A stretch of DNA of 64,000 nucleotides, from the NCBI GenBank assembly GCA_000531095.1, contig HG799462.1, forward strand, positions 166,267 to 230,266, given 5' to 3'. Below the pieces are notes generated by a model. That model did not search any database and was not told the origin of the DNA. It saw only the letters and a list, made by a program, of their open reading frames with translations. The position numbers and the translations under genes were made by a program. Positions 1 through 64,000 of the stretch are shown here, in pieces. This DNA is from Gemmata massiliana. Its GTDB lineage: Bacteria; Planctomycetota; Planctomycetia; Gemmatales; Gemmataceae. Numbering within the stretch: position 1 is the first letter of the stretch; each line of letters starts with the position of its first letter.

Positions 1-236
1 GGTGGGCGTGTCGAATGTATCAGGCCCACAACGCGACGAACGGCCACCCGATCGAAACGGTCGCGTTCCCCGCAATGGGGACCGGGTTCGGTGGGGTGCC
101 GTTCGATGAGGCCGCGCGCCAAATGGCGGTCGCGTGGCGCAACTACCTCGACCCGCCGCACCGCCTCGACTGGGATTTCGTAGTCGAGCGCCACCGCGCG
201 GTTTGCTTCGACGGATCGCGTCAGGTCGTCCGCTGA
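1..236 (+). CDS. Macro domain protein, 3' end only
   Basis: This is the C-terminal part of a gene whose beginning lies before the window; the frame is open from base 3. The peptide contains VAFPAMGTGFGGVPFDEAAR, which matches the conserved end of the macro (ADP-ribose-binding, Appr-1-p processing) fold: a hydrophobic strand, the glycine-rich G[TS]GxGG phosphate loop, then an Arg/Gln-containing helix. Macro-domain proteins bind or hydrolyse ADP-ribose derivatives, but the substrate cannot be told from this fragment. The stop is at 234-236, 42 bases before the glycosylase gene on the same strand, so the two may be co-transcribed. The first 23 bases of this segment recur exactly at 1599-1621. 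Confidence 0.8.
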   Translation, partial: WACRMYQAHNATNGHPIETVAFPAMGTGFGGVPFDEAARQMAVAWRNYLDPPHRLDWDFVVERHRAVCFDGSRQVVR

Positions 237-278
237 ATCGCTCTCGCATCTGGGACGCAGTGCGGGTAATCTATCCGC

Positions 279-947
279 ATGTCCACATCATTCTACAAGA
301 AGGTGCGGAAGCACCTCTCGGGCAATTGCCCGGTCATGAAGCAAATCATCGACCGCGTCGGGCCGTGTACACTCACCCCCAACGGGGACGACCCGTTCAC
401 ACTGCTCGTGCGGTGCATCATCTCGCAACAGATCTCGACCAAAGCCGCCCGGTCGATCTACGAACGACTCGCCGCCGCGCTCAATGGGCCTGCGCCCTCT
501 AGCGGGGCTGACCAGGAGAAGCGCGCGGCGCTGACGATTCCGCTAGCGAAATTGGCGAAGTTCACCGAGGCGAAGTACAAGGAATGTGGCATCTCCGGGC
601 CGAAGCAGCGGACCATGCGCGCGGTCATCGATCACGTGAAAGCCAATCCGGACTTACTCCCGAGCATCCCCGACCTCGGCGACAACGACATTCGCGAGCA
701 ACTAACGGTCATCAAGGGCGTCGGCCCGTGGACCGTCGATATGTACTTGCTCTTCGGTTTGGGGCGCCCGGATGTACTGGCGGTCGGCGACTACGGAATC
801 AAGGTCGCGGTGAAGAACCAGTTCAACCTCCGCAAATTGCCCGACGCGGCAAAAATGGCCAAGCTCGCGAAGCCGTGGGAACCGTACCGCAGTGTCGCGT
901 CGTGGTACCTCTGGCGGAGCCTGGAATTGAAAGTGGACGACGAGTGA
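279..947 (+). CDS. DNA-3-methyladenine glycosylase II (AlkA-like, HhH-GPD)
   Basis: A 222-residue base-excision repair glycosylase of the HhH-GPD superfamily, expected to remove alkylated purines from DNA. The helix-hairpin-helix is visible as IKGVGPWTVDMYL (about residues 147-159), followed by LAVGDYGIK with the catalytic aspartate at residue 171. The N-terminal CIISQQISTKAA segment is the usual first helix of the domain. It lacks the N-terminal TBP-like domain of E. coli AlkA and is therefore the short form common in bacteria. No Shine-Dalgarno is obvious before the ATG; a TAATCT hexamer at 267-272 lies 6 bases upstream, which would fit a leaderless transcript. The stop codon overlaps the first bases of a long inverted repeat (946-1036). 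Confidence 0.93.
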   Translation: MSTSFYKKVRKHLSGNCPVMKQIIDRVGPCTLTPNGDDPFTLLVRCIISQQISTKAARSIYERLAAALNGPAPSSGADQEKRAALTIPLAKLAKFTEAKYKECGISGPKQRTMRAVIDHVKANPDLLPSIPDLGDNDIREQLTVIKGVGPWTVDMYLLFGLGRPDVLAVGDYGIKVAVKNQFNLRKLPDAAKMAKLAKPWEPYRSVASWYLWRSLELKVDDE

Positions 948-1036
948 TTCCGAGCAAGTGACCGGTGTGAGCCGGCCAGTGATTGGAACTTTGCTCGTCG
1001 TACCGGCCGGCTCACACCGGCCACTTGCTCGGAATC
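946..1036. repeat. 32-bp inverted repeat at the 3' end of the glycosylase gene
   Basis: Arms 946-977 and 1005-1036 are reverse complements with one mismatch (A961 in the left arm against the base pairing at 1021), separated by a 27-base loop. It starts on the stop codon of the glycosylase gene and ends six bases from the stop of the convergent small gene at 1042. It may act as a bidirectional terminator, but there is no T tract and the arm length exceeds a normal terminator. Confidence 0.85.
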
Positions 1037-1041
1037 GCGTT

Positions 1042-1341
1042 TCAATCGCCGCCGCCGTATTCCGGCTCGGGGAAGTCGGATTCGAGTTCGTCGACCCGCG
1101 CGCGAGTCGGCCAGGGGATCGAACGCGGTGTGGGGGCCGTGACCGATACCGGTTCCGGGATGTCCGCCAGGGCCGCAATCCCGACGATCTCGGCGCGAGC
1201 GCGAGCCGGGATCAGGCGCAAGCGCACCGAGAGCGACTCCGTGCCGGGGCGATCCACCGAAACGGTCACCTCCTGCGGTTCCGCCAACAGGAACCCGACC
1301 GGGACAACGACTTGCAATTCACCGCGTTCCAAAACGGCCAT
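1042..1341 (-). CDS. Hypothetical protein, 99 residues
   Basis: I do not recognise this protein. It starts MAVLERGELQVVVPVGFLLA and contains a run of alternating hydrophobic and charged residues suggestive of a small beta-rich soluble domain (for example EVTVSVDRPG and LSVRLRLIPA), ending in an acidic, glycine-rich tail (EPEYGGGD). There is no signal peptide or membrane helix. A GTG at 1344 is also in frame; the ATG at 1341 is preferred because a GGGGGA ribosome binding site is about 7 bases upstream. It is convergent with the glycosylase gene, with the long inverted repeat between them. Amino-acid composition looks coding, but without homologues the call remains tentative. Confidence 0.5.
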   Translation of the reverse strand: MAVLERGELQVVVPVGFLLAEPQEVTVSVDRPGTESLSVRLRLIPARARAEIVGIAALADIPEPVSVTAPTPRSIPWPTRARVDELESDFPEPEYGGGD

Positions 1342-1344
1342 CAC

Positions 1345-1795
1345 TCGTCCCCCAGAAAAGGGTGATAGGAAAGGGGCGCCGGGTGCGCCGGCGCGGGCAT
1401 AGCCGACACCGCAGTAAGGTGTGGCGCACAGTGAGGGGCTGGGAGAGGTTCCCGCCGCGAGTGCCGATTGGCGGGTTATCTGCTGAGGATAACGCTCACC
1501 GGTCGGATTTCAAAGGATCGTTTGGTGATTCCGTGAGCGAAATTTCGCGGCGTGCTGCCGACTTGAGGAAATCCGACAGCGCCACCTTAACGCGGGGTGG
1601 TGGGCGTGTCGAATGTATCAGCGGGAAATGTTGTGCGTTCGCGCGATTTCGAGTCGGGTCGAACTGTGTGGGGAACGTGGAGAAAACGCGGGCAATTTCC
1701 GGTGCGGTGGCGAGACCGCTCCGGGCACGTGAGCAGAAGCGGCACGCACCGATGCGTGAGGTAGATCGTAAAATACGGGTACTCCGGAGGTGCGA
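1345..1795. other. 451-bp region without a convincing gene
   Basis: The region lies between two divergently oriented small genes and presumably carries their promoters. Frames that are open here have the composition of antisense shadows. Bases 1599-1621 repeat exactly the first 23 bases of the window, which lie inside the macro-domain gene; this suggests a duplicated or relic fragment. Confidence 0.5.
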
Positions 1796-2170
1796 ATGAT
1801 TCCGACTGCCCGTTTGCGTGTGTGCCTGGTGTTCGCGTGCGCCGTCATGTTTTGTCTGGCGGGTGGCGGTACCGCTTCGGCTGGTACGGCATGGGACGCC
1901 GAAGAGCGCCGGGAAGAAGAACTGGCGCGCAAGGCGGAGGAGCACCGCGCGAACGGCCGGCTCGCGGTCCGTGCGTTCTGCGTCGCGATCGGCGGGGTGA
2001 TCGTGTGGGTCGCCATCGGCATCGCGCGGAACGGTTTGGGAATCGGCTCCGGGTTGCGGCGCACGACCGGTCCGGTGGCGTGGGTGGCCGCGATCGTTGT
2101 GGCGGCGGTCGGTCTGGGCGTCGCCATCGGCGGACAAATGTACGCGCCCGATCTGCTCGTTCGGCCGTGA
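1796..2170 (+). CDS. Small secreted/membrane hypothetical protein
   Basis: A 124-residue protein with an N-terminal signal peptide (RLRVCLVFACAVMFCLAGG, probable cleavage after TASA), a short charged Glu/Arg-rich helix (DAEERREEELARKAEEH) and two hydrophobic helices, about residues 60-80 and 92-113. It would be an inner-membrane protein with an exposed charged loop. The family is not recognised. The ATG at 1796 is chosen over the in-frame GTG at 1790 because a GGAGG at 1786-1790 sits five bases before it. It lies 45 bases upstream of the phosphoglycerate mutase gene in the same direction, but that gene appears to have its own promoter. Confidence 0.65.
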   Translation: MIPTARLRVCLVFACAVMFCLAGGGTASAGTAWDAEERREEELARKAEEHRANGRLAVRAFCVAIGGVIVWVAIGIARNGLGIGSGLRRTTGPVAWVAAIVVAAVGLGVAIGGQMYAPDLLVRP

Positions 2171-2180
2171 TTCTGGCCGC

Positions 2181-2208
2181 TCGACGCGCCTCTTCATTCG
2201 GGTACAAT
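2181..2208 (+). promoter_or_regulatory. Probable sigma-70-type promoter of the phosphoglycerate mutase gene
   Basis: TCGACG (2181-2186, 4 of 6 matches to TTGACA) and TACAAT (2203-2208, 5 of 6 to TATAAT) are separated by 16 bases. The ATG at 2216 begins 7 bases after the -10, where transcription would be expected to start, and no Shine-Dalgarno is present, so the mRNA may be leaderless. Confidence 0.5.
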
Positions 2209-2215
2209 CACCAGC

Positions 2216-3430
2216 ATGAAATACGTCATCGTCATTCCCGACGGCTGCGCGGACGAACCGGTTGCGGAACTCGGCAACCTCACTCCTCTCCAGGCGGCGA
2301 AGCTGCCGAACATGGACCGCGTCGCCAAGAACGGCGTTGTGGGGCTGTCGAACAACGTGCCGCCGTCGCTCACGCCCGCGTCGGACGTGGCCACGCTGTC
2401 GCTGTTCGGCTACGACCCGTTGCGGTTCTACACCGGGCGCGCGCCGCTCGAAACCGCCGCGATGGGCATCCACCTCGGACCTAACGACTGGGCCATTCGC
2501 TGCAACCTCGTGTACGTGCCCGACGGCCACATGCGGGACTTCACCGCGGGCCACATTTCGAGCGAGGACGGCGCGCCGCTCATCAAGGCGCTCCAGCACG
2601 AACTCGGCGGAATGGAGATCGGAGGCGGGACGCTCGAATTCCATCCCGGCGTGCAGTACCGCAACATCCTCGTCTGGCGCTCCAACTCGGATGCGTCCCC
2701 GCTGAACGGCACGAAAGCGCAAGCCCCACACGACATCCCCGATAAGCCGGTCGCGGACTACCTCCCGCAAGGGCCGGGGGCCGAAATGCTCGTCTCGCTC
2801 ATGGAAGCGAGCAAGCCGATTCTGGCCGCGCACCCGGTGAACGCGAAGCGTATCGCAGAGGGGAAGAAGCCGGCCACGCAGGTGTGGCTTTGGGGCCACG
2901 GCAAGGCGCCGCGTATGGAGCCGTTCGAGCAACTGTACGGCGGGCGCGGGGCGATCATCTCCGCGGTGGACCTCGTCCGCGGGGTCGGGGTGCTCGTCGG
3001 CTGGCACCGCATCGACGTGCCCGGCGCGACCGGGTACCTCGACACGAACTACGCAAACAAGGGCAAGTACGCGATCGAGGCGCTCGGCGCGTTCGATCTC
3101 GTGTGCGTTCACGTCGAGGCGCCGGACGAGGCTTCGCACGAGGGCAAGGCCGGTGAAAAGGTGAAGGCGCTGGAGCGCATCGACGAACACATCGTCGGCC
3201 CGTTGCTCGACGCCCTTCCGCAATACGGCGAGTACCGCATTCTGGTGGAACCGGACCACCGCACCACGCTCGCGACCCGGGCGCACGCGCACGGCGCGGT
3301 CGCGTTCGCCGCGTGCGGGACCGGCATCACTCCGAACGCCGCGGACCGGTACGACGAGCCGACAGCGGCGCAAACCGGGCTGAGCTTCGACCCGGGCTGG
3401 CACCTGATGAAGTGGTGGTTGGGTCGATAG
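2216..3430 (+). CDS. apgM: Cofactor-independent phosphoglycerate mutase (archaeal-type, ApgM family)
   Basis: A 404-residue enzyme that interconverts 2- and 3-phosphoglycerate in glycolysis and gluconeogenesis through a phosphoserine intermediate and two divalent metals. The alkaline-phosphatase-fold motifs are visible: the first metal-binding Asp in IVIPDGCADEP (D9), the nucleophile Ser in TPASDVATLSLFGYDP (S56), and the late metal ligands in VEAPDEASHEG and VEPDHRTTL. Length fits the ApgM branch rather than the ~510-residue GpmI branch. Start is the only ATG matching the family's MKYvIviPDG beginning. It is followed 81 bases later by an exported MBL-fold gene with its own Shine-Dalgarno, so operon membership is unclear. 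Confidence 0.95.
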   Translation: MKYVIVIPDGCADEPVAELGNLTPLQAAKLPNMDRVAKNGVVGLSNNVPPSLTPASDVATLSLFGYDPLRFYTGRAPLETAAMGIHLGPNDWAIRCNLVYVPDGHMRDFTAGHISSEDGAPLIKALQHELGGMEIGGGTLEFHPGVQYRNILVWRSNSDASPLNGTKAQAPHDIPDKPVADYLPQGPGAEMLVSLMEASKPILAAHPVNAKRIAEGKKPATQVWLWGHGKAPRMEPFEQLYGGRGAIISAVDLVRGVGVLVGWHRIDVPGATGYLDTNYANKGKYAIEALGAFDLVCVHVEAPDEASHEGKAGEKVKALERIDEHIVGPLLDALPQYGEYRILVEPDHRTTLATRAHAHGAVAFAACGTGITPNAADRYDEPTAAQTGLSFDPGWHLMKWWLGR

Positions 3431-3511
3431 GCCCGATGAATTAAGATGAGCAAGGGTTAGGAATTCCGAGCGCGGGTCGTCCACTGAGAATCCTAAAACG
3501 CGGAGACGCAC

Positions 3512-4384
3512 ATGAGCCGGCTGTTCGTCGCGATCGGTTGTTTCGCCCTCTTGTTCTCCTCGCTCGTCGTAGTGCCCGCTCCGGTCGTTGTGGGGCAAGA
3601 GAAGGAGCAGGCGATCAAGATCCGGTGGTTCGGGCAGTCGTTCTTCCAGATCGAATCGGCCGAGGGGCGGAAGATCGCGATCGACCCGCACGCGATCCCG
3701 GCATTTGGGCGCCAGTCGACCACCGCCGAGTTCATCCTCATCAGCCACTCGCACGACGACCACGCGCTCATCGACATGGTTGAAAAGGAGAAGAAAGAGG
3801 ACCAGTTCAAGGAGGGGGACATCCTGCGCGGCGTGGTCGAGCCGAAGCCGGGCAAGCAGGAGTGGAAGACGATCGACGAGAAGCGCGGGAACATCCGCGT
3901 GCGCACCGTCGCGACCTACCACGACACCATGAACGGGATGCAGCGCGGCAAGAACAGCATCTGGGTCATCGAGATGAACGGCCTCGTGATCTGCCACCTT
4001 GGGGACTTGGGACACGAACTCTCGCCCGAACAGGTGAAGGCGGTCGGTAAGGTCGATGTGCTGATGGTCCCCGTGGGCGGCATCTACACGATCAACGGCG
4101 AACAGGCGCAGAATGTGATGAAGCAACTCAAACCGCGCCTGTACACGCTCCCGATGCACTACGGCATCGTGGGCTACGACGAACTCGCCGGCCCCGAAGA
4201 GTTCCTCGACGGGATCAAGAAGGAAGACATCAAGAAGTTCCCCGAGACGAACGAAATCGTCATCCCCGTGAACCTGAAACTGGACGCGCCCCAAATCGCG
4301 ATCCTCAATTGGCGGAAGGAAGAGCCGAAAAAAGAGGAACCGAAGAAGCCAGATCCGAAGAAACCGGACCCGAAGAAGAAGTAA
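3512..4384 (+). CDS. Exported MBL-fold metal-dependent hydrolase
   Basis: A 290-residue protein with a signal peptide (about residues 1-28, ending in VVVGQ) and a metallo-beta-lactamase fold. The HxHxDH metal motif is HSHDDH at residues 79-84, and further ligands are expected at TYHDT, CHLGDLGH and PMHYGI. It resembles the UPF0173/UlaG-like branch of the superfamily; the substrate is unknown. Probable location is the periplasm or paryphoplasm. The C terminus is unusual: a low-complexity tail of repeated KKEEPKKPDPKKPDPKKK, strongly basic and likely flexible. The start is supported by GGAG seven to ten bases upstream. A planctomycete-like inverted repeat follows about 100 bases downstream. Confidence 0.88.
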   Translation: MSRLFVAIGCFALLFSSLVVVPAPVVVGQEKEQAIKIRWFGQSFFQIESAEGRKIAIDPHAIPAFGRQSTTAEFILISHSHDDHALIDMVEKEKKEDQFKEGDILRGVVEPKPGKQEWKTIDEKRGNIRVRTVATYHDTMNGMQRGKNSIWVIEMNGLVICHLGDLGHELSPEQVKAVGKVDVLMVPVGGIYTINGEQAQNVMKQLKPRLYTLPMHYGIVGYDELAGPEEFLDGIKKEDIKKFPETNEIVIPVNLKLDAPQIAILNWRKEEPKKEEPKKPDPKKPDPKKK

Positions 4385-4908
4385 CGCATCCCACTTACAC
4401 CCCCGCGAGCACATAATTGGCTGCGGGGGTGCTGATACATCAAGTCACGAACACCTCAACTCACACAACCAACCGATCATTCGGGACGAGCCGCGACCGC
4501 GAGGGAGCGGAGGCGCTCACGATTTCAGTGCTCGTACCCAACACAGAGAATCTCTACCTCCGCTCCCTTGCGGTCGCGGCTCGTTAGACCCGAATCGCGG
4601 CTAACATTTGCTAACATTTCCGGCCCCGCTCGATGCTGGCGAATCGACGCAAGATTAATGGCAATTAGCAGTTGGATTCTGTCATCTTGTGCCATCGTGT
4701 TAGCATTCGGTCAGTTTGGGAAACACGTCCTACCACTCACGCACCTTCCACGCTTCTCCCAGATTATACACGTCATAGTGTACAAAAATGAATTATTTAC
4801 TGAATTTGCGTCCACATTCTGGTCCGGTGGTCTGATGGGGAGATCGCCAAAATTTCCCGCGCCGCGATTATTTCCCAAAATAATCTCCCGGTCGCGGCGA
4901 AGTGTCCA
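4385..4908. other. 524-bp intergenic region, AT-richer than its surroundings
   Basis: No gene is supported here. It contains the 28-bp inverted repeat at 4486-4584, then about 300 bases of relatively AT-rich sequence (for example around 4760-4800 and 4868-4890) running up to the padR promoter. Confidence 0.6.
4486..4584. repeat. 28-bp inverted repeat, GCCGCGACCGC family copy 1
   Basis: Arms 4486-4513 and 4557-4584 pair with one mismatch around a 43-base loop. The arm core (gagccgcgaccgc followed by an agggagcgg block) is shared with the inverted repeat at 14939-15027, so this is a dispersed element rather than a gene-specific terminator. Confidence 0.88.
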
Positions 4909-4937
4909 TTGACAGCTACCTTGCATGACAGTGTAGT
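4909..4937 (+). promoter_or_regulatory. padR promoter with overlapping operator-like dyad; probable leaderless start
   Basis: A perfect TTGACA (4909-4914) and TGTAGT (4932-4937) are separated by 17 bases. The spacer and -10 carry an imperfect dyad, CTACCTTG (4916-4923) and CAGTGTAG (4929-4936), matching at 6 of 8 positions, placed where an autorepressor would block RNA polymerase. The ATG at 4945 is 7 bases after the -10, and no Shine-Dalgarno is present. Confidence 0.6.
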
Positions 4938-4944
4938 GCCATAC

Positions 4945-5301
4945 ATGAGTGCTGAATTCCTTGCGAACTGGACCACGCAGATGCGGAAGGGGCTGCTGGA
5001 ACTGTGCGTTCTGGCCTCCCTGAAGGGCAAAGACCGGCGAATGTACGGCTACGACATCGTGAAACGGCTCTCGGCGATTGACGGGCTGGTGATGGGCGAA
5101 GGCACCATCTACCCGATCCTGAGCCGGTTCAAGAAGGAGGGGCTCGTGGAGACGACGCTGGCCGAGTCGCCCGAGGGACCGGCGCGAAAGTATTACCAAC
5201 TCACGGACCGCGGTCAGCACCTTCTGGGGCAAATGCTGACCGCGTGGGCAGAAGTTCGAGACGGCATCGAGGCAGTTACTGTCGCGGAGTCACTTTCATG
5301 A
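4945..5301 (+). CDS. PadR-family transcriptional regulator
   Basis: A 118-residue winged-helix repressor. The PadR fold is shown by QMRKGLLELCVLASLKGK (first helices), MYGYDIVKRLS, the recognition segment GEGTIYPILSRFKKEGLVET, and the wing ending RKYYQLTDRGQ, followed by the C-terminal dimerisation helix. It probably represses its own promoter and that of the downstream gene, whose start codon overlaps its stop codon (ATGA, 5298-5301), which implies translational coupling. An upstream in-frame TTG at 4909 is rejected because it coincides with the -35 hexamer. The ligand is unknown. PadR plus a HAAS-type membrane protein is a recurring two-gene module in bacteria, consistent with what is seen here. 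Confidence 0.92.
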   Translation: MSAEFLANWTTQMRKGLLELCVLASLKGKDRRMYGYDIVKRLSAIDGLVMGEGTIYPILSRFKKEGLVETTLAESPEGPARKYYQLTDRGQHLLGQMLTAWAEVRDGIEAVTVAESLS

Positions 5302-6359
5302 CGTTCACACCCGCTGATCTGGACCTGTCACCGGAAGCCGCGGCCCGGTTCGACAGCTATTTGAGTCAAGTGCGCGCGGCACTGGCCGGCACGGGGGACG
5401 TGAACCCGGGCGAGATCGAGGCGGACATCCGCGAGCACGTCGAGAACGAGCTGCACGCGGCCCCGCGCCCGGTCCCGCTCGCGGCGCTGGACGCGGTGCT
5501 CACGAAGCTCGGCCCGCCGTCGCAGTGGGGCACGACGAACGACCCGACGCTACTGCACCGCGCCCGGCACCTGTTCCGCGAGCGCCTGCTCGCGGCCCGG
5601 GCCGGAACGATGGAGCGCGCGAAACGGGTCCGGTTCACCCTTTGGAACGGCCCAGAAGACTGGCGCCTGGCGTACCTGGCGTTCGGGGTATTTGCGCTCG
5701 GCGCCCTCACGATGATCGTGTTCCCGATCGCGCTCGTGGTGAGTTACATCCTGGCCCGCGCGGGTCTAGCGGTAGCCGCGGAAAAAGGTATCGCGTTGGG
5801 CGCGGGGCGGAAGTGGCTGCTCTATCCGCCGGTGGTGCTCATGAACCTCGTGCTCTTGATCGCGCTTGTTGTGTGGCCCGTTGTCGCGGCCGGGATCACG
5901 GGGAGCGAGGTCGCGGCGAGTGCCCATCGCGTCGAGAACTTCGACCGACCGGACCCGGTTCCGCGCGAAGCTCGCGAGATCCGGGACGCCCAAATGCGTC
6001 AAGAATGGAAGGAGCGAATCGCGCTACAAGAGGAACGGGACGCCCGGGCGCGCCGGGAATGGAAAGAGCGAATCGCGTCGCAAGTGGAGGAGGACCGGAA
6101 GCTGCTCGCGACGATTCCCGCAAATCCGCGTTGGGCGCCGCTCGTGGCCGCGTTGTTCGTCGGGTTCGGCGCGTTGGCCCTGTGGTGGGCGGTTCTCGGA
6201 TCAGTGGCCGCGACGTTCCCACTCAGTACCCGTGCCGTGTTCCATCCGCTGTGTAACAACTTCGAGTCCCGACACGGGAGATGGGTCGCGGTCGCGTGCG
6301 TGGTGCTGCTAATTCCGTGGGTCGCGGCGGTTTACGACGTTGTCGCCGCGCTGGTGTGA
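5298..6359 (+). CDS. HAAS/DUF1700-like membrane protein in a PadR operon
   Basis: A 353-residue protein starting at an ATG overlapping the padR stop. The N-terminal 90 residues (PADLDLSPEAAARFDSYLSQ, then IEADIREHVENEL and LDAVLTKLGPPSQW) look like the HAAS domain found beside PadR regulators. Four hydrophobic segments follow: two near residues 130-165, one around 185-210 and a C-terminal pair near 285-350. Between them is a charged helical stretch with a near-duplicated motif, QEWKERIALQEERDARA and REWKERIASQVEEDRK, probably a coiled coil. The role is unknown; as a PadR-controlled partner it may sense or respond to membrane stress. A strong terminator follows directly. Confidence 0.8.
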   Translation: MTFTPADLDLSPEAAARFDSYLSQVRAALAGTGDVNPGEIEADIREHVENELHAAPRPVPLAALDAVLTKLGPPSQWGTTNDPTLLHRARHLFRERLLAARAGTMERAKRVRFTLWNGPEDWRLAYLAFGVFALGALTMIVFPIALVVSYILARAGLAVAAEKGIALGAGRKWLLYPPVVLMNLVLLIALVVWPVVAAGITGSEVAASAHRVENFDRPDPVPREAREIRDAQMRQEWKERIALQEERDARARREWKERIASQVEEDRKLLATIPANPRWAPLVAALFVGFGALALWWAVLGSVAATFPLSTRAVFHPLCNNFESRHGRWVAVACVVLLIPWVAAVYDVVAALV

Positions 6360-6369
6360 TCATTACGAG

Positions 6370-6403
6370 GTGAGCCACGGTCGTCGCGTGTGGCTCACTT
6401 TTT
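6370..6403 (+). terminator. Rho-independent terminator of the padR operon
   Basis: GTGAGCCAC (6370-6378) pairs perfectly with GTGGCTCAC (6390-6398) and is followed by five T residues (6399-6403). It overlaps the last codons of the convergent sigma-factor gene, whose stop is at 6395-6397. Confidence 0.8.
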
Positions 6404-8092
6404 GGCTGCACGCTCGAAAACGACAAGTATCACCCCGTCGCCCGGTTTCAATTCGGTCGGGCGAACGGCGTCCTTCTTCTTCGGGTCGGCGAAGCAGATC
6501 GTGAGCTTGTTGCCCTGTCGGAAATAGATGCCTTTGAGTACGTTCCCTTTCTCGGGGGCCGGCCCTTCGGTAATCGTGAGATCGATCGTTGGCGGAGTCG
6601 CGCTGGGGTCGAGTTTGATCTCCATTTTCCCTTCGGAGTCGCCCTCGGCGGTAATCGTGATCTCTGAGCCTTTGATGGCCCACTTTCCGGCCTCGGCTTC
6701 GGCTTTTGGCAGCTCCTTCCCCGAATAGTTGATACTCACCCCCTTCCACTCGCCGGCGAGCGCTTTCAGTTCTTCTTTCTCATCCTTGACCCGTTCGAGC
6801 ACGAAAAGTAGCGAGCCTTGTTCCGGCTTAAATTCAGTCGGCCGGGTTTGATCCTCGCTCGCGAAGTGGCGAATACAGATCGTGAGGGCGTCGCCTTTTA
6901 GTTCGTAGATGCCGTGTATGACCTTACCGGCGCTGCGTTCGTCGTTCTTGAGCGTCAAATCGATGCCCCGCGGGGACTCGGTCGGCACCAGTGCCACCTT
7001 GAAGTGTTCGTTTTCGTTCGTCGAACGAATCGTGAGATCGCTTTTGGCGAAAATGAAGCGTGCCGAGGCCAACTCGGTCTCTGTGAGTTCCCTCTCTGTG
7101 TTCAATTTCACGGCCCGCCACTGACCTTCGAGTGCCTTCAGTTCTCTGGCTTCCAATTCCTTCGCAGTCGGTTTGTCCTTTGGTACCGGTGCCGCGCTCC
7201 GCGCGGCGAGCGGGGCCGCGCCATCCAGCGCCGGCTTGGTTGTGTTACGAGGGACCGCAGCGAGCGCGGTCGTTAGTCCGATGGCGACCGTAACGAGGGC
7301 GGCGATAGTTTTGAGCTTTGTGAATCGCATGGCGGAGAGCACTCCGTGTGTGAGGAAAAGAACGGTCGGTGAAACGTGATTCACCGGCCCGGTGGCAATC
7401 GCGAGTGCAGACCGAACGAGTGGGGCGGCCGGTGCCGTCGTGGAGGCGAAGACCGCGGCCAATCCCGCGGCGGGAAGCGCGACTCCGCGGCGTGTGAGTC
7501 GGTCACGGAGCACATCCTTCGCGCGAGCGAGCCGGCTCGCGACCGTGCCGATCGGCCACCCGAGTCGGTTCGCGGCCTCCGCGTGCGTGTGCCCCTCGAA
7601 GAAGCACAGCACGACCGGTTCACGAAGCGCCGAGCCGAGCCGGTTCACTTCTTCCGCGACGACCGGCGCGACCTCCCGCCGCTCCACTTCCTCTTCAACT
7701 GGCACTCCCGTACACGCAAACGCATCGGGGAGCATTTCGCCCGCGCGCCGGGCCGCCCGCGTGCGGGCGCGAATGGCCGCGTTCCGGGCGACGCGGAACA
7801 GCCACCCGGCGGCCGAACCGTCACGGATCGACGCGGCTTTTCGCGCGAGAACGAGGAACGTCGCCTGGAACGCATCTTCCGCGGTGTGCGTGTCACCGGG
7901 CAGCACGGCCTGGCATACGCCCCACACCAACTCGGCGTGCCGACGAACGACCAGCTCAAAGGCCGTCTGGTCGCCGACCTCCGCGAAACGCTGGAGCAGC
8001 TCCGCGTCTGGGGCGGTATCGGTCAACGCGAGAGTGGTGGAAAGCGTGTGAAGGAGCGGTTTTTGCGACATTAGAGACCCCGCGATTGCCAT
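6395..8092 (-). CDS. ECF-type RNA polymerase sigma factor fused to a membrane helix and two TIGR03067-like domains
   Basis: A 565-residue fusion. Residues about 30-110 are sigma region 2 (AFELVVRRHAELVWGVCQAV, then DAFQATFLVLARKA), and residues about 145-200 are region 4 (LREPVVLCFFEGHTHAEAAN, GWPIGTVASRLARAKDVLR). A hydrophobic helix follows at about 257-280 (KLKTIAALVTVAIGLTTALA). The rest is two tandem copies of a planctomycete domain resembling TIGR03067: residues 312-440 (ELKALEGQWRAVKLN) and 441-565 (ELKALAGEWKGVSIN), each ending RPTE followed by FVLERV or VVFERA. No anti-sigma gene is adjacent, so the exported repeats may act as the built-in sensor. An alternative start is the ATG at 8071 (MSQKPLLHTL). 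Confidence 0.9.
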   Translation of the reverse strand: MAIAGSLMSQKPLLHTLSTTLALTDTAPDAELLQRFAEVGDQTAFELVVRRHAELVWGVCQAVLPGDTHTAEDAFQATFLVLARKAASIRDGSAAGWLFRVARNAAIRARTRAARRAGEMLPDAFACTGVPVEEEVERREVAPVVAEEVNRLGSALREPVVLCFFEGHTHAEAANRLGWPIGTVASRLARAKDVLRDRLTRRGVALPAAGLAAVFASTTAPAAPLVRSALAIATGPVNHVSPTVLFLTHGVLSAMRFTKLKTIAALVTVAIGLTTALAAVPRNTTKPALDGAAPLAARSAAPVPKDKPTAKELEARELKALEGQWRAVKLNTERELTETELASARFIFAKSDLTIRSTNENEHFKVALVPTESPRGIDLTLKNDERSAGKVIHGIYELKGDALTICIRHFASEDQTRPTEFKPEQGSLLFVLERVKDEKEELKALAGEWKGVSINYSGKELPKAEAEAGKWAIKGSEITITAEGDSEGKMEIKLDPSATPPTIDLTITEGPAPEKGNVLKGIYFRQGNKLTICFADPKKKDAVRPTELKPGDGVILVVFERAAKK

Positions 8093-8140
8093 TACCGCAG
8101 ATAAAGAGGCGCGGGACCGCGGTTCACATCTGAGAAATGA

Positions 8141-8995
8141 TTACCAATTTGCGGGCAGCTCTTCTTTTCCGGCGACCGTGGCGAGCGCTTCCAGTACCTC
8201 GGGCGCGATCGTGTTGAAGAGCGAGCGTACCGACCCATCCGCCATCGCGACGATACAGTAATGCGATTTCTTACTGGACCACACCGTGTAGTCGCCGTGC
8301 CAGCCCCCGAACGGCCGACCGTCGCCGAGGTACGGTGCAGATTCCGGCAGGAACCCACGAACAGTCGCAGGACCGCCAAAAGCCCAGTGCCCGGGGTTCT
8401 GGGAAGTTTCGATTAACAATAGTGTGTTGGACATGCCGTCGGGGATGTCGCCTCGTAATACTGTGCGGCGATCGTACCCGAATATACCAGTCCCAGGATG
8501 GCCAAGGGGCAAGGTCGCAGCGTCCGCACCGACGCCTGCAACGCCTACGTAGTGCGTGAGCGGCACGGTCGACCGCCATGCGCGCGAACTGCGGTCGTAC
8601 TCTCCTGAAGACGGGCAAATGAGTTGAGGAAATCGGTAAGCAATGGCGCTTTGATTACGCGGATCGTCCGCCCCACGAGTCAAATCGAATTGTTGGAGGG
8701 CATTGTTGTGATCCACATACGGCAGAACTGAGACGAACCAACTGAGTCGCTGTTCAGGAGGCAGGTCGGCGTTAGAAATGGTACCAGACGGAAAAGCACT
8801 GCCCCCTTTCTCGTTTCGTTCAACTGGAAATGTGTCAGCAGCGTTGTGGAGGGCGAGTGCCCACTGCTTGGAGTGACTCGCACATTTCATCTGCGCAGCC
8901 GCTTCACGCACGCGACAAATGCCGGTGACTAACAGGCCACCGGCGCCCGCGACAATGAGGAGCGCGACCATTCCGACAACGTACCGACGTGGCAT
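8141..8995 (-). CDS. DUF1559 (H-X9-DG) pseudopilin-like protein
   Basis: A 284-residue planctomycete DUF1559 protein. It has an N-terminal hydrophobic helix (YVVGMVALLIVAGAGGLLV) followed by VREAAAQMKCASHSKQWALA, which parallels the pseudopilin-type helix and the conserved C-x-N/S-xx-x-Q-ALALHN block of the family. Conserved family features include LSWFVSVLPYVDH, CPS, the DGMSNTLLLIE block and a terminal MADGSVRSL. It is probably exported and membrane-anchored; molecular function is unknown despite the abundance of the family. The methionine at 8995 is chosen because GAGGAG lies seven bases upstream. It ends about 50 bases before the sigma-factor gene on the same strand, so the two could be co-transcribed. 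Confidence 0.85.
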   Translation of the reverse strand: MPRRYVVGMVALLIVAGAGGLLVTGICRVREAAAQMKCASHSKQWALALHNAADTFPVERNEKGGSAFPSGTISNADLPPEQRLSWFVSVLPYVDHNNALQQFDLTRGADDPRNQSAIAYRFPQLICPSSGEYDRSSRAWRSTVPLTHYVGVAGVGADAATLPLGHPGTGIFGYDRRTVLRGDIPDGMSNTLLLIETSQNPGHWAFGGPATVRGFLPESAPYLGDGRPFGGWHGDYTVWSSKKSHYCIVAMADGSVRSLFNTIAPEVLEALATVAGKEELPANW

Positions 8996-9021
8996 GTCGC
9001 GGCTCCTCGTTCGCAAAACGG

Positions 9022-9074
9022 CTTATTTGCGGCTCTTGGGGTTCGACGCACTTCGTGATGAACAGCATGCCCTC
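9022..9074 (-). pseudogene. Relic of a Gfo/Idh/MocA-family gene 3' end
   Basis: The minus strand reads [11 protein letters not shown] followed directly by bases encoding PKSRK-stop in a shifted frame. This matches the very end of the intact oxidoreductase at 9571-10758 ([11 protein letters not shown], 13 residues, then HPKSRK), with the intervening stretch deleted. About 53 bases remain. Confidence 0.7.
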
Positions 9075-9188
9075 TCGAATCACATCCGCGTGCTCACCGC
9101 AGAAATTCCGAGCACGTTGTAACTAACGGGAATCTGACGGGTTGGAGGAGTGCCGGCCGGCACTCAATCCCTTCCTGGAGCACTTGTC

Positions 9189-9518
9189 ATGGGTCTCTGT
9201 TTAGAGTGCCTTGAAGTTCGCGAGAACCCGTCCGTTGCGTTCACCCCGCGTGTGCCGGCCGAGTTGTGGCAGGCCCTCGCTGCCGACGTGCGGGTGTTGG
9301 TCGAGGGCACCACGAAGCCGTCGGAGGCGTCCGTTCAGGCACTGGTCACGACGACTCAAGCCGCGCTTGCCGATGGTGAAATCACCAAGGTCGAGGCCAT
9401 TAAGATCGCGCAAGCGGCGAACGTGGTGTTGGCAGAAGCGAACATCCCGCCCGAGGAAATCGCCGCCGTGGTGAGCGACGCGCGAGCCATTTATGTGGCT
9501 TGGGGCGCGAACGGTTAA
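9189..9518 (+). CDS. Small planctomycete protein with an N-terminal LExLExRxxPS motif
   Basis: A 109-residue hypothetical. It begins MGLCLECLEVRENPSVAFTP, resembling the LEDRxxPA N-terminal signature of the giant exported proteins at 17061 and 41910, followed by a helical region of about 90 residues (ELWQALAADVRVLVEGTTKP, ALVTTTQAALADGEITKVEA, VLAEANIPPEEIAAVVSDAR). The helix-turn pattern DGEITKVEAIKIAQ could be a degenerate EF-hand/dockerin-like loop, but this is weak. The start at 9189 is preferred over 9150 because of GGAG at 9177-9180. Convergent with the oxidoreductase gene downstream; a GCAGGCG/CGCCTGC hairpin lies between them. Confidence 0.6.
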   Translation: MGLCLECLEVRENPSVAFTPRVPAELWQALAADVRVLVEGTTKPSEASVQALVTTTQAALADGEITKVEAIKIAQAANVVLAEANIPPEEIAAVVSDARAIYVAWGANG

Positions 9519-9570
9519 CCCGCAATGCGGGCAGGCGACATTGATCGCCGCCTGCTCGCGCGGGGCATCT

Positions 9571-10758
9571 TTACTTGCGGCTTTTGGGGTGGCGGAACGG
9601 GATCCACCCGCCGTTCGCCTTGCTGCTCTCGACGCACTTCGTGATGAACAGCATACCCTCGACGCCGTCGTAAATGTTCGGGTAGACCGTGTTCGTGGTC
9701 TCGAACTTTTCGCCGTTGGCGCGCTTTACCATCGCGTCGTAGGCGGTGTTGTAAACATTGGCGAACGCCTCGAAGAACGCTTCCGGGTGGCCGCTCGGCA
9801 GCCGAACGCTGGCCCCGTGCGCCGCACCCAGGTACGGCCCGCCGTTGCGCGTGTAGAGTTTGTGCGGCTCACCGTTCTTCCGCACGATGAGCTTGTTCGG
9901 TTCCTCCTGGTGCCACTCGATCGCGCCCTTCGTGCCGTCCACTTCGATGAACAGGTCGTTCTCGCGCCCGTGTGAGATCTGCGACGCGGTCACGGTCGCG
10001 AGCGCGCCGTTCTCGAACCGCACCAGCGCCACGCCGTAATCGTCGAGCGCCCGGCCTTCCTCGAACACCTTCAGGCTGCACGAAATCTCATTCGGCAGCA
10101 GCCCGGTGATGAAGCGACCCAGATTATAGGCGTGCGTGCCGATGTCGCCGAAGCACCCGGCGATGCCGCTCTGCTTCGGGTCGGTGCGCCACTTGGCCTG
10201 CTTCTGGTCGCTCGATTCGAGCCGCGTGCGGAGCCAGCCCTGGATGTAGTTGGAGCGGACCGCGTTGATCTCGCCGAGGTCGCCGTTGAGGACCATTTCG
10301 CGCGCCTGGCGCACGAGCGGGTACCCGGTGTAGTTGTGCGTGACCGCGAACACCACGCCCGACTTCTCGACCACCTTCAGCAGCTCCTCGGCCTGCTCCA
10401 GGTCGAACGTGAGCGGCTTGTCGCAGATCACGTTGTACCCGGCCTCGACGAACGTCTTCGCGATCTCGTAGTGCGTGTGGTTGGGCGTCGCGACGCTGAC
10501 GAAGTCCACCTTGTCGGCGCGCTTGGCTTCGACCTCGGCCATCTCCTTGTAGGAGCCGTAGGCGCGCTCGGTCGGGATGTCGTAGTCGGCCGCGGACGCC
10601 TTCGAGCGGGCCGCGTCGCTGGACAGCGCCCCTGCGACGAGCGCGGCGCGGTTGTCGAGCACCGCGGCGGTAGCGTGGACGCGGCCGATGAAGGCGCCTT
10701 GTCCGCCCCCAATGAGACCCATGCGAAGCTTGCGGTTCAGTGGCGCGTTGGTCGGCAC
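9571..10758 (-). CDS. Gfo/Idh/MocA-family NAD(P)-dependent oxidoreductase
   Basis: A 395-residue soluble dehydrogenase of the family that oxidises sugars, inositols and related polyols. The N-terminal Rossmann motif is [15 protein letters not shown], nucleotide-binding continues with [20 protein letters not shown], and the signature CDKPL (the EKP equivalent) follows. The C-terminal half contains [16 protein letters not shown] with the likely catalytic His, and the beta-sheet dimerisation domain. No signal peptide is apparent although many planctomycete homologues are exported. The substrate is not identifiable. A relic of a similar gene lies about 500 bases away at 9022-9074, implying a former tandem copy. 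It appears monocistronic. Confidence 0.93.
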
Positions 10759-10851
10759 GAAGAACTCCCCGGAAGAGGTTGGAGAACGGGAAACGTGCCG
10801 AAGATTGTAAGGACGGGGCGCGCGGTGTCAGCCCCCGACCAGAAATGGCCG

Positions 10852-11517
10852 TCACACCCGAACTCGGAACGAAAGCTCGATCGAAACCTTTCCTCTCGGC
10901 GGGGGAAACGCCGGCAACTCGCTGATCTCGTCCAGCAACTGATTCAGTTCGGGTTCCGATACGCGCCGCCCGTAGCGCAAGGCTACGGTTCGTTGCGCCG
11001 ATCCGATCTCCAGTTTCACGCACACCTGGTACGCCGTGTTGCTGTGAGATAGTCGAGCACCCACCAGCCGAAACACCTCGGCCAAGAACGCTTCCAACGA
11101 GGGAATGCCCTCTTTCATCGGGTTCCGGTCGGACGCGAGAATCTTGATCGCGTTCAACTGTACTAATGGGTGCGGGAACTCGCTCGTGTCGAACACAGTG
11201 GGAACGGGCGCGAGGAGCACGCGACGAAGGGAAAAGGCACCCCAGGCTAAAACGGCAAAGGCACCGGTCCACCAAGCGGCATCTTCAAAATCATTGACCG
11301 CGAGTGCGCGGAGCGCGAGCACCGCGCAAACCGGCGCGAGGGCAATCATTAATGCCATAAAGCCGTAATAAAGCGCTTTGGGCCGGCGAGGTTGAAGGCG
11401 CTTTCGGCACGCGAAACAGTACAGCGCCCGCTTGCCATCAAGCGGCGAAGGGCTTCCCACCTTCACGAGCAACAGGGACGCACACTCCGGGCACGTCATA
11501 ACGTTCGGCATCTGCAC
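10852..11517 (-). CDS. Zinc-ribbon membrane protein, hypothetical
   Basis: A 221-residue protein with an N-terminal zinc ribbon (CPEC at residues 9-12 and CFAC at 34-37), two membrane helices (about residues 48-68 and 78-97: YYGFMALMIALAPVCAVLAL and AWWTGAFAVLAWGAFSL), and a soluble C-terminal domain of roughly 115 residues with no recognised fold. It may be a membrane-bound regulator or assembly factor, but no function is assigned. Methionines at 11511 and 11499 are possible alternative starts; the latter begins MTCPEC. It is on the same strand as its neighbours, with short gaps on both sides. Confidence 0.6.
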   Translation of the reverse strand: MQMPNVMTCPECASLLLVKVGSPSPLDGKRALYCFACRKRLQPRRPKALYYGFMALMIALAPVCAVLALRALAVNDFEDAAWWTGAFAVLAWGAFSLRRVLLAPVPTVFDTSEFPHPLVQLNAIKILASDRNPMKEGIPSLEAFLAEVFRLVGARLSHSNTAYQVCVKLEIGSAQRTVALRYGRRVSEPELNQLLDEISELPAFPPPRGKVSIELSFRVRV

Positions 11518-11560
11518 GTCTTCCGGAAACAGTTTCTCGTGTCAAAGAAACGAAACGGCC

Positions 11561-12298
11561 CTAACCGTTCCCGCGCGCCTTAGCCAACTCCTCGCGTAGT
11601 TTCGCAAGCTCGGCTTCGGCATCGGACGCGCGCTTCTCCGCCGCGAGCCGCGCTTTACGCTCGGCGTCGCGCTCTTTCAACAGATCGCCCGGTAGCGGGA
11701 GCAGTTCCCCGCGGAACCAGTATCGGACCCAGCCGCCCAGAAGGGCGACCTCGACTTCGAGTTCGGGAATCGGGTAGCGACCGTTCGCGTTGGGTCGCGT
11801 GGTGGTGTACCCCTCTTCGCCAAGGCGGAACAGCGTGAGTTCGTCCGCGTCCGGGTAAAAGAGCAGGTAGTACGGAACCTTCAGTTCCCTCTCGTACTTT
11901 TCGTAGCTCACTTCCGCGTCCTTCCGGACGCTCGCTTTCGAGACGTACTCGATGACGAGGAACGGCCCCACCGGTTGCAGCGGGGTCATGTAGCTGCCGT
12001 CGGCGACGATGGGCCGCGGGTGGATGACGACCATGTTGTCGGGTACCACCTGACCGGGCTTATCGGGGTCCGCGCCCGGGGGCGGGTACTGCACGAGGAG
12101 TTCATTGAAACACTGGACGTCGGGCCGGCTCACGTGGATCAGGTCGAAGCTCTCGACGGTGATCTTGCGCTGCGTGGCCTGCGTCGTGGATTCCATGAAG
12201 TGCTCCAGCGGCAAGGCCCGGAGGTACCGCTGCTCCGCGCGCTCGTACAGCACCTTGATTCGGCCCAAATCGAGATTGGGTGGGACCGCCGGCGTCAT
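11561..12298 (-). CDS. Uma2-family (DUF820) putative endonuclease-fold protein
   Basis: A 245-residue Uma2 family member. The PD-(D/E)xK-like core is visible around DGSYMTPLQPVGPFLVIEYV and KYERELKVPYYLLFYPD, the typical acidic-hydrophobic strand and ExY-containing helix of the family. The N-terminal ~55 residues (LPLEHFMESTTQATQRKITV) are as expected for planctomycete and cyanobacterial homologues. The C-terminal 45 residues form a charged coiled coil (KERDAERKARLAAEKRASDA). Uma2 proteins are often expanded in these genomes and their role is unknown; nuclease activity is predicted from fold only. Confidence 0.88.
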   Translation of the reverse strand: MTPAVPPNLDLGRIKVLYERAEQRYLRALPLEHFMESTTQATQRKITVESFDLIHVSRPDVQCFNELLVQYPPPGADPDKPGQVVPDNMVVIHPRPIVADGSYMTPLQPVGPFLVIEYVSKASVRKDAEVSYEKYERELKVPYYLLFYPDADELTLFRLGEEGYTTTRPNANGRYPIPELEVEVALLGGWVRYWFRGELLPLPGDLLKERDAERKARLAAEKRASDAEAELAKLREELAKARGNG

Positions 12299-12367
12299 GC
12301 GAAACCCTCCTACATCGGACGCGATCGGAGTTTATCTTCGGGGGCACGAAAGCGGAAGGTCGAACAC

Positions 12368-13588
12368 TCACACCACTCCTTTTTCCTTCAGTGCCTTCAC
12401 CTCTTCCGCGTCCAGGCCCAATAGTTCCCCCAATACCTTTTCCGTTTGCTCGCCGAGGCGCGGGGGCATGGTGGGGGGCGCGTTTGGCGCGCCGTGGAGT
12501 TGCACGGGCGAGCCGATCAGGTCGACCGGGTTACCGGCCGGGTCGCGGACCGTGAGCTTCATTCCGCGAGCGAGTGTCTGTTCGTCGGCGAACACGTCCG
12601 CGTAGGTGCGCACGACCGCGTGCGGCACATTTGCTTCGCTCAGGCGCGTCTCCCATTCGCTCGTGGGGAACCGCTTCATGATCGCTTCGACCTTCGGCAC
12701 CACTTCCGCGCGAAGCTCGACGCGCTGCCGGTTGGTCGCGAACCGCGGGTCCGCACCGAGTTCGGCTTCCCCCGCTGCGGCGCAGAACGCTCTCCACTGG
12801 CCGTCGTTGCCGACGTTGAGAACGAGCCAGCCGTCGGCAGTGGCGAAAAGTTGGTACGGCACGATTTGCAGGTGCGCGTTCCCCTGTCGTTGCGGGAGTT
12901 TGCCGCTTGTGAGGAACGCTTGCGCGACGTTCACTTGGGCCGCGAGCGCACAATCCGCGAGTGCGATGTCGATCGCGTAGCCGTGACCGGTTCGGGCGCG
13001 AGCGTGGAGCGCGGCGAGGATCGCGTTCGAGGCGTAGAGGCCGGTGAGAATGTCCGCGAGTGCGACGCCGACCTTGTAGGGCGGCCCTTCGGCCGGCCCG
13101 GTGATGTTCATCAGCCCGCTCAGTGCTTGAATGGCGAAATCGTAGCCGGGCGCGTCCTTCATGGGGCCGGTGCGACCGAATCCGGAGATCGAGCACGCGA
13201 TCAACTTTGGGTGACGCGCGAGGAGGGCATCGGGCGTGAGTCCGAGTTTCTCCGCGCTGTCGGTGCGGAAGTTCTCGATCAACACGTCGCACTTCGCGAG
13301 CAATCGGTGGAAGATGTCGCTTCCCGCGGGATCGCTGATGTCGAGCGTCAGCGATCGTTTCCCGCGATTGCACGAGAGGAAGTACGCCGAGAGGTCATTG
13401 AATCCCGGTACGTAGGGCGGTCCCCATCCGCGGGTGTCGTCGCCCGCGCCGGGGCGTTCGAGCTTAATGACGTCCGCGCCGAGGTCCGCGAGCAACTGAC
13501 CGCAGAACGGCCCGGCAAGTACGCGGGCCGCATCGAGTACACGAATGCCGTGGAGCGGCGGGACCGTATCGGGTGCGAAGGGCAGCAT
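12368..13588 (-). CDS. CaiB/BaiF-family CoA-transferase
   Basis: A 406-residue class III CoA-transferase, which moves CoA between carboxylic acids. Characteristic features are GIRVLDAARVLAGPFCGQLL, LGADVIKLERPGAGDDTRGW, the CNRGKRSLTLD block, the FRTDSAEKLGL segment and the catalytic Asp in APGYDFAIQALSG (D150). Length is normal for the family. The ATG at 13588 is chosen because GGAGG lies six bases upstream; the extra 19 upstream residues to 13645 look non-native and would overlap the next gene. Substrate cannot be told; formyl-CoA transferase, succinyl-CoA:mesaconate transferase and racemases share the fold. It is downstream of and close to the secreted hypothetical at 13633 on the same strand. 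Confidence 0.92.
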   Translation of the reverse strand: MLPFAPDTVPPLHGIRVLDAARVLAGPFCGQLLADLGADVIKLERPGAGDDTRGWGPPYVPGFNDLSAYFLSCNRGKRSLTLDISDPAGSDIFHRLLAKCDVLIENFRTDSAEKLGLTPDALLARHPKLIACSISGFGRTGPMKDAPGYDFAIQALSGLMNITGPAEGPPYKVGVALADILTGLYASNAILAALHARARTGHGYAIDIALADCALAAQVNVAQAFLTSGKLPQRQGNAHLQIVPYQLFATADGWLVLNVGNDGQWRAFCAAAGEAELGADPRFATNRQRVELRAEVVPKVEAIMKRFPTSEWETRLSEANVPHAVVRTYADVFADEQTLARGMKLTVRDPAGNPVDLIGSPVQLHGAPNAPPTMPPRLGEQTEKVLGELLGLDAEEVKALKEKGVV

Positions 13589-13632
13589 GGCGAACCTCCT
13601 TGCCGAATTGTACGGCGGGTTCGCCGGGGCCG

Positions 13633-14898
13633 TTACCGCTTCCACGCATCCTGGAAGATGGAGGAGAGGTTCCCGCGCCCGCTCCGCACGGGAGTAGTGG
13701 GTGCGGGCGGCATCGTGACAGGGGCCGCGAACGTGTCCTGTCGCGTCGGGATCACGGGCGGTTCCGACGGAGCCGCCGGCATCGGGGCGAATAGCGGCGG
13801 TTCGGCCGGCACTTCACGCGGCGCCGACGCGGATCTACGAATCGACGCGAACGACGGCATTGATGGCCACGCGAGCGAGCTAATCGACGCCACTGACGTC
13901 GGGGTGCGCTGCGTATCGGGCGGGAACACGCCGTCGCGCAAGTTCTTCGGCCCAGAGAGGCGCGACATCGTTTGCGGCGACAGTTTCAGCCCGCGCCCGA
14001 GGGCCTGTCGCGCATCTGCGTACACCTGAGCGGCGGTTTCGCGCGACTCCATCGGGTAATACGCCGCGAGCAGAATGTGGGCGGAGTAATCGACGGTCGC
14101 GCCCATCGGCGTGAGCAATTCGTACATCGCCTTTTTCGCGGCGGGCGGCGGTTCGGGCGGAGCCTCCGGCTCCTCTTCCACGCACTTCCGCAAACAGCGC
14201 TCCAATGCAACAAAGGCGTAAGTTCGGACCAGTTCGGACGCTTCTGCCGGGAACCCGTCCTTGTTCGAGCAGTTCACGCTGATGAGCAGCGCCTTCACGA
14301 TCTTCGGCGAGCAGCAACACCCGCTCGCGAGCGCTTTCGCCGCCGCAATGCGCACGCACTCGTTCTTCTCCGCACGCAACCCGGTAATCAGCCCCGCTTC
14401 GGCCTCGGGGTAGTAGCGGCAATCAACGGTCCCCAGGTACTCCAGCGCCGCGACCTTTGCCTTCGCTTGAGCTTCTTCCTGCTTGATCTTGGCCGCAGCC
14501 CCTTCCGGGCTGGTGGGTGATTTCTTCAGGTCGTCGGGGTTCGGCGCTCCACTACCTGGCCCCCCAATACCCGGTGGCGGACAGATCGGGCCGAGCAGCC
14601 CTCCCGTCGCCACGCCCGCGGGGACGAGCAGGTTGTTAATGAACGAGCCGATCCGCGAGTTGCAGAAGTGCGCCTTACACTGTGCCTTTTGCTCCGGAGT
14701 CTTCATGAAGAAGCTCCAGATGTTCTTGGGCGCGGCCGGTGCTGCCGCGGCTGGAGCGGCGGTTGTCGCAGCGGCTCCGGTCACGGCCGGAACCGGGCCA
14801 CCGGGAAGCGCCGGCGCCCCCGGGATCGTCGGCTGCTGCGCGCGACCCATCGCAACGAACACCAGCACCGCGAACGCCCCACCGAATCGCGTTCTCAT
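13633..14898 (-). CDS. Secreted Cys- and Pro-rich hypothetical protein with HEAT-like helices
   Basis: A 421-residue protein with a signal peptide (RFGGAFAVLVFVAMGRAQQ), an Ala/Pro-rich linker (residues ~25-58), a compact segment NIWSFFMKTPEQKAQCKAHF, and a helical middle region that reads like a HEAT/armadillo array: AKAKVAALEYLGTVDCRYYP, AEAGLITGLRAEKNECVRIA, KALASGCCCSPKIVKALLIS. Ten or more cysteines, including a CCC triplet, suggest metal binding or disulfides. The C-terminal ~100 residues are low-complexity Pro/Ala/Ser-rich. The family is not recognised beyond planctomycete-type hypotheticals. It is transcribed away from the lipoprotein gene at 15320 across an inverted repeat. Confidence 0.7.
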   Translation of the reverse strand: MRTRFGGAFAVLVFVAMGRAQQPTIPGAPALPGGPVPAVTGAAATTAAPAAAAPAAPKNIWSFFMKTPEQKAQCKAHFCNSRIGSFINNLLVPAGVATGGLLGPICPPPGIGGPGSGAPNPDDLKKSPTSPEGAAAKIKQEEAQAKAKVAALEYLGTVDCRYYPEAEAGLITGLRAEKNECVRIAAAKALASGCCCSPKIVKALLISVNCSNKDGFPAEASELVRTYAFVALERCLRKCVEEEPEAPPEPPPAAKKAMYELLTPMGATVDYSAHILLAAYYPMESRETAAQVYADARQALGRGLKLSPQTMSRLSGPKNLRDGVFPPDTQRTPTSVASISSLAWPSMPSFASIRRSASAPREVPAEPPLFAPMPAAPSEPPVIPTRQDTFAAPVTMPPAPTTPVRSGRGNLSSIFQDAWKR

Positions 14899-15319
14899 GC
14901 TCGGTTCCCTCGCTAGTCCCGTTTCAGTTTCCTTGTAGCGAGCCGCGACCGCAAGGGAGCGGGAGGCATCCCGTTATCGTCACGGTTCCACACACAGGTA
15001 GCCCCGCTCCCTTACGGTCGCGGCTCGTTTGGTCGCTACGTGGATCTCGAAACGAGACTAATAACCCGCGTCCGTCATCGACTGCGAAGAGATTGCGGCT
15101 TGAGCCTCATTTGCCGTTTCTTGCAATTAGCCCGAGTTGGGCGAAATGGAGAATCACGCAACATAGCGAAAATGGGCAATCACATCAGAGCGCAAAGCGA
15201 GTGCGAAGCCGCTACAACCGTTAAACTCCGCGCCGGCGCGTGCCGACAAAGGAAGAACGCCATTCAAGGCGCTCGGTCGTGTGACCGGGTGAATGGTCGG
15301 TCTTGAGGTCGAGGGAGCG
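14899..15319. other. 421-bp divergent intergenic region
   Basis: Lies between two divergent exported-protein genes and must hold both promoters. Apart from the inverted repeat at 14939-15027, nothing specific is seen; no open frame has coding character. Confidence 0.6.
14939..15027. repeat. 26-bp inverted repeat, GCCGCGACCGC family copy 2
   Basis: Arms 14939-14964 and 15002-15027 pair with two mismatches around a 37-base loop. The arm sequence is the same family as at 4486-4584. It sits about 40 bases upstream of the start of the 13633-14898 gene, so it is in a 5' region rather than a terminator position. Confidence 0.85.
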
Positions 15320-16954
15320 ATGGGCCGGCGCCCGATACTCTATTGCTCCCGTCTCATGCTGCTGTTCGTGGTCGGCTGCCAGTCGTCCAACGCAACAGAA
15401 CCAGAGCCGGCACCCGAGGTGAGCCAGCCACCCGGTCCGCGTGTGGTTGCTCGTGGGTCCGCGCTCACTGTGCCATCCGAACGAGTTGCGCCCGCAATTC
15501 TTCCTCCACCCCCGCGAACCGAAGTCGTCGACGCGCTTCTTGAGGCCGCGCTTGATGGGACATCGGGCGCGAGTGCGCCGGCGCCCGTCGAAAAGTTCGC
15601 GCCGCCGGGACCGGTGCGAACGAGTGAGGAACCGCCACTCGCCCAGCGCATTGAATTGCCGCCAGTAACCGATTCTCCAAGCCCGCTGCCCAAGCCCGAA
15701 CCTGCGCCTGTGGTCCCGGCCGCTGCGCCAACGACGGTACCACCGAGCGAGTTTCTGCCGCCGATTCCCACGTTGCCGGACGTGCCCATTCCGGCGCGGG
15801 CCGCACCCAGTATTCCACCCGCTCCGCTTCCGCCGCTGAAGGCTACCCCGCCGAGCGGTTCGGTAGGAGTAGTCGCAGGCCCGATTGAGCTGAACGGTCA
15901 GCCGCTCGCGTTCGACGCGCTGTCGAAAATGGTGGACGGGAACGCTTGCTCGTCTTGCGGTGGGGGCGGAGCTGTTGGTGGGTGTTCGACGTGCGGCGCG
16001 TGTGGGGATGTGCCCTGTCGCTCCGGAGGGAAGCGGTGCGAACCGTTCCCCGCGCACACGGCGGTGGGTCGCGCGCTCGGGCTGATTTATTCGAGCGTGT
16101 GCTGCCCCGACCCGTGTTATCAACCGAAATGGGAGCCGCTCGCCGACGCCGCGTTCTTCACCGACGCGGTGCGCCCGAAGACCAGCACGCGATTCCGCTG
16201 GGACTACGGCAGCCACTTCGCGTACCCGGACCGCGGCGAGTATTTCTTCGCACGTGCGGACGGGAACGGACGGGGACCGAAGGCGAACTCGCTCGTGAAA
16301 GCGATTCCCTACGTCGATTACCACGAACTGAACCTGATTACCGAAGTCGCGATGGGCAACGCGGGCGTGCAGATCGCGGTGCCGTACCGTTCGGTAAACA
16401 GCTCGCCGTTCGGTCCGGACGGGGCCGGGTTCGCGGACATGAGCATCACCGCGAAGACGCTGCTACTCGACAGCGAACTCGCGCTGTTCGGCTTCCAGAT
16501 GCGGACGTACATCCCGATCGGGCAGACCGGGAAGGGGTTGGGGACGGGGCACGTATCGTTGGAACCGGGGCTGAACTTCGGGCTCCGGCTCGCCCCGGAA
16601 ACCTACCTGCAGGCACAAGTGGTCGAGTGGATTCCGATCGGCGGCAACACGGACTATCAGGGCGCGCACCTGCGCTGGGCAACGAGCTTGAACCACGTGC
16701 TCTGGCGCCCGATCCGCGACGTGCAGTTGGTGGGCACGCTGGAATCGACCGGGATCTCGTTCCAGGACGGGTTGTTCACCGATCCCGTACTCGGCCCCCA
16801 GCGGCTCGCGAAGCGCACCTCGGCCGCGATCGGGCCGGGGCTGCGGTTGTTCTTCTGCGACACGTTCGACTTCGGCGTCGGCTGGCAGCACGGGATTACA
16901 GGGAAGTACCTCATCCGCGACGAACTGCGGTTCGAGGCGCGCTACCGGTACTGA
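15320..16954 (+). CDS. Lipoprotein with Pro-rich linker and beta-barrel-like C-terminal domain
   Basis: A 544-residue predicted outer-envelope protein. A lipoprotein signal ends in LLFVVGC (acylated Cys at residue 20). Residues ~25-195 are Pro/Ala-rich with little order. A cysteine cluster follows (CSSCGGGG, CSTCGACGDVPC). The C-terminal ~270 residues alternate hydrophobic and polar strands and end in RFEARYRY, an aromatic-terminated beta-strand as in outer-membrane barrels; motifs such as FRWDYGSHFAYPDRGEYFFA and GLRLFFCDTFDFGVGWQHGI support a transporter- or porin-like barrel. The start at 15320 has GAGGGAG just upstream. A 21-bp hairpin terminator follows. A function in envelope structure is an inference. 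Confidence 0.75.
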   Translation: MGRRPILYCSRLMLLFVVGCQSSNATEPEPAPEVSQPPGPRVVARGSALTVPSERVAPAILPPPPRTEVVDALLEAALDGTSGASAPAPVEKFAPPGPVRTSEEPPLAQRIELPPVTDSPSPLPKPEPAPVVPAAAPTTVPPSEFLPPIPTLPDVPIPARAAPSIPPAPLPPLKATPPSGSVGVVAGPIELNGQPLAFDALSKMVDGNACSSCGGGGAVGGCSTCGACGDVPCRSGGKRCEPFPAHTAVGRALGLIYSSVCCPDPCYQPKWEPLADAAFFTDAVRPKTSTRFRWDYGSHFAYPDRGEYFFARADGNGRGPKANSLVKAIPYVDYHELNLITEVAMGNAGVQIAVPYRSVNSSPFGPDGAGFADMSITAKTLLLDSELALFGFQMRTYIPIGQTGKGLGTGHVSLEPGLNFGLRLAPETYLQAQVVEWIPIGGNTDYQGAHLRWATSLNHVLWRPIRDVQLVGTLESTGISFQDGLFTDPVLGPQRLAKRTSAAIGPGLRLFFCDTFDFGVGWQHGITGKYLIRDELRFEARYRY

Positions 16955-17005
16955 GTGCTGAGGCACGCCGAACGATTAAGAATGAAATGCGTGTAAATAT
17001 GGGCA

Positions 17006-17053
17006 ATCACCCGGGGCGACCGATACCCGAGAGTATCGGTCGCCCCGGGTGAT
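17006..17053. terminator. Perfect 21-bp hairpin, bidirectional terminator between convergent genes
   Basis: Arms 17006-17026 and 17033-17053 are perfectly complementary with a 6-base loop. It lies 51 bases after the lipoprotein stop and 7 bases before the stop of the convergent giant gene. There is no T tract on either side. Confidence 0.75.
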
Positions 17054-17060
17054 CCGGACA

Positions 17061-20000
17061 TTAACCAACGAAGATCCCGAGGTTCTGCGGGTCACTCATC
17101 GCGACTTCGGACAGCAACTGGAGCGTCACGCCGTCGAAGGTGCGGACCGTGGCCGGGCGCCCCGGGCCGCTGCCCACGATGATGTCGGCGAACCCGTCAC
17201 GGTTCGTGTCCCGGGCCGCGACCCGCGCCGAACCACTGAACCCGGGGTACGCGAAGAACGAGCGGATCTCCGCCCCCGTCGACCCACTAAACACCTTCAC
17301 GTGACCGGACGCATCGGCCCCGGTCACGATGTCGACCCGACCGTCCCCGTCGACGTCCCCGGCCCCGACGTTCACGCCACCGGTGAACCCGGGGTACGCG
17401 AAGAACGAACGGATCTCCGCCCCCGTTGCCCCGCTGAACACCTTCACGTGACCGTTGATCCCGGCACCGGCGATGATGTCGTCGAACCCGTCGCCGTTGA
17501 TGTCGCCGCCGGCCACGCGCACCTCGCCCGGGAAGCCCGGGAAAGCGAAGAACGAGTAAAGCTCCGCGCCGGTGGCCCCGCTGAACACTTTCACGTGCCC
17601 GTTGACGGTCGCCCCGACGATGACGTCATCGAACCCGTCGTTGTTCACGTCCCCGGCCCCGACGTACACTCCGCCGGGGAAGTTCGCGAACGCGAGGAAC
17701 GAGCGGATTTCCGCGCCCGTCGTGCCGTCGAACACCTTCACGTGCCCGTTGATCCCGGCCCCGGTGACCGCGTCCGCCACGCCGTCACCGTTCACGTCGC
17801 CGGAGGCCGTGGTCACTCTCCCGTTGAACCCGGCGAAGGGCACAACGGTCGTGGTGGTCCCGTCGGGACGGGTGATGACCACGTTCGGCCCGGACGCGAC
17901 CGGTCCCGGGGCGGCCACGTCGTTATCGGTGATCGTCAGCGTCGCGCTCGTGAGAGCCCCGAGCACCGCCCCGTCGGTCGGGGCCGATAGTGCCAGCGAC
18001 AGGAACTCGTCCGACTCGGGGGCCGCGTCGTCGACGATCGGAATGGTCACGGTGACGGCCGTCACGCCGTCCCCGAACGTGATCGTCTCCGTGGACACCG
18101 TCACGCCTTCAATGTCACCGGTGGCGCCCACCGTGCCACCGTTCCGGGCGAGGGTGACGGTCACCGTACCGCTGGACCCGCCGGTGCGGACCAGCGTAAT
18201 TACCGCCGCAGATCCGCCCTCGGTCGCGGTGTAAGTCGTGCTACTGAACGAGATGGTGCCGGCCGGCGCGCTCGCGAGCGCGAGGCCGGCCAGCGAGGTC
18301 GCGCCCGTGCCGAAGTCGCTCACCTTCGTGGCCGCACCGGTGGTCAGGTTGATGGCGTAAATGCTCGTCGTGCCGCCGACGGTCAGCGCGGCGTACCCGA
18401 ACCCCGCGGCGGCCGCGTTGGAGGTCGTCACGCGGACGCCACCGGGAATATCGAACCCGTTGGCGTCGGTGAAATCCAACGCGCTACCGTTCAGTGTAAC
18501 GGGGACGAGCGCCGTTTGGGTGCCACTGTTAGCCGGGCTTTGGATGGCCAGCGAGTTACTCGTCGCGTCCAGCGTGTAGAGCGTGGTGGCGCCGACGGAG
18601 AGGGGCTGTCCGAACGAGTTCGTGTACGCGGCGGCGCTGACGCCGGTGACGCCCGAACCGTTGATGGCCCCGTCGGGGTTGGTACCCGTAGTTGTGGTGG
18701 TACCGTTGTCGCCGTCGACGGGCGCCCCGGTGTTCGGGTTCACACGGAAGTTGAGCCCCGTGGAGGTCGTCACGCGGATGCGGTCCAAGGTCGGGTTGAA
18801 GGCGAACCCGTAGCCCGCGGTGGCCGGATCGGGCAGGTCGACCGGTGTGGTACCATCGGTCGTGAACGCGATCTGGGCCGGGGTACCCACGGCGGTCAGC
18901 GCGCCGCTCTGCGGGTCGATCAGGTACAGCGTCGCGGTGTTCGCGGTGGCGTTCACGCCCAGTCCGTACAGTTGGCCCGTTTGTGGGCGGAAATCGATCC
19001 CCACCAGTGTCTCGCCCGCGTTGACCCCGGTCACCGGAACGACGAACACCGCGGAGGGGGTGGTGGCCCGCAACAGTTGCGTCCCGTCGGCGCTGAGACC
19101 GATGACCGGAACGGTACCCAGGTCGCTCTGAAGCGCCAGGCTCCGCACCGCGGGCGCGGCCGTACCGACGGTGCCCACGAGTGTCGCCGCACCGGTCGTC
19201 AAATCAATCCGATACAAGGCGTCGGCCCCGCCCACGGTCAGGATCGCGAACCCGGTGCCGGCGGTCGGGGCCGCGTTCGATGTCGCCGCGTTCACCCCGG
19301 CCAGGATGTCGAACCCCTTCACCGCTGTGAAGTCGAGTGCCGAGCCGCCCAGGGTAATCGTTAGTGCCGCCGTCTGGGTACCGGCGTTGGGTGCGTTCTG
19401 GATGTACAGCGCGTTGGTACCCGGGTCGAGCGTGTACTGCGTCGTGACGCCGCCGTTGTTCGTGTAATTGTTGGTGTAGGCGGTGCCGTTAACGTTCGCG
19501 GTGGCACCGTTGATCGCCCCGTCCGGGTTGGTGCCGGTGACCGAACTCAACCCGTTGTTCCCGTCGACGGGCGCGCCGGTGTTCGGGTTGACGCGGAAGT
19601 TGAGCGCCCCGGCGACCACACGGAGCCGGTCCGCGGCCGGGTTGAAGTCGATGTCGTAGCCCACGGTGGCCGGATCGGGCAGGTCGACGGGGGTTGTGCC
19701 GTCGGTCGTGAACGCGAACGTGCCGGTTCCGACTGCGGTCGCGACGCCGGTTTGCGGCGCGATCAGGTACAGGGTGGCCGTGTTCGCGGTGGCGTTCACG
19801 CCCAATCCGTAGAGGAGGCCGTTCTGCGGGCGGAAATCGATCCCAACCAGTGTCTCGCCGGACGTGATCCCGGTGAGTGCGATCGAAGTTACGGCCGCCC
19901 CGGGGTTGGTGGTACTGAACGGGATCAGGGCGGTACCGTCGCCGGTCAGCGCGTACCCGCTGGCATCGGTCACGTTGTACGCCGGCTGCGCGTCGTCTTC

Positions 20001-22118
20001 GGTAATCGTCACCGTGGCCGCGTTGACCGAGCCGATCGCGCCCGCGTTGCTGACGCTGGCGACGGTCAGAATGATCGTCTCGCTGCCCTCGAAAATGACG
20101 TCGTTGGTAATCGGGATGTTGAACGACGCGGTCGTCGCGCCGTCCGCGAACGTGGCCGTGTACGGTCCGGCGGTGAAATCGAGGCCCGCGGTGGCGGTTC
20201 CGCCGGTGACGTTGACCGTCACGGTCAACGGACCGTTATTCGTGCCTACGGACCGGGTGAGATTAACGGTCAAGGTTCCGCCGCTCTCCCCAATGGAAGG
20301 CGTCGCAGAGGCAAATGCGACCGTGCCCGCTGGGGCATCGGCCAGGGTGAAGCCGGCGAGCACCGTCGAACCGGTGCCGACGGTGCCCAGGGCAGTAGCG
20401 GCTCCCGTGGTCAGGTCGATACGGTACACCGTGGTGACGCCGCTCACCGTCAGCACCGCGTACCCGAAGCCCGAGGCGACGGCCGTGTTGGACGTGGCCG
20501 CACTGACGCCCGCCGGGATGTCGAAACCGTTAACGTCTGTGAAGTCGAGCGTTGAGCCGCCCAGGGTCACAGTCAGCCCCAACGTCTGGGTACCACTGTT
20601 GGGCGCGTCCTGGATGTACAACGTGTCGGTGGAGGCGTCGAGCGTGTACTGCGTCGTGGCGGTGCTGCCCGCGGAGCTGTTCGTGTACGCGGTCGCACTG
20701 ACACCGGTGACGCCCGCCCCGTTGATCGCCCCGTCGATATTAACCCCGGGCCACGTGCCCGGGGCGGCCCCGAGGTCGCCGTCGACGGGCGCCCCGGTGT
20801 TCGGGTTCACGCGGAAATTGAGCCCGGTACCGGTGGTCACGCGGAGCCGGTCCGCGGTCGGGTTGAAGTCGATTCCGTAGCCCACGGTCGTCGGGTCGGG
20901 GAGGTCGACGGTACTCAGCGTGCCGTCGACGAACGTGATCTGGCTAGGGGTGCCCACCACGCTCAGCGCCCCCGTCTGTGGGTCGACCAGGTACAGGGTG
21001 GCGGTATTCGCGGTGGCGTCCACACCCAGACCGTAGAGTTGCCCGGTAGCGGGCCGGAAATCGATGCCGACCAGCGTCTCACCGGCGACCAGTGAACCGG
21101 TGGCGACGGCCTGAGAAGTGACAGTACCGGGCGTCGCGGTGTTGAACCGCAGCAGCGTGTCGCCGGCCGCGTTCAGCGCGACCGCCGGGAACCCACTCAG
21201 GTCACTCTGTACGGCGAAGCCCTGCACCGCGGTGGCGCCGTTGGCCACATTACCGACGAACGCGGCCTGTCCGTTGACGAGGTTAATGCTGTACAAGCCC
21301 GTCGTGCCGCCGACGTTCAGCACCGCGAACGCCGAACCCGTGGTGACGGCCGCGTTCGACGACGGGGCGTCCACACCCGCGACAATGTCGAACCCGTTGA
21401 CGGCGGTGAAATCGAGCGTCGAGCCGCCGAGCGTGATCGTCTGACCGTTCGTCTGGGTGCCGGCATTGGGCGGGTTCTGGATGAACAGGCTGTCGGTACT
21501 GGCGTCGAGCGTGTAGAGCGTGGTGATGCCACCGTTGTTGGGTTGGTTGTTCGTGTACCCGGCCGCGTCCACCGTGACCGTGCCACCGTTAATCGGCCCG
21601 TCCGGGTTGGTGCCGGTGACGCCGCCACTAGTCGAGCCGGTGTTGTCACCGTCAACGCCGGCGCCGGTGTTGGGATTAATCCGGAACGTGAGTGAACCCA
21701 CAACCACCCGGACCCGATCGGCGGCCGGGTTAAAATCGAACCCGTAGCCGATCGTGGCCGGGTCGGGCAGATCGACCGGTGTGGTGCCGTCGGTTGTAAA
21801 TGAAACGCTACCGGAAGCACCGACGGCGGTCGCCACCCCGGTCCGGGTGGAAACGGTGTACAGTGTAGCCGTATCCGCAGCACTGTTCACACCGAGTGCA
21901 TAAAGCAACCCGTTTTGCGGGCGGAAATCGATCCCCACCAGCGTCTCGCTTCCATTAACGCCGGTAATTGCCGTTGTCTGTGTGATCGCCGGGGACGCCG
22001 TGTCAAAGGAGAGCAGGTTGCTCCCGCTCAGGGCAAACGCGGTGGCGGGCGTGGCCCGATCTTCGAGGGTCTCGCAGTTCAAACGAACGACGGAACGCGC
22101 GCGGGAAGGGTAACGCAT
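17061..22118 (-). CDS. Giant secreted protein: four DUF4394-like domains, two Calx-beta domains, FG-GAP region
   Basis: A 1,685-residue exported protein. The N terminus MRYPSRARSVVRLNCETLED followed by RATPA carries the LExLEDRxxPA signature of planctomycete surface proteins and has no classical signal peptide. Domain order: DUF4394-like domains at about 28-308 and 310-600 (each with SETLVGIDFRPQNGLLYALG or a variant, and NPNTGAPVDGD), a Calx-beta domain at 600-713 (PSIGESGGTLTVNLTR ... TITEDD), two more DUF4394-like domains at 718-1000 and 1003-1285, a second Calx-beta at 1288-1402 (TITDND), then FG-GAP/integrin-like repeats at 1410-1685 (DVNGDGVADAVTGAG, DGFDDIIAGAGINGHVKVF). The repeats include Ca-binding DxNxDG loops. 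Likely an adhesion or surface-layer protein. The 24 extra residues before 22118 are excluded. Confidence 0.88.
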   Translation of the reverse strand: MRYPSRARSVVRLNCETLEDRATPATAFALSGSNLLSFDTASPAITQTTAITGVNGSETLVGIDFRPQNGLLYALGVNSAADTATLYTVSTRTGVATAVGASGSVSFTTDGTTPVDLPDPATIGYGFDFNPAADRVRVVVGSLTFRINPNTGAGVDGDNTGSTSGGVTGTNPDGPINGGTVTVDAAGYTNNQPNNGGITTLYTLDASTDSLFIQNPPNAGTQTNGQTITLGGSTLDFTAVNGFDIVAGVDAPSSNAAVTTGSAFAVLNVGGTTGLYSINLVNGQAAFVGNVANGATAVQGFAVQSDLSGFPAVALNAAGDTLLRFNTATPGTVTSQAVATGSLVAGETLVGIDFRPATGQLYGLGVDATANTATLYLVDPQTGALSVVGTPSQITFVDGTLSTVDLPDPTTVGYGIDFNPTADRLRVTTGTGLNFRVNPNTGAPVDGDLGAAPGTWPGVNIDGAINGAGVTGVSATAYTNSSAGSTATTQYTLDASTDTLYIQDAPNSGTQTLGLTVTLGGSTLDFTDVNGFDIPAGVSAATSNTAVASGFGYAVLTVSGVTTVYRIDLTTGAATALGTVGTGSTVLAGFTLADAPAGTVAFASATPSIGESGGTLTVNLTRSVGTNNGPLTVTVNVTGGTATAGLDFTAGPYTATFADGATTASFNIPITNDVIFEGSETIILTVASVSNAGAIGSVNAATVTITEDDAQPAYNVTDASGYALTGDGTALIPFSTTNPGAAVTSIALTGITSGETLVGIDFRPQNGLLYGLGVNATANTATLYLIAPQTGVATAVGTGTFAFTTDGTTPVDLPDPATVGYDIDFNPAADRLRVVAGALNFRVNPNTGAPVDGNNGLSSVTGTNPDGAINGATANVNGTAYTNNYTNNGGVTTQYTLDPGTNALYIQNAPNAGTQTAALTITLGGSALDFTAVKGFDILAGVNAATSNAAPTAGTGFAILTVGGADALYRIDLTTGAATLVGTVGTAAPAVRSLALQSDLGTVPVIGLSADGTQLLRATTPSAVFVVPVTGVNAGETLVGIDFRPQTGQLYGLGVNATANTATLYLIDPQSGALTAVGTPAQIAFTTDGTTPVDLPDPATAGYGFAFNPTLDRIRVTTSTGLNFRVNPNTGAPVDGDNGTTTTTGTNPDGAINGSGVTGVSAAAYTNSFGQPLSVGATTLYTLDATSNSLAIQSPANSGTQTALVPVTLNGSALDFTDANGFDIPGGVRVTTSNAAAAGFGYAALTVGGTTSIYAINLTTGAATKVSDFGTGATSLAGLALASAPAGTISFSSTTYTATEGGSAAVITLVRTGGSSGTVTVTLARNGGTVGATGDIEGVTVSTETITFGDGVTAVTVTIPIVDDAAPESDEFLSLALSAPTDGAVLGALTSATLTITDNDVAAPGPVASGPNVVITRPDGTTTTVVPFAGFNGRVTTASGDVNGDGVADAVTGAGINGHVKVFDGTTGAEIRSFLAFANFPGGVYVGAGDVNNDGFDDVIVGATVNGHVKVFSGATGAELYSFFAFPGFPGEVRVAGGDINGDGFDDIIAGAGINGHVKVFSGATGAEIRSFFAYPGFTGGVNVGAGDVDGDGRVDIVTGADASGHVKVFSGSTGAEIRSFFAYPGFSGSARVAARDTNRDGFADIIVGSGPGRPATVRTFDGVTLQLLSEVAMSDPQNLGIFVG

Positions 22119-22466
22119 GGCGGCTCTTGGGGATAAATCAAGTGGTTGTTGGGCCGAGCCGAACACGGCATGGCCCATGCGTTGGGCCATGTTGGTATAA
22201 CTGCTAGAGTGCGCGTGAAAATGGGGAATATGTGAGACTAGCGAAAATAGAGAAGGTGCGAGGCATACTAATTGAACCTTTACTTATGCCTGCAAAATAA
22301 TTTTTCGCTCCCGAAACACAATTCCGAGTCAAGGCTGGTGATTTTCGACTTAATACTTAATAAGGGAGCACGTTTTAGACGGAGGAACGGCCCCAAGGAA
22401 CAAAAGCCCTCACAGGATCACGCGCTGTTCGCAAGTGTTCCGATTTCAACACAACATCCGACTCCA
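22119..22466. other. Upstream region of the giant gene, 348 bp, no gene
   Basis: AT-rich stretches at about 22270-22370 contrast with the surrounding GC content and probably contain the minus-strand promoter of the giant protein gene. No coding frame is supported. Confidence 0.5.
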
Positions 22467-22657
22467 TCACCGCGAGAGTAAAGTTAGGCCCGCCAGCGCC
22501 CGATCGGGATCGAGGGCCAGGCACCGTTCGTATGCCTTTCGCGCGCGTTCTGTCCAAGCAGGCGGTCCGGTTCACCCAAGTAGAATCACGCCGGCGCGAG
22601 GGCCGGGTCGACCACCAACAGGGTGTTTGAGGTACCGTCGGTGATTCCGATTGGTAA
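22467..22657 (-). pseudogene. Decayed gene fragments (TPR-like end and DUF1559-like block)
   Basis: Read on the minus strand, 22657-22586 gives GITDGTSNTLLVVDPALAPA and then a stop; ITDGTSNTLLVV is a DUF1559 signature. In another frame, 22562-22467 gives TERARKAYERCLALDPDRAL and continues AGLTLLSR-stop, which is typical of the C terminus of a tetratricopeptide protein. The two are out of frame with each other and abut the left end of the IS element. Confidence 0.55.
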
Positions 22658-22659
22658 CC

Positions 22660-23786
22660 GGCATCGCGAAAAGGGCTCTCCCGGAATGCCATTCAGTTAA
22701 GGTGTAAGGCGTAAGGTAGCCTAATCTTCCGACTCGAACCGGAGTCCAGGATGGTACCTTCACTCGCTACCGCCTTACGGCAGATCCGCGCCGACCTAGC
22801 TACCGCCCTCACGCCCGCAACGATCCGCCAGGCCCTCGGATGCGGATTCCCGGTTGCTCGTGTCCTCGCTCTGTTCCACGCCGGCACGGGTCTGCGCCTG
22901 AAGCTCCTGACCGCGCCTTTGCGCTCGCACGGAGTGGCCCAGGGGTGGTGGCGCCCACGTGCGCGCTCCAACCGGGCGATGTGCTCGTCGGGGATCGCGC
23001 GTTCGGTACCTTCGCACATCTGGCCGTTCTGACTCAGCGCGGCCTGCATGGTGTATTTCGCAACCGTCAGAACCGGATCGTCGATTTCGGCCCGAGGCGC
23101 CCACACGCCGTGCCCGGTTCACACCTGGGCCACGCGGGCCGGTCCCGCTCGCGTTGGGTCCGAACGCTGGGCACGTCGGACCAACCGGTCGATTGGTGCC
23201 GACCGCACGGGCTGACAACCGAACAATACGGCGCGTTGCCCCGGTTGCTGCGGATCCGGGAACTCGCGTACCGTGTGAATCGCCCGGGGTTCCGGGTCCG
23301 ATCGGTGCCCCTGGTTACCACGTTGCTCGATCCGGTCACGTATCCGGCGGACGCACTGGCCGAGTTGTACCGCGCGCGGTGGGGCGTCGAAACCGATCTG
23401 GGGCACCTGAAGACGACACTCGGAATGGACGTACTGAAGTGCGCGACGGAAGCGGGTGTGTTGAAGGAGCTGATGGTGTTCGCCACCGTGTACAACTTGG
23501 TCCGCGTGGTAATGTGCGAGGCCGGGCACCGTCAGGGCGTGAGCCCGGAGCGGATCAACTTCGTGGACGCGCTGCGGTGGCTCACGTCCGCGCCCCGGGC
23601 ACCCCGTTGCCCCGGTTGGTCATCAACCCGGTGCGACCCGATCGAATCGAGCCACGGTGTCAGAAGCCTCGAGCCAAGGAGTATCCCTACACGATCCGCC
23701 CCAGAGCTGAACTCCGCAGACGCATACGAGACCAACAACTTACACACTAACTGAATGGCATTCCGGGAGAACCCCTTTTCAATGCC
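22660..23786. mobile_element. Degenerate IS4-family insertion sequence with terminal inverted repeats
   Basis: A 23-bp identical inverted repeat (22677-22699 and 23748-23770) flanks a decayed IS4-type transposase. Similarity continues outward imperfectly to about 22660 and 23786 (ggcat...aaaaggg against its complement), giving a total of about 1.13 kb. No target-site duplication was found at either choice of ends. The right repeat begins on the transposase stop codon. Confidence 0.8.
22751..23750 (+). pseudogene. IS4-family transposase, inactivated
   Basis: The coding sequence is spread over three frames. Frame 1 from 22751 reads MVPSLATALRQIRADLATAL and then jumps from TIRQALG directly to CGFPVARVLALFHAGTG, implying an internal deletion that removes the region expected to hold the first catalytic Asp. 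A second frame gives LQPGDVLVGDRAFGTFAHLA (second catalytic Asp) and the IS4 signature Y-x2-R-x3-E-x6-K in LYRARWGVETDLGHLKTTLG. The third frame gives the C terminus, LVINPVRPDRIEPRCQKPRA ... RIRDQQLTH. With a deletion and at least two frameshifts the enzyme cannot be active. Intact relatives are common in Gemmata-type genomes. Confidence 0.85.
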
Positions 23787-24509
23787 GAACACCAGTTGCT
23801 CGGCGAACCGGAGGAAGCCGTCGCCCGGAGCCGGGACGCGGTCCAACTGGCGCGCGACGGGTCACAGCCCAGCACCCTCGCACTGGCCCTCCACTTTGCC
23901 ACGGTTCTGCACCAGTTCCGTGGTGACCCGGACTCGGTGCGGGAGTACGCTTCGGCGATCCTGGCCGTGGCGATCGAGCACCGGTTCGCGTTCTGGCAGG
24001 CCGGGGCAACGGTCCGGCTCGGCTGGGCGGGGGCCGCGACCGGGGCGGAAGGAACGGTGCTACTCGAACAGGGGATCGAAGCGTGGCGCGCGGCCGGGAG
24101 CCGGACGTACCTGGCGTATTTCTTCGCGCTGCTCGCGGATGCTCGTGCAAGGGGCGGCGACACCGACGGCGCGCTGGCGGCACTGGACGAGGCCGACCGG
24201 GTGGGGGCCGTGACTCGCGAGCGCCTGTGTGAGTCAGAAGTCCACCGACTGCGGGGCGAGTTACTCGCCGGGCGAGACACGGGGCGCGCGGAAGATTCGC
24301 TGCGCACGGCCGTGACGACCGCGTGCGCGCAACAAGCCCGGGCGCTCGAACTCCGAGCGGCACTGAGCCTGGCGCTCTTCTTACGTGACCGGGCACCGAA
24401 CGAGGCGCGTGCGGTGTTAGTCACAGCCACCACTCCTACCGGGGGGCTCCGCAACACCCCAGAGATGGCCGAAGCGCTGCTCTTCTTCGGAGTTGCGCGC
24501 TCGTGCTGA
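23771..24509 (+). pseudogene. 5'-truncated TPR domain of a predicted-ATPase/adenylate-cyclase-type regulator
   Basis: An open frame of about 245 codons starts inside the IS end with no proper start and reads NAEHQLLGEPEEAVARSRDA, then FATVLHQFRGDPDSVREYAS, GWAGAATGAEGTVLLEQGIE, FFALLADARARGGDTDGALA and HRLRGELLAGRDTGRAEDSL. This is the C-terminal tetratricopeptide region of large AAA-ATPase or class III cyclase/kinase regulators. The expected N-terminal catalytic and NB-ARC-like domains are absent, so the gene appears cut off by the IS insertion or a linked deletion. Confidence 0.75.
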
Positions 24510-24634
24510 ACGATCTCGCGCCCGACGTTCCCGAACAACCGGGATCCAGACCGGGCACCCATTAGTTCCTGCTACAATTCGTCAATATCTTAATTATTAA
24601 ATAATATTACAATTGATTTAATCTAGGTGCCAGC

Positions 24635-27208
24635 TTACCGACCGGGACCGGACGCCAGGACGCGAAAAGCGTGCGGGAGCGAGAAACCGGACGCATCGGT
24701 GACCGTCAGTTTCACTTCGGCCTCTTCCGCGCCCGCGGGCGCGTCCCAAATCACGGTGCCCTTTTCGACCCGCATCCCGGTCGGCCCGGCGTCGAGGCGC
24801 ACCTGGTGCTCGCCCCGACTCGACAGCACCGTCGGGGTGTACGTGAAGCGCTTACCGGCGACGGCGACCGGGGGCACGGACGTCACCACGAGGTGGTCCC
24901 GGCCCGCGTTCTTCAGTTCCGTCGCGAGATCGATCTTCCGGAGCACGACGGTCCGGTTGTCCCCCGCGACCGTACACAGGGCGCCCGCGCGGGGGTGATA
25001 CAGGAAGCGGTTCACCGCGAGGTGACTCGGGACGCGGTCGTCCATCACGGTTCCCCCGCTCGTCGGTACCGTGTACGTGTTCTCGAACTCCTTGAAGCCC
25101 GACAGGGTGAACAGCTTGTGGTGCCCGGCGGAGTACAGGGTCAGTTCCGGGGCGGCGAGCGGCCCGTTCGGTCTCCTCGGCTCGGCCCCGCCCTTCGGGG
25201 CGATGCGGAGGTAGAACCCCGCGTCCGCGGTCGGAACCACGTACCCGGGAACAGCGCCCCCGACCTTACTCGTGAGGTCCGGGTCGATGACCCCGCCCGC
25301 GCTGAGCAGCAGGCGCCCGTCCGCGGTCGGGAGCGGGGTTCCGAGCGCGGTAACCGCCCAGAAATCGTGATTCGCGTCCTCTTTCGTTTTGAGCGCCCGG
25401 CCGTCGCGAATTTTGCTCACGAGGATCCCGGCCCACCCACCGCCCGCCGCGACCAGGAGCGACCCGTCGGCGGACACCTCCAACGTGGTCGGTCCCCAGC
25501 CGAACATTCGGACGGGTACGTCCCGGATCTTGAGCGTCTCCAGATCGATGTACGCGGTCCGCTTCGGCGTGCGCTGGTGGAAGAAGACCGGGCCGTCGGC
25601 CCCCGAACCCATCACGAACGAGGTGAGCGGAAACTTCGTCAGGTCCGCGGGCGCGTCCTCGCGCTTCAGGAGTTCGAGCTTCTCCAGGCTCCACACTTCA
25701 ATTTTCTTGTCGGCCGGCGAGTAGATCACGACGACCCGCGCGCCAGCCGTAACGTGTGCCCCGACCGGCAGCGGGATCGTTTTGACCACCTTTGCGGTGT
25801 TCAGATCGACGACGGCCAGTCCCCTCCCGTCCTCCAACGTGACGAGCAGGAACCGGCCCCCGCCGCCGTAAACCATGTCGGTCGCGGCCACGGGCAGGGC
25901 GATCTCCGCAGTGTCCTTCGCCCAGGCGGGGCGGAACCCGGCCGGGCGCGGCACCACGATCGAGGCCGGCTCCGCGGGTTCGCCCGCGGCCGGCCCTGCC
26001 GGCGCCGGCGGCAACGGGCGCGGCACGTCCGCGGCGGCGCCCACTTTCAGTTCAAACGTCTGAAACACGGTCTTCTGCGCGTCGTCGGTGACGCTTAGAG
26101 CGACGGTCACAGAAGGTTCGGCAAAGTCCTTCGGCACCGCCCAGGACACGACCCCGTTGGCGGCCGTCATCCCGTCCGGCCCGATGTCCACTTTCAGCTT
26201 GGTCCCGGCCCTCTTCGAGCGGACCGCGGGCGCGTACTCGAACACCGTCCCGCGCACGGCGAGTGCCGGCGGGGGCGAGGTCACGAGCAGGTAGTCGCGG
26301 CCGCTCTTGACCAGCGGCGCCCACGGGTCGAGCTTGTACACCTCGACCTCTCGCTCGCCGTGCGGGAGCACCAGCACCACGCGCGCGGACTCGATGAACA
26401 GAACCCGCTCGTCGGGCGTGATCGCCTGCCGGTCCCACACGCTCACCCCGCGCGGGAGATCCACCCGGTCCAGGTCCGCAAGGGGCTTCTCGTCGCCGAC
26501 GAGGTGGAGCTTCAACTTGCTCGGCACCGTGTCGCTCCCGTGCGGGGCGTCGGCGACCTCGACGCTCAGGTAGAAGCCGTTCCCCTCGGCGGCCGGGATC
26601 GTGTAGGCGCTCCCGGTCAACTTCCCTCCAACCGCGACCCCGGCAGACGTGTAGAGCGTGTTCCCGTCCGGCGACGGGCAGACGTGCCCGTACACGTTAC
26701 CCCACCAGATCGGGACGCCCGTAAACTTCTTGCCGTCGAACGAAAAGGCCTGCGATCCCGCGTTGGTGTCCTTGCGGAACGCCGCGACCGATGTACCGCT
26801 GGCCGACACCCGAATACCGGCCGGCTGATTGAACCGCGCCGGCTCCACGCCCTTGAGCGGCAGCAGTTTCACCGGGTCCAACGGGGTCAACTTGTTGCCG
26901 AAGGCCCCGTCGGGTTTGGTGAGCACGAACACCGGCCCGTCGGCCGCGCTCGGCGCCAGCAAGCGGGCCGCCGTCCCGGTCACCGGGTTGGCGAGAGTCG
27001 CCTCCTTCTCGAACGTGGCCAGATCCCACCGCTGGATGACGTTCGCGGTCGGGTTCAGAACGAACACGTGGCGCGCGGTCCCCGCGATGAGCGCGTCGGC
27101 CTCGGCTAGTGGTAGGTACTTCACGACGCGCGCCGCGGACACGTCGAAGACCGCCATCTGTTTGGCCGCCGGCAACGCGAACACGACGAACCGCCCGCCC
27201 CCGGCCAA
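24635..27208 (-). CDS. C-terminal third of a frameshifted surface propeller protein (modules 3 and 4)
   Basis: An 857-codon frame holding two repeat modules. Each starts with a propeller-like block (GGGRFVVFALPAAKQMAVFD then ARVVKYLPLAEADA; GGGGRFLLVTLEDGRGLAVV) and ends with an Ig-like, He_PIG-type domain (FEYAPAVRSKRAGTKLKVDI ... FQTFELKV; FTYTPTVLSSRGEHQVRLDA ... LPHAFRVLAS). The coding signal continues upstream of 27208 without a plausible start (FPITAPQFEANLKTVKLPER leads into the frame), so this is not an independent gene but the continuation of the frame ending at 27258 after a +1 shift near 27305-27313. Expected to lie outside the cytoplasmic membrane. Confidence 0.8.
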   Translation of the reverse strand: MAGGGRFVVFALPAAKQMAVFDVSAARVVKYLPLAEADALIAGTARHVFVLNPTANVIQRWDLATFEKEATLANPVTGTAARLLAPSAADGPVFVLTKPDGAFGNKLTPLDPVKLLPLKGVEPARFNQPAGIRVSASGTSVAAFRKDTNAGSQAFSFDGKKFTGVPIWWGNVYGHVCPSPDGNTLYTSAGVAVGGKLTGSAYTIPAAEGNGFYLSVEVADAPHGSDTVPSKLKLHLVGDEKPLADLDRVDLPRGVSVWDRQAITPDERVLFIESARVVLVLPHGEREVEVYKLDPWAPLVKSGRDYLLVTSPPPALAVRGTVFEYAPAVRSKRAGTKLKVDIGPDGMTAANGVVSWAVPKDFAEPSVTVALSVTDDAQKTVFQTFELKVGAAADVPRPLPPAPAGPAAGEPAEPASIVVPRPAGFRPAWAKDTAEIALPVAATDMVYGGGGRFLLVTLEDGRGLAVVDLNTAKVVKTIPLPVGAHVTAGARVVVIYSPADKKIEVWSLEKLELLKREDAPADLTKFPLTSFVMGSGADGPVFFHQRTPKRTAYIDLETLKIRDVPVRMFGWGPTTLEVSADGSLLVAAGGGWAGILVSKIRDGRALKTKEDANHDFWAVTALGTPLPTADGRLLLSAGGVIDPDLTSKVGGAVPGYVVPTADAGFYLRIAPKGGAEPRRPNGPLAAPELTLYSAGHHKLFTLSGFKEFENTYTVPTSGGTVMDDRVPSHLAVNRFLYHPRAGALCTVAGDNRTVVLRKIDLATELKNAGRDHLVVTSVPPVAVAGKRFTYTPTVLSSRGEHQVRLDAGPTGMRVEKGTVIWDAPAGAEEAEVKLTVTDASGFSLPHAFRVLASGPGR

Positions 27209-27257
27209 GCAGTACGCGCCGAACCGCTCCGGTAGTTTGACCGTCTTCAGGTTCGCT

Positions 27258-28676
27258 TCAAATTGCGGTGCGGTGATCGGGAACGCCGCCGGGCCGGGCG
27301 CGGTCCCCGGGGGCGGTCGGAACGACGGCCGCGCCCGCGGGTTTCGCCACGACCGACACCCGGAACGTATGGAACAGCTCCTGCCCGCTCGCGTCCGACA
27401 CCGTCAGGATGACCGAGACCTCCTGCTTCACCATCGCGGCCGGTACGTCCCAGACCAGTTTCCCGTCGACCAGTTTCGCGCCCTCGGGTCCGGCGTCCAG
27501 TTTGAACTTCACCCCGCCCTTCTTCGACTTCACCACCGGCGCGTACTCGAACTTCGTCCCGGCGGCGGCCTCGCCCGGCGGCTCGGACGTCACAAGAAGG
27601 TAGTTCGCGCCCGACTTCGCGAGCAGCGCGTCGAAGTCGAACGGGTGGACGATCAGTTCGTCGCGCCCCTTGCTGGGCACCACGACCGCGCGCTCGCGCG
27701 GGACGAGGTACACGTCCCGGTTGCTCGCGACGGGAACCTCGATTTGAGTGGTCGCGACCGGGGTGAACTGCCCCTCGACATAGATTTTGAGCGCGCCCGA
27801 CCCGCTGCCGTCGTACCGCGGGCCGAACGGCGCTTCGACCTCGAAGAACAGGTTGCCGTGAACGGCCGGGAAGAACTCGCGCAACGAGGTGGGGGGCGCG
27901 GCCGGCGCCTCGCTCGGGTACACCCGGCGCATCTGGGCGTCGAGCACGCTGCTCCCGGTGTAGAAGTACCGGCCGCCCGGACCGGGGCGCGCGGCGAGCC
28001 CACGAATTTCGTGCATTTTCACCTCCGCCTTCCCCTCGGAGACGGTGACGACGACGGACCCGCCGTGCGCGCCCCGCAGCCAGGCGAACGTCTGCCCGTC
28101 GGCCGACGCGCCCATCGTCTCCGGCGGGCCGGCCGGTAGCGCCCCGTTGTCCTTGACCGGCACCGGGCGGAGGGTGATCGGATTAATGAGGAGGGCCTTC
28201 GCCTCGCCGAACCGGTCCGCCTTCGAGAACAGCAGCAGCGGCCCGGCGGCCCCGGCCCCCGTACACGCCGCGCTGAACGGGCCGTCGTCCGGGAGCTTGA
28301 CCGTCGCCTCCTTCTCGAACGTCGCGAAGCTCCACCGCTGGAGCACCGCTGTGCCCGGATCGATCACGAACAGGTGGTCCCGCCCGGCCGCGAGGAGCAG
28401 CGCCTGGTCCGACGCGGGCAGGTACTTGACGACCTTCGCCTCCTTCACGTCGAACACGGCGATCTGCTTCAGCTTCGGCAGGTGGAGCGCGACGAACCGC
28501 CCGCCGGCGCCGGCGGCCGCGGTCGTGAAAGGGGCCGGCAGTTTCACGACTTTTCCGTCGGTCACCGGCGCCGACTTTACGGGCTCGTTCTCGGGCGGCC
28601 GGGCCGGAGGGGGAGCGGTCCCGGGCGGCCGGACCGAGGGGGAACTCGATTTTCGGGGGATCGATCTTCGGCCCAA
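27258..28676 (-). CDS. Middle third of the frameshifted surface propeller protein (module 2)
   Basis: A 472-codon frame with one module: propeller-like repeats (GRFVALHLPKLKQIAVFDVK, EAKVVKYLPASDQALLLAAG, LFVIDPGTAVLQRWSFATFE) then an Ig-like domain (FEYAPVVKSKKGGVKFKLDA ... ASGQELFHTFRVSV). The first 30 codons from 28676 are antisense-like in composition; true coding starts after PSVRPPGTAPPPARPPEN, at the point where the upstream frame loses sense. The last codons after VVPTAP are likewise out-of-frame noise. The joins are at five-base homopolymers, 28638-28642 and about 27305-27313. Confidence 0.78.
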   Translation of the reverse strand: MGRRSIPRKSSSPSVRPPGTAPPPARPPENEPVKSAPVTDGKVVKLPAPFTTAAAGAGGRFVALHLPKLKQIAVFDVKEAKVVKYLPASDQALLLAAGRDHLFVIDPGTAVLQRWSFATFEKEATVKLPDDGPFSAACTGAGAAGPLLLFSKADRFGEAKALLINPITLRPVPVKDNGALPAGPPETMGASADGQTFAWLRGAHGGSVVVTVSEGKAEVKMHEIRGLAARPGPGGRYFYTGSSVLDAQMRRVYPSEAPAAPPTSLREFFPAVHGNLFFEVEAPFGPRYDGSGSGALKIYVEGQFTPVATTQIEVPVASNRDVYLVPRERAVVVPSKGRDELIVHPFDFDALLAKSGANYLLVTSEPPGEAAAGTKFEYAPVVKSKKGGVKFKLDAGPEGAKLVDGKLVWDVPAAMVKQEVSVILTVSDASGQELFHTFRVSVVAKPAGAAVVPTAPGDRARPGGVPDHRTAI

Positions 28677-30564
28677 ACGGGTTGGAATCGGGCGGGTCTT
28701 TCACGGGGGGATTGACCCGCGGCGGCCCCTTCCGCGGCGGCCGGACCGCGACCGCGTCCTTCTTCGGAAAGACGAGTCGAAAGGCCTGCGTGTCCCGGCG
28801 CCCGGTCGGGTCGGAAGCGGCGAACTTCACGTCGCAGAACGGCGGCGGATCGAGCGGCGGCGTCCAGTTGACGGCGCCGTTGGGGGCCAGTGCCATTGTC
28901 GACGGGTGGTCTTCGAGGCGGAACGTGACCGGCCCGTTCCGGGAGACCGCGGTGGGCTGGTACGCGAACGGGCGCCCGGTACGCGGGAACGCGGGCGGGA
29001 CCGAAGTGAACAAAACGTCGCGGTTCGCGCGGGCGAGCATCGCCGGCAGGTCGACGGGGAAGACGCGCGCGCGGGCCTCGCCCGGCGGGGCGAACACGAG
29101 CACTCCCGGCGCCGGGGCGAACACCACGCGCCTCGCGACCTTCGCCACCCAGTCGGGGTCGGTCGCCGCCCACGCCGCGATCGCGTCGCCGCCGGGCAGC
29201 TCGCCGAACGGTTGCGGGTCCGGTCCGAGGTGCAGGAAGAGCTTCACGGTTGTGGGCCGCGCCTGCGTGTACTCCACGGAGAGGACGAACGGGCCGCCGA
29301 GCGCGGGGAAGTAGTGGCGCTGCGTCCCGGGCGGCAGCGGCGCCGGGGGGAGTTTCTGCCCGTCGGGGCCGAGCAGGTCCGCGCCCACGAACGAGCGCCC
29401 GTCCGGGGCCGGTACGTGCACGCCGGCGGCCCCGAGCGCGCCGACCTTGTACTTGTGGTCGCTGTAAGTGAACCACCGGCTCCCCAGGGCCACCGACCGG
29501 CCGTCGGCGCTGACCCCGGCCGACAACAGGGGCGCGGCCGTGGTGAACGGGAAGGCGCGATCGGGTAACAGGTCCTGGCCGTCGATCGGCGCCTTCAACT
29601 CCTCGAACGTGTCGGTATCGGCCAGGCGCACCCACACCCGCCCGTCGGCCCCGCGCGAAACGTGCAAAAGCGGGCCGTCGGACGCCGACCCGACCGCCAG
29701 GTGGAGCAGCTCGAACGCGGTCGGCGCGAGCGTCGTGGTCGCAGCGCCCGCACCGGTCCGCAAGTCGTACCGCGTGACCTGGCCGTTATTTTTCCGGGCA
29801 ACGAACAACTTGTCGCGGCTCGCGGTCACGAGCGCGTCGGGCGTGTCACACGGGAGCGCCCCCGTCACGCGCCCCAGCACGGCGTCGTACAAGACGATGT
29901 CGCCGGAGGTCGCGAGCTGGAAGACCAGGTGCCGCCCGCCCCCGCCGGCGGTCACGGAGGCGACCGGCGTGGCGAACATCAGCCCGTCCTTCGTCACCGT
30001 GGGCTGGCCGCGCTTGGGCGGTTTCGGTTCGGCCTTGCGCTCGGGTTCGGGCTTCCGGTCCGGCCCGGGTTGTGGTTTGACCTCGGGCTTCGGTTTGGTC
30101 TCGGGTTGCGGCTTGGTTTCGGGCTTCGGTTCGGGCGGCGGGGCCGGGGTTTCGGCCGCCGTTTGCAATTCGGGTTGCGGCTCGGCCGGCGCGGTCAGGG
30201 CGCGCACGGTGAGGGCGCCGACGACGGCCCCACCGACGAGCCCGAGCGCGGCGATGGCGACGAGTGCCGCCCGTGCGCGCCCCGCGCGGGGCGCCTCCAC
30301 TCGGGGCGCAGCGCGCTCACCCGAGCGCGGCTTCCGGCGCGGGCGCTCGGCAGCGGGTTCCGCGCGCGGCTCTTCCGCGTCCGGTGGGGGAACGGGTCGA
30401 TCCACCGCCGCCGGCGCGGGCACGGGCGGGTCCGCGAACGCGGCCACCGGCGCGACCATCCGGATGCGCGCGCCGCACTTGGTACACTGACCGGTGCGCC
30501 CGAGCGCCTCCGGCGGAACGAGGCCCACCGTCCGACACGACGGACACGCTACGCTCACGGGCAT
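28183..30564 (-). CDS. N-terminal third of the frameshifted protein: zinc ribbon, TM helix, module 1
   Basis: Starts MPVSVACPSCR with a zinc ribbon (Cys 7, 10, 27, 30), then a Pro/Arg-rich segment, a membrane helix at about 99-123 (LVAIAALGLVGGAVVGALTV), and a low-complexity PEPKPETKPQPETKPKPEV stalk. Module 1 follows from about residue 195 (SVTAGGGGRHLVFQLATSGD) and ends with an Ig-like domain near 520-605 (FAYQPTAVSRNGPVTFRLED). Coding sense ends near KIDPPKIEFP at about 28640; the remaining ~150 codons of this frame are Arg-rich nonsense. Rejoined, the full product would be about 1,975 residues. It is 45 bases downstream of the LamG gene and is the last member of the three-gene cluster. 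Confidence 0.8.
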   Translation of the reverse strand: MPVSVACPSCRTVGLVPPEALGRTGQCTKCGARIRMVAPVAAFADPPVPAPAAVDRPVPPPDAEEPRAEPAAERPRRKPRSGERAAPRVEAPRAGRARAALVAIAALGLVGGAVVGALTVRALTAPAEPQPELQTAAETPAPPPEPKPETKPQPETKPKPEVKPQPGPDRKPEPERKAEPKPPKRGQPTVTKDGLMFATPVASVTAGGGGRHLVFQLATSGDIVLYDAVLGRVTGALPCDTPDALVTASRDKLFVARKNNGQVTRYDLRTGAGAATTTLAPTAFELLHLAVGSASDGPLLHVSRGADGRVWVRLADTDTFEELKAPIDGQDLLPDRAFPFTTAAPLLSAGVSADGRSVALGSRWFTYSDHKYKVGALGAAGVHVPAPDGRSFVGADLLGPDGQKLPPAPLPPGTQRHYFPALGGPFVLSVEYTQARPTTVKLFLHLGPDPQPFGELPGGDAIAAWAATDPDWVAKVARRVVFAPAPGVLVFAPPGEARARVFPVDLPAMLARANRDVLFTSVPPAFPRTGRPFAYQPTAVSRNGPVTFRLEDHPSTMALAPNGAVNWTPPLDPPPFCDVKFAASDPTGRRDTQAFRLVFPKKDAVAVRPPRKGPPRVNPPVKDPPDSNPFGPKIDPPKIEFPLGPAARDRSPSGPAARERARKVGAGDRRKSRETAGPFHDRGRRRRRAVRRAPPAEAEADRRVRREGGEGRQVPARVGPGAAPRGRAGPPVRDRSGHSGAPAVELRDVREGGDGQAPGRRPVQRGVYGGRGRRAAAAVLEGGPVRRGEGPPH

Positions 30565-30609
30565 CGGGGCACCTGCCGTTCGAGAAAAATCGGGAACGCG
30601 GCCGGTGAA

Positions 30610-33228
30610 TCACTTGGCCCGGCCCGACAGTTTCTTGATCTCGTCGTCGGTCAAAACACGGTCGAACAAACAGAACTCGTCGAAGTCCACCGTAAACGTC
30701 GTCGCTTGTTGCCACCCCAGAGCGAGTTCCGTGAATCGGAACTCGCCGGGGTACGTGCCGCCCGTGGTGACCGGCCGGTGGTGGCCGTTCACGGCCCAGC
30801 GCACGGTCCCCTTGTCGTCACGGGTCAGCACCAGGTGGACCCACTCTTTCGTCGCCGGGAACTCGACGGTGCCGGAGGCCGCCGGCCCGCTGATCTCGGG
30901 CGCCCCTCCGGTGAGGAGCATCCCGAGGCCGCTCTTGGTGTAATAGAACGCGAAGAAACGGGCCTTATTGGTATCGACAAACTTCCCGTTGACCAACGTC
31001 GGTCCGGCGCGGGTCCAGTTCCAGTTGTCGGTGCGGGCCCACACAGCCAGGGTGAACGGTTTCCCTTCGCCGACCGCCAGCGCGTCCGCACTGGCGCCCA
31101 GGTCCAGTCCCTCGCGCGGGCCGCCGACCGGTCCCCCGGCGGTCACTCGGATTCCCTTCCCTCGTACACCGGGCACCAGTTTCAGCCCGCGCCCCTTGCC
31201 GACCAGCTTCCCGCTCACGGACTCCCGCACCGCGGCGCCCTCGATCGCGTCGCACGAGAGGTGGAACCGTAGCCCCGAGAAGTCGCTCGCGGCGGGCACC
31301 ACGTCCGGAACCTGGTCCGAGCTACCGGCCGGCCCCGGTTTCTGGCCGGCGAGCTGCGCGAGTTCGTCCGCGGTCAGAGCGCGGTTGAACAAGCAGACCT
31401 CGTCGACGTCACAGATCGCGGCCCCCGCCAGGCTCCGCACGAAACCGATTCGGTCGTAGCGCAGTTCGATCCGCCCGCTTTGCGGGTTCGGCGCCGGAAC
31501 CCCGTTCACCACGAGCCGCATTTCGTTCTTGGGGTTGCGCACGAGCGCGACGTGGGTCCAGCGCCCGGGTTCCGGCAGAGGGGCCATGACCCGCTGCGAT
31601 ACGCCCGCCTGAGTGGGGCCGTTCGGGTGATCCTCGTAGAGGGCGTCGGCGAGCCGCTGGAGCGGGTTCAGTGCGAGGTGCAGCCCCCGGTGCTCCTTCG
31701 GTCCCGGGACCGTGTGCCCGTCGAACGCCAGGACGAAGTTCGGCGCGCGCGGTCCGTCGGCCACTGGACGCGCCCAGAACGCGAGGGTGAACGGCCGGTC
31801 CACCGCGACGACGAACTTGTCGTTCTGGTCGGACAGGTCCAGGGCGTAAAGGACCGGGCTGAGCGCCTCGTGGGTCAGTCGGAGCGCTTTACCGCGGGCG
31901 CCGTCGGTCAGTTGCAGCCCGGCCCCCTTGCCCACCTGTTTGTCCGATACGCTCTCCGTAACCGTACCGTCGGACGCGGCGTCACAGTCCAGGTAAAACT
32001 GCAACCCCTCGAGCGCGGTCGCCGGCGGGACCGGGTGCGGGGTGGCGATCGGTGCCGCCGTACCCGGCTGGGGCGCGGTGCCCACCGGCGGCGGCGGGGA
32101 GGGCCAACGGGGAGGGTCGTCCGGGGGCGGAGACTCTCCGACCGGGCGCCCGCCGAGTCGCGCGAGTTCGTCGGGCGCCAGTGCCCGGTCGAACAGACAC
32201 AACTCGTCCACCTCCACCGTCATCGCGCCGCTCGCCCAAAACATCCCCAGCGTCTCGAACTCGATCGGGAACGGGTACTTGAGGACGAAGGCCTGCTGCC
32301 GCCCGTTGACGAGCGCCTGCACCTGGTTCTTCTGGGACCGGATCAGGACCAGGTGGAGCCACTCGCCCTGGGGCGGTGTTTTGAACACCGGGTTCGCGGC
32401 GTTTTGCCTCTGCCCGGTCGAGCGGCCGGTCACGGAGTGCGACGCGAGGATCCGCCCGAAGTCCCGCTCCAGACCGATCCGCAGTTGGAGGTGGTCGTTC
32501 GTTCCCGGTACGGGCTTACTTTCCCCGACGAACACGTTCAGCGACGGGGTGAAGGTACCCGCGGAGGGTTCCGCCCGCACCCACAGGGAGAACGTGAAGG
32601 GGTGCTCCGCCGGGACGCGGAACGCGCCCGCCTGGTCGCCCAGCGCGAGCGCGGGCGCCGAAGAGGAACCGGGAACGCTCACGCGGAGGGCCTTCCCGCG
32701 CTGCCCGTTCGTCAGCGTGCCACCGGTGAGCGTGCCGACCGCCTTCCCGGACACGACTTCCGGCACCGCGGTACCGCTAATCGAGTCGAACGGCAGGTAG
32801 AACTTCAGTCCCGGGAACGTGGTGGCCGCGGGGACCGGTCCGTCGTTCACCGACGGGTCGCGATCGGACGCTTCCTGTGTCCCCTCGGGTGCCGGCTTCT
32901 CCGCGCCCGGGCGCGGGTCGCGCCCGACGAGCAGAAACCCGCCCGCCCCCGCCGCCGCGCCCACGACGCCCGATCCCAACAGCACCCACAGCCACAGCAG
33001 AGATCCGCGGCGCGCCGGGACCGGGCGCCGCTCAGCGCGCGCCGGGGACCGATCGGCCGGTTCGTCTTCGTTTTCGGGAATCTCGAGGACGGGCGCGGGC
33101 GAGGGCCGCTGCGCGCCGGGCACCCGTAGCTTGCGCCCGCACCCCGGGCACGGGACGACCCGACCGATCTCGTGCGCACCCGGCACCAGCACGGCGCGGC
33201 ACGCCGGGCACGCCAAACGAACTGACAT
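30610..33228 (-). CDS. Zinc-ribbon/TM-anchored protein with three LamG-like lectin domains
   Basis: An 872-residue protein. Zinc ribbon MSVRLACPACR ... CPGCGRK with Cys 7, 10, 27, 30; membrane helix at about 76-101 (LLWLWVLLGSGVVGAAAGAG). The ectodomain has three concanavalin/LamG-type jelly-roll domains of about 230 residues: near 135-360 (LKFYLPFDSISGTAVPEVVS ... ELCLFDRALAPDELARL), 395-620 (LQFYLDCDAASDGTVTESVS ... EVCLFNRALTADELAQL), and 640-872 (LRFHLSCDAIEGAAVRESVS ... EFCLFDRVLTDDEIKKL). Such domains bind glycans or proteins at surfaces. The ATG at 33228 has CGGAG upstream; the 47 extra upstream residues to 33369 overlap the previous gene and are rejected. 82 bases separate it from the upstream gene. 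Confidence 0.88.
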   Translation of the reverse strand: MSVRLACPACRAVLVPGAHEIGRVVPCPGCGRKLRVPGAQRPSPAPVLEIPENEDEPADRSPARAERRPVPARRGSLLWLWVLLGSGVVGAAAGAGGFLLVGRDPRPGAEKPAPEGTQEASDRDPSVNDGPVPAATTFPGLKFYLPFDSISGTAVPEVVSGKAVGTLTGGTLTNGQRGKALRVSVPGSSSAPALALGDQAGAFRVPAEHPFTFSLWVRAEPSAGTFTPSLNVFVGESKPVPGTNDHLQLRIGLERDFGRILASHSVTGRSTGQRQNAANPVFKTPPQGEWLHLVLIRSQKNQVQALVNGRQQAFVLKYPFPIEFETLGMFWASGAMTVEVDELCLFDRALAPDELARLGGRPVGESPPPDDPPRWPSPPPPVGTAPQPGTAAPIATPHPVPPATALEGLQFYLDCDAASDGTVTESVSDKQVGKGAGLQLTDGARGKALRLTHEALSPVLYALDLSDQNDKFVVAVDRPFTLAFWARPVADGPRAPNFVLAFDGHTVPGPKEHRGLHLALNPLQRLADALYEDHPNGPTQAGVSQRVMAPLPEPGRWTHVALVRNPKNEMRLVVNGVPAPNPQSGRIELRYDRIGFVRSLAGAAICDVDEVCLFNRALTADELAQLAGQKPGPAGSSDQVPDVVPAASDFSGLRFHLSCDAIEGAAVRESVSGKLVGKGRGLKLVPGVRGKGIRVTAGGPVGGPREGLDLGASADALAVGEGKPFTLAVWARTDNWNWTRAGPTLVNGKFVDTNKARFFAFYYTKSGLGMLLTGGAPEISGPAASGTVEFPATKEWVHLVLTRDDKGTVRWAVNGHHRPVTTGGTYPGEFRFTELALGWQQATTFTVDFDEFCLFDRVLTDDEIKKLSGRAK

Positions 33229-33310
33229 ACGCACTCCGGGGGCCGGGAACGCACCAAAGAAAAGCGGTCCGGGGCAACCGAGTGGGCGCCCGGGACCGGC
33301 ACGCGGGTAC

Positions 33311-36300
33311 TTACGGACGGGACCGGACCGGCAGCGCGAACGTGTGAAACGTCTCCTGACCGGACGCATCCGATACCGTCAGGATGACGGGCGCGGACCC
33401 GTCGGCGAAGTTGGCCGGCACGTTCCAGGTGACGGTCCCGTCGGCGGACACCTTCATGCCCTCGGGTCCGGCGTCCAGCTTGATCTTCACCCCGCCCTTC
33501 TTCGATTTCACCTCGGGCTTGTAGCTGAACGCCGCGCCGGTCACCGCGGCCGGGGGCCGGCTGACCACGAACAGGTAATCGATCCCGGCCTTCTCCAAGA
33601 GCGCCTCGACCTCGATCTTGTGGACGATCACCTTGTCCCCCGCGCCGTTGAGGAGCACCAGCGCGTGCGCGTCCGGAACGAGGAACGCGCGGTCGCTCAC
33701 CGGCAGCGTGGCGCGCCCCCCGGGGGCCATAGCCCCCCACGGGTCCAGTGGCAGGTCCAACCCGGCGAGGGCGCCGAGTTCGACCAGCGGGCGGGCCTCG
33801 CCGAGCATCCGCAGCGTGACCTTGGTGTCGGTCTTGTTGTTGAACCGGTCCGGCCCGGACACGGTCAGAAACAGCCGGCCGTGGGCGGGGGGAATCGGTT
33901 GCCCGCTCAGCCCCTTCGCGTCGCCGAGCGCCTTGAGTTCCGGGGTGTACAGCGCCCCGGCGGTGAACAGCGTTCCGTCCGGGCCGGGCAGGATCGCGCC
34001 GACCGAGGTGTGTTCGTAGTACGACTTGGCGCCCTCGTCCCCGACCACCATGCTGGACAGACCCGACGGGCTGAGCCCCATCGTCCACCACGCGAACACG
34101 CGCCCGTCGGCCGAAACGCGCGCCGACGGCGGGTACTGCGGGTGGCCGGCCATGCCGCCCATTCCGCCGCCGCCGTTGGCCCCGGCGCCGAGTTCGATCT
34201 CCTTGAACGTTTTGCCGTCGAGTGCGCGGTTCGGCCCGACGACGAACACCGGCCCGTCGGTCGCGTGCCCGACGAGCAACTGCCGGGGCGTGCCCTTGAG
34301 CGGGTTGGCGACCGTCAGCTCCTTCTCGAACGTCTTCAGGTTCCACCGCTGGACGACGTTGGCGGTCGGGTTGAGGACGAACAGGTGCTCGTTGCCGGCG
34401 GCGATGAGCGCGCCCTCTTCGCCCAGCGGCAGGTACTTCACCACCTTCCCCTCGCACACGTCCAGCACCGCGACCTGCTTCACCTTGGGAACGCGGAACA
34501 GGACGTAGCGCCCGTTCCCGCCCATGCAAGTCATGTCCGCGCTCCCGGGGAGCTTGATCTCTGACTTGTCGGCCGCTTTCGTCGGGGTGATCTTCGCGGG
34601 GGCCGCCGCCGGGCGCACGAACCCCGGCTTCGGGTCGCGCGCCGGGGCCGCCGGGCGCTTGGGCTCCGGGACCGCACCCGGGGCCGCCGGGCGCTTGGGT
34701 TCCGGGCGCTTGGGCTCCGGATCGGGTTCCCTGACCGCGACCGCGTGCGGCGCGACCGCGCGGGTCAGCGCGAAGGTGTGGAACACCTCCTGACCGGACT
34801 TGTCGGACACGGTGAGGATGACCGTGTCGCTCCCGGCCCAGTCCTTCGGTACGGCCCACGTCACCGTGCCGTCGGCCGCGACCTTCAGCCCTTCGGGGCC
34901 GGCGTCCACCTTGACCGTCACGCCGCCCTGTTTGGACTTCACCCCGACCTTGTACGTGTACGGCTTGCCCGGCTCGGCCGCGGGCGGGCGGCTGGACACG
35001 AACAGGTAATCCACGCCCGACTTGTCCAGTTCGGACTGCAGATCGAACTTGCGCAGGTGCAGCGCGTCGTTCGTCGGAGCGATCCAGGCGATCAGCCCCC
35101 CCGCCGGGGTGAACAGGAACCGCTTGTCCCGGGTGAAATCGGTCGCGGCCCAGGCGTCCGAACCGAGCGCGACGCCGATGTCACCGAGGGACACGATGGG
35201 GCGGTCGTCCGTGGTGCGGAAGACGCTCGCCTTCGTCGCGCGGGGCTGGTTCGGATCGGGGAACCCGAAGTCGTCGCTCTTCGCCGGCGCGAACGACAGG
35301 TACCAGTCGCCCTGTTGGGCGGGAATCCGGGTGCCGGCGCCCCACTCCTTCTTGCCGATGGCCTTCAGTTCCGGGGTGTAGACCCCCGTGTCGGTGAGCA
35401 AGTGGCCGTCGGCCGCGGGCACCACGTTCCCGGCTGACGTGTGCTCGTTGTAAGCCTTCACACCGGTTTCCGAGGCGACCAGCCCGTTCAACCCGGTCGG
35501 GGTGTGGCTCGTGGCCCACGCCCCGTACACGCGCCCGTCCGGGCTGGCCCGGTAGTGCATCGCGTCGCGGAACGAGGCCGTCAGCGCGCGCCCGCCCGCG
35601 TTGTTGCCGGCGTCGAGTTCCTTCAGCGTGGTGATGTCGAGGAACGTCACCGGGGCCTGGGCCAGCGCGTCGGTCCCCTTCCCGTAGAAGACGAGCATCG
35701 GGCCGGCACTGGCCGCGCCCAGGCACGTCTGTTTGACGGTACCGCGGAACGGGAGCTTGGCCGTCACCTCCTTCTCGAAGGTGCCCAGGTCGTAGCGCAC
35801 GATCACTTCGGTGTCGGGGTACACGACCAGCAATTTGTTCATGCCCGCCGCGAGGCACGCGCTGCCCCCGGCCAGCGGAATGTACTTGGTCACCTTCGCC
35901 TGGTTCACGTCGAAGACCGCGACCTGTTTCTGATCCGAAAGGAGCAAGCACCAGTACCGCCCGCCGCCGCCGACGACGGCGTCCGACACCTTGCCCGGGA
36001 GCTTGAGTTCGACCGCGTCCTTGTCGAGCGGCGCCGGTTTCAGTTCGACCGCGACCGGGACCGGGAACGTGAGCTTGCCCGTGGGCGCGGCCGGCTCCGG
36101 GGCGCCCGGGGCCGGGAACCCGGGCGGGTTGAACGGCTGCCCCAAGGGGGGAACCATCTGACCGAACGGCGGGCGCCCGAAGGGGGGGACCATCGGCTGA
36201 TTGAGCGGCGGGCGCCCGGGGGGGACGATCGGCGGCTCGGGCGGGAACACCGGGGCACCGGCGTTGGGTTCTCGGTCCGTTGGCGGCGGTTCGGTGACCG

Positions 36301-36757
36301 GGTCCGGCGCGCTCACCTTGGGTGGTCGCGGGGTGGGCGGATTGTTCGGAGCGCTCGGGGGCACCGACGGGGCCGGCTTGGGGGTGACTTCCGGCTTCGG
36401 CGCGGGTTCCGGTTTCGGCTCCGGGGCTCGTTCCGCGGGCGGATCGGCCTGTACCGTCTCGTCGGGCTTGGGTTTGTCAAACGCCCCCGTAATGACCAGC
36501 ACACAGCAGGTCACAACGACGGTCGCGCCGAGTGCGAGCGCGCCGAACACGAGTCCCAGTATCAAAACGACCCGGCGCGTGGCCCCGTCGTCGTTGGGGA
36601 TGGGCTCCAGTTCCTTCTCCGGCACGGGAGCGGACCGGACCCGGCTCGGCACGGTAAACTTGCCGTCGCAGGCGGCGCACTGCGCGCGTTTACCCACTTG
36701 GGCAGGTGTAACGGTGACAGGCTCTTCACAATACGGGCAATTGTGGAGGTATCGCAC
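33311..36757 (-). CDS. Zinc-ribbon/TM-anchored protein with two propeller/Ig-like modules
   Basis: An 1,148-residue intact paralogue of the broken gene at 24635-30564. Zinc ribbon MRYLHNCPYCE ... CAACDGKF (Cys 7, 10, 27, 30); membrane helix at about 63-92 (VVLILGLVFGALALGATVVV); Pro-rich stalk to about residue 240, including repeats of PPFGRPPFGQ type. Module 1 spans about 245-650, starting GGGGRYWCLLLSDQKQVAVF and ending DKSGQEVFHTFAL. A Lys/Pro/Ala linker (EPKRPEPKRPAAP) precedes module 2 at about 725-1148, starting GGNGRYVLFRVPKVKQVAVL and ending DASGQETFHTFALPV. First gene of the cluster; a weak GGTG lies just before the ATG. Function unknown; the architecture suggests a tethered extracytoplasmic sensor or adhesin. 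Confidence 0.85.
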   Translation of the reverse strand: MRYLHNCPYCEEPVTVTPAQVGKRAQCAACDGKFTVPSRVRSAPVPEKELEPIPNDDGATRRVVLILGLVFGALALGATVVVTCCVLVITGAFDKPKPDETVQADPPAERAPEPKPEPAPKPEVTPKPAPSVPPSAPNNPPTPRPPKVSAPDPVTEPPPTDREPNAGAPVFPPEPPIVPPGRPPLNQPMVPPFGRPPFGQMVPPLGQPFNPPGFPAPGAPEPAAPTGKLTFPVPVAVELKPAPLDKDAVELKLPGKVSDAVVGGGGRYWCLLLSDQKQVAVFDVNQAKVTKYIPLAGGSACLAAGMNKLLVVYPDTEVIVRYDLGTFEKEVTAKLPFRGTVKQTCLGAASAGPMLVFYGKGTDALAQAPVTFLDITTLKELDAGNNAGGRALTASFRDAMHYRASPDGRVYGAWATSHTPTGLNGLVASETGVKAYNEHTSAGNVVPAADGHLLTDTGVYTPELKAIGKKEWGAGTRIPAQQGDWYLSFAPAKSDDFGFPDPNQPRATKASVFRTTDDRPIVSLGDIGVALGSDAWAATDFTRDKRFLFTPAGGLIAWIAPTNDALHLRKFDLQSELDKSGVDYLFVSSRPPAAEPGKPYTYKVGVKSKQGGVTVKVDAGPEGLKVAADGTVTWAVPKDWAGSDTVILTVSDKSGQEVFHTFALTRAVAPHAVAVREPDPEPKRPEPKRPAAPGAVPEPKRPAAPARDPKPGFVRPAAAPAKITPTKAADKSEIKLPGSADMTCMGGNGRYVLFRVPKVKQVAVLDVCEGKVVKYLPLGEEGALIAAGNEHLFVLNPTANVVQRWNLKTFEKELTVANPLKGTPRQLLVGHATDGPVFVVGPNRALDGKTFKEIELGAGANGGGGMGGMAGHPQYPPSARVSADGRVFAWWTMGLSPSGLSSMVVGDEGAKSYYEHTSVGAILPGPDGTLFTAGALYTPELKALGDAKGLSGQPIPPAHGRLFLTVSGPDRFNNKTDTKVTLRMLGEARPLVELGALAGLDLPLDPWGAMAPGGRATLPVSDRAFLVPDAHALVLLNGAGDKVIVHKIEVEALLEKAGIDYLFVVSRPPAAVTGAAFSYKPEVKSKKGGVKIKLDAGPEGMKVSADGTVTWNVPANFADGSAPVILTVSDASGQETFHTFALPVRSRP

Positions 36758-36976
36758 CTTCGGCCCTACAGCATGGAGGACGTTTAAAGAGAGGTATGAG
36801 AAAAATCACTGTACCGATCACAGACAAATCCCGCAACGGAATTGCGTCTCGCGCTACGCCCGACCTTCACATTCATTCCCGCTCTGAAAATCGTTCCCGA
36901 ATGAAACACCGCGCGCGGTTGCCGAGGCCTCGCGAGGGCAGCACCTCGCGCTCGCGCCCTTTCCCGTGCTCCGGCT

Positions 36977-37987
36977 TCAGTTGGCCGACACGTGCCCCTT
37001 GTACCAGTCGAGCGCCTGCTTCATCCCCTCATCGAACAGCACGCGCGGGGTGTACCCGAGTTTGGTCCGCGCCTTCGCGATGGAGAAGTCGAGGTTCAGT
37101 CCGGCGAACTTCAGTTGCGCCTGGGTGATGCGCGGCGGGTGCGGCTTGTTTTTCCGCCGGAACACGCCCTCGCGCCAGTTCGCCCCCATGCGTGCGAGCC
37201 ACACCGGAACCGGCGGGAACCCGCGCGGGCGCTTCAGCCCCAGCCCGTCCGCCACCGTCTCGAAGAACCGGCGCTTGCTCACGAACTCGCCGTCGGTGAT
37301 GTTGAACACTTCGCCCACAGTACCTTCCGCCGGCACGTCAATGGCGAGTAATACCGCGTCCGCAATGTTGCCCACGAACGTCGTGTTCAGCGCGAAGCGC
37401 CCGCGCGCGATGTACATGACGCTCCGCTCTTTCAACCGGTCCGCGAGGCGCGGGAGCACCGTGCGGTCGCGCGGGCCGTACACGAACCCCGGACGCAGGA
37501 TCGTGACCGGCACCTTCTGCTTGCGGTGGTACTGGAGCGCGAGGCGTTCGGCCTCGACCTTCGATTGCGTGTAGCCGTCGATGTGGTCGTTCGGCAGCGG
37601 TTCGGTTTCGTCCGTGCCGTAGTGGTGCCGGGCCGCGTACACCCCGAGCGAGCTGACGTGAACGACCCGGTGGAGCGACCGACCAAGGGTCGCGTCGAGC
37701 AAGTGACGCAGCCCCTCCACGTTCACCGCGCGGTACCCGTCCACGTGCCCCCAGTCTCCGACCTTCGCGGCGCAGTTCACGACGACGTCGCAGCCCTCGG
37801 CGCGCGTAAGCGCTTCCGAATCCGTAAGATCCCCGCGAATCACGGTAGCCCCGAGCGATTCGAGGAACGTGGTATCGCTCCCCGCGCGGGCGAGCGTGCG
37901 AACCGTGTCCCCGCGGCGAACGAGCGCTTCGGCGACGTGCGAACCGACGAACCCGGTCGCACCGGTGAGTAGAATCGTGTGAGGCAT
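36977..37987 (-). CDS. NAD-dependent epimerase/dehydratase (extended SDR)
   Basis: A 336-residue extended short-chain dehydrogenase/reductase. The NAD-binding motif is GATGFVGSH (residues 9-17), followed by the acidic GDLTDSEAL block and the strand NCAAKVGDWG. The catalytic triad is HVSSLG (Ser 112/113), Tyr139 and Lys143 in GYTQSK. A sugar-nucleotide or sterol/isoprenoid-type substrate is possible; the closest architecture is the 3-beta-HSD/NAD-epimerase branch, with LRPGFVYGPRDRTVLPRL as the substrate-side motif. Cytosolic. Monocistronic, convergent with nothing; a 170-base gap separates it from the divergent TPR gene at 38155. Confidence 0.93.
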   Translation of the reverse strand: MPHTILLTGATGFVGSHVAEALVRRGDTVRTLARAGSDTTFLESLGATVIRGDLTDSEALTRAEGCDVVVNCAAKVGDWGHVDGYRAVNVEGLRHLLDATLGRSLHRVVHVSSLGVYAARHHYGTDETEPLPNDHIDGYTQSKVEAERLALQYHRKQKVPVTILRPGFVYGPRDRTVLPRLADRLKERSVMYIARGRFALNTTFVGNIADAVLLAIDVPAEGTVGEVFNITDGEFVSKRRFFETVADGLGLKRPRGFPPVPVWLARMGANWREGVFRRKNKPHPPRITQAQLKFAGLNLDFSIAKARTKLGYTPRVLFDEGMKQALDWYKGHVSAN

Positions 37988-38154
37988 CGCGTGTCCCGAG
38001 TTCCGCGGTCCGGGGTCCGTGCGGGAACCCGGAGCTTTGCTGATTGCGAAGCAGCGGATGTTCTGGGAAACGGTGCGAGAACGGCAAGGTTCGGAGGAAC
38101 CGAACCGGGTATAGTGAAATCACCTGAGAAACGGCACCGCGGGGACCGGGCGCG

Positions 38155-39465
38155 ATGAACGCATTCTGTGGACGGGCAGTCGTGTGCGCTCTCGTGGCGC
38201 TGGTGGTGCCGGTGGGGGCGCGGGCCGGATTGCACTATTCCGGTGAGCAATTCGCGGAGTTGCCGAGCCGCCCGTCGGGGTTCCTGACCGATCACCGTGC
38301 TCTGAGGGCCGCCGGGCGTGAGCGCCCCGATGGGTTGCCGTCCCCCCTCCGTGACGACTACCTCGCGGCTGCCACGCGACTGGAGAAGCTCGCGAAAACA
38401 CGGGCGCTGACGGCCGATGAGGTCGCGGACCTCGGTGCGGTTTACGTGCGGCTCGGTAAAGCGGAGAGCGCACTCAATGCACTCGTTCCCGCTGCCCGCA
38501 AGTTCCCTGAACACTTCCGAATCGCGGCGAATCTTGGCACCGCGTTCCAACTGACGGGCGATCTCGAACGCGCGGGCGTGCAGCTCGAAGAAGCCGTTCG
38601 ACTCGCCCCCGCGAAACTCAAACCGTTCGAGCAGGCGCACCTCAAACTCGTGCGCCTGCGACTCAAGGAAGGTAAGGCCGCGAACCAGCCGACGACGATC
38701 GATGACCTGTTCGGAATGAAGTTTGTCGGCGCGTCCGGTTCACCCGAAGCGGGCGCGCTCGTAGACGCAGAGTGGAAGAAGCTCCCCGCTGACGCACTCA
38801 CTACCGTCGAACAACTCGCGCTCTGGCTGCCCGCGGATGCGCGTCTCCTGTGGCAGTTCGGCGAAGTGTGTAACGCTCTCGGTGACGTGCGCGCCGCCGC
38901 CGCCGCTCTCGACGGCTGCGTCACCGAGTTCGCGCTCGGGTCGCCTGACCTTCGCAAGCGCCGGCTCGTGTACCGCGCCGCGGCCGACGAACTCGCGAAG
39001 AAACCGGGCCACGAACAGCACCGCGGGACGCTGAAAACCAAGTCGTCGCGCCCGCTGATTAAGGCGTTCGACGAGGCGCTCCTGCCCACGATCGAGAACG
39101 ACAAGACCAACGCCCTGCCCTGGCCAGTTCTTGCCGCGACGAGCATCAACGCCAAAGGGCAACCGGCGTTCGCGAAATACCTGGAACAACTCGACGGCAA
39201 AACGGTTGCGCTCACCGGGTTCATGCAACCGGTGAAGGACGAACTCGCGGCGCGGGAGTTTCTGCTACTCGAATATCCGGTGGGGTGCTGGTTCTGCGAA
39301 GTGCCCGATCCGACCGGGCTACTGAACGTGGAACTGAAGGCGGGCAAAACGGCCGAGTTCCGCAAGGGACTCATCAAAGTAACCGGTACCCTCGTGCTCA
39401 ACCGCTCGGACCCCGAGGGGTATCTCTTCTCGCTAAAAGACGCCCGAATCGGTGAGGCCGATTAA
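38155..39465 (+). CDS. Exported TPR protein with a DUF3299-like C terminus
   Basis: A 436-residue protein with a signal peptide (VVCALVALVVPVGARA). Residues about 60-190 form tetratricopeptide repeats (ADLGAVYVRLGKAESALNAL, IAANLGTAFQLTGDLERAGV, LEEAVRLAPAKLKPFEQAHL). The C-terminal ~100 residues resemble DUF3299, an OB-like domain in exported proteins: LDGKTVALTGFMQPVKDELA, FLLLEYPVGCWFCEVPDPTG, then VKVTGTLVLNRSDPEGYLFS-type strands. The Cys pair in GCWFCEVP is characteristic of the domain and may bind metal. The role is unknown, probably periplasmic. The start matches a signal peptide directly; the gene is followed by an inverted repeat related to other planctomycete intergenic repeats. 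Confidence 0.8.
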   Translation: MNAFCGRAVVCALVALVVPVGARAGLHYSGEQFAELPSRPSGFLTDHRALRAAGRERPDGLPSPLRDDYLAAATRLEKLAKTRALTADEVADLGAVYVRLGKAESALNALVPAARKFPEHFRIAANLGTAFQLTGDLERAGVQLEEAVRLAPAKLKPFEQAHLKLVRLRLKEGKAANQPTTIDDLFGMKFVGASGSPEAGALVDAEWKKLPADALTTVEQLALWLPADARLLWQFGEVCNALGDVRAAAAALDGCVTEFALGSPDLRKRRLVYRAAADELAKKPGHEQHRGTLKTKSSRPLIKAFDEALLPTIENDKTNALPWPVLAATSINAKGQPAFAKYLEQLDGKTVALTGFMQPVKDELAAREFLLLEYPVGCWFCEVPDPTGLLNVELKAGKTAEFRKGLIKVTGTLVLNRSDPEGYLFSLKDARIGEAD

Positions 39466-39484
39466 GGTAGGAGTGAAGGCGCCA

Positions 39485-39579
39485 CGGATAAACACAGAGA
39501 ACACGGATTAAGCAGAACAGAGATCCGCGGATCGGAACCGAATGTTTTTTGCCTGATCTGTGTCCTCTGTGTTTATCCG
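39485..39579. repeat. 24-bp inverted repeat (GGATAAACACAGAG type)
   Basis: Arms 39485-39508 and 39556-39579 pair with two mismatches around a 47-base loop; a GATCCGCGGATC palindrome lies in the loop. It follows the TPR gene by about 20 bases and may terminate its transcript, though without a T tract. Confidence 0.75.
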
Positions 39580-39600
39580 CGGCTCTTCCTTACCCGCCAG

Positions 39601-39631
39601 AAAACGAAAACAGCCGGGAGATTCCCGGCTG
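39601..39631 (-). terminator. Rho-independent terminator of the small basic protein gene
   Basis: On the minus strand CAGCCGGGA (complement of 39623-39631) pairs with the complement of 39611-39619 around a 3-base loop, followed by TTTTCGTTTT (complement of 39601-39610). Canonical form, 26 bases downstream of the stop at 39657. Confidence 0.85.
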
Positions 39632-39656
39632 CTCACTGCGACACTGTCGTGGTACT

Positions 39657-39767
39657 TTAGCGCACGCCGCCCTTGTATTTCTTCGTGCTGCGGAGCTTGT
39701 GCTTGCGGGCCTTGCGGCGCTTCTTGGAAGCGTTCCGCTGGCTCTTCGGTGCGTGTTGAATACCCAT
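39657..39767 (-). CDS. 36-residue highly basic protein, ribosomal-protein-like
   Basis: The peptide begins MGIQHAPKSQRNASKKRRKA and ends STKKYKGGVR; about 45% of residues are Lys or Arg. A GGAGAA ribosome binding site sits 7 bases before the ATG and a canonical terminator follows, so this is a genuine monocistronic gene despite its size. The block KKRRKARKHKLRSTKKYK resembles the AURKAIP1/COX24 motif seen in mS38 and in small extra 30S proteins such as bS22, so a ribosome-associated role is the best guess. A planctomycete-specific small ribosomal protein or DNA-binding peptide are alternatives. Confidence 0.7.
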   Translation of the reverse strand: MGIQHAPKSQRNASKKRRKARKHKLRSTKKYKGGVR

Positions 39768-39842
39768 TGTCGGTTCTCCGGTATGTGTGTGCGAAGACCG
39801 GCATTCTAGCGGGGCCGGTAGACTTTGCCCACGCCACTCACC

Positions 39843-41282
39843 TCACCACGGTTTACCCAGAGCCTTTGCGGTAAGATCGTAGCCGTCGGCGGCGGTGATT
39901 TTCGCCCGCACGAAGTCGCCGGGCTTGAGGTTTTTGCCCTTCACCCGCACTTCGCAATCGATTTCTGGTGCGTCCGCGTAGGTGCGCCCGCGGAAGTGGT
40001 TCGCGAACTCCGGGTCCGGGCCGTCGATGATGACCGGGTGCTCTTTATCGACCTGGGCCTCCGCCCACCCGAACGCGACCCGCTGTTGCACTTCCATGAT
40101 CGCGGCCACGCGAGCCTGCTTCACGTCTTCTGGGATGTGGCCGTCGAGCTTTTCCGCCGGCGTGCCCGGTTCGAGCGAGTAGGGGAACACGCCGACGCGC
40201 TCGAATTTGAAGTCCGCAACGAATTGCTTGAGTTCCTCGTATTCCGCATCAGTTTCGCCGGGGAATCCCGTGATGAACGTGGTGCGGATCGCGAGGTCCG
40301 GCCACTTCTCGCGCAACCGCAGGAGCAGTTTTTCAGTCGCGGCGCGGTCCACACGGCGGATCATGCGTTTCAGCACGCGGTCGTTGATGTGCTGGAGCGG
40401 CATGTCCAGGTACGGAATGATCTTTTTGGCGCCGGCGAACGTTTCGATCAGCTCGTCCGAAATGTGTTCGGGGTAGGCGTAGAGCGTGCGAACCCACTCG
40501 ATGCCGTCTACCTTGTCCAACTCGCGCAGCAATTCCGCGAGCCGCGTGCGGCCGTACAGGTCCATTCCGTAGTACGTGGTGTCTTGGGCCACGATAATGA
40601 GTTCGCGCACGCCGTCGGCGACGAGTTCGTGTGCCTCGCGGATGATTTCCTCGATCGGCTTCGTCACGTGCTTCCCGCGCATTTTCGGGATCGCACAGTA
40701 CGTGCAGAGCCGGTCGCACCCCTCGCTGATCTTGAGGTACGCGAAGTGACGCGGGGTGATGCGGAGGCGGGCAGTATCCTCAAGAGCACGGACCGGGGCC
40801 GGGCGGAACAGAGACTTCTGCTCGTCGCGCTGGGAGACGGCGCGGTCCACGACGTCCGCGATCTCTTCGCGCCCGAACACGCCGACGATTTGATCGACCT
40901 CGGGCACCTGTTCGAGGAGCACGTCGCGCTGGCGCTCGGCCATGCACCCGGCCACAACCACCGCGCCGACCTTGCCAGCTCTTTTGAGATCAAGCATCTC
41001 GCGGATGACCGCGAGCGATTCCTGCCGTGCCGGTTCGATGAACCCGCACGTGTTCACGATGACCACGTCCGCGCCATCAGCCCCGGGCTGGAGGGCGTAA
41101 CCGTCTTGCGCGAGTTTGCCGAGCATGCGCTCGCTGTCCACGGTGTTCTTCGGGCAGCCCAAACTAATGAATGCGTAGTTGCCCTTGGATTCGGGGGCGC
41201 CAGGCGCGCCGGTTCCGGGAGTTGAGGTCAGCGGGAGACTCTTCACGGACATTCGGTGGTGGTCCGGCGTGGTGTTCGGCAA
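39843..41282 (-). CDS. rimO: Ribosomal protein S12 methylthiotransferase RimO
   Basis: A 479-residue radical-SAM enzyme that methylthiolates the conserved aspartate of ribosomal protein S12. The N-terminal UPF0004 domain has the cluster cysteines Cys43 (ISLGCPKNTVDSER), Cys79 (NTCGFIEPARQES) and Cys113 (AGCMAER). The radical-SAM CxxxCxxC motif is GCDRLCTYC (Cys189, 193, 196). The C-terminal ~65 residues form the TRAM domain (CEVRVKGKNLKPGDFVRAKI). LGCPKNTVDSE and the DLYG segment distinguish RimO from MiaB. The first ~35 residues are disordered and start choice is uncertain; an ATG at 41252 (MSVKSLPL) is an alternative. It is transcribed away from the giant gene at 41910. Confidence 0.96.
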   Translation of the reverse strand: MPNTTPDHHRMSVKSLPLTSTPGTGAPGAPESKGNYAFISLGCPKNTVDSERMLGKLAQDGYALQPGADGADVVIVNTCGFIEPARQESLAVIREMLDLKRAGKVGAVVVAGCMAERQRDVLLEQVPEVDQIVGVFGREEIADVVDRAVSQRDEQKSLFRPAPVRALEDTARLRITPRHFAYLKISEGCDRLCTYCAIPKMRGKHVTKPIEEIIREAHELVADGVRELIIVAQDTTYYGMDLYGRTRLAELLRELDKVDGIEWVRTLYAYPEHISDELIETFAGAKKIIPYLDMPLQHINDRVLKRMIRRVDRAATEKLLLRLREKWPDLAIRTTFITGFPGETDAEYEELKQFVADFKFERVGVFPYSLEPGTPAEKLDGHIPEDVKQARVAAIMEVQQRVAFGWAEAQVDKEHPVIIDGPDPEFANHFRGRTYADAPEIDCEVRVKGKNLKPGDFVRAKITAADGYDLTAKALGKPW

Positions 41283-41909
41283 AGATCGAACTGTTTTTAT
41301 AGAGGCTCAGAACGGAACGTGTCAAGCGGTATGGTCCCACCATTTAGGGAGGCCGTTACAAACATTATTCTCACGTGTTCGATTGTGAAGCACTCCACCC
41401 GCGGGTCGTGGAAGTATCGATTAGGTTGTTACAAACATTAATTCCCAAGTGTCCGGTTGTCGGGCGCCGGGGCCAATCAACTATCACAATTGATGACAGA
41501 TTAGGTTCAGATCGTTGATAAGTACCGTCGCCGGTAGGCTCGGGAACCCGTTCTTTGGTCGATGTTTAGCAATTGTCGCATTTTCATGTGACATACACGA
41601 CGTTTGGCTCCTGCATCCACGAAATCCAAGGTTTCGCGCCTCGACAGCACAATTCCGAGATTTGTGCGCCGCAAACGAAACGGCCGCACTTTCCCGTGCG
41701 AAGACACATCCGGCTCATAGCCTTCTCATAGACTGCGGGCATACTGGAAGTGCATCTGTATCTGACCATCCTGAACCGATTGGCACACGGTCACGTTCCC
41801 CGGCGCGAAACTTAACGCGCGGCAACGTGTTCCTCTGTTGTGTCACTTTCTGATCTGATTGGTTTTTGACACGGAACGTGTAGTCCATAAACACCACGCG
41901 GGTACCATC
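41283..41909. other. 627-bp intergenic region, AT-richer, with direct repeats
   Basis: No gene is supported. The interval contains the imperfect direct repeat at 41355-41460 and a TTGACA at 41866-41871 with TAAACA at 41888-41893 (16-base spacer), a possible promoter for the downstream giant gene. Composition is markedly AT-richer than the flanking genes. Confidence 0.55.
41355..41460. repeat. Imperfect direct repeat of about 32 bp
   Basis: GTTACAAACATTA recurs exactly at the start of both copies (41355-41386 and 41428-41460), followed by similar but not identical sequence ending GTGTTCGATTGT and GTGTCCGGTTGT. Copy spacing is 73 bases, about seven helical turns. Possibly paired regulator-binding sites for either flanking gene. 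Confidence 0.6.
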
Positions 41910-44900
41910 ATGGCGCCGTCCTGGCTTCGACAATTGTTCAAAAAACGGTTCGCTGGCCAAGGTGCGGCCTCCCCGGTCCGGCGCAGCCTCCGCGTCGAAG
42001 TGCTCGAAGACCGCACGGTTCCGGCGACGGTCTTTTGGACCGGCGGAGCGGTGGCCGATGTGGACGGCAACGGCGACGGCGACACGACGGATATTGGTGA
42101 GACCGGCAGTTTGCTGTGGTCCACCGGGGGCAACTGGAGCACCGGTGTCGCCCCGGGGATCAACGATGACGTGGTGTTCAACAACTTCACACCCCCGGAA
42201 AGTGCCAACTACAACGCTTACTTCGCCGATACCGACAATCGTAATGCCGGGCTGACGGGAACTGTCCCGCACTCGATAATGGATCTCACCACGACCATCA
42301 AGTCGCTCACGATTCGTGGTCCCGGTCCGACGACCGGCGGGAACTCGGGCTGGTTCATCTCCCGCGGGCGGGTCGTCCAGGATCCCATTCGCGATCCTGA
42401 CTTTCCGCTCGGGGTTTTTGTTCCAACGACTCCGGGACGGCTCACGATTCTGGGGAATGTCAACTTCGACGGCGCCGGCGTCGCAACAACTAATTTTGAT
42501 ATTAGCTTTGTCAGCACCCTCCAGAACATTAACGTTACCACTTTCGGTGCACGCCTGTTCATAAATGGTAGCATTGGCATCGGGACCGGAGTCACCACGC
42601 CCGTGGGGATCTTAAAGCTCGGCCCCGGTACGGCCATTTTGGGCGGAGCAAACACCTTCGACGGGCTCGTACAAGTCGATACCGGTATTTTGGCCGTCAC
42701 TGACGACGACGCACTCGGCACATCGAGTGTCGGTACGGTGGTCGCAAACGGGGCCACCCTGACCGTAGCCGGCGCAGCGAATATCCCCGAGTCGGTTCAG
42801 ATTCAGGGAAGCGGCATGACGGATACGGGAACGCCAACCGGCACGGCGCTTGGGGCGCTCAATGGGAACGGGTTCGTTGGCGGTGGGGTCGTCCTGAACT
42901 CTTCGGCTACTATCAGCGGTACGTATATTGGCACCGGTGGCGCGATTGCCTTCAGTGTCCTTGATATCGACGGGGTGATATCCGGAGCGGGCAACCTAAC
43001 AACCATAGGCACGGTCGCCCTGAACAATGCGAACACCTACAACGGGGCAACTTTTGTCCGAGACGATCCCTACATCGCGAACACCGGGGGAGTAATCGTC
43101 CGAAACGATGACGCCCTATCGCCGGGGTCGTTTACGGAGGTAGCCAGCGGCGCAACTTTAATGCTTTCCAGTAGCGGAGGGACCGGGCTCCGGCTCATCG
43201 ACGACGAGGTTTTATACCTCAACGGCTTGGGCAATTTTAATACGACACTTCAGAATTTCGTCGGCGCGCTCAGCAGCACCGGCACGCTGGCAACCCGGAC
43301 CACACCAGCCGAATGGCGGAGCCGCATTTTCGTCGCGACCAACGCTTCGATCGGCACGGTCGAGTTGTCCAATTTATTGGTGAGTGGGCAGGTCTCGAAC
43401 CTACCCATTCCGGCCGCGACCCTGGGCACCTTGACCTCCGTCGAACTCGACGCGATCCAAGCGTACAACGCACTCGGTCGCACCACCACGGCCCGAGCGA
43501 GCCTGGCCAAACTCGGTAAGGGAACGACCATTTTCCCAAACGCGAATCCGGATTTTTCCGGGAACGTCGTCGTCACCAATGGCACGATTGTGATGCGGAA
43601 TGCCACAGCCCTGGGTCCGGCGACCGGGGGCTCGATCGTCGTGGATTCGGACATCCCGACGCTCCAGTTCGGGACACTCGAAGTTCAAGGCCAGTACACG
43701 GTTCAAAAGAACCTGACCATCAACGGGAACGGGTACTCCAGTGTCGGTGCGTTGCTCATCTCGGACAACCCGGCCGACGGCGGCGCGACCGCGATCACTT
43801 GGTCCGGGACCGTGACCCTGACTACCGCGGCCTCGACCAGCAATACGTCCGCAACCATTAGCACCGATTCGGGCCAGGCGCTGACGGTCACGGGCATCGT
43901 GAGTGGACCGACCGGGCGCAACCTCCAGAAGAACGGGGCCGGTTCGCTGACTCTAACGGCCGCGAACACGTTCCTCGGTTCGGTGACGGTACGAGCTGGT
44001 ACTCTCGCGATTACTAACAGCACAGCGCTTGGTGCGGTCGGCGGGGCCGGCACCACGATCTCCTCCGGGGCCACACTGTCCCTAGGCGGCGGCCTCACCA
44101 TCGTCAACGAGGCTCTTACCCTCTCCAGCGAACTCGGGGTGGCGGCTACATTCCTGGTCGGGAGCGGAACCAACCTGTGGACCGGCGTTGTGAACCTCGT
44201 CGGTAACAGTATCGGGACCGGCGTCGATGAAATCATTATCGATACGAGTGCAGGCTCGTCCATCGAGTTCAGCAACGTGATCAGCGGCGACTCCAAACTC
44301 CGCAAGTTGGGAACCGGTACGATGCGGTTCAGTGGGACCGCGTCGAACACCTTTAAACCCGTTCAAGCGAGCGATCCGTCGCTCTCGATCGAGGCGGGGA
44401 CGACGGTGTTCGCCAAGACGCTCGGGCCGAACGGCACGACCGTAAACGCCATCGCCGGCCCAATCGTCATCGGCGACGGTGCAGGCGGTGACAGCGTGGA
44501 CGTGTTGCGCCTGGAACAGCCGAACCAGATCCCGGACTCGGTCGCCGTTTCCATTCTCTCGTCCGGGCTGCTGGACCTGAACGGGATCAACGAAACGATC
44601 GCCGGCCCGACTTTAACTGGGGGCGAAATCCGGACCGGGGTGGGTACACTCACGCTGGCCGGTAACGTCACGACCCTCGCCTCGACCGACGTGGCGAAAA
44701 TTTCCGGGAAACTGTCGCTTGGTGGGGTCGCCCGAACGTTCGACGTTGCGAACGGCGCCGCGGACCCCGACCTGCAGATCGACGCCGTTATCAGTAACGG
44801 CCCGGGGATCATCAAGGCCGGGGGCGGGACGCTCGTGCTCGGCGGGGCCAACACGTACACCGGCCCCACCACCGTGACCGCGGGCGTGCTGCGGTTGGGC

Positions 44901-47153
44901 GCGCACAACGTGCTGCCCGACACCACCACCGTCGCACTCGCGGGCGGAACCACGCTGGACATGAACAGTTTCATAGACTCGATCGCGGCCATCACCGGCG
45001 GCGCCACTACCACGCTCGCCCTCGGGGCCGGGGCACTGATAGTCGGGGTCGGTAACACCACGTCGACCTTCGGGGGGGTGATTACCGGGGCCGCGGGCTC
45101 GTTGCTTTCAAAGATCGGTACCGGGACGCTCACGCTGACCGGGGCCAGCCCCGCGTACACCGGAACGACGTTTGTGGGCGGCGGGACGGTGCTCGTGAAC
45201 GCGAACCAGGGCGCCGCGCGCGTGACCGTTCTGAGCGGCGGCACCCTGGGCGGCACCGGCACCGTTGGGGCGATCACCGTGAACGCGGGGGGGCAACTCT
45301 CGCCGGGTCAGAGCCCCGCGGTCCTGAGCGCGAACGGGGACGTTGTGCTCAGCGCCGGTTCTTCGTTCATCGTGGAGGCGGCCGGTACGACCGTGGGCAC
45401 CCAGTACGACCAACTCGCGGTCACCGGCACGGCCACTCTCAACAACGCGACCCTGGTGTTCAATCCGAGCTTCACCCCCGCGGTCAACGACTCGTTCGTC
45501 ATTCTCACCGCGACGGGCGGCGTTACGGGTACCTTCAGCGGACTGGCGGACCTCGCGACCTTTACCACCGGGACGCGCGTGTACCAAATTCATTACAACG
45601 CGAACGACGTCACCGTCACGGTGCTCGCGCTCGCCTCGACCGCGACGATCCAGTCGAGCACCAACCCGTCACTCCCCGGCCAGTCCGTGACGTTCACGGT
45701 CACCATCACCCCTGCGGTGGCCGGCGACCCGACGCCAACGGGCACGGTCCAGTTCTACGATAATGGTGTGTCGATCGGTACCGTGGCGCTCTCCCCAACA
45801 GGCACCCTCAACCTGGCGTCGGCATCGCTCACGACCGCGGCGCTGACGAGCGGGTCACACAACATCACCGCAACGTTCACCCCGTCGTCGTCTTACCAGG
45901 CTCGCACCCAGACCGATCTGGCCCTCGTGCAGGCGGTCACCGTCGTTTCGACCGTGAGCATGCAGGCCCTGAACGGGCCGAGCGTCTTCGGGGACACGGT
46001 CGGCTTCCTCGCCCGGGTCGCCCAGCAGCCCGGACTCGCGGTCCCGAACGGGACGATCACCTTCATCAACTCCACGACCGGCGAGGTTCTGGGCGTCGTG
46101 GCCCTCGACGCGACCGGCGGGGCGGCCATCAACGTCAGTACCCTCCGCGTGGGAACTAGCATCATCTCGGCCGTCTACTCGGGCGACGCCTTCTACCGGG
46201 CCGGGTCCGGTACCGCCACCCAGATCGTTGATCGGCAGTCGCGGATGGTGGTCGGCACGGACGCGGGGCCGCAAGCGACGGTCCAGGTCTTCGACCCGCG
46301 GACCGGGGCTCTGCTCCGGGTGCTCACGCCCTTCGACGGGTACTCACTGGGCGTGAAGGTGGCTGCGGGCGACGTGAACGGGGACGGGATCGACGACATC
46401 ATCGTGTCCGCGGGCGCGGGCGCCCCGGGCGGTCACGTGAAGGTGTACAACGGGGCCGATTACTCGGAACTGGCGAGCTTCTTCACGTTCGTTGGGTACA
46501 CGGGCGGGGTGAACATCGCGGCCGGGGACGTGAACGGGGACGGGTTCGACGACATCATCGTGGGAACGGCCATCGCCAACGACCACGTGAAGGCGTTCTC
46601 CGGGCGCAACCCGGCGGACACGCTCCTGAGCTTTTTCGCCTACGGCGGCGGGAACCCGGTCGGGGTCACGGTGGCCGCAGGCGATGTGAACGGAGACGGG
46701 CTGGCCGACGTGGTCACCGGGTCCGCCACGTTCGCCGGGCACGTGAAAGCGTTCTCGGGCCAGAACAACGGGCAGCTCCTGGGGAGCTACTTCGCTTACG
46801 GGGCCGGGTACCTGGGCGGGATCTACGTCGCGGCCGGGGATCTGGATGGCGACGGGCGCGCCGAGATCATCACCGGGGCCACGAACGCGCCACACGTTAA
46901 GGCACTCGACGCGATCACCGGAGCGGAGCGCCAGAGCTTCATCGCGTACCCGGGGGCGACGTTCGGGGTCCGCGTCGCGGCGGTCGACCGCGACGGCGAC
47001 GGGCTGGCGGACATCCTCACCGGCGCGGGCGGCAGCGCCCCACACGTCAAACTCTTCGACGGCCAAACCCTGGACCTGCTCGACAGCTTCCTGGCCGTGC
47101 CGCCGAACCAGTCCCCGTCCCCGGGGATCTTCGTCGGTGGCAGTTCCAAGTAA
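41910..47153 (+). CDS. Giant secreted protein with autotransporter-type repeats, Ig-like domains and FG-GAP region
   Basis: A 1,747-residue exported protein. The N terminus has a basic amphipathic start (MAPSWLRQLFKKRFAGQ) and the signature VLEDRTVPA at residues 31-39. From about 50 to 1,200 there are many autotransporter-associated beta-strand repeats of the GAGTLTLTGANTYTG type (LQKNGAGSLTLTAANTFLGS, GGGTLVLGGANTYTGPTTVT, GTGTLTLTGASPAYTGTTFV), predicting a long beta-helix. Two bacterial Ig-like domains follow at about 1,245-1,450 (PTPTGTVQFYDNGVSIGTVA, VPNGTITFINSTTGEVLGVV). FG-GAP/integrin-like repeats fill 1,470-1,747 (GDVNGDGIDDIIVSAGAGAP). No translocator barrel is present, so it is a passenger-like surface protein, not a complete autotransporter. 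The in-frame upstream TTG at 41859 is rejected. Confidence 0.9.
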   Translation: MAPSWLRQLFKKRFAGQGAASPVRRSLRVEVLEDRTVPATVFWTGGAVADVDGNGDGDTTDIGETGSLLWSTGGNWSTGVAPGINDDVVFNNFTPPESANYNAYFADTDNRNAGLTGTVPHSIMDLTTTIKSLTIRGPGPTTGGNSGWFISRGRVVQDPIRDPDFPLGVFVPTTPGRLTILGNVNFDGAGVATTNFDISFVSTLQNINVTTFGARLFINGSIGIGTGVTTPVGILKLGPGTAILGGANTFDGLVQVDTGILAVTDDDALGTSSVGTVVANGATLTVAGAANIPESVQIQGSGMTDTGTPTGTALGALNGNGFVGGGVVLNSSATISGTYIGTGGAIAFSVLDIDGVISGAGNLTTIGTVALNNANTYNGATFVRDDPYIANTGGVIVRNDDALSPGSFTEVASGATLMLSSSGGTGLRLIDDEVLYLNGLGNFNTTLQNFVGALSSTGTLATRTTPAEWRSRIFVATNASIGTVELSNLLVSGQVSNLPIPAATLGTLTSVELDAIQAYNALGRTTTARASLAKLGKGTTIFPNANPDFSGNVVVTNGTIVMRNATALGPATGGSIVVDSDIPTLQFGTLEVQGQYTVQKNLTINGNGYSSVGALLISDNPADGGATAITWSGTVTLTTAASTSNTSATISTDSGQALTVTGIVSGPTGRNLQKNGAGSLTLTAANTFLGSVTVRAGTLAITNSTALGAVGGAGTTISSGATLSLGGGLTIVNEALTLSSELGVAATFLVGSGTNLWTGVVNLVGNSIGTGVDEIIIDTSAGSSIEFSNVISGDSKLRKLGTGTMRFSGTASNTFKPVQASDPSLSIEAGTTVFAKTLGPNGTTVNAIAGPIVIGDGAGGDSVDVLRLEQPNQIPDSVAVSILSSGLLDLNGINETIAGPTLTGGEIRTGVGTLTLAGNVTTLASTDVAKISGKLSLGGVARTFDVANGAADPDLQIDAVISNGPGIIKAGGGTLVLGGANTYTGPTTVTAGVLRLGAHNVLPDTTTVALAGGTTLDMNSFIDSIAAITGGATTTLALGAGALIVGVGNTTSTFGGVITGAAGSLLSKIGTGTLTLTGASPAYTGTTFVGGGTVLVNANQGAARVTVLSGGTLGGTGTVGAITVNAGGQLSPGQSPAVLSANGDVVLSAGSSFIVEAAGTTVGTQYDQLAVTGTATLNNATLVFNPSFTPAVNDSFVILTATGGVTGTFSGLADLATFTTGTRVYQIHYNANDVTVTVLALASTATIQSSTNPSLPGQSVTFTVTITPAVAGDPTPTGTVQFYDNGVSIGTVALSPTGTLNLASASLTTAALTSGSHNITATFTPSSSYQARTQTDLALVQAVTVVSTVSMQALNGPSVFGDTVGFLARVAQQPGLAVPNGTITFINSTTGEVLGVVALDATGGAAINVSTLRVGTSIISAVYSGDAFYRAGSGTATQIVDRQSRMVVGTDAGPQATVQVFDPRTGALLRVLTPFDGYSLGVKVAAGDVNGDGIDDIIVSAGAGAPGGHVKVYNGADYSELASFFTFVGYTGGVNIAAGDVNGDGFDDIIVGTAIANDHVKAFSGRNPADTLLSFFAYGGGNPVGVTVAAGDVNGDGLADVVTGSATFAGHVKAFSGQNNGQLLGSYFAYGAGYLGGIYVAAGDLDGDGRAEIITGATNAPHVKALDAITGAERQSFIAYPGATFGVRVAAVDRDGDGLADILTGAGGSAPHVKLFDGQTLDLLDSFLAVPPNQSPSPGIFVGGSSK

Positions 47154-47167
47154 ATACGTTCGCTTCG

Positions 47168-47204
47168 ACCGCCCCGGCTCGCGAGCCGGGGCGGTTTCGT
47201 TTTT
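47168..47204 (+). terminator. Rho-independent terminator of the giant protein gene
   Basis: A perfect 28-nt palindrome (47168-47195, ACCGCCCCGGCTC arm) is followed by TTCGTTTTT (47196-47204), 15 bases after the stop codon. Confidence 0.88.
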
Positions 47205-47351
47205 ACACCACCCACGCTCCCAAATTTCTCGGTGTTCGGCGCGAATCCCTTACTGTTCGGCGGTGCCTCTCCGTCTTAATCTCTTGGCACCGTGCCGTTT
47301 CGCGGTCACAATAGTTGTTATTCGTCTCCGCGCCCCCGCGAGCCGAGCACC

Positions 47352-50273
47352 ATGTCCGAAGTCAACCCGGCGGATTTCGCCGCTCCCAAAACTCCGACCC
47401 GCGCGCCGGCCCCCGACACCTTTACGGGCGGGCGCACCGGACCGAACGGCCCCAATCGGTCCACACTTACACACACTCAGCCCGCGCGCATCGGACGATT
47501 CGAGGTGCGCACGCTGCTCGGCGAGGGCGCGTTCGCGCGCGTGTATCTGGGGTTCGACCCGGAACTCGAACGGCAGGTGGCGATCAAGGTTCCGAAGGTC
47601 GACGAACTGACGCCCGAATTTCGCGAATCGTTTCTCCGCGAGAACCGACTGGCCGCGATCATCCACCACCCCAACGTGTGCCCGGTTTACGAAGTCGGCA
47701 CCGACGGCACCCTGCCCTACATCGTGATGCGCGTGGTGCCCGGCACGCTCGCCGGGGTGCTCCGGTACCGCGACGGGCTCCTGCCCCCGCGCCACGCACT
47801 CGCGATTGTGCGAAAGCTCGCTCAGGGACTGGCCGCGGCGCACGCGCAGAAAGTCGTTCACCGCGATTTAAAACCCGCGAACGTGCTGTTCGACGAATCC
47901 CAACGCGAGGTGCTCATCGCCGACTTCGGCTTGGCCCGGCTCGTCGATCAGGCGACCGCGGCCAGTAACGGGGTGCCCAAGGGGACGCCCGCGTACATGT
48001 CCCCGGAACAGGCCCGCGGAGCGGCGGCCGAGATCGGGCCGCTGTCGGACGTGTACAGCCTCGGCATCATCCTCTACGAGATGCTCACCGGGCGCGTGCC
48101 CTTTTCCGGGTCCGTCTGGGAGGTCATGCGCGATCACTGCGAGACCGCACCGGTTCCCCCGTCGCGTGTCGTTGCGGGACTCGATCCGGTTCTTGATGCC
48201 TTGTGTCTCAAGGCGCTGGCCAAGCGCCCGGCGGAGCGTTATCGCTCCGCGAAAGAGTTCGCTACGGCCCTCGGGACGTATTTGCGCTCGAACGAGCGCC
48301 CGGAGGCGCTCCCGGTCCCCGCGGAACCTGAAGAAATCCCGGCGCTGGAACTCGTTGAGGGGCCACTCGCGGACGAGGTTCCCGATCTTCCCACCGTGCC
48401 CGTGGGCCGATCGGCGAAGTCTTCTGCTAAGCACACACCCGTTCCGCGTTCGGTTCGCGAATCGCGCACCCAAAAAGCGGCTCCTCCCGTGCCGGAGCCG
48501 CGCGCCACGTCGCGCCTTACGGCCCTGCTCGTTTCGGGCGCCGCACTGTTTGTTGGCGGAGTGGCGGTGGCACTTCTGGTGATGCAGAAGCCCGAACCCA
48601 CGAAGCCCTCGGACCCACCGGTCGCGCAGAACGACAACGTGGGGCCGGCTCCGCCCGTTGCCGATCCGGGCACTTCAACGCTCGTTGCTGCGAAGCCGGT
48701 TCCCATTCCCGAAGCACCGGAACCGCACCCGGTTCTGGCGCTGAAACCCGAGATCTCTCCCGCTCCGAAACAGGTGGAACCGGTGCCGACGGCGCCGGAA
48801 CCGAGGCCGGGAATTGATGCCGAACTGCGGCGCGACTGGAGCGATTATCTCACCGCGTCCGGGGGCGAAACGGCTTACCCGTTCTTCAAAGACCGGGGAC
48901 CGACGCGGTGGCGCGCGTGGCGCGAAGCGGCCGAGGGCGATTGCGTGTACGGCATGGTTCTGTACGCGAACTGCCTGGAAAACGGTATCGGCGCCGCGAA
49001 GAGCCTGAAGAAGGCCGCCGGGCTGTACCGCAAAGCGGCCGAGGCCGGTGAACCAATCGCGATGACCGAGTTGGGCGGGTGCTTCCAGGACGGGAAGGGC
49101 GTTCCGAAGGACGAAACCGAAGCGCTCGAATGGTTCCGCAAGGGGGCCGAGGCCCAAGAGCGGATGGCGATGTATCTCCTCGGGATCACGTACCGGGACG
49201 GGCGCGGGGTGGATAAAGACCCCAAGGAAGCGGCCGAATGGTTCCGCAAGGCCGCGGAACTCGACGGATCGGCCGCGATGGTCGAGTTAGGGTACTGCTA
49301 CGCGAACGGATCCGGGGTGGACAAAGACTCCAAGAAATCGGTCGCGTGGTTCCGCAAAGCCGCGGGCCTCGGGAACGCGATCGGGATGGACGAACTGGGT
49401 TACTGTCTCGCCAACGGACGCGGGGTCAAGAAGGATGCCGCAAAAGCCCGCGAGTGGTACGAAAAAGCGGCCGAGAAGGGGTACTCTAACGCCCAGAACA
49501 ACCTCGGGCTGCTGTACGGCAACGGCCTGGGGGTCTCGACCGACTACGCGAAGGCCCGCGAGTGGTACGAAAAGGCCGCGGCGCAGAACCACTCTGGTGC
49601 CCAGAACAATCTCGGTGTGCTGTACGAGAATGGCCTCGGCGTCACGCAGAACTACACCACGGCCCGTGAGTGGTACGAGAAATCGGCCGAACAGGGGTAC
49701 GCCATCGGGCAGTACCACCTCGCGCTGATGTACTACCGCCCAGCGGGTGTGACGCAGGACTACCCCAAAGCACGGGAGTTGTTCGAGAAAGCCGCGGTAC
49801 AGGGGGACGCGAACGCGCAATTGTACCTCGGGTTCATGTACGGCACGGGTCGGCACGACAGCAAGAGCGGGGCGCCCGATCACGCGCAAGCCCAGGAGTG
49901 GTACGAGAAGGCCGCGGCACAAGGGCACGTACAGGCCCTTCACAACCTCGGCGTTCTCTACAGTTCGGGCAAGTACAAGGGCGGGAACGGGAAACCGGAC
50001 CACGTGAAGGCCCGCGAGTGGTACGAAAAGGCCGCCGAAAAGGGGCATGTCGGGGCCACGAACAACCTCGGCCTCATTTACGAACACGGGCGCGGTGTTA
50101 CTGCTGATCCGGAGGAAGCGGTTCGACTGTACCGCAAGGCCGCGGACCACGGGGACAAGAACGGGATGACCAACCTCGCGCGGTGCTACGAGAAAGGCAT
50201 TGGGGTCGCGAAGGACGAAAAGCTGGCCGCGTCGTGGCGGGAAAAGGCCGCGAAGGTCGTCGCGGATAAGTGA
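47352..50273 (+). CDS. Serine/threonine protein kinase with transmembrane helix and Sel1 repeats
   Basis: A 973-residue membrane kinase of the PknB type. Residues 48-320 form the kinase domain: glycine loop LLGEGAFARVYLGFD, catalytic Lys79 (VAIKVPK), HRDLKPANVLF (Asp172) and DFGLARL (Asp191), then GTPAYMSPEQARG. A Pro/Ala-rich segment and a single membrane helix at about 390-412 (TALLVSGAALFVGGVAVALL) follow. The outer C-terminal ~460 residues consist of about twelve Sel1/TPR-like repeats (AMTELGGCFQDGKGVPKDET, NAQNNLGLLYGNGLGVSTDY, AREWYEKAAEKGHVGATNNL). It probably senses or scaffolds partners outside the membrane and signals by phosphorylation inside. Start is chosen at 47352; the upstream frame to 47292 is non-native. 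Confidence 0.95.
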   Translation: MSEVNPADFAAPKTPTRAPAPDTFTGGRTGPNGPNRSTLTHTQPARIGRFEVRTLLGEGAFARVYLGFDPELERQVAIKVPKVDELTPEFRESFLRENRLAAIIHHPNVCPVYEVGTDGTLPYIVMRVVPGTLAGVLRYRDGLLPPRHALAIVRKLAQGLAAAHAQKVVHRDLKPANVLFDESQREVLIADFGLARLVDQATAASNGVPKGTPAYMSPEQARGAAAEIGPLSDVYSLGIILYEMLTGRVPFSGSVWEVMRDHCETAPVPPSRVVAGLDPVLDALCLKALAKRPAERYRSAKEFATALGTYLRSNERPEALPVPAEPEEIPALELVEGPLADEVPDLPTVPVGRSAKSSAKHTPVPRSVRESRTQKAAPPVPEPRATSRLTALLVSGAALFVGGVAVALLVMQKPEPTKPSDPPVAQNDNVGPAPPVADPGTSTLVAAKPVPIPEAPEPHPVLALKPEISPAPKQVEPVPTAPEPRPGIDAELRRDWSDYLTASGGETAYPFFKDRGPTRWRAWREAAEGDCVYGMVLYANCLENGIGAAKSLKKAAGLYRKAAEAGEPIAMTELGGCFQDGKGVPKDETEALEWFRKGAEAQERMAMYLLGITYRDGRGVDKDPKEAAEWFRKAAELDGSAAMVELGYCYANGSGVDKDSKKSVAWFRKAAGLGNAIGMDELGYCLANGRGVKKDAAKAREWYEKAAEKGYSNAQNNLGLLYGNGLGVSTDYAKAREWYEKAAAQNHSGAQNNLGVLYENGLGVTQNYTTAREWYEKSAEQGYAIGQYHLALMYYRPAGVTQDYPKARELFEKAAVQGDANAQLYLGFMYGTGRHDSKSGAPDHAQAQEWYEKAAAQGHVQALHNLGVLYSSGKYKGGNGKPDHVKAREWYEKAAEKGHVGATNNLGLIYEHGRGVTADPEEAVRLYRKAADHGDKNGMTNLARCYEKGIGVAKDEKLAASWREKAAKVVADK

Positions 50274-50483
50274 GCGCGCCGGTCTGAGCTCTCGATAGTG
50301 CTCCCCGATCCGTGCCTCGCACGCGATCCAGAGTGTACGACCCGTTCGAGCGTTAGTTTCACGTGTGGCACCGTGTGGAGCACACGCTTTTGGGCCATCC
50401 AACCACTGCCGTTTTACCCCGTCTTGTCCGGTCATTCTCCGGCGATAGCGTAGACCTTATACGACGTTTCCCGGAGTTCCCTC

Positions 50484-51569
50484 ATGCCTCTTCCGATTCG
50501 GACCGACGACTGCGCGCTCGACTTCCTCTCGCTCGGGGCTTTGATTCACCGGCTCGACCCCGGCGTTACACCGTTCCGCAAGGCGCGCGCGTTCGATGTC
50601 CACGTTTCCGGCGGCGAGTACAACGTCGCCGCGAACCTGTCCGACTGTTTCGGCCTGCGCACCGGCATCGCCAGCGCAATGGTCAACTACCCGGTCGGTG
50701 AGCTCGTGCAGGCGCGCGTGCGCGAAATGGGCGTCACGCCGTTCTACAAGCACTTCGAGCACGACGGCGTGCGCGGGCCGAACATCGCGACCGTGTACAG
50801 CGACCGCGGGCAGGGCGTCCGCGCGCCGGTCGTGTTCTACAACCGCGCCAACGAAGCCGCTTCGCTCCTCAAAGTCGGCGACTTCGATTGGGCCAAGATC
50901 ATGGCCGGCGGCGTGCGGTGGTTCCACTCCGGCGGCATCTTCGCGGCGCTGTCCGAGAACAACCCGGAACTCATCATTGAGGGCATGAAGGCCGCGAAAG
51001 CGCAGGGCGCGATCATCTCGTTCGACCTGAACTATCGCGGGAAGTTGTGGAAGCCGGTAGGCGGCGACAAGCGCGCGGTGGAGACGCTCCGGCGCATCGT
51101 CGCGAACGTCGATTGCCTCATCGGGAACGAAGAAGACATGCAGAAGGGGCTGGGGGTGAAAGGCCCGGAGGTGACGAAGAAAGAGGAGTCGAAGCTGAAC
51201 CCGGACGTGTTCTTCGGCATGATCGAGAACACGGTGAAGGAGTTCCCGAACATCAAACTGGTGGCGACCACGCTCCGCGAAACGCACTCGGCCAACCGGC
51301 ACGATTGGGGCGCGGTGCTGTGGCTCGACGGGAAGCGGTTCGTCAGCCCGACGGCGCAGCTCGACGTGATCGACCGCATCGGCGGCGGCGACGGGTTCGC
51401 GGCCGGCACCATCTACGGTCTTATGAGCGGGCGCGACACCCAACAGGCGCTCAACCTCGGCTGGGCACACGGCGCGCTGCTCACCACCTACCACGGCGAC
51501 ACCACGATGGCCACGCTCGCGGAAGTCGAAGCGTTCGCGGCCGGCACCGGGGCGCGGGTGCAACGGTAA
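50484..51569 (+). CDS. kdgK: PfkB-family carbohydrate kinase, probably 2-keto-3-deoxygluconate kinase
   Basis: A 361-residue ribokinase-family enzyme expected to phosphorylate 2-dehydro-3-deoxygluconate in sugar-acid degradation. Family features: DFLSLGALIHRLDPGVTPFR, the substrate-side GGEYNVAANLSDCFGL, FDLNYRGKLWK, and the catalytic PfkB signature RIGGGDGFAAGTIYGL with Asp303. Length and the NYRGKLWK block favour KDG kinase over ribokinase or fructokinase, but substrate is inferred. A GGAG Shine-Dalgarno lies eight bases before the ATG. It is followed by a 9-bp hairpin and the convergent FKBP gene. Confidence 0.9.
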   Translation: MPLPIRTDDCALDFLSLGALIHRLDPGVTPFRKARAFDVHVSGGEYNVAANLSDCFGLRTGIASAMVNYPVGELVQARVREMGVTPFYKHFEHDGVRGPNIATVYSDRGQGVRAPVVFYNRANEAASLLKVGDFDWAKIMAGGVRWFHSGGIFAALSENNPELIIEGMKAAKAQGAIISFDLNYRGKLWKPVGGDKRAVETLRRIVANVDCLIGNEEDMQKGLGVKGPEVTKKEESKLNPDVFFGMIENTVKEFPNIKLVATTLRETHSANRHDWGAVLWLDGKRFVSPTAQLDVIDRIGGGDGFAAGTIYGLMSGRDTQQALNLGWAHGALLTTYHGDTTMATLAEVEAFAAGTGARVQR

Positions 51570-51581
51570 GTGCCGCGCTTA

Positions 51582-51613
51582 CGAGTGCCGGGAGCCGGCG
51601 CCCTCGGCACTCG
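51582..51613. terminator. Hairpin between convergent kdgK and FKBP genes
   Basis: CGAGTGCCG (51582-51590) pairs with CGGCACTCG (51605-51613) around a 14-base loop that itself contains GCCGGC. There is no T tract; probably a bidirectional terminator. Confidence 0.5.
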
Positions 51614-51627
51614 CAAATGGCTTCGGC

Positions 51628-52575
51628 TTACTTACCCCCCAATCCGAACCCCAGCAGCTCGATTTCAAACACGAGTGTTGAATTGGCTGGAATTGCGCCT
51701 TTCGCCTGCATACCGTAGCCCAAACTGGCCGGGATTACTAGCTTGCGAACGCCTCCCACTTTCATTCCCGGGACGCCCTGCTGCCAACCCTGAACCAGTT
51801 CGCCGAGAGACATATTCAAAGGGCCTTTACCCTCTAACCAACTGGAATCAAACGGCTTTCCGCCGGTTGTAAGCCAACCGGTGTAATCCATCACCACACG
51901 TGCCCCTTCGGGGCATTCCGGGCCGTCCCCAACCTTGAGGTCGCGGCACTTCAAACCATCTTTGCCGATCGGCTTTAAGTTCGGGTCATCGGCGCCGGGT
52001 TCGGTTCCGTCACTCAGTTTGGTGAGGTCCGTCGGAGCGGGGTACCGGCGCGCGCGGGGCGGCGGAGAAGACGAGAGCAACTCGACCTCGAAGACGAGCG
52101 TGCTGTTGGCCGGGATCTTCCCCTTCGATTGTTTCCCGTAGCCCTTATCTGGCGCGATGACCAGCTTGCGAATCCCCCCCGGCTTCATTCCGGGAATGCC
52201 CTCTTGCCACCCGGCAATCAGCTCTTTGAGTGGGAACGTCGCGGGCTGCCCGCGTTCTTTACTGCTGTCGAACACGGTTCCGTCGGGAACCCACCCCGTG
52301 TAATGGATTTTCACATCGGCACCGGGCTGGCACTCGTCCCCCGCTCCGACTTTCAGGTCGCGGTACTTAACACCCGCGCTGATCTCCTTCAGGTCGGGGT
52401 CTTCGACAGAGCCGTTCGAGCCGTCGGACATGTTCTTCGGCGCGGCGGCATCGGAGACGAACACCACCAGTCCCACGAGGATCACGATCGCCGCGATCGC
52501 GAGGGCCGGCACGAGGATCTGCTTGATCTTCTGTTTGTCCAGTCCGTCGGGCTGGGTCTTACCGGGTTCCGCCAT
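51628..52575 (-). CDS. Membrane-anchored FKBP-type peptidyl-prolyl isomerase with two FKBP domains
   Basis: A 315-residue protein with an N-terminal membrane anchor (about residues 16-42, ILVPALAIAAIVILVGLVVF) and two FKBP domains outside. Domain 1 (about 65-165) contains DVKIHYTGWVPDGTVFDSSK and GIPGMKPGGIRKLVIAPDKG and ends IPANSTLVFEVELLS; domain 2 (about 205-312) contains ARVVMDYTGWLTTGGKPFDS and GVPGMKVGGVRKLVIPASLG and ends IPANSTLVFEIELLG. Active-site aromatic and FD residues are conserved in both. FKBP proteins of this type assist folding of exported proteins. Convergent with kdgK. Confidence 0.93.
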   Translation of the reverse strand: MAEPGKTQPDGLDKQKIKQILVPALAIAAIVILVGLVVFVSDAAAPKNMSDGSNGSVEDPDLKEISAGVKYRDLKVGAGDECQPGADVKIHYTGWVPDGTVFDSSKERGQPATFPLKELIAGWQEGIPGMKPGGIRKLVIAPDKGYGKQSKGKIPANSTLVFEVELLSSSPPPRARRYPAPTDLTKLSDGTEPGADDPNLKPIGKDGLKCRDLKVGDGPECPEGARVVMDYTGWLTTGGKPFDSSWLEGKGPLNMSLGELVQGWQQGVPGMKVGGVRKLVIPASLGYGMQAKGAIPANSTLVFEIELLGFGLGGK

Positions 52576-52671
52576 TGAGTGACTCCGAGCGTGATTGAGG
52601 AAGATGGAAGTTGTTATAGGGCGGCCCGCCGGAATAGGATCATCCCCACTGTTTCCTCACGAGGGATACCC

Positions 52672-53553
52672 ATGCGCGTGTTTGTCGTTGCCGCGATCGT
52701 CGCGGGCGCTTGCCTCACCACGAGCGCGAGCCGGCCCGGGCGCGCCGAAGATAAGAAGGACGAGAAGAATGATAAGGAGCTAGCCAAACTGCTCGACGAT
52801 ATTGAAACCGCGATGAAAGCGCAAAAGTACGCGGACGTGATTCCGCTCGCGAAGAAGGTCGCCGAACTCGACCCCAAGAACCCCGCGGCCCCGTTCGCCG
52901 CGGCTACCGCGCACACGCAACTCCGCCAGAACGCGGAGGCCGTTAAAGCGTGGACGAAGCTCCTGGCGCTGGAACCGAAAGCCGTCCGCGCCTACGACTC
53001 GCGGGGCGACGCGCAACTGAAACTCGGGAACTTCAAGGAGGCTCTTGCGGACTTCGACGAGTACCTCAAAACGGACCCGAAGTTCGGCCCGGACCACTGG
53101 CGCCGCGGCATCGCGCTCTACTACGCGGGTCGCTTTAAGGACGGCGTGGACCAGTTCGAGCAGCACCGCACGGTGAACGGCGAGGACGTCGAGAATTCCG
53201 TGTGGCACTACCTCTGCAACGCCCGGGCGACCACGCCCAAGAAGGCGAGAGAGAACCTCATCCCGGTCACAAAGGACGCCCGCGTGCCGATGAAGCAGGT
53301 GCTCGAACTGTTCGCGGGGAAGATCAACCCGAAGGACGTGATCGACGCCGCCGAGAACGAAAAACTGAAGGGCGAAGCGCTCAAAGAAGCTCGGTTCTAC
53401 GCGAACCTCTACGTCGCTCTCTATTACGAGTCCGAGGGTGATACGAAGAAATGCCGCGAGCACTTGAAAGAAGCCGTTGAGAAGTACGAGATCAGTCACT
53501 ACATGTGGGACGTGGCCGCCGTTCACCTGAAGTTGCTGAAGGACAAGAAGTAA
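52672..53553 (+). CDS. Exported TPR protein, hypothetical
   Basis: A 293-residue protein with a signal peptide (MRVFVVAAIVAGACLTTSAS, cleavage near GRAED). A Lys/Asp-rich segment is followed by three tetratricopeptide repeats at about residues 40-140 (PLAKKVAELDPKNPAAPFAA, VKAWTKLLALEPKAVRAYDS, KEALADFDEYLKTDPKFGPD), then a helical C-terminal half ending MWDVAAVHLKLLKDKK. Likely periplasmic with a role in protein interactions; no specific function. The ATG at 52672 with GAGGG upstream is preferred over starts reaching 52579, which would overlap the promoter of the divergent FKBP gene. Confidence 0.8.
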   Translation: MRVFVVAAIVAGACLTTSASRPGRAEDKKDEKNDKELAKLLDDIETAMKAQKYADVIPLAKKVAELDPKNPAAPFAAATAHTQLRQNAEAVKAWTKLLALEPKAVRAYDSRGDAQLKLGNFKEALADFDEYLKTDPKFGPDHWRRGIALYYAGRFKDGVDQFEQHRTVNGEDVENSVWHYLCNARATTPKKARENLIPVTKDARVPMKQVLELFAGKINPKDVIDAAENEKLKGEALKEARFYANLYVALYYESEGDTKKCREHLKEAVEKYEISHYMWDVAAVHLKLLKDKK

Positions 53554-53556
53554 CCG

Positions 53557-53676
53557 GGTGAACCCCGCCCACAAGGGTGGTGGGCGAGTGAGCGAGCCTC
53601 CAGAGGCTCGCTCACAAAGGCAGGATGGGTGGCATCGTTGTAGTTTCACCCACCGCCCTTGTGGGCGGGGTTCACC
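53557..53676. repeat. 28-bp inverted repeat with a nested 13-bp hairpin
   Basis: Outer arms 53557-53584 and 53649-53676 pair with one mismatch. Inside, GTGAGCGAGCCTC (53588-53600) pairs perfectly with 53603-53615. It begins 4 bases after the TPR stop and lies just before the convergent MATE gene end. Confidence 0.85.
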
Positions 53677-53690
53677 AGCCACTGCCCATA

Positions 53691-55289
53691 CTACACCGGC
53701 TGTTCGCATTCCACGCCCGGTTCGATCACGCGCATCGACTTCCACTTCCCGCTACGGAACCGGAACCAGAAGCACGCGCTCATACCGAGAATGTGTAGCG
53801 TAGCGAACACCCAGCACCAGTACACGCTCCCACCCATGAACACCGTGATCGCGGTGGGGATCACCATCAACGGCCATGCAAGGGCGAACGTCAGTTTGGT
53901 GACGTATTTCGTGTCCCCGGCACCGCGGAGCGCGAACGCGAACGAAACATTGATTGCGTCCGCGACAGAAAACACCGCAACACACAGCAGGAGCGTCGGT
54001 ACGAGAGCGACGACCGCAGCAAACTTCTCCTGCTCCTCCGGCTTGTCCGGTCGGAACGGCTCGACCAAAAGACTCGGGATCGTAACGTAGGCGAGCGCAA
54101 TGAGACACATGTACCCGAACGCCCACTTCAGCCCGGTGTAGGTGCTCTTCTCCGCCAAGTCCGGGCGGTTCCCACCGAGACGTTGACCGACGAGAATGCA
54201 GATGGCTTGACCCATTCCCATCATCGGTAAGAACGCGATCATGTTCAGCCGGATCGTGAGCGTGGTGGCCCCGAGCGCCGCGAAACCGAGGTTCCCGACG
54301 AGTACCGTGAAGCAGTGGAACACCAGCACGTCCAGGAACACCTGCATCCCGGCCGGACCGCCGTAAATCATCAGCCGGCGGAACAGTTCCCGCTCCGGCT
54401 TCCACCCGGCGAGCGTGCCGAACTCGTCGCGATACTTCCTGCGGAGCATCAGCGCGAGCGCGAACAGGGCCGCGGCCCACGACCCGGCGACCGTGGCCCA
54501 CCCAGCGCCCTCGATCCCGAGTTCCGGGAACCCGAGCCGTCCGAAGATCAGAACCAGTGCAAGTGCAATGTTCACCGCGGTGCCGACGGCCTCAATGCCG
54601 AGTACGGTCCACGTCTGTCCCCGGCCGGAGAAGAACCCGTTGATGGCTCCCATTACGAGCATCGGCAGCGCGGCGAACGCCAAACACTTGAGGTAAGTGG
54701 CTTCCAGCGGTTGGATGTCCGCCGGGTGGCCGCTGACCGCAATGAGGAACGGGGCTGCCGGTACCATCACCAAAAACAGCAGGCCGGCAACGATCGCGAA
54801 GTGAATCCCCTGCCACACGGCCGCGCCGACGCGGTGGGGGCGCTTTGCCCCCGTGTATTGCGCGACGAACGTCGACGTGTACCCCGCGGTGACCTGTAGA
54901 AGCCCGAAGAACAACCAGTACCACATCACCGCGGGGAACGACGCGGCCATCTCCAGCGGGTCGTGCCACGACAGGAGCACGGTGTCCACGAACACCTGCA
55001 CCGTCATGAAGCTTTGGCTGACGATGAGCGGCAAAGCAAGTTTGAGAAGCTCCTTCGATCCGCCCGGAACTGCCGTGGGCGCGCCGGGCGAGTTCGATTC
55101 GGTCGCGAGCGTTTGACGCTCTGCCATAGCCACTTCACCGGCCTCATTCGCACCAACCGGCTCCGAATATGGGCTGGTCGGTACCCCGAGGTTCGGGGTC
55201 GGAACAACGGTCGGATCGATACCGACTTCGAGACGGGCGGCGGGTTGGGCACTTTCGGTCGGGGAGGGTTCAACCGGATTGATTCCCAT
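53691..55289 (-). CDS. MATE-family multidrug/metabolite efflux transporter
   Basis: A ~532-residue integral membrane protein. After an N-terminal hydrophilic extension of about 80 residues, twelve helices are visible, with the MATE core in LALPLIVSQSFMTVQVFVDT, YTSTFVAQYTGAKRPHRVGA, GAINGFFSGRGQTWTVLGIE and AICILVGQRLGGNRPDLAEK. MATE proteins export cationic drugs or metabolites using Na+ or H+ gradients. Start is uncertain: the first ATG in frame at 55349 would overlap the DUF1080 remnant at 55325-55710, so 55289 (MGINPVE) is preferred; MAERQTL further down is another option. Confidence 0.93.
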   Translation of the reverse strand: MGINPVEPSPTESAQPAARLEVGIDPTVVPTPNLGVPTSPYSEPVGANEAGEVAMAERQTLATESNSPGAPTAVPGGSKELLKLALPLIVSQSFMTVQVFVDTVLLSWHDPLEMAASFPAVMWYWLFFGLLQVTAGYTSTFVAQYTGAKRPHRVGAAVWQGIHFAIVAGLLFLVMVPAAPFLIAVSGHPADIQPLEATYLKCLAFAALPMLVMGAINGFFSGRGQTWTVLGIEAVGTAVNIALALVLIFGRLGFPELGIEGAGWATVAGSWAAALFALALMLRRKYRDEFGTLAGWKPERELFRRLMIYGGPAGMQVFLDVLVFHCFTVLVGNLGFAALGATTLTIRLNMIAFLPMMGMGQAICILVGQRLGGNRPDLAEKSTYTGLKWAFGYMCLIALAYVTIPSLLVEPFRPDKPEEQEKFAAVVALVPTLLLCVAVFSVADAINVSFAFALRGAGDTKYVTKLTFALAWPLMVIPTAITVFMGGSVYWCWVFATLHILGMSACFWFRFRSGKWKSMRVIEPGVECEQPV

Positions 55290-55324
55290 ACGGTCCGTCG
55301 TCCTTGTTTTGGGGTCCGGGCGAA

Positions 55325-55710
55325 TCACTTGGCGAGCAACAGCAGACATTCCGAAACTGCACCGGGTGCCCGTGATCCTGAAGCGTGATCGGGCCGGGAT
55401 TGGCGGTATCTCCGCCGACCGGTTGTCACATTGTCGCTCGCCACGGGCGCGTCGTCGTGAATCTCGATTCCGTTATGAGACCCCGACACGCGAGCAGGTT
55501 CGGTCTTCTTGCCATTTTCAACGACCGGGACCGAAAATTCGATGTCGTAGGTCTGCCATACGGATCGGGGCGTTGACACGCACGGGCGTCAGAGGCATGA
55601 TGCTGCAAATCGTGCCGCAATCGTTCTTTCCGCTCTTCAGCCCGTAGGTACCGAGAATCTGTACCTCGTACCGTCTCTGCACTTACAAGCCAGAATTTCC
55701 CCGCCCTTGA
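55325..55710 (-). pseudogene. Decayed DUF1080-family gene (3' part)
   Basis: The minus strand shows family motifs in several frames: YEVQILGTYGLKSGKNDCGT near 55600-55670, then SVWQTYDIEFSVPVVENGKK and PARVSGSHNGIEIHDDAPVA, then in another frame GDTANPGPITLQDHGHPVQF followed by RNV. These are the ordered C-terminal blocks of DUF1080 (3-keto-disaccharide hydrolase) proteins, which are abundant in planctomycetes. At least three frameshifts break the sequence, so no product is expected. Confidence 0.8.
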
Positions 55711-56069
55711 ACTCGCCAAAACCTCACGAATCGGCGACCGCAGTGAACCCGGTTAGTTGAAGACAGGACGGGTGTGAGCGCGGACGCGCTTGATTGAGAG
55801 GTTCCGTGGAGAGCATCCAGGTATTGTATTGGAGGCGCCGCTCAACAATCCAACCCGCAACAGATCGATCTCTGATTGTAATCTCTTACCCGTGTCATTT
55901 CTTCTGTTCACCGAGATGTCATCTCTTCAAATCGCACGGGAATATTTCTCGCCTCGGGGCATCTCAATCTGTGAGGGGCAACGACGGGTGCGAGTTGCTC
56001 TCAACGACCGGTCAAATCAACTTCGCACCTATTACCATTCCACATCACAACGTGTTGAGGGTACGTTCC
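55711..56069. other. Intergenic region, about 360 bp, no gene
   Basis: AT-richer than average. A frame is open upstream of the lipoprotein gene but its composition and lack of a ribosome binding site argue against coding. Presumably contains the lipoprotein promoter. Confidence 0.55.
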
Positions 56070-56429
56070 ATGTTACGGACGTGCGTGATCTGCTGCGCGC
56101 TGGTCGGGGTTCTCAGTTTGGCGGTCGGGTGCAACCTGTCAAAAGAGACAAACTCCAAGCCGACAAAGAAGGAAGATGCGGTGGCCCTCTATAAATCGGA
56201 TCTGGACAAGGTTGAAAAGCAAATCAACGACCTGAAGACAAAGGCGGAGAAAGCTGCGGGTGAGGAGAAGACCAAACTGGAAGCAAAGTTGAAAGACGCC
56301 TCCACTAAGCGCGACGCGGCCAAAAAGAAGCTGGAAGAACTGGAGAAGGTTGCGTCCGACAAGTGGGAAGCCGTGAGCAAAGAAGCCAAGACCGCGGTCG
56401 AAGACCTGGAGAAATCGGTCAAGGAGTAA
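56070..56429 (+). CDS. Small lipoprotein with a charged coiled coil
   Basis: A 119-residue lipoprotein. The signal ends in LSLAVGC (acylated Cys21). After a short Asn/Ser/Lys linker, residues about 35-119 are a continuous Lys/Glu-rich amphipathic helix (DLDKVEKQINDLKTKAEKAA, KLEAKLKDASTKRDAAKKKL, LEELEKVASDKWEAVSKEAK), a long coiled coil. Architecture recalls Braun-type (Lpp) lipoproteins but without the C-terminal Lys attachment motif. The ATG at 56070 has GAGGG about nine bases upstream. A 16-bp near-palindrome follows the stop. Confidence 0.75.
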   Translation: MLRTCVICCALVGVLSLAVGCNLSKETNSKPTKKEDAVALYKSDLDKVEKQINDLKTKAEKAAGEEKTKLEAKLKDASTKRDAAKKKLEELEKVASDKWEAVSKEAKTAVEDLEKSVKE

Positions 56430-56441
56430 CCAGTTCGCCGC

Positions 56442-56474
56442 TCCATGACGATCGAGCCTCGGTCGTCATGGAGC
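56442..56474. terminator. 16-bp hairpin between convergent genes
   Basis: CTCCATGACGATCGAG (56442-56457) pairs with 56459-56474 with one mismatch and a 1-base loop. No T tract. It lies 12 bases after the lipoprotein stop and 90 bases before the convergent DUF1501 gene end. Confidence 0.6.
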
Positions 56475-56564
56475 ACTCAACGATCCACGTTGGTACCTGA
56501 AGGCGTGGCACCCATCCGAGTACGGGAGGCCCCAATCGCCCGCGAATACAGCATGCGAACCTGC

Positions 56565-57980
56565 TCAGGCGATCGCGTCCTTGATGACGTGCCCGAACAC
56601 GTCCGTGAGGCGGAAGTCGCGGCCCGCGTGCCGGTACGTCAGCTTCTCGTGATCGAAACCGAGCTGGTTCAGGATCGTGGCCTGCACGTCGTGGACGTGA
56701 ACGCCGCCCTCTGCCGGGTGGAACCCCAGTTCGTCCGTCTTGCCGAGCGTGGCGCCCGGCTTGATCCCGCCGCCCGCCATCCAAATCGTGAATGCCTGCG
56801 GGTGGTGGTCGCGCCCCAAACTGCGCCCGAGCACCGGGTTCGATTCCACCATAGGCGTGCGCCCGAACTCGCCGCCCCAAACGATCAGCGTGCTGTCGAG
56901 CAGCCCCTTGCGCTTCAGGTCGGCGACGAGCGCCGCGGACGCCTGATCGGTCGCCTTGCAGTTGTTGCGCAGGTTTCCGACCACGTCCGAATGCGCGTCC
57001 CAGCCTTCGTGGTAGATGGTGATGAAACGCACGCCGCGCTCCACCATCCGGCGCGCGAGCAGGCACGCACGGGCGAAACTCGGCTTGTCCGGGTCGGCGC
57101 CGTAGAGGTCGAGCACCTTCTTCGGCTCCTTCCGCAAGTCGGTGAGTTCCGGGGCGGCCGTCTGGAGCCGGCCGGCCATTTCATACGCCGCGGTACGAGT
57201 TGCGATCTCGGGATCGCCCACCGCGCCGAGCCGCTTCTTGTTCATTTCGGCCACGAGATCGAGCGTATCCTTCTGGAGCGCGGCATCGAACCCGGCGGGT
57301 GACGACACGTTCAGGATCGGGTCACCCTGATTGCGGAACCGCGTACCGGTGTAAATGGTCGGCAGGAACCCGCTGCTCCAGTTGGCCGCGCCGCCGCTGA
57401 TCCCGGCGCCGGTGGACATCACCACGAACGCGGGCAACTCCTTAGTCGCGCACCCGAGCGCGTACACCGCCCATGACCCGATGCTCGGCCGCCCCGGTTG
57501 CGAGAACCCGGTGTTGAAGAAGATTTGGGCCGGGGCGTGGTTGAATTGGTCCGTGTGGACGGCCTTCAGGAAGCACACGTCGTCGACCGTCTTCGCGAGG
57601 TGTGGCAGCATCTCGGACAGTTCCGCGCCGCACTTCCCGTGCTTGGCGAACTTGAATTGTGGCCCGAGAACCGCCGCATCCGGGCGAATGAATGCGTACC
57701 GCTGCCCCTTGATGACCTCGGGCGGGAGCGGCTTACCTTCGAGTTTGGCGAGCGCCGGCTTGTAGTCGAACAGGTCGAGCTGGCTCGGCGCGCCGGTCAT
57801 GAACAGGTGAATGACCGCCTTCGCCTTGCCCGGAAAGTGTGGCTCTTTCGGTGCGAGCGGATCGACGGCGCGCACGGGTTCTGCTCCGCGGGCGTTGCCC
57901 ACGAGCAACGACGCGAGCGCGGCCTTACCGAGCCCGTACCCGCAGTCGCGGAAGAAGTGCCGACGGGTGATCTCGATCAC
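56565..57980 (-). CDS. DUF1501 protein with a Tat-type signal
   Basis: A 471-residue sulfatase-fold-like DUF1501 protein. The N terminus RRHFFRDCGYGLGKAALAS is a twin-arginine-type export signal. Family motifs: IHLFMTGAPSQLDLFDYKPA, LPHLAKTVDDVCFLKAVHTD, RGVRFITIYHEGWDAHSDV, WGGEFGRTPMVESN and RDHHPQAFTIWMAGGGI. Start is a GTG at 57980, three bases after the stop of the upstream DUF1549/DUF1553 gene, with GGGAG seven bases upstream, so the pair is tightly coupled. Such pairs are characteristic of planctomycetes; their enzymatic role is not established. Confidence 0.92.
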   Translation of the reverse strand: MIEITRRHFFRDCGYGLGKAALASLLVGNARGAEPVRAVDPLAPKEPHFPGKAKAVIHLFMTGAPSQLDLFDYKPALAKLEGKPLPPEVIKGQRYAFIRPDAAVLGPQFKFAKHGKCGAELSEMLPHLAKTVDDVCFLKAVHTDQFNHAPAQIFFNTGFSQPGRPSIGSWAVYALGCATKELPAFVVMSTGAGISGGAANWSSGFLPTIYTGTRFRNQGDPILNVSSPAGFDAALQKDTLDLVAEMNKKRLGAVGDPEIATRTAAYEMAGRLQTAAPELTDLRKEPKKVLDLYGADPDKPSFARACLLARRMVERGVRFITIYHEGWDAHSDVVGNLRNNCKATDQASAALVADLKRKGLLDSTLIVWGGEFGRTPMVESNPVLGRSLGRDHHPQAFTIWMAGGGIKPGATLGKTDELGFHPAEGGVHVHDVQATILNQLGFDHEKLTYRHAGRDFRLTDVFGHVIKDAIA

Positions 57981-57983
57981 GAC

Positions 57984-60900
57984 TCACTCCCGGGTTACGA
58001 ATTCGTCGAAGTTCAGGACCGCCCGGGCCGTGGCGGTCCAGGCCGCACGCACCACAGCTTCTTGCGCGGTGCCAGCGACAGTCGCAGCGCGCTTCGGGTC
58101 ATCCGCGAACCGTGTGTATTGCGTCTCGTAGAACTTGGTCAGTAGCGCCAACTCTTCGGCGGTTGGTGGGCGCACGAGGCACAGCCGCACGAGGTACTGC
58201 ACCCGCTCGGTCGTCGAGCCGTTGTGTGCGGCCGCGCGCCGGCCGAGCGACTGCGCCACTTCGAGCAGTACCGCATCGTTCAGCATCGTGAGTGCTTGAA
58301 GAGCGGTGTTTGACACCTCGCGCCGAGCGGTGCAAGCTTCACCGCTGGGGGCGTCGAACGTGTTGGACATCGCATACGGGGCCGTGCGCTTGGTGAACGT
58401 GTATAGCCCGCGCCGGTACCGGTCCTCACCCTCGCTCACCTTCCAGGAGAGTTGACCGTATGTCCCCTCGGTCGTCACTCCCGGCGGTTGCGGCGGGAAC
58501 ACGCTCGGGCCGTACATTTTCGTCGAGAGCAACCCGGCGGCCGTCAGAGCCGAATCGCGGATCTGTTCCGCTTCGAGGCGCACCCGCGGGCCACGAGCCA
58601 GGAGCTTGTTCTCCGAGTCTTTTGTCAGCAATTCGGGCGTCACTTCGGACGCTTGCCGGTAGGTCGCGGACGTGACGATGAGCCGGTGCAGTTTCTTCAC
58701 GCTCCACCCGCTCTCGCGGAACTCCAGTGCGAGCCAGTCGAGCAGTTCCGGGTTCGTGGGGACTTCACCCTGGTACCCGAAATCGTCGAGCGTGCGGACA
58801 AGCCCGCGGCCGAAGAACGAGTGCCAGTGGCGGTTCACCGTGACTCGCGCGGTGAGTGGGTTCTCCGGTGCCATCAGCCACTTCGCAAACGTGAGCCGGT
58901 TCACTTCCGCGCCCTTCGGCAACGGCGGCAGCACCGTGGGGACACCGGGCCGTACTTCCTCCTTCGGTTCCAGGAACTCACCGCGGTGGTGGCGGAACGT
59001 CGGTCGTGGGTGGTCCGTCGGGCGCTCGCGCATCACGAGCGTCGTTGGGGGCACGGGAAGTTGCTTGCGGAGCGCATCAACCTCGTCGCGTGCGGACTTC
59101 AGTTCCGGCGCGATCGTGAGCCAGTGGCGGAACAGAGTGGCTCGTTCCGCGCGGGTGAGGGATTCCGCGGGGCGCGTGAAAAGCTCCTCCACTTCCGCGG
59201 GGAGGTCACGGGCCGCGACCGGACGGCTCTCGGTCGTCACCGCGAGGCGGAACCGACCGAGGCTGGCGGCGTAGTGGCGCTCGAAGAGGAGTTCGAGTTG
59301 TGCGCCCTTCGTCGTGAGTGGTTGCGCGAGGTTGAACACCGCGGATGAAGCGACTCCCGCACGTCCGCTTCCGGCCCAACCGGTGAACGGGTGGCCGTCC
59401 AGCGCCATTTTCGCGCCCAGGTTCGCGCGCACGTGCGATTCGGAGGCTCCGGAAATCGCCACCGGCTTTCCGTTTGCAGTGAGCGTGAATTCGCTCAGAA
59501 GGAAATCACCCTTCGGCCCCTCGTAGTACGCGCGGCCGGGGCCAGAATCGGGTAAACGGCTGTCTGGTAAGGCTTCGATCCGAATCGCCGTGATTCCAGC
59601 GGGCAGATCGTTGAGAGTGAGCGTGTACAAGTCGCGTTTCTGGGCATCACCGTTCGCGAATACGGAGCCGTCCGCTTGCAGCGTGAGTTTCGTCGGTGCG
59701 GCTTCCATCTTCGTCGGCCGCACCGTCGTCCACTTCACCGCTTGTTTGCGCCCCGCGGACACCCACTCATCGAACGCAGTCGCAAGTACTTCCGGGGTGA
59801 TTTTCTTGATCGCCTCCTCTTGTGTGACGCGGATCTTCGACTCAATTTCAGCCCGTTTCTTGGTCAGTTCCGGCGTCGGGATCGGGAGTTCCGGTTCGTC
59901 TGCGTTGTTCAGGAGCGCGAACAGGCGGAAGTATTCGGTGTGCGTGATCGGGTCGAACTTGTGCGTGTGACACTGCGCGCACCCGACGGTGAGCCCGAGC
60001 CACACAGTTCCCGTCACACTCGTGCGATCGGTGATCGCGTAGTAGCGGAACTCCTGCGGGTCGATGCCGCCTTCTTCGTTGAGCATCGTGTTGCGGTGGA
60101 ACCCGGTCGCAATCTGTGACGCGAGCGAAGGAGTAGTTCCCTTTTCACCCTTAAGCATGTCCCCCGCAAGTTGTTCGATCGTGAACTGGTCGAACGGCAC
60201 GTCGTCGTTGAGCGCGCGAATGACCCAATCGCGGTAGGGCCAAATGGAGCGCCCGCGGTCTTTCTCGTAGCCGTTGGTGTCCGCGTAGCGGGCGAGGTCG
60301 AGCCACTTTCGCGCCCAGCGCTCGCCGTAACGCGGCGACTTCAGCAGCGCATCGACCACCTTCTCGTAAGCGTTCGGCGCCCGATCCTTGACGAATGCGT
60401 CCACCTCTTCCGGCGTGGGCGGAATGCCAATCAGGTCGAGGTACACCCGGCGAATAAGTGTGTAACGGTCCGCTTCGGGCGACAGCGTCAGTCCCTCTTT
60501 TTGGAGGCGCGCTGCGACGAACGCATCAATGGGATTGCGGACGGTTACCTTCGCGTTTGTGATCTCGGGTACGGGAGGACGCTTCGGCGGCACGAAACTC
60601 CAGTGGGCCGCATACGGCGAACCAGCGGCGATCCACGCCTTCAGCGTCTGCTTCTCCTTGGCGGTGAGAGTAACCTTCGTCGACGGCGGGGGCATCACCT
60701 CGCCTTCGTCGGTCGTTTCGATGCGCCGGAGGAACTCGCTGTCGTTCGCTTTGCCGAGAGTGGCTTCCGCCCCCTCGCGCGTATCGAGCCGGAGTTTGGC
60801 CTTACGGCTCTTGTCGTCCGGACCGTGGCACTTGAAGCACCGTGCCGCCAGAATCGGCCGCACGTCGCGGTTGAAATCCGGCTGCGCGTTGGCGATTTCA

Positions 60901-60995
60901 GGAGCGGGTTTCGCGGGCGGATCGGCGAATGCCCCCGTCCCCGCGACTGCGCCGGCGAGCAAAACAAATACGAACGCGGGCCAGAAGGCCTTCAT
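57984..60995 (-). CDS. DUF1549/DUF1553 protein with planctomycete cytochrome c-like domain
   Basis: A 1,003-residue exported protein. After a signal peptide (FVFVLLAGAVAGTGAFA), the planctomycete cytochrome-C-like domain carries CFKCH (Cys53, Cys56, His57) in DVRPILAARCFKCHGPDDKS. DUF1549 follows (RNPIDAFVAARLQKEGLTLS, YGERWARKWLDLARYADTNG, GCAQCHTHKFDPITHTEYFR with a second CxxCH), then a beta-rich insert near residues 430-600, and DUF1553 in the last ~350 residues (NRLTFAKWLMAPENPLTARV, NRHWHSFFGRGLVRTLDDFG, LHRLIVTSATYRQAS). Expected to be periplasmic and to work with the adjacent DUF1501 protein. Start 60995 has GAGGCG upstream; the 26 extra residues to 61073 are excluded. Confidence 0.94.
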   Translation of the reverse strand: MKAFWPAFVFVLLAGAVAGTGAFADPPAKPAPEIANAQPDFNRDVRPILAARCFKCHGPDDKSRKAKLRLDTREGAEATLGKANDSEFLRRIETTDEGEVMPPPSTKVTLTAKEKQTLKAWIAAGSPYAAHWSFVPPKRPPVPEITNAKVTVRNPIDAFVAARLQKEGLTLSPEADRYTLIRRVYLDLIGIPPTPEEVDAFVKDRAPNAYEKVVDALLKSPRYGERWARKWLDLARYADTNGYEKDRGRSIWPYRDWVIRALNDDVPFDQFTIEQLAGDMLKGEKGTTPSLASQIATGFHRNTMLNEEGGIDPQEFRYYAITDRTSVTGTVWLGLTVGCAQCHTHKFDPITHTEYFRLFALLNNADEPELPIPTPELTKKRAEIESKIRVTQEEAIKKITPEVLATAFDEWVSAGRKQAVKWTTVRPTKMEAAPTKLTLQADGSVFANGDAQKRDLYTLTLNDLPAGITAIRIEALPDSRLPDSGPGRAYYEGPKGDFLLSEFTLTANGKPVAISGASESHVRANLGAKMALDGHPFTGWAGSGRAGVASSAVFNLAQPLTTKGAQLELLFERHYAASLGRFRLAVTTESRPVAARDLPAEVEELFTRPAESLTRAERATLFRHWLTIAPELKSARDEVDALRKQLPVPPTTLVMRERPTDHPRPTFRHHRGEFLEPKEEVRPGVPTVLPPLPKGAEVNRLTFAKWLMAPENPLTARVTVNRHWHSFFGRGLVRTLDDFGYQGEVPTNPELLDWLALEFRESGWSVKKLHRLIVTSATYRQASEVTPELLTKDSENKLLARGPRVRLEAEQIRDSALTAAGLLSTKMYGPSVFPPQPPGVTTEGTYGQLSWKVSEGEDRYRRGLYTFTKRTAPYAMSNTFDAPSGEACTARREVSNTALQALTMLNDAVLLEVAQSLGRRAAAHNGSTTERVQYLVRLCLVRPPTAEELALLTKFYETQYTRFADDPKRAATVAGTAQEAVVRAAWTATARAVLNFDEFVTRE

Positions 60996-61407
60996 GGAAT
61001 CGCCTCGTATCTCTGAGCTACTCCGCTGTAACCGTTCGTGCAGTTGTCTCTCAGTATCGTAGGTCGCGAGCAACTGAGGGCTGTGACCGCGTATTAAGCA
61101 TCTAGCGGTGTCGGTCGGCGGGGTGGGTGAAAACCGTTTGTAGTGGTAGGCGAAGATATTGTGCCACTAATCGTGCTCGAACGGAACCCGAAAGTGATTG
61201 TAGTTACGAAGTTGCTCGGTTCAGTGCTTTGGGAGTGAACACGAAAGAATCGCTCTGCGTTTGGGCGAGTTCGTTCGCGCCGGGTCAAAATGAGTGTTCG
61301 GGTCGCGCCGGACACTCCGTTTGCGCCCACCTTGCTGCTTGCTTCTGCCCGGTCGTACAATGCCCGGTATCATTTGCGGGTCTGACCCACGGTTCACGGT
61401 GCGCGCG
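60996..61407. other. 412-bp divergent intergenic region
   Basis: Lies between the DUF1549/DUF1553 and dxr genes, transcribed apart. Apart from the dxr promoter candidate at 61332-61361 no feature stands out; no coding frame is supported. Confidence 0.55.
61332..61361 (+). promoter_or_regulatory. Possible promoter of dxr-rseP
   Basis: TACAAT at 61356-61361 (5 of 6 to TATAAT) with TTGCTG at 61332-61337 and an 18-base spacer, 46 bases before the ATG of dxr. The -35 match is weak (3 of 6). Confidence 0.35.
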
Positions 61408-62613
61408 ATGCCGTCCCCCACATTTACCGCCCAACGCCCGCGGCGGGTCGCGCTACTCGGGTCCACCGGATCCATCGGTACCAGTACGCTCGACGTGGTG
61501 AGACACCTCCCCGACCGACTCGAAGTTGCGGGACTCGCGGCTCATTCCAAGTGGGAACAACTCGCCGGCCAGTGCCGGGAGTTCAAACCGCGGGTCGCGG
61601 TGCTGTGTGACCGGGTCGCGTTCAAACAGGCCGACCGATCAGCGTTTCCAAAGGAAACCGAGCTACTGTGCGGCGAGGATGCCGTCGCCCGACTCGTGAC
61701 CGATGCGGAAACGGATGTCGTTGTCTCGGCAGTAGTTGGGGCCGCAGGACTTGCAGGAACGTGGGCCGCACTTGAAGCCGGGAAAACGGTCGCGCTCGCG
61801 AACAAAGAAACGCTCGTTGTGGCCGGGCCGCTCGTGACCGAACTTGCGGCCGAGCGCGGCGCCAAACTGCTCCCGGTCGATAGCGAACACTCGGCGATCT
61901 TTCAGGCGCTTACTGGGCACACGCCGGGCGATGTGACCCGCGTTGTGCTGACCGCCAGCGGCGGACCGTTTCGGGGCAAGCGCGCCGCGGATCTCGAAGC
62001 CGTCACCCCGGCCCAGGCGCTCAAGCACCCCACCTGGCAGATGGGGCCGAAGATCACGATCGACTCCGCGACGCTGATGAACAAGGCGCTCGAGGTCATC
62101 GAGGCGCGCTGGCTGTTCGGGCTGGCCGCGGAACAGATCGACGTGATCGTTCACCCGGAATCGATCGTCCACTCGTTCGTCGAGTTCGCCGACGGCTCGG
62201 TTCTCGCGCAACTCTCTCCGCCCGATATGCGGCTGCCGATCCAGCTCGCGCTCCTGTACCCCGAGCGTCTCGGAGGCCCGGCCAAACGCCTCGACTGGCA
62301 AAAATTCTCCGCGCTGAACTTCGAGCAGCCCGACCGGGAGACGTTCGCCGCGCTGGAGTTAGGGTTTGAAGTGGCCCGGAGCGGCGGAACCTGTGGGGCC
62401 GTGCTCAACGCCGCGAACGAGGCCGCGGTCGGTCGGTTCCTGAACGGTGAGTTCGCTTTTCTCGACATCGCCCGGTGCTGCCGGGCGGTGCTCTCTTCGC
62501 ACGACTATGAAACCCGCCCCACGCTCGAACGGCTCAAGGCCCTCGATGCGTGGGCGCGGCAGGAGGTAGCCCGTTGGACCCGAACCCGAACGCCGGTAGC
62601 TCCGTCCCCGTGA
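61408..62613 (+). CDS. dxr: 1-deoxy-D-xylulose 5-phosphate reductoisomerase
   Basis: A 401-residue enzyme of the MEP isoprenoid pathway, converting DXP to methylerythritol phosphate with NADPH. NADPH-binding motif [16 protein letters not shown] (residues 17-32), [10 protein letters not shown], metal ligands Asp158 and Glu160 in [11 protein letters not shown], Glu229 in [14 protein letters not shown], and substrate loop [10 protein letters not shown]. Length is normal. Start at 61408 gives a plausible [18 protein letters not shown] beginning. It overlaps the downstream site-2 protease gene by 40 bases, a known dxr-rseP neighbourhood in many bacteria. Confidence 0.97.
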
Positions 62614-64000
62614 ACCCGCCGGGGGCGCCCGCGCCCGGTGGCGAACCGGACCACAGCGGTGAGGTCTCCGCGGTCAAGTCGTGGGTGCGCGAGAACGCCT
62701 TCTCGCTGGTCACCACCGCCGTCGTGGTCGCGCTCGTGTGCGCGTACCTCGACCCGATCGACACCCTCAAAGTGGTGCTCGGGCTGGGATTCATCATCTT
62801 CATCCACGAACTCGGCCACTTCCTGGCGGCGAAGTGGTGCGACGTTCACGTCAACATGTTCAGCATCGGGTTCGGCCCGGCGGTCCCGTTCTGCCAGTAC
62901 AAGTGGGGCGAGACCACGTACAAGATCGGTATCATCCCGCTGGGCGGGTTCGTGCAGATGGTCGGCGAGGGCGACGGCGGTGACAACGAGGAAGCCGAGG
63001 ACGACCCGCGGAGCTTCCGCAAGAAGAGCGTGGGCCAGCGGATGCTCATCATCTCCGCGGGCGTGGTGATGAACATCATCCTCGGGATGGCGTGCTTCGT
63101 CGCAGCGTACCTACACGGCGTTCAGGAGAAGCCGGGCACAATCAACACCGTCGAGAGCGGCGGGGCCGCGTGGCGCGCCGGGATGCGCACCGACGACCAA
63201 ATCACCGAAATCGGCGGGCGCAAGAACCCGTTCTTCGACGACATCCGCCCGATCGTGATGAGCACCCAGAAGGACGAGCAGGTGCCCATCGAGTGGAAGC
63301 GGAACGGGGTCGCGTCGGGCGCCAAATCCGTTTCCCCGCTCCGCGAAGAGGGGCAGCGATTCCCGCAACTCGGGGTCTCGCCCCCGTACAACTTGGTCCT
63401 CATGACCGGGCCGAAGCGGTCGACGTTCACGCCGCTGACCGCCGGTTCTCCGGCCGCGGCTGCCGACCCGAAATTCCTGCCCGGGGACCGCGTCGTTGCA
63501 ATGAGCGACCCCGCGAACGCCGCGACTGTAACGCCCGTCGCGACCTACAGCGATTACCACCGTCGCATGGTGCTGCTCGCGGGCAAGGACGTGACGTTCC
63601 ACGTGGCCCGTGCCGGGGCCGGGAGCGAGACGCAACCGACCACAATTACCGTCAAGCCTTCGTACCGGTACGACCTCGGGATGCGGATGCAAATGGGCGA
63701 AATCAGCGCCCTTCGCGCGGGCGGTAGCGCCGAGAAGGTGGGCGTCGTCGCCCACACCGAAGGCGCCCAACCGAAGCGCGGCGACCGGATCAAAGCGGTC
63801 ATGCTGCCGCCGGACGAGAAGGGCAAGCGCGTCTGGTACGTCAACGGTGTGGACTGGAAGAAAAAAGAGTTCGAGACGCCCGATCAGAAAGCTGTGGACG
63901 TGCGACCGCTCGACCCGCTGTTGCTGCCACACCAGTTGAACCAGTGGGCGACGGGCAAGACCGGCCCGCTGTCGGTGGAACTGGTTCTGTCGCGTGAGGC
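62574..64000 (+). CDS. rseP: RseP-like site-2 protease (M50), 3' end outside the window
   Basis: At least 475 codons of an intramembrane zinc metalloprotease that cleaves membrane-bound anti-sigma factors or signal peptides. The zinc motif is HELGH at residues 78-82 within [20 protein letters not shown]; helices flank it, and FSIGFGP and [11 protein letters not shown] are the conserved family blocks. Two PDZ-like regions are indicated by [20 protein letters not shown] and [20 protein letters not shown]. The chosen start is a TTG at 62574 because a perfect AGGAGG lies at 62561-62566, seven bases upstream; a GTG at 62610 is the alternative. The gene begins 40 bases inside dxr. A negatively charged loop ([17 protein letters not shown]) follows the first core helix. 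Confidence 0.94.

Follow-up and report, generated by a model that had tools for sequence, protein, structure and literature searches.

A zinc-ribbon-headed protein with two propeller-Ig modules, a LamG-like neighbour and a frame-disrupted relative in Gemmata massiliana

The window, the whole 64,000-nucleotide stretch of Gemmata massiliana DNA analysed here, contains a gene, A, whose product is probably an inner-membrane-anchored envelope receptor or scaffold, with its neighbour B read as a lectin-like protein and C as a broken relative of A. With type-II topology (N-in, C-out), the A product would sit in the inner membrane of this Gemmata-type planctomycete. A generic zinc-ribbon head would lie in the cytoplasm, one TM helix would serve as anchor and a Pro-rich stalk would span some of the envelope, where the two propeller+Ig modules, which differ from each other, would bind partners. 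The module itself may be a recognition unit used across the class Planctomycetia, also on trypsin-like proteases and on secreted and lipoprotein carriers. A most likely holds protein or glycan ligands, possibly the substrates of envelope proteases. The features are as follows.

33311..36757, minus strand: gene A, 1148 aa, GTG start, with zinc ribbon, TM segment, Pro-rich stalk and two propeller+Ig modules (ORF, He_PIG, module 1 model, relatives L180/L181)
36638..36757, minus strand: gene A zinc-ribbon head, Cys 7/10/27/30 (sequence reading, ribbon alignment A6)
34763..36058, minus strand: gene A module 1, propeller + Ig (module comparison, structure model, structural matches, tree)
33314..34651, minus strand: gene A module 2, propeller + Ig (module comparison, tree)
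30610..33228, minus strand: gene B, 872 aa, with zinc ribbon, TM segment and three LamG-like (Laminin_G_3) domains (ORF, Pfam)
33109..33228, minus strand: gene B zinc-ribbon head (sequence reading, alignment A6; head matches in many family genomes)
24635..30564, minus strand: gene C, frame-disrupted, with ribbon, TM segment, stalk and four propeller+Ig modules in three frames (ORFs, module positions, frame analysis)
30454..30564, minus strand: gene C zinc-ribbon head (PF13717 E 0.0033, below cut-off)
28759..30003, minus strand: gene C module 1, the most divergent (module comparison; tblastn E 5.8e-28 to L040)
28574..28700, minus strand: first frame change of gene C, somewhere inside (frame analysis)
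27339..28574, minus strand: gene C module 2 (module comparison)
27271..27339, minus strand: second frame change of gene C, inside a linker (frame analysis)
26024..27271, minus strand: gene C module 3 (module comparison)
24638..25927, minus strand: gene C module 4 (module comparison)

ORF reading placed the heads of A, B and C three in a row, all on the minus strand, and the coordinates reproduced the reported intergenic gaps of 82 (A-B) and 45 (B-C) bases. The initial annotation had described three consecutive minus-strand genes; this held for the order of the heads and for the intact reading frames of A and B, but not for C, which is not a single ORF. All three heads have an N-terminal CX2C-X16-CX2C, and our reading again put the cysteines at residues 7, 10, 27 and 30 in each; re-reading the ORFs likewise showed the Pro-rich stalks and, behind every ribbon, a TM segment. 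The proposed succession of ribbon, TM segment and propeller/Ig or LamG ectodomain, divided between a cytoplasmic and an extracytoplasmic side, was supported as the simplest reading, hydropathy and the K/R counts before and after the TM segment (4/0 in C, 5/2 in B and a neutral 2/2 in A) suggesting an N-in topology. A terminator-like site within the A-B gap was uninformative, since the region's total of 8 such sites is in line with shuffles (mean 9.2), and the scan of the region gave no promoter-like sites. No protease was found among the five scanned neighbours (transposase, epimerase, TPR, radical-SAM and DUF4394 proteins), and the NCBIfam search gave no match above any cut-off.

Two propeller+Ig modules could be delimited in A, in agreement with the pair of propeller/He_PIG-like modules originally claimed, and A matched He_PIG (PF05345) in two stretches with E 4.8e-10 and 40.2 bits, above the cut-off of 24. 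He_PIG was found at E<=0.1 in 11 of 16 modules, and Pfam thus supports the putative Ig end. Structure prediction, suggested earlier as a check, returned a confident propeller for module 1 of A (pLDDT 83.8, pTM 0.85), nearly all beta and with short helices only. This model resembled WD40 propellers with VIA Z up to 18.0 and rmsd 3.8 over 272 residues, a comparison that spans model residues 12-347 and barely tests the Ig end; it supports a predicted beta-propeller in the module. The top Foldseek match was 1l0q (E 1e-11, prob 1.00), an archaeal surface-layer protein with tandem YVTN beta-propeller and PKD domains, which shares the propeller plus Ig-like (PKD) arrangement, although identity is 11%, the two structures superpose poorly as a whole (rmsd 19.9 across the alignment) and the entry title mentions no zinc ribbon or TM head. 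Closer folds may exist outside the Foldseek ranking. A sequence search of the PDB gave no chain at E<=0.001 (best E 0.075, to another protein), and the relation of the module to the YVTN-PKD family is a fold match without a sequence match at that threshold.

In the module tree, modules 1 and 2 of A went to two different clades, both supported, and each grouped with its same-position counterpart from L180, L181 and L038. The module 1 clade held L180/L181 module 1, the first gene of L196 and L038 module 1; the module 2 clade held L180/L181 module 2, L182, L191 and L038 module 2. L180 and L181 (= L037) are same-genus relatives of A, and the two modules are conserved position by position across species. 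The tree omits modules covering fewer than 250 profile positions, the duplicates L037, L183 and L197, and the partial L041 and L070; 21 of its 62 inner branches are open, and the join of Ca_m1 with L061_m3 was flagged as long-branch.

Near-full module matches were present in at least 48 of 297 genomes, the source genome included, and by sequence the module is class-wide in Planctomycetia. The modules of A, C and a secreted protease of the same genome (L003; Trypsin_2 E 1.6e-26) are homologous, with 27-43% identity to A module 1; the module HMMs include window modules, a circularity from which the tblastn comparison is free. The module was carried behind a ribbon and TM segment in A, L180, L181, L182, L191, L038, L061, L063, L064 and L067, with a lipobox in L040, and with a signal-peptide-like start in most module genes of L192-L194. 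In L040 a trypsin-like gene was also seen directly before a four-module gene. Among the 14 proteins read, nine module proteins contained a protease with His/Asp/Ser motifs (Trypsin_2; L003, L062, L065, L185-L189 and L199), and L065 and L187 combined module, protease and ribbon. These proteins have the same homologous propeller+Ig module as A, and L065 and L187 the ribbon head as well, but they differ in the protease domain: the Pfam scan found no Trypsin_2 at E<=0.1 in A, B or the pieces of C. Protease-bearing modules occurred in at least three supported tree groups, plus the unplaced L039, on an unresolved tree backbone; these groups need not be independent protease fusions. Planctomycete envelope proteomes are large and poorly understood, and a module that recurs on so many carriers offers a way to study envelope quality control or adhesion in these bacteria. 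The protease fusions make an uncharacterised ectodomain a testable recognition domain.

It is possible, if unlikely, that the modules are structural, A and C being coat or adhesion proteins comparable to archaeal surface-layer proteins and unconnected with proteolysis. The surface-layer nature of the nearest Foldseek match and the tandem arrays that L192 and L194 carry behind signal-peptide-like starts would fit such a role, but the protease fusions are repeated, A appears to be anchored in the inner membrane with its head in the cytoplasm, and modules 1 and 2 are distinct by position across species, not homogenised like repeats. The receptor or scaffold reading of A can be carried further, to a speculation that we ourselves think unlikely: in Planctomycetia one propeller-Ig unit would be an interchangeable recognition part for envelope proteolysis, acting in cis on trypsin-like proteases and in trans on ribbon-anchored A/C-type receptors, with every tandem position suited to a ligand of its own and the ribbon reporting occupancy inward.

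Gene B matched Laminin_G_3 (PF13385) in three stretches (E 8.9e-36, 123.8 bits, cut-off 27.6), bearing out the three LamG-like domains first ascribed to it. Its start is more likely the internal ATG at 33228 than the longer ORF start at 33369. Across 41 family genomes, matches to B elsewhere were nearly all confined to the head; the B ectodomain gave no match better than E 0.11 in 15 module loci, and the B-type LamG profile gave none in 20 module loci. B would be a lineage-specific lectin-like protein, with three LamG domains on the same generic head as A.

The initial annotation had proposed a single surface complex made up of A, B and C, with cytoplasmic ribbons that may dimerise or share a partner. 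The common strand, the short gaps and the shared type of head speak for this idea, which we consider improbable. The register Cys 7/10/27/30 occurred in 18 of the 30 best ribbon loci of the genome (16 ATG, 1 GTG and 1 TTG start; 15 of 27 without the window genes) and is the commonest form there, and 79% of 1330 random ribbon triples were at least as close to one another as those of A, B and C. The common register was rejected as a sign of a dedicated system on these two grounds. Nor does the A type itself keep residue 7: by our reading its relatives L180, L181, L182 and L038 have their first Cys one position later, at residue 8 (residue 7 in L191). With 150 of 534 ribbon candidates scored, the ribbon profile gave 46 matches at E<=1e-3, up to 21 of which are the rows that built it; the three window heads went into this profile (A6), which makes its matches to them circular. 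The heads of A and B matched other ribbon proteins (E 5.3e-5 and 1.6e-8); against Zn_ribbon_4 (PF13717; cut-off 30.3 bits) C scored 17.7 bits, and A and B had no match at E<=0.1. The Zn_ribbon_4/5 heads (MJ0042 type) of Planctomycetes have, like A, B and C, an N-terminal CX2C-X16-CX2C and then a TM-like segment, but carry other ectodomains (among 10 scanned, LRR, PD40 and GYF_2 in one each). The ribbon heads are generic and abundant, and a special A/B/C ribbon set is not supported.

The neighbourhoods gave a divided answer to the question whether homologues stay together. Module genes also stand side by side in two further genera (one with L192 and L194, the other with L196 and L198); in L196 a gene of the A module 1 clade adjoins two other module genes, and in L194 a ribbon-TM ORF without a module overlaps and follows module genes, clusters that favour a complex. 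Beside the A type, however, no other module, ribbon or B-type LamG was found in the fetched flanks of four same-genus loci (L180, L181, L182 and L191; about 1.3 kb on one side only for L181), so that B and C were missing at 4/4, and gene C is disrupted. With generic ribbons no closer than random triples and a trio that is not conserved, neither a dedicated three-part ribbon complex nor, as far as these sequences indicate, a conserved three-gene system is supported. No description of the ribbon-TM-propeller-Ig architecture was found in the literature, judged by titles and abstract openings.

All four propeller+Ig modules attributed to C were recovered, but spread over three frames and not in the one gene described. 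Module 1 lies in ORF 28183-30564, module 2 in ORF 27258-28676, and modules 3-4 in ORF 24635-27208, in a frame that is open from 27403. The reading frame has to move by a net +1 at both steps, once within 28700-28574 and once within 27339-27271, each time in a Pro-rich linker, and GC3 is 0.89-0.92 in the module frames either side of the breaks. He_PIG scored 14.2 and 17.8 bits in two of the C pieces, below the cut-off of 24, and gave no match in the third; despite these scores, module comparison and tblastn show the C modules to be homologous to other modules. C is not intact as sequenced: it is a four-module relative of A, broken in this assembly. Expression of C through the two breaks, whether by +1 ribosomal frameshifting or by C-tract phase variation in the linkers, giving one-, two- or four-module forms, is very improbable. 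Breaks of the same sign, both in linkers (about 0.004 under uniform placement), with runs of five C in those linkers and undamaged codon bias either side, would suit it, as would the apparent rarity of frame changes deep within genes (by our reading 2 among 15 calls over 400 kb, from a scan of limited sensitivity that missed the second break of C). Yet 13 other ORFs with at least two modules, all inspected as intact ORFs, cross their linkers unbroken, gene C has 21 runs of at least five C or G, and no C orthologue was found that would show conservation.

Among other systems, the TcaA-type zinc-ribbon proteins of Staphylococcus, which would share the ribbon-TM-ectodomain plan, belong to another phylum than Gemmata and are likened here by description. 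One report gives TcaA as a zinc ribbon domain-containing protein of 454 residues (PMC10611510), and another describes MoxR-vWA beta-propeller ternary systems with MoxR and vWA partner genes (PMC7159879). The idea that A and C belong with the membrane-coat-like proteins reported from Gemmata obscuriglobus is hardly credible: a beta-propeller in a planctomycete is common to both, but the PVC coat architecture, as described in PMC2799638, is a propeller followed by a C-terminal alpha-solenoid, and membership was rejected for gene A, where an Ig domain takes the place of the solenoid and the module 1 model is nearly all beta with short helices only.

The main interest of this region lies in a propeller-Ig module family and its recurrent fusions to proteases. 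Each module consists of a propeller and an Ig (He_PIG-like) unit; two are encoded by gene A and four by gene C of a three-gene cluster in the source genome (9.27 Mb, 22 contigs, completeness 96.5%).

33311-36757, minus strand: gene A, 1148 aa; He_PIG in two stretches (Pfam, 4.8e-10)
30610-33228, minus strand: gene B, 872 aa counted from an internal ATG at 33228; Laminin_G_3 in three stretches (Pfam, 8.9e-36)
24635-30564, minus strand: gene C
28183-30564, minus strand: ORF in whose frame lie the gene C zinc ribbon, TM segment and module 1
27258-28676, minus strand: ORF with gene C module 2
opening at 27403, minus strand: third frame, with gene C modules 3 and 4

The modules of A, of C and of L003, a protein on another contig, are homologous, with 27-43% identity to A module 1. 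The first piece of gene C matched another genome's modules by tblastn at 5.8e-28, with no self-built profile involved. The AlphaFold2 model of A module 1, made with 16 rows (pLDDT 83.8, pTM 0.85), is almost all beta and was matched by VIA-align to WD40 propellers, with Z reaching 18.0 (rmsd 3.8, 272 residues). Foldseek ranked first 1l0q, in which a YVTN propeller and PKD are arranged in tandem; the overall superposition was poor (rmsd 19.9). The predicted Ig end rests on Pfam, He_PIG being found at E≤0.1 in 11 of 16 modules. At E≤0.001 the A module was found in 7 of 41 family genomes, source included, with G033 matching at the Ig end only. The module alignment matched 121 of 297 class genomes, many of them solely through the Ig end (roughly positions 343-424); a hand count finds at least 48 of the 297, source included, with a match covering at least 300 of 426 positions. 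Among the loci fetched, L037, L038, L039 and L040 are apparently the same records as genomes G084, G204, G290 and G081. Gene B had matches in 20 of 41 family genomes, chiefly to its ribbon-TM head, with partial LamG matches in G034, G030 (internal stops) and G032. Its ectodomain gave nothing better than E 0.11 in 15 module loci tested, and a B-type LamG profile had no match in 20 module loci, 3 of which duplicate earlier ones.

Architectures of proteins carrying the module (L, fetched locus)
Ribbon, TM and module(s): gene A, L037/L181, L180, L182, L191, L038/L197, L061, L063, L064, L067; further genes within L194, L196, L198
Several TM segments, then ribbon: L066, L068
TM without ribbon: L069 and a pair of homologues from L196 and L198
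Lipobox, four modules and SHD1: L040
Signal-peptide-like start: four of the five L192 genes, L193, two genes of L194
Trypsin-like domain and module: L003, L062, L065, L185, L186, L187, L188, L189, L199; partial, L039

His/Asp/Ser motifs were present in all nine full trypsin-like module proteins (the partial L039 apart), and also in the module-less gene neighbouring the four-module gene of L040. The fusions, together with this adjacency, suggest a protease connection of the module. In the source genome, L003:220-2736 (contig C4) encodes one module fused to a trypsin-like protease. The trypsin motif was not found in L190 (7201-10188), whose N-terminus has a CxxCH stretch instead and whose module clusters with protease modules. 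L066:7779-11477 encodes a single protein in which a ribbon and one module occur along with multiple TM segments and a canonical C-terminal WD40.

In a tree of 65 modules, A module 1 grouped with module 1 of L180, L181 and L038 and with the first gene of L196, and A module 2 with module 2 of L180, L181 and L038 and with L182 and L191, which have one module each. The two modules of A, each grouping with same-position modules of other species, are thus old, and they are not interchangeable. One clade (100/100) united the L190 module with seven protease modules, and the L003 module adjoins that of L185, from the same genus, on very short branches. The L187 protease module joined ribbon-only proteins of L196 and L198 (100/99), and that of L065 joined L184, a partial protein (100/100). 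The protease trait has therefore been gained or lost on more than one occasion; the backbone lacks resolution, so the tree does not fix the count of independent fusions. Domain content, fold model, breadth, protease fusions and position-specific module conservation are established; the preferred reading of A itself is a membrane-anchored receptor or scaffold of the envelope, in which the modules would bind ligand. No description of the ribbon-TM-propeller-Ig architecture was found in the open-access literature (titles and abstract starts; subscription journals mostly outside), which is weak evidence of novelty. In the Tuwongella proteome paper (PMC8567305), WD40 was the sole term present among six checked.

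Module-gene clustering in the class is real, recurring in two other genera. L192 (2514-19834) has five consecutive module genes, which carry between one and three modules apiece and of which four have signal-peptide-like starts; L194, of the same genus, has three, with a ribbon-TM ORF after them. In the second genus, L196 has three, one in A's module-1 clade, and L198 has two. The A-B-C set is, within the sample, particular to the source genome, since the four same-genus A-type loci (L180, L181, L182, L191) all stand alone within the fetched flanks, one of which, at L181, extends for just some 1.3 kb. A conserved three-gene system is not supported by these loci.

Nor is gene C the single intact gene it was taken for, its modules being spread over three frames. 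GC3 is 0.89-0.92 in every module frame versus 0.52 in the first ORF's read-on tail. Conserved recoding would accord with both frame steps being net +1 and with both lying inside linkers (for the latter, chance about 0.004, assuming uniform placement), but gene C has 21 runs of at least five C or G, some within the two break-bearing linkers, and no break interrupts any of the 13 other multi-module ORFs (a set of ORFs, not targeted at broken relatives), which disfavours it. The likelier cause is decay, or else an error of sequencing or assembly. A simple scan of codon usage across 20 source-genome stretches, each 20 kb long, made 15 frame-change calls, the majority at called-gene ends and 2, by reading, well inside genes; it saw just one of the two gene C breaks and so under-detects. 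The stretch 22840-24562, with a DDE_Tnp_1 transposase ORF that matches profile positions 76-200 of 200 only and, after it, ORF pieces (23755-24513) with stops within the frame tried, is perhaps a mobile-element scar adjoining gene C.

The descriptive core of the initial annotation stood, apart from the broken gene: by reading and alignment, all three genes open with a CX2C-X16-CX2C ribbon with cysteines at residues 7/10/27/30, and gaps of 82 and 45 bases separate the genes. The predicted topology is N-in/C-out, with K/R counts before/after the TM segment of 4/0 in C, 5/2 in B and a neutral 2/2 in A. The ribbons were over-read as a special shared set, the head being generic in the source genome. 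PF13717 gave 58 matches there at E≤10 (150 of 312 candidates scored); among 30 loci fetched, the 16-residue gap was present in 24, and an ATG yielding 7/10/27/30 in 11. With 150 of 534 candidates scored, a 21-head profile gave 65 matches at E≤1, 46 of which reached E≤1e-3, its training heads lying among the findable matches. The best 30 loci comprised 18 in exact register, 10 in another and 2 missing one CxxC pair; a TM-like segment was seen in 27, exactly one in 19 (part read). The A, B and C heads are not unusually close: mean identity at variable columns is 0.19, and 79% of the 1330 triples from 21 heads are at least as close. Behind the ribbon in 10 other proteins scanned, LRR, PD40 and GYF_2 were each found once. 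Neighbouring ribbon matches occur in pairs at C4:339683-340172, where by motif reading both heads lack one CxxC pair, and at C11:132614-134029. The A-B-C cluster is flanked on both sides by proteins with similar N-terminal motifs: ETLEDRATPA in a protein that combines four DUF4394 stretches with Calx-beta and FG-GAP repeats (17061-22190), and EVLEDRTVPA in a repeat-rich protein of 1764 aa (41859-47153).
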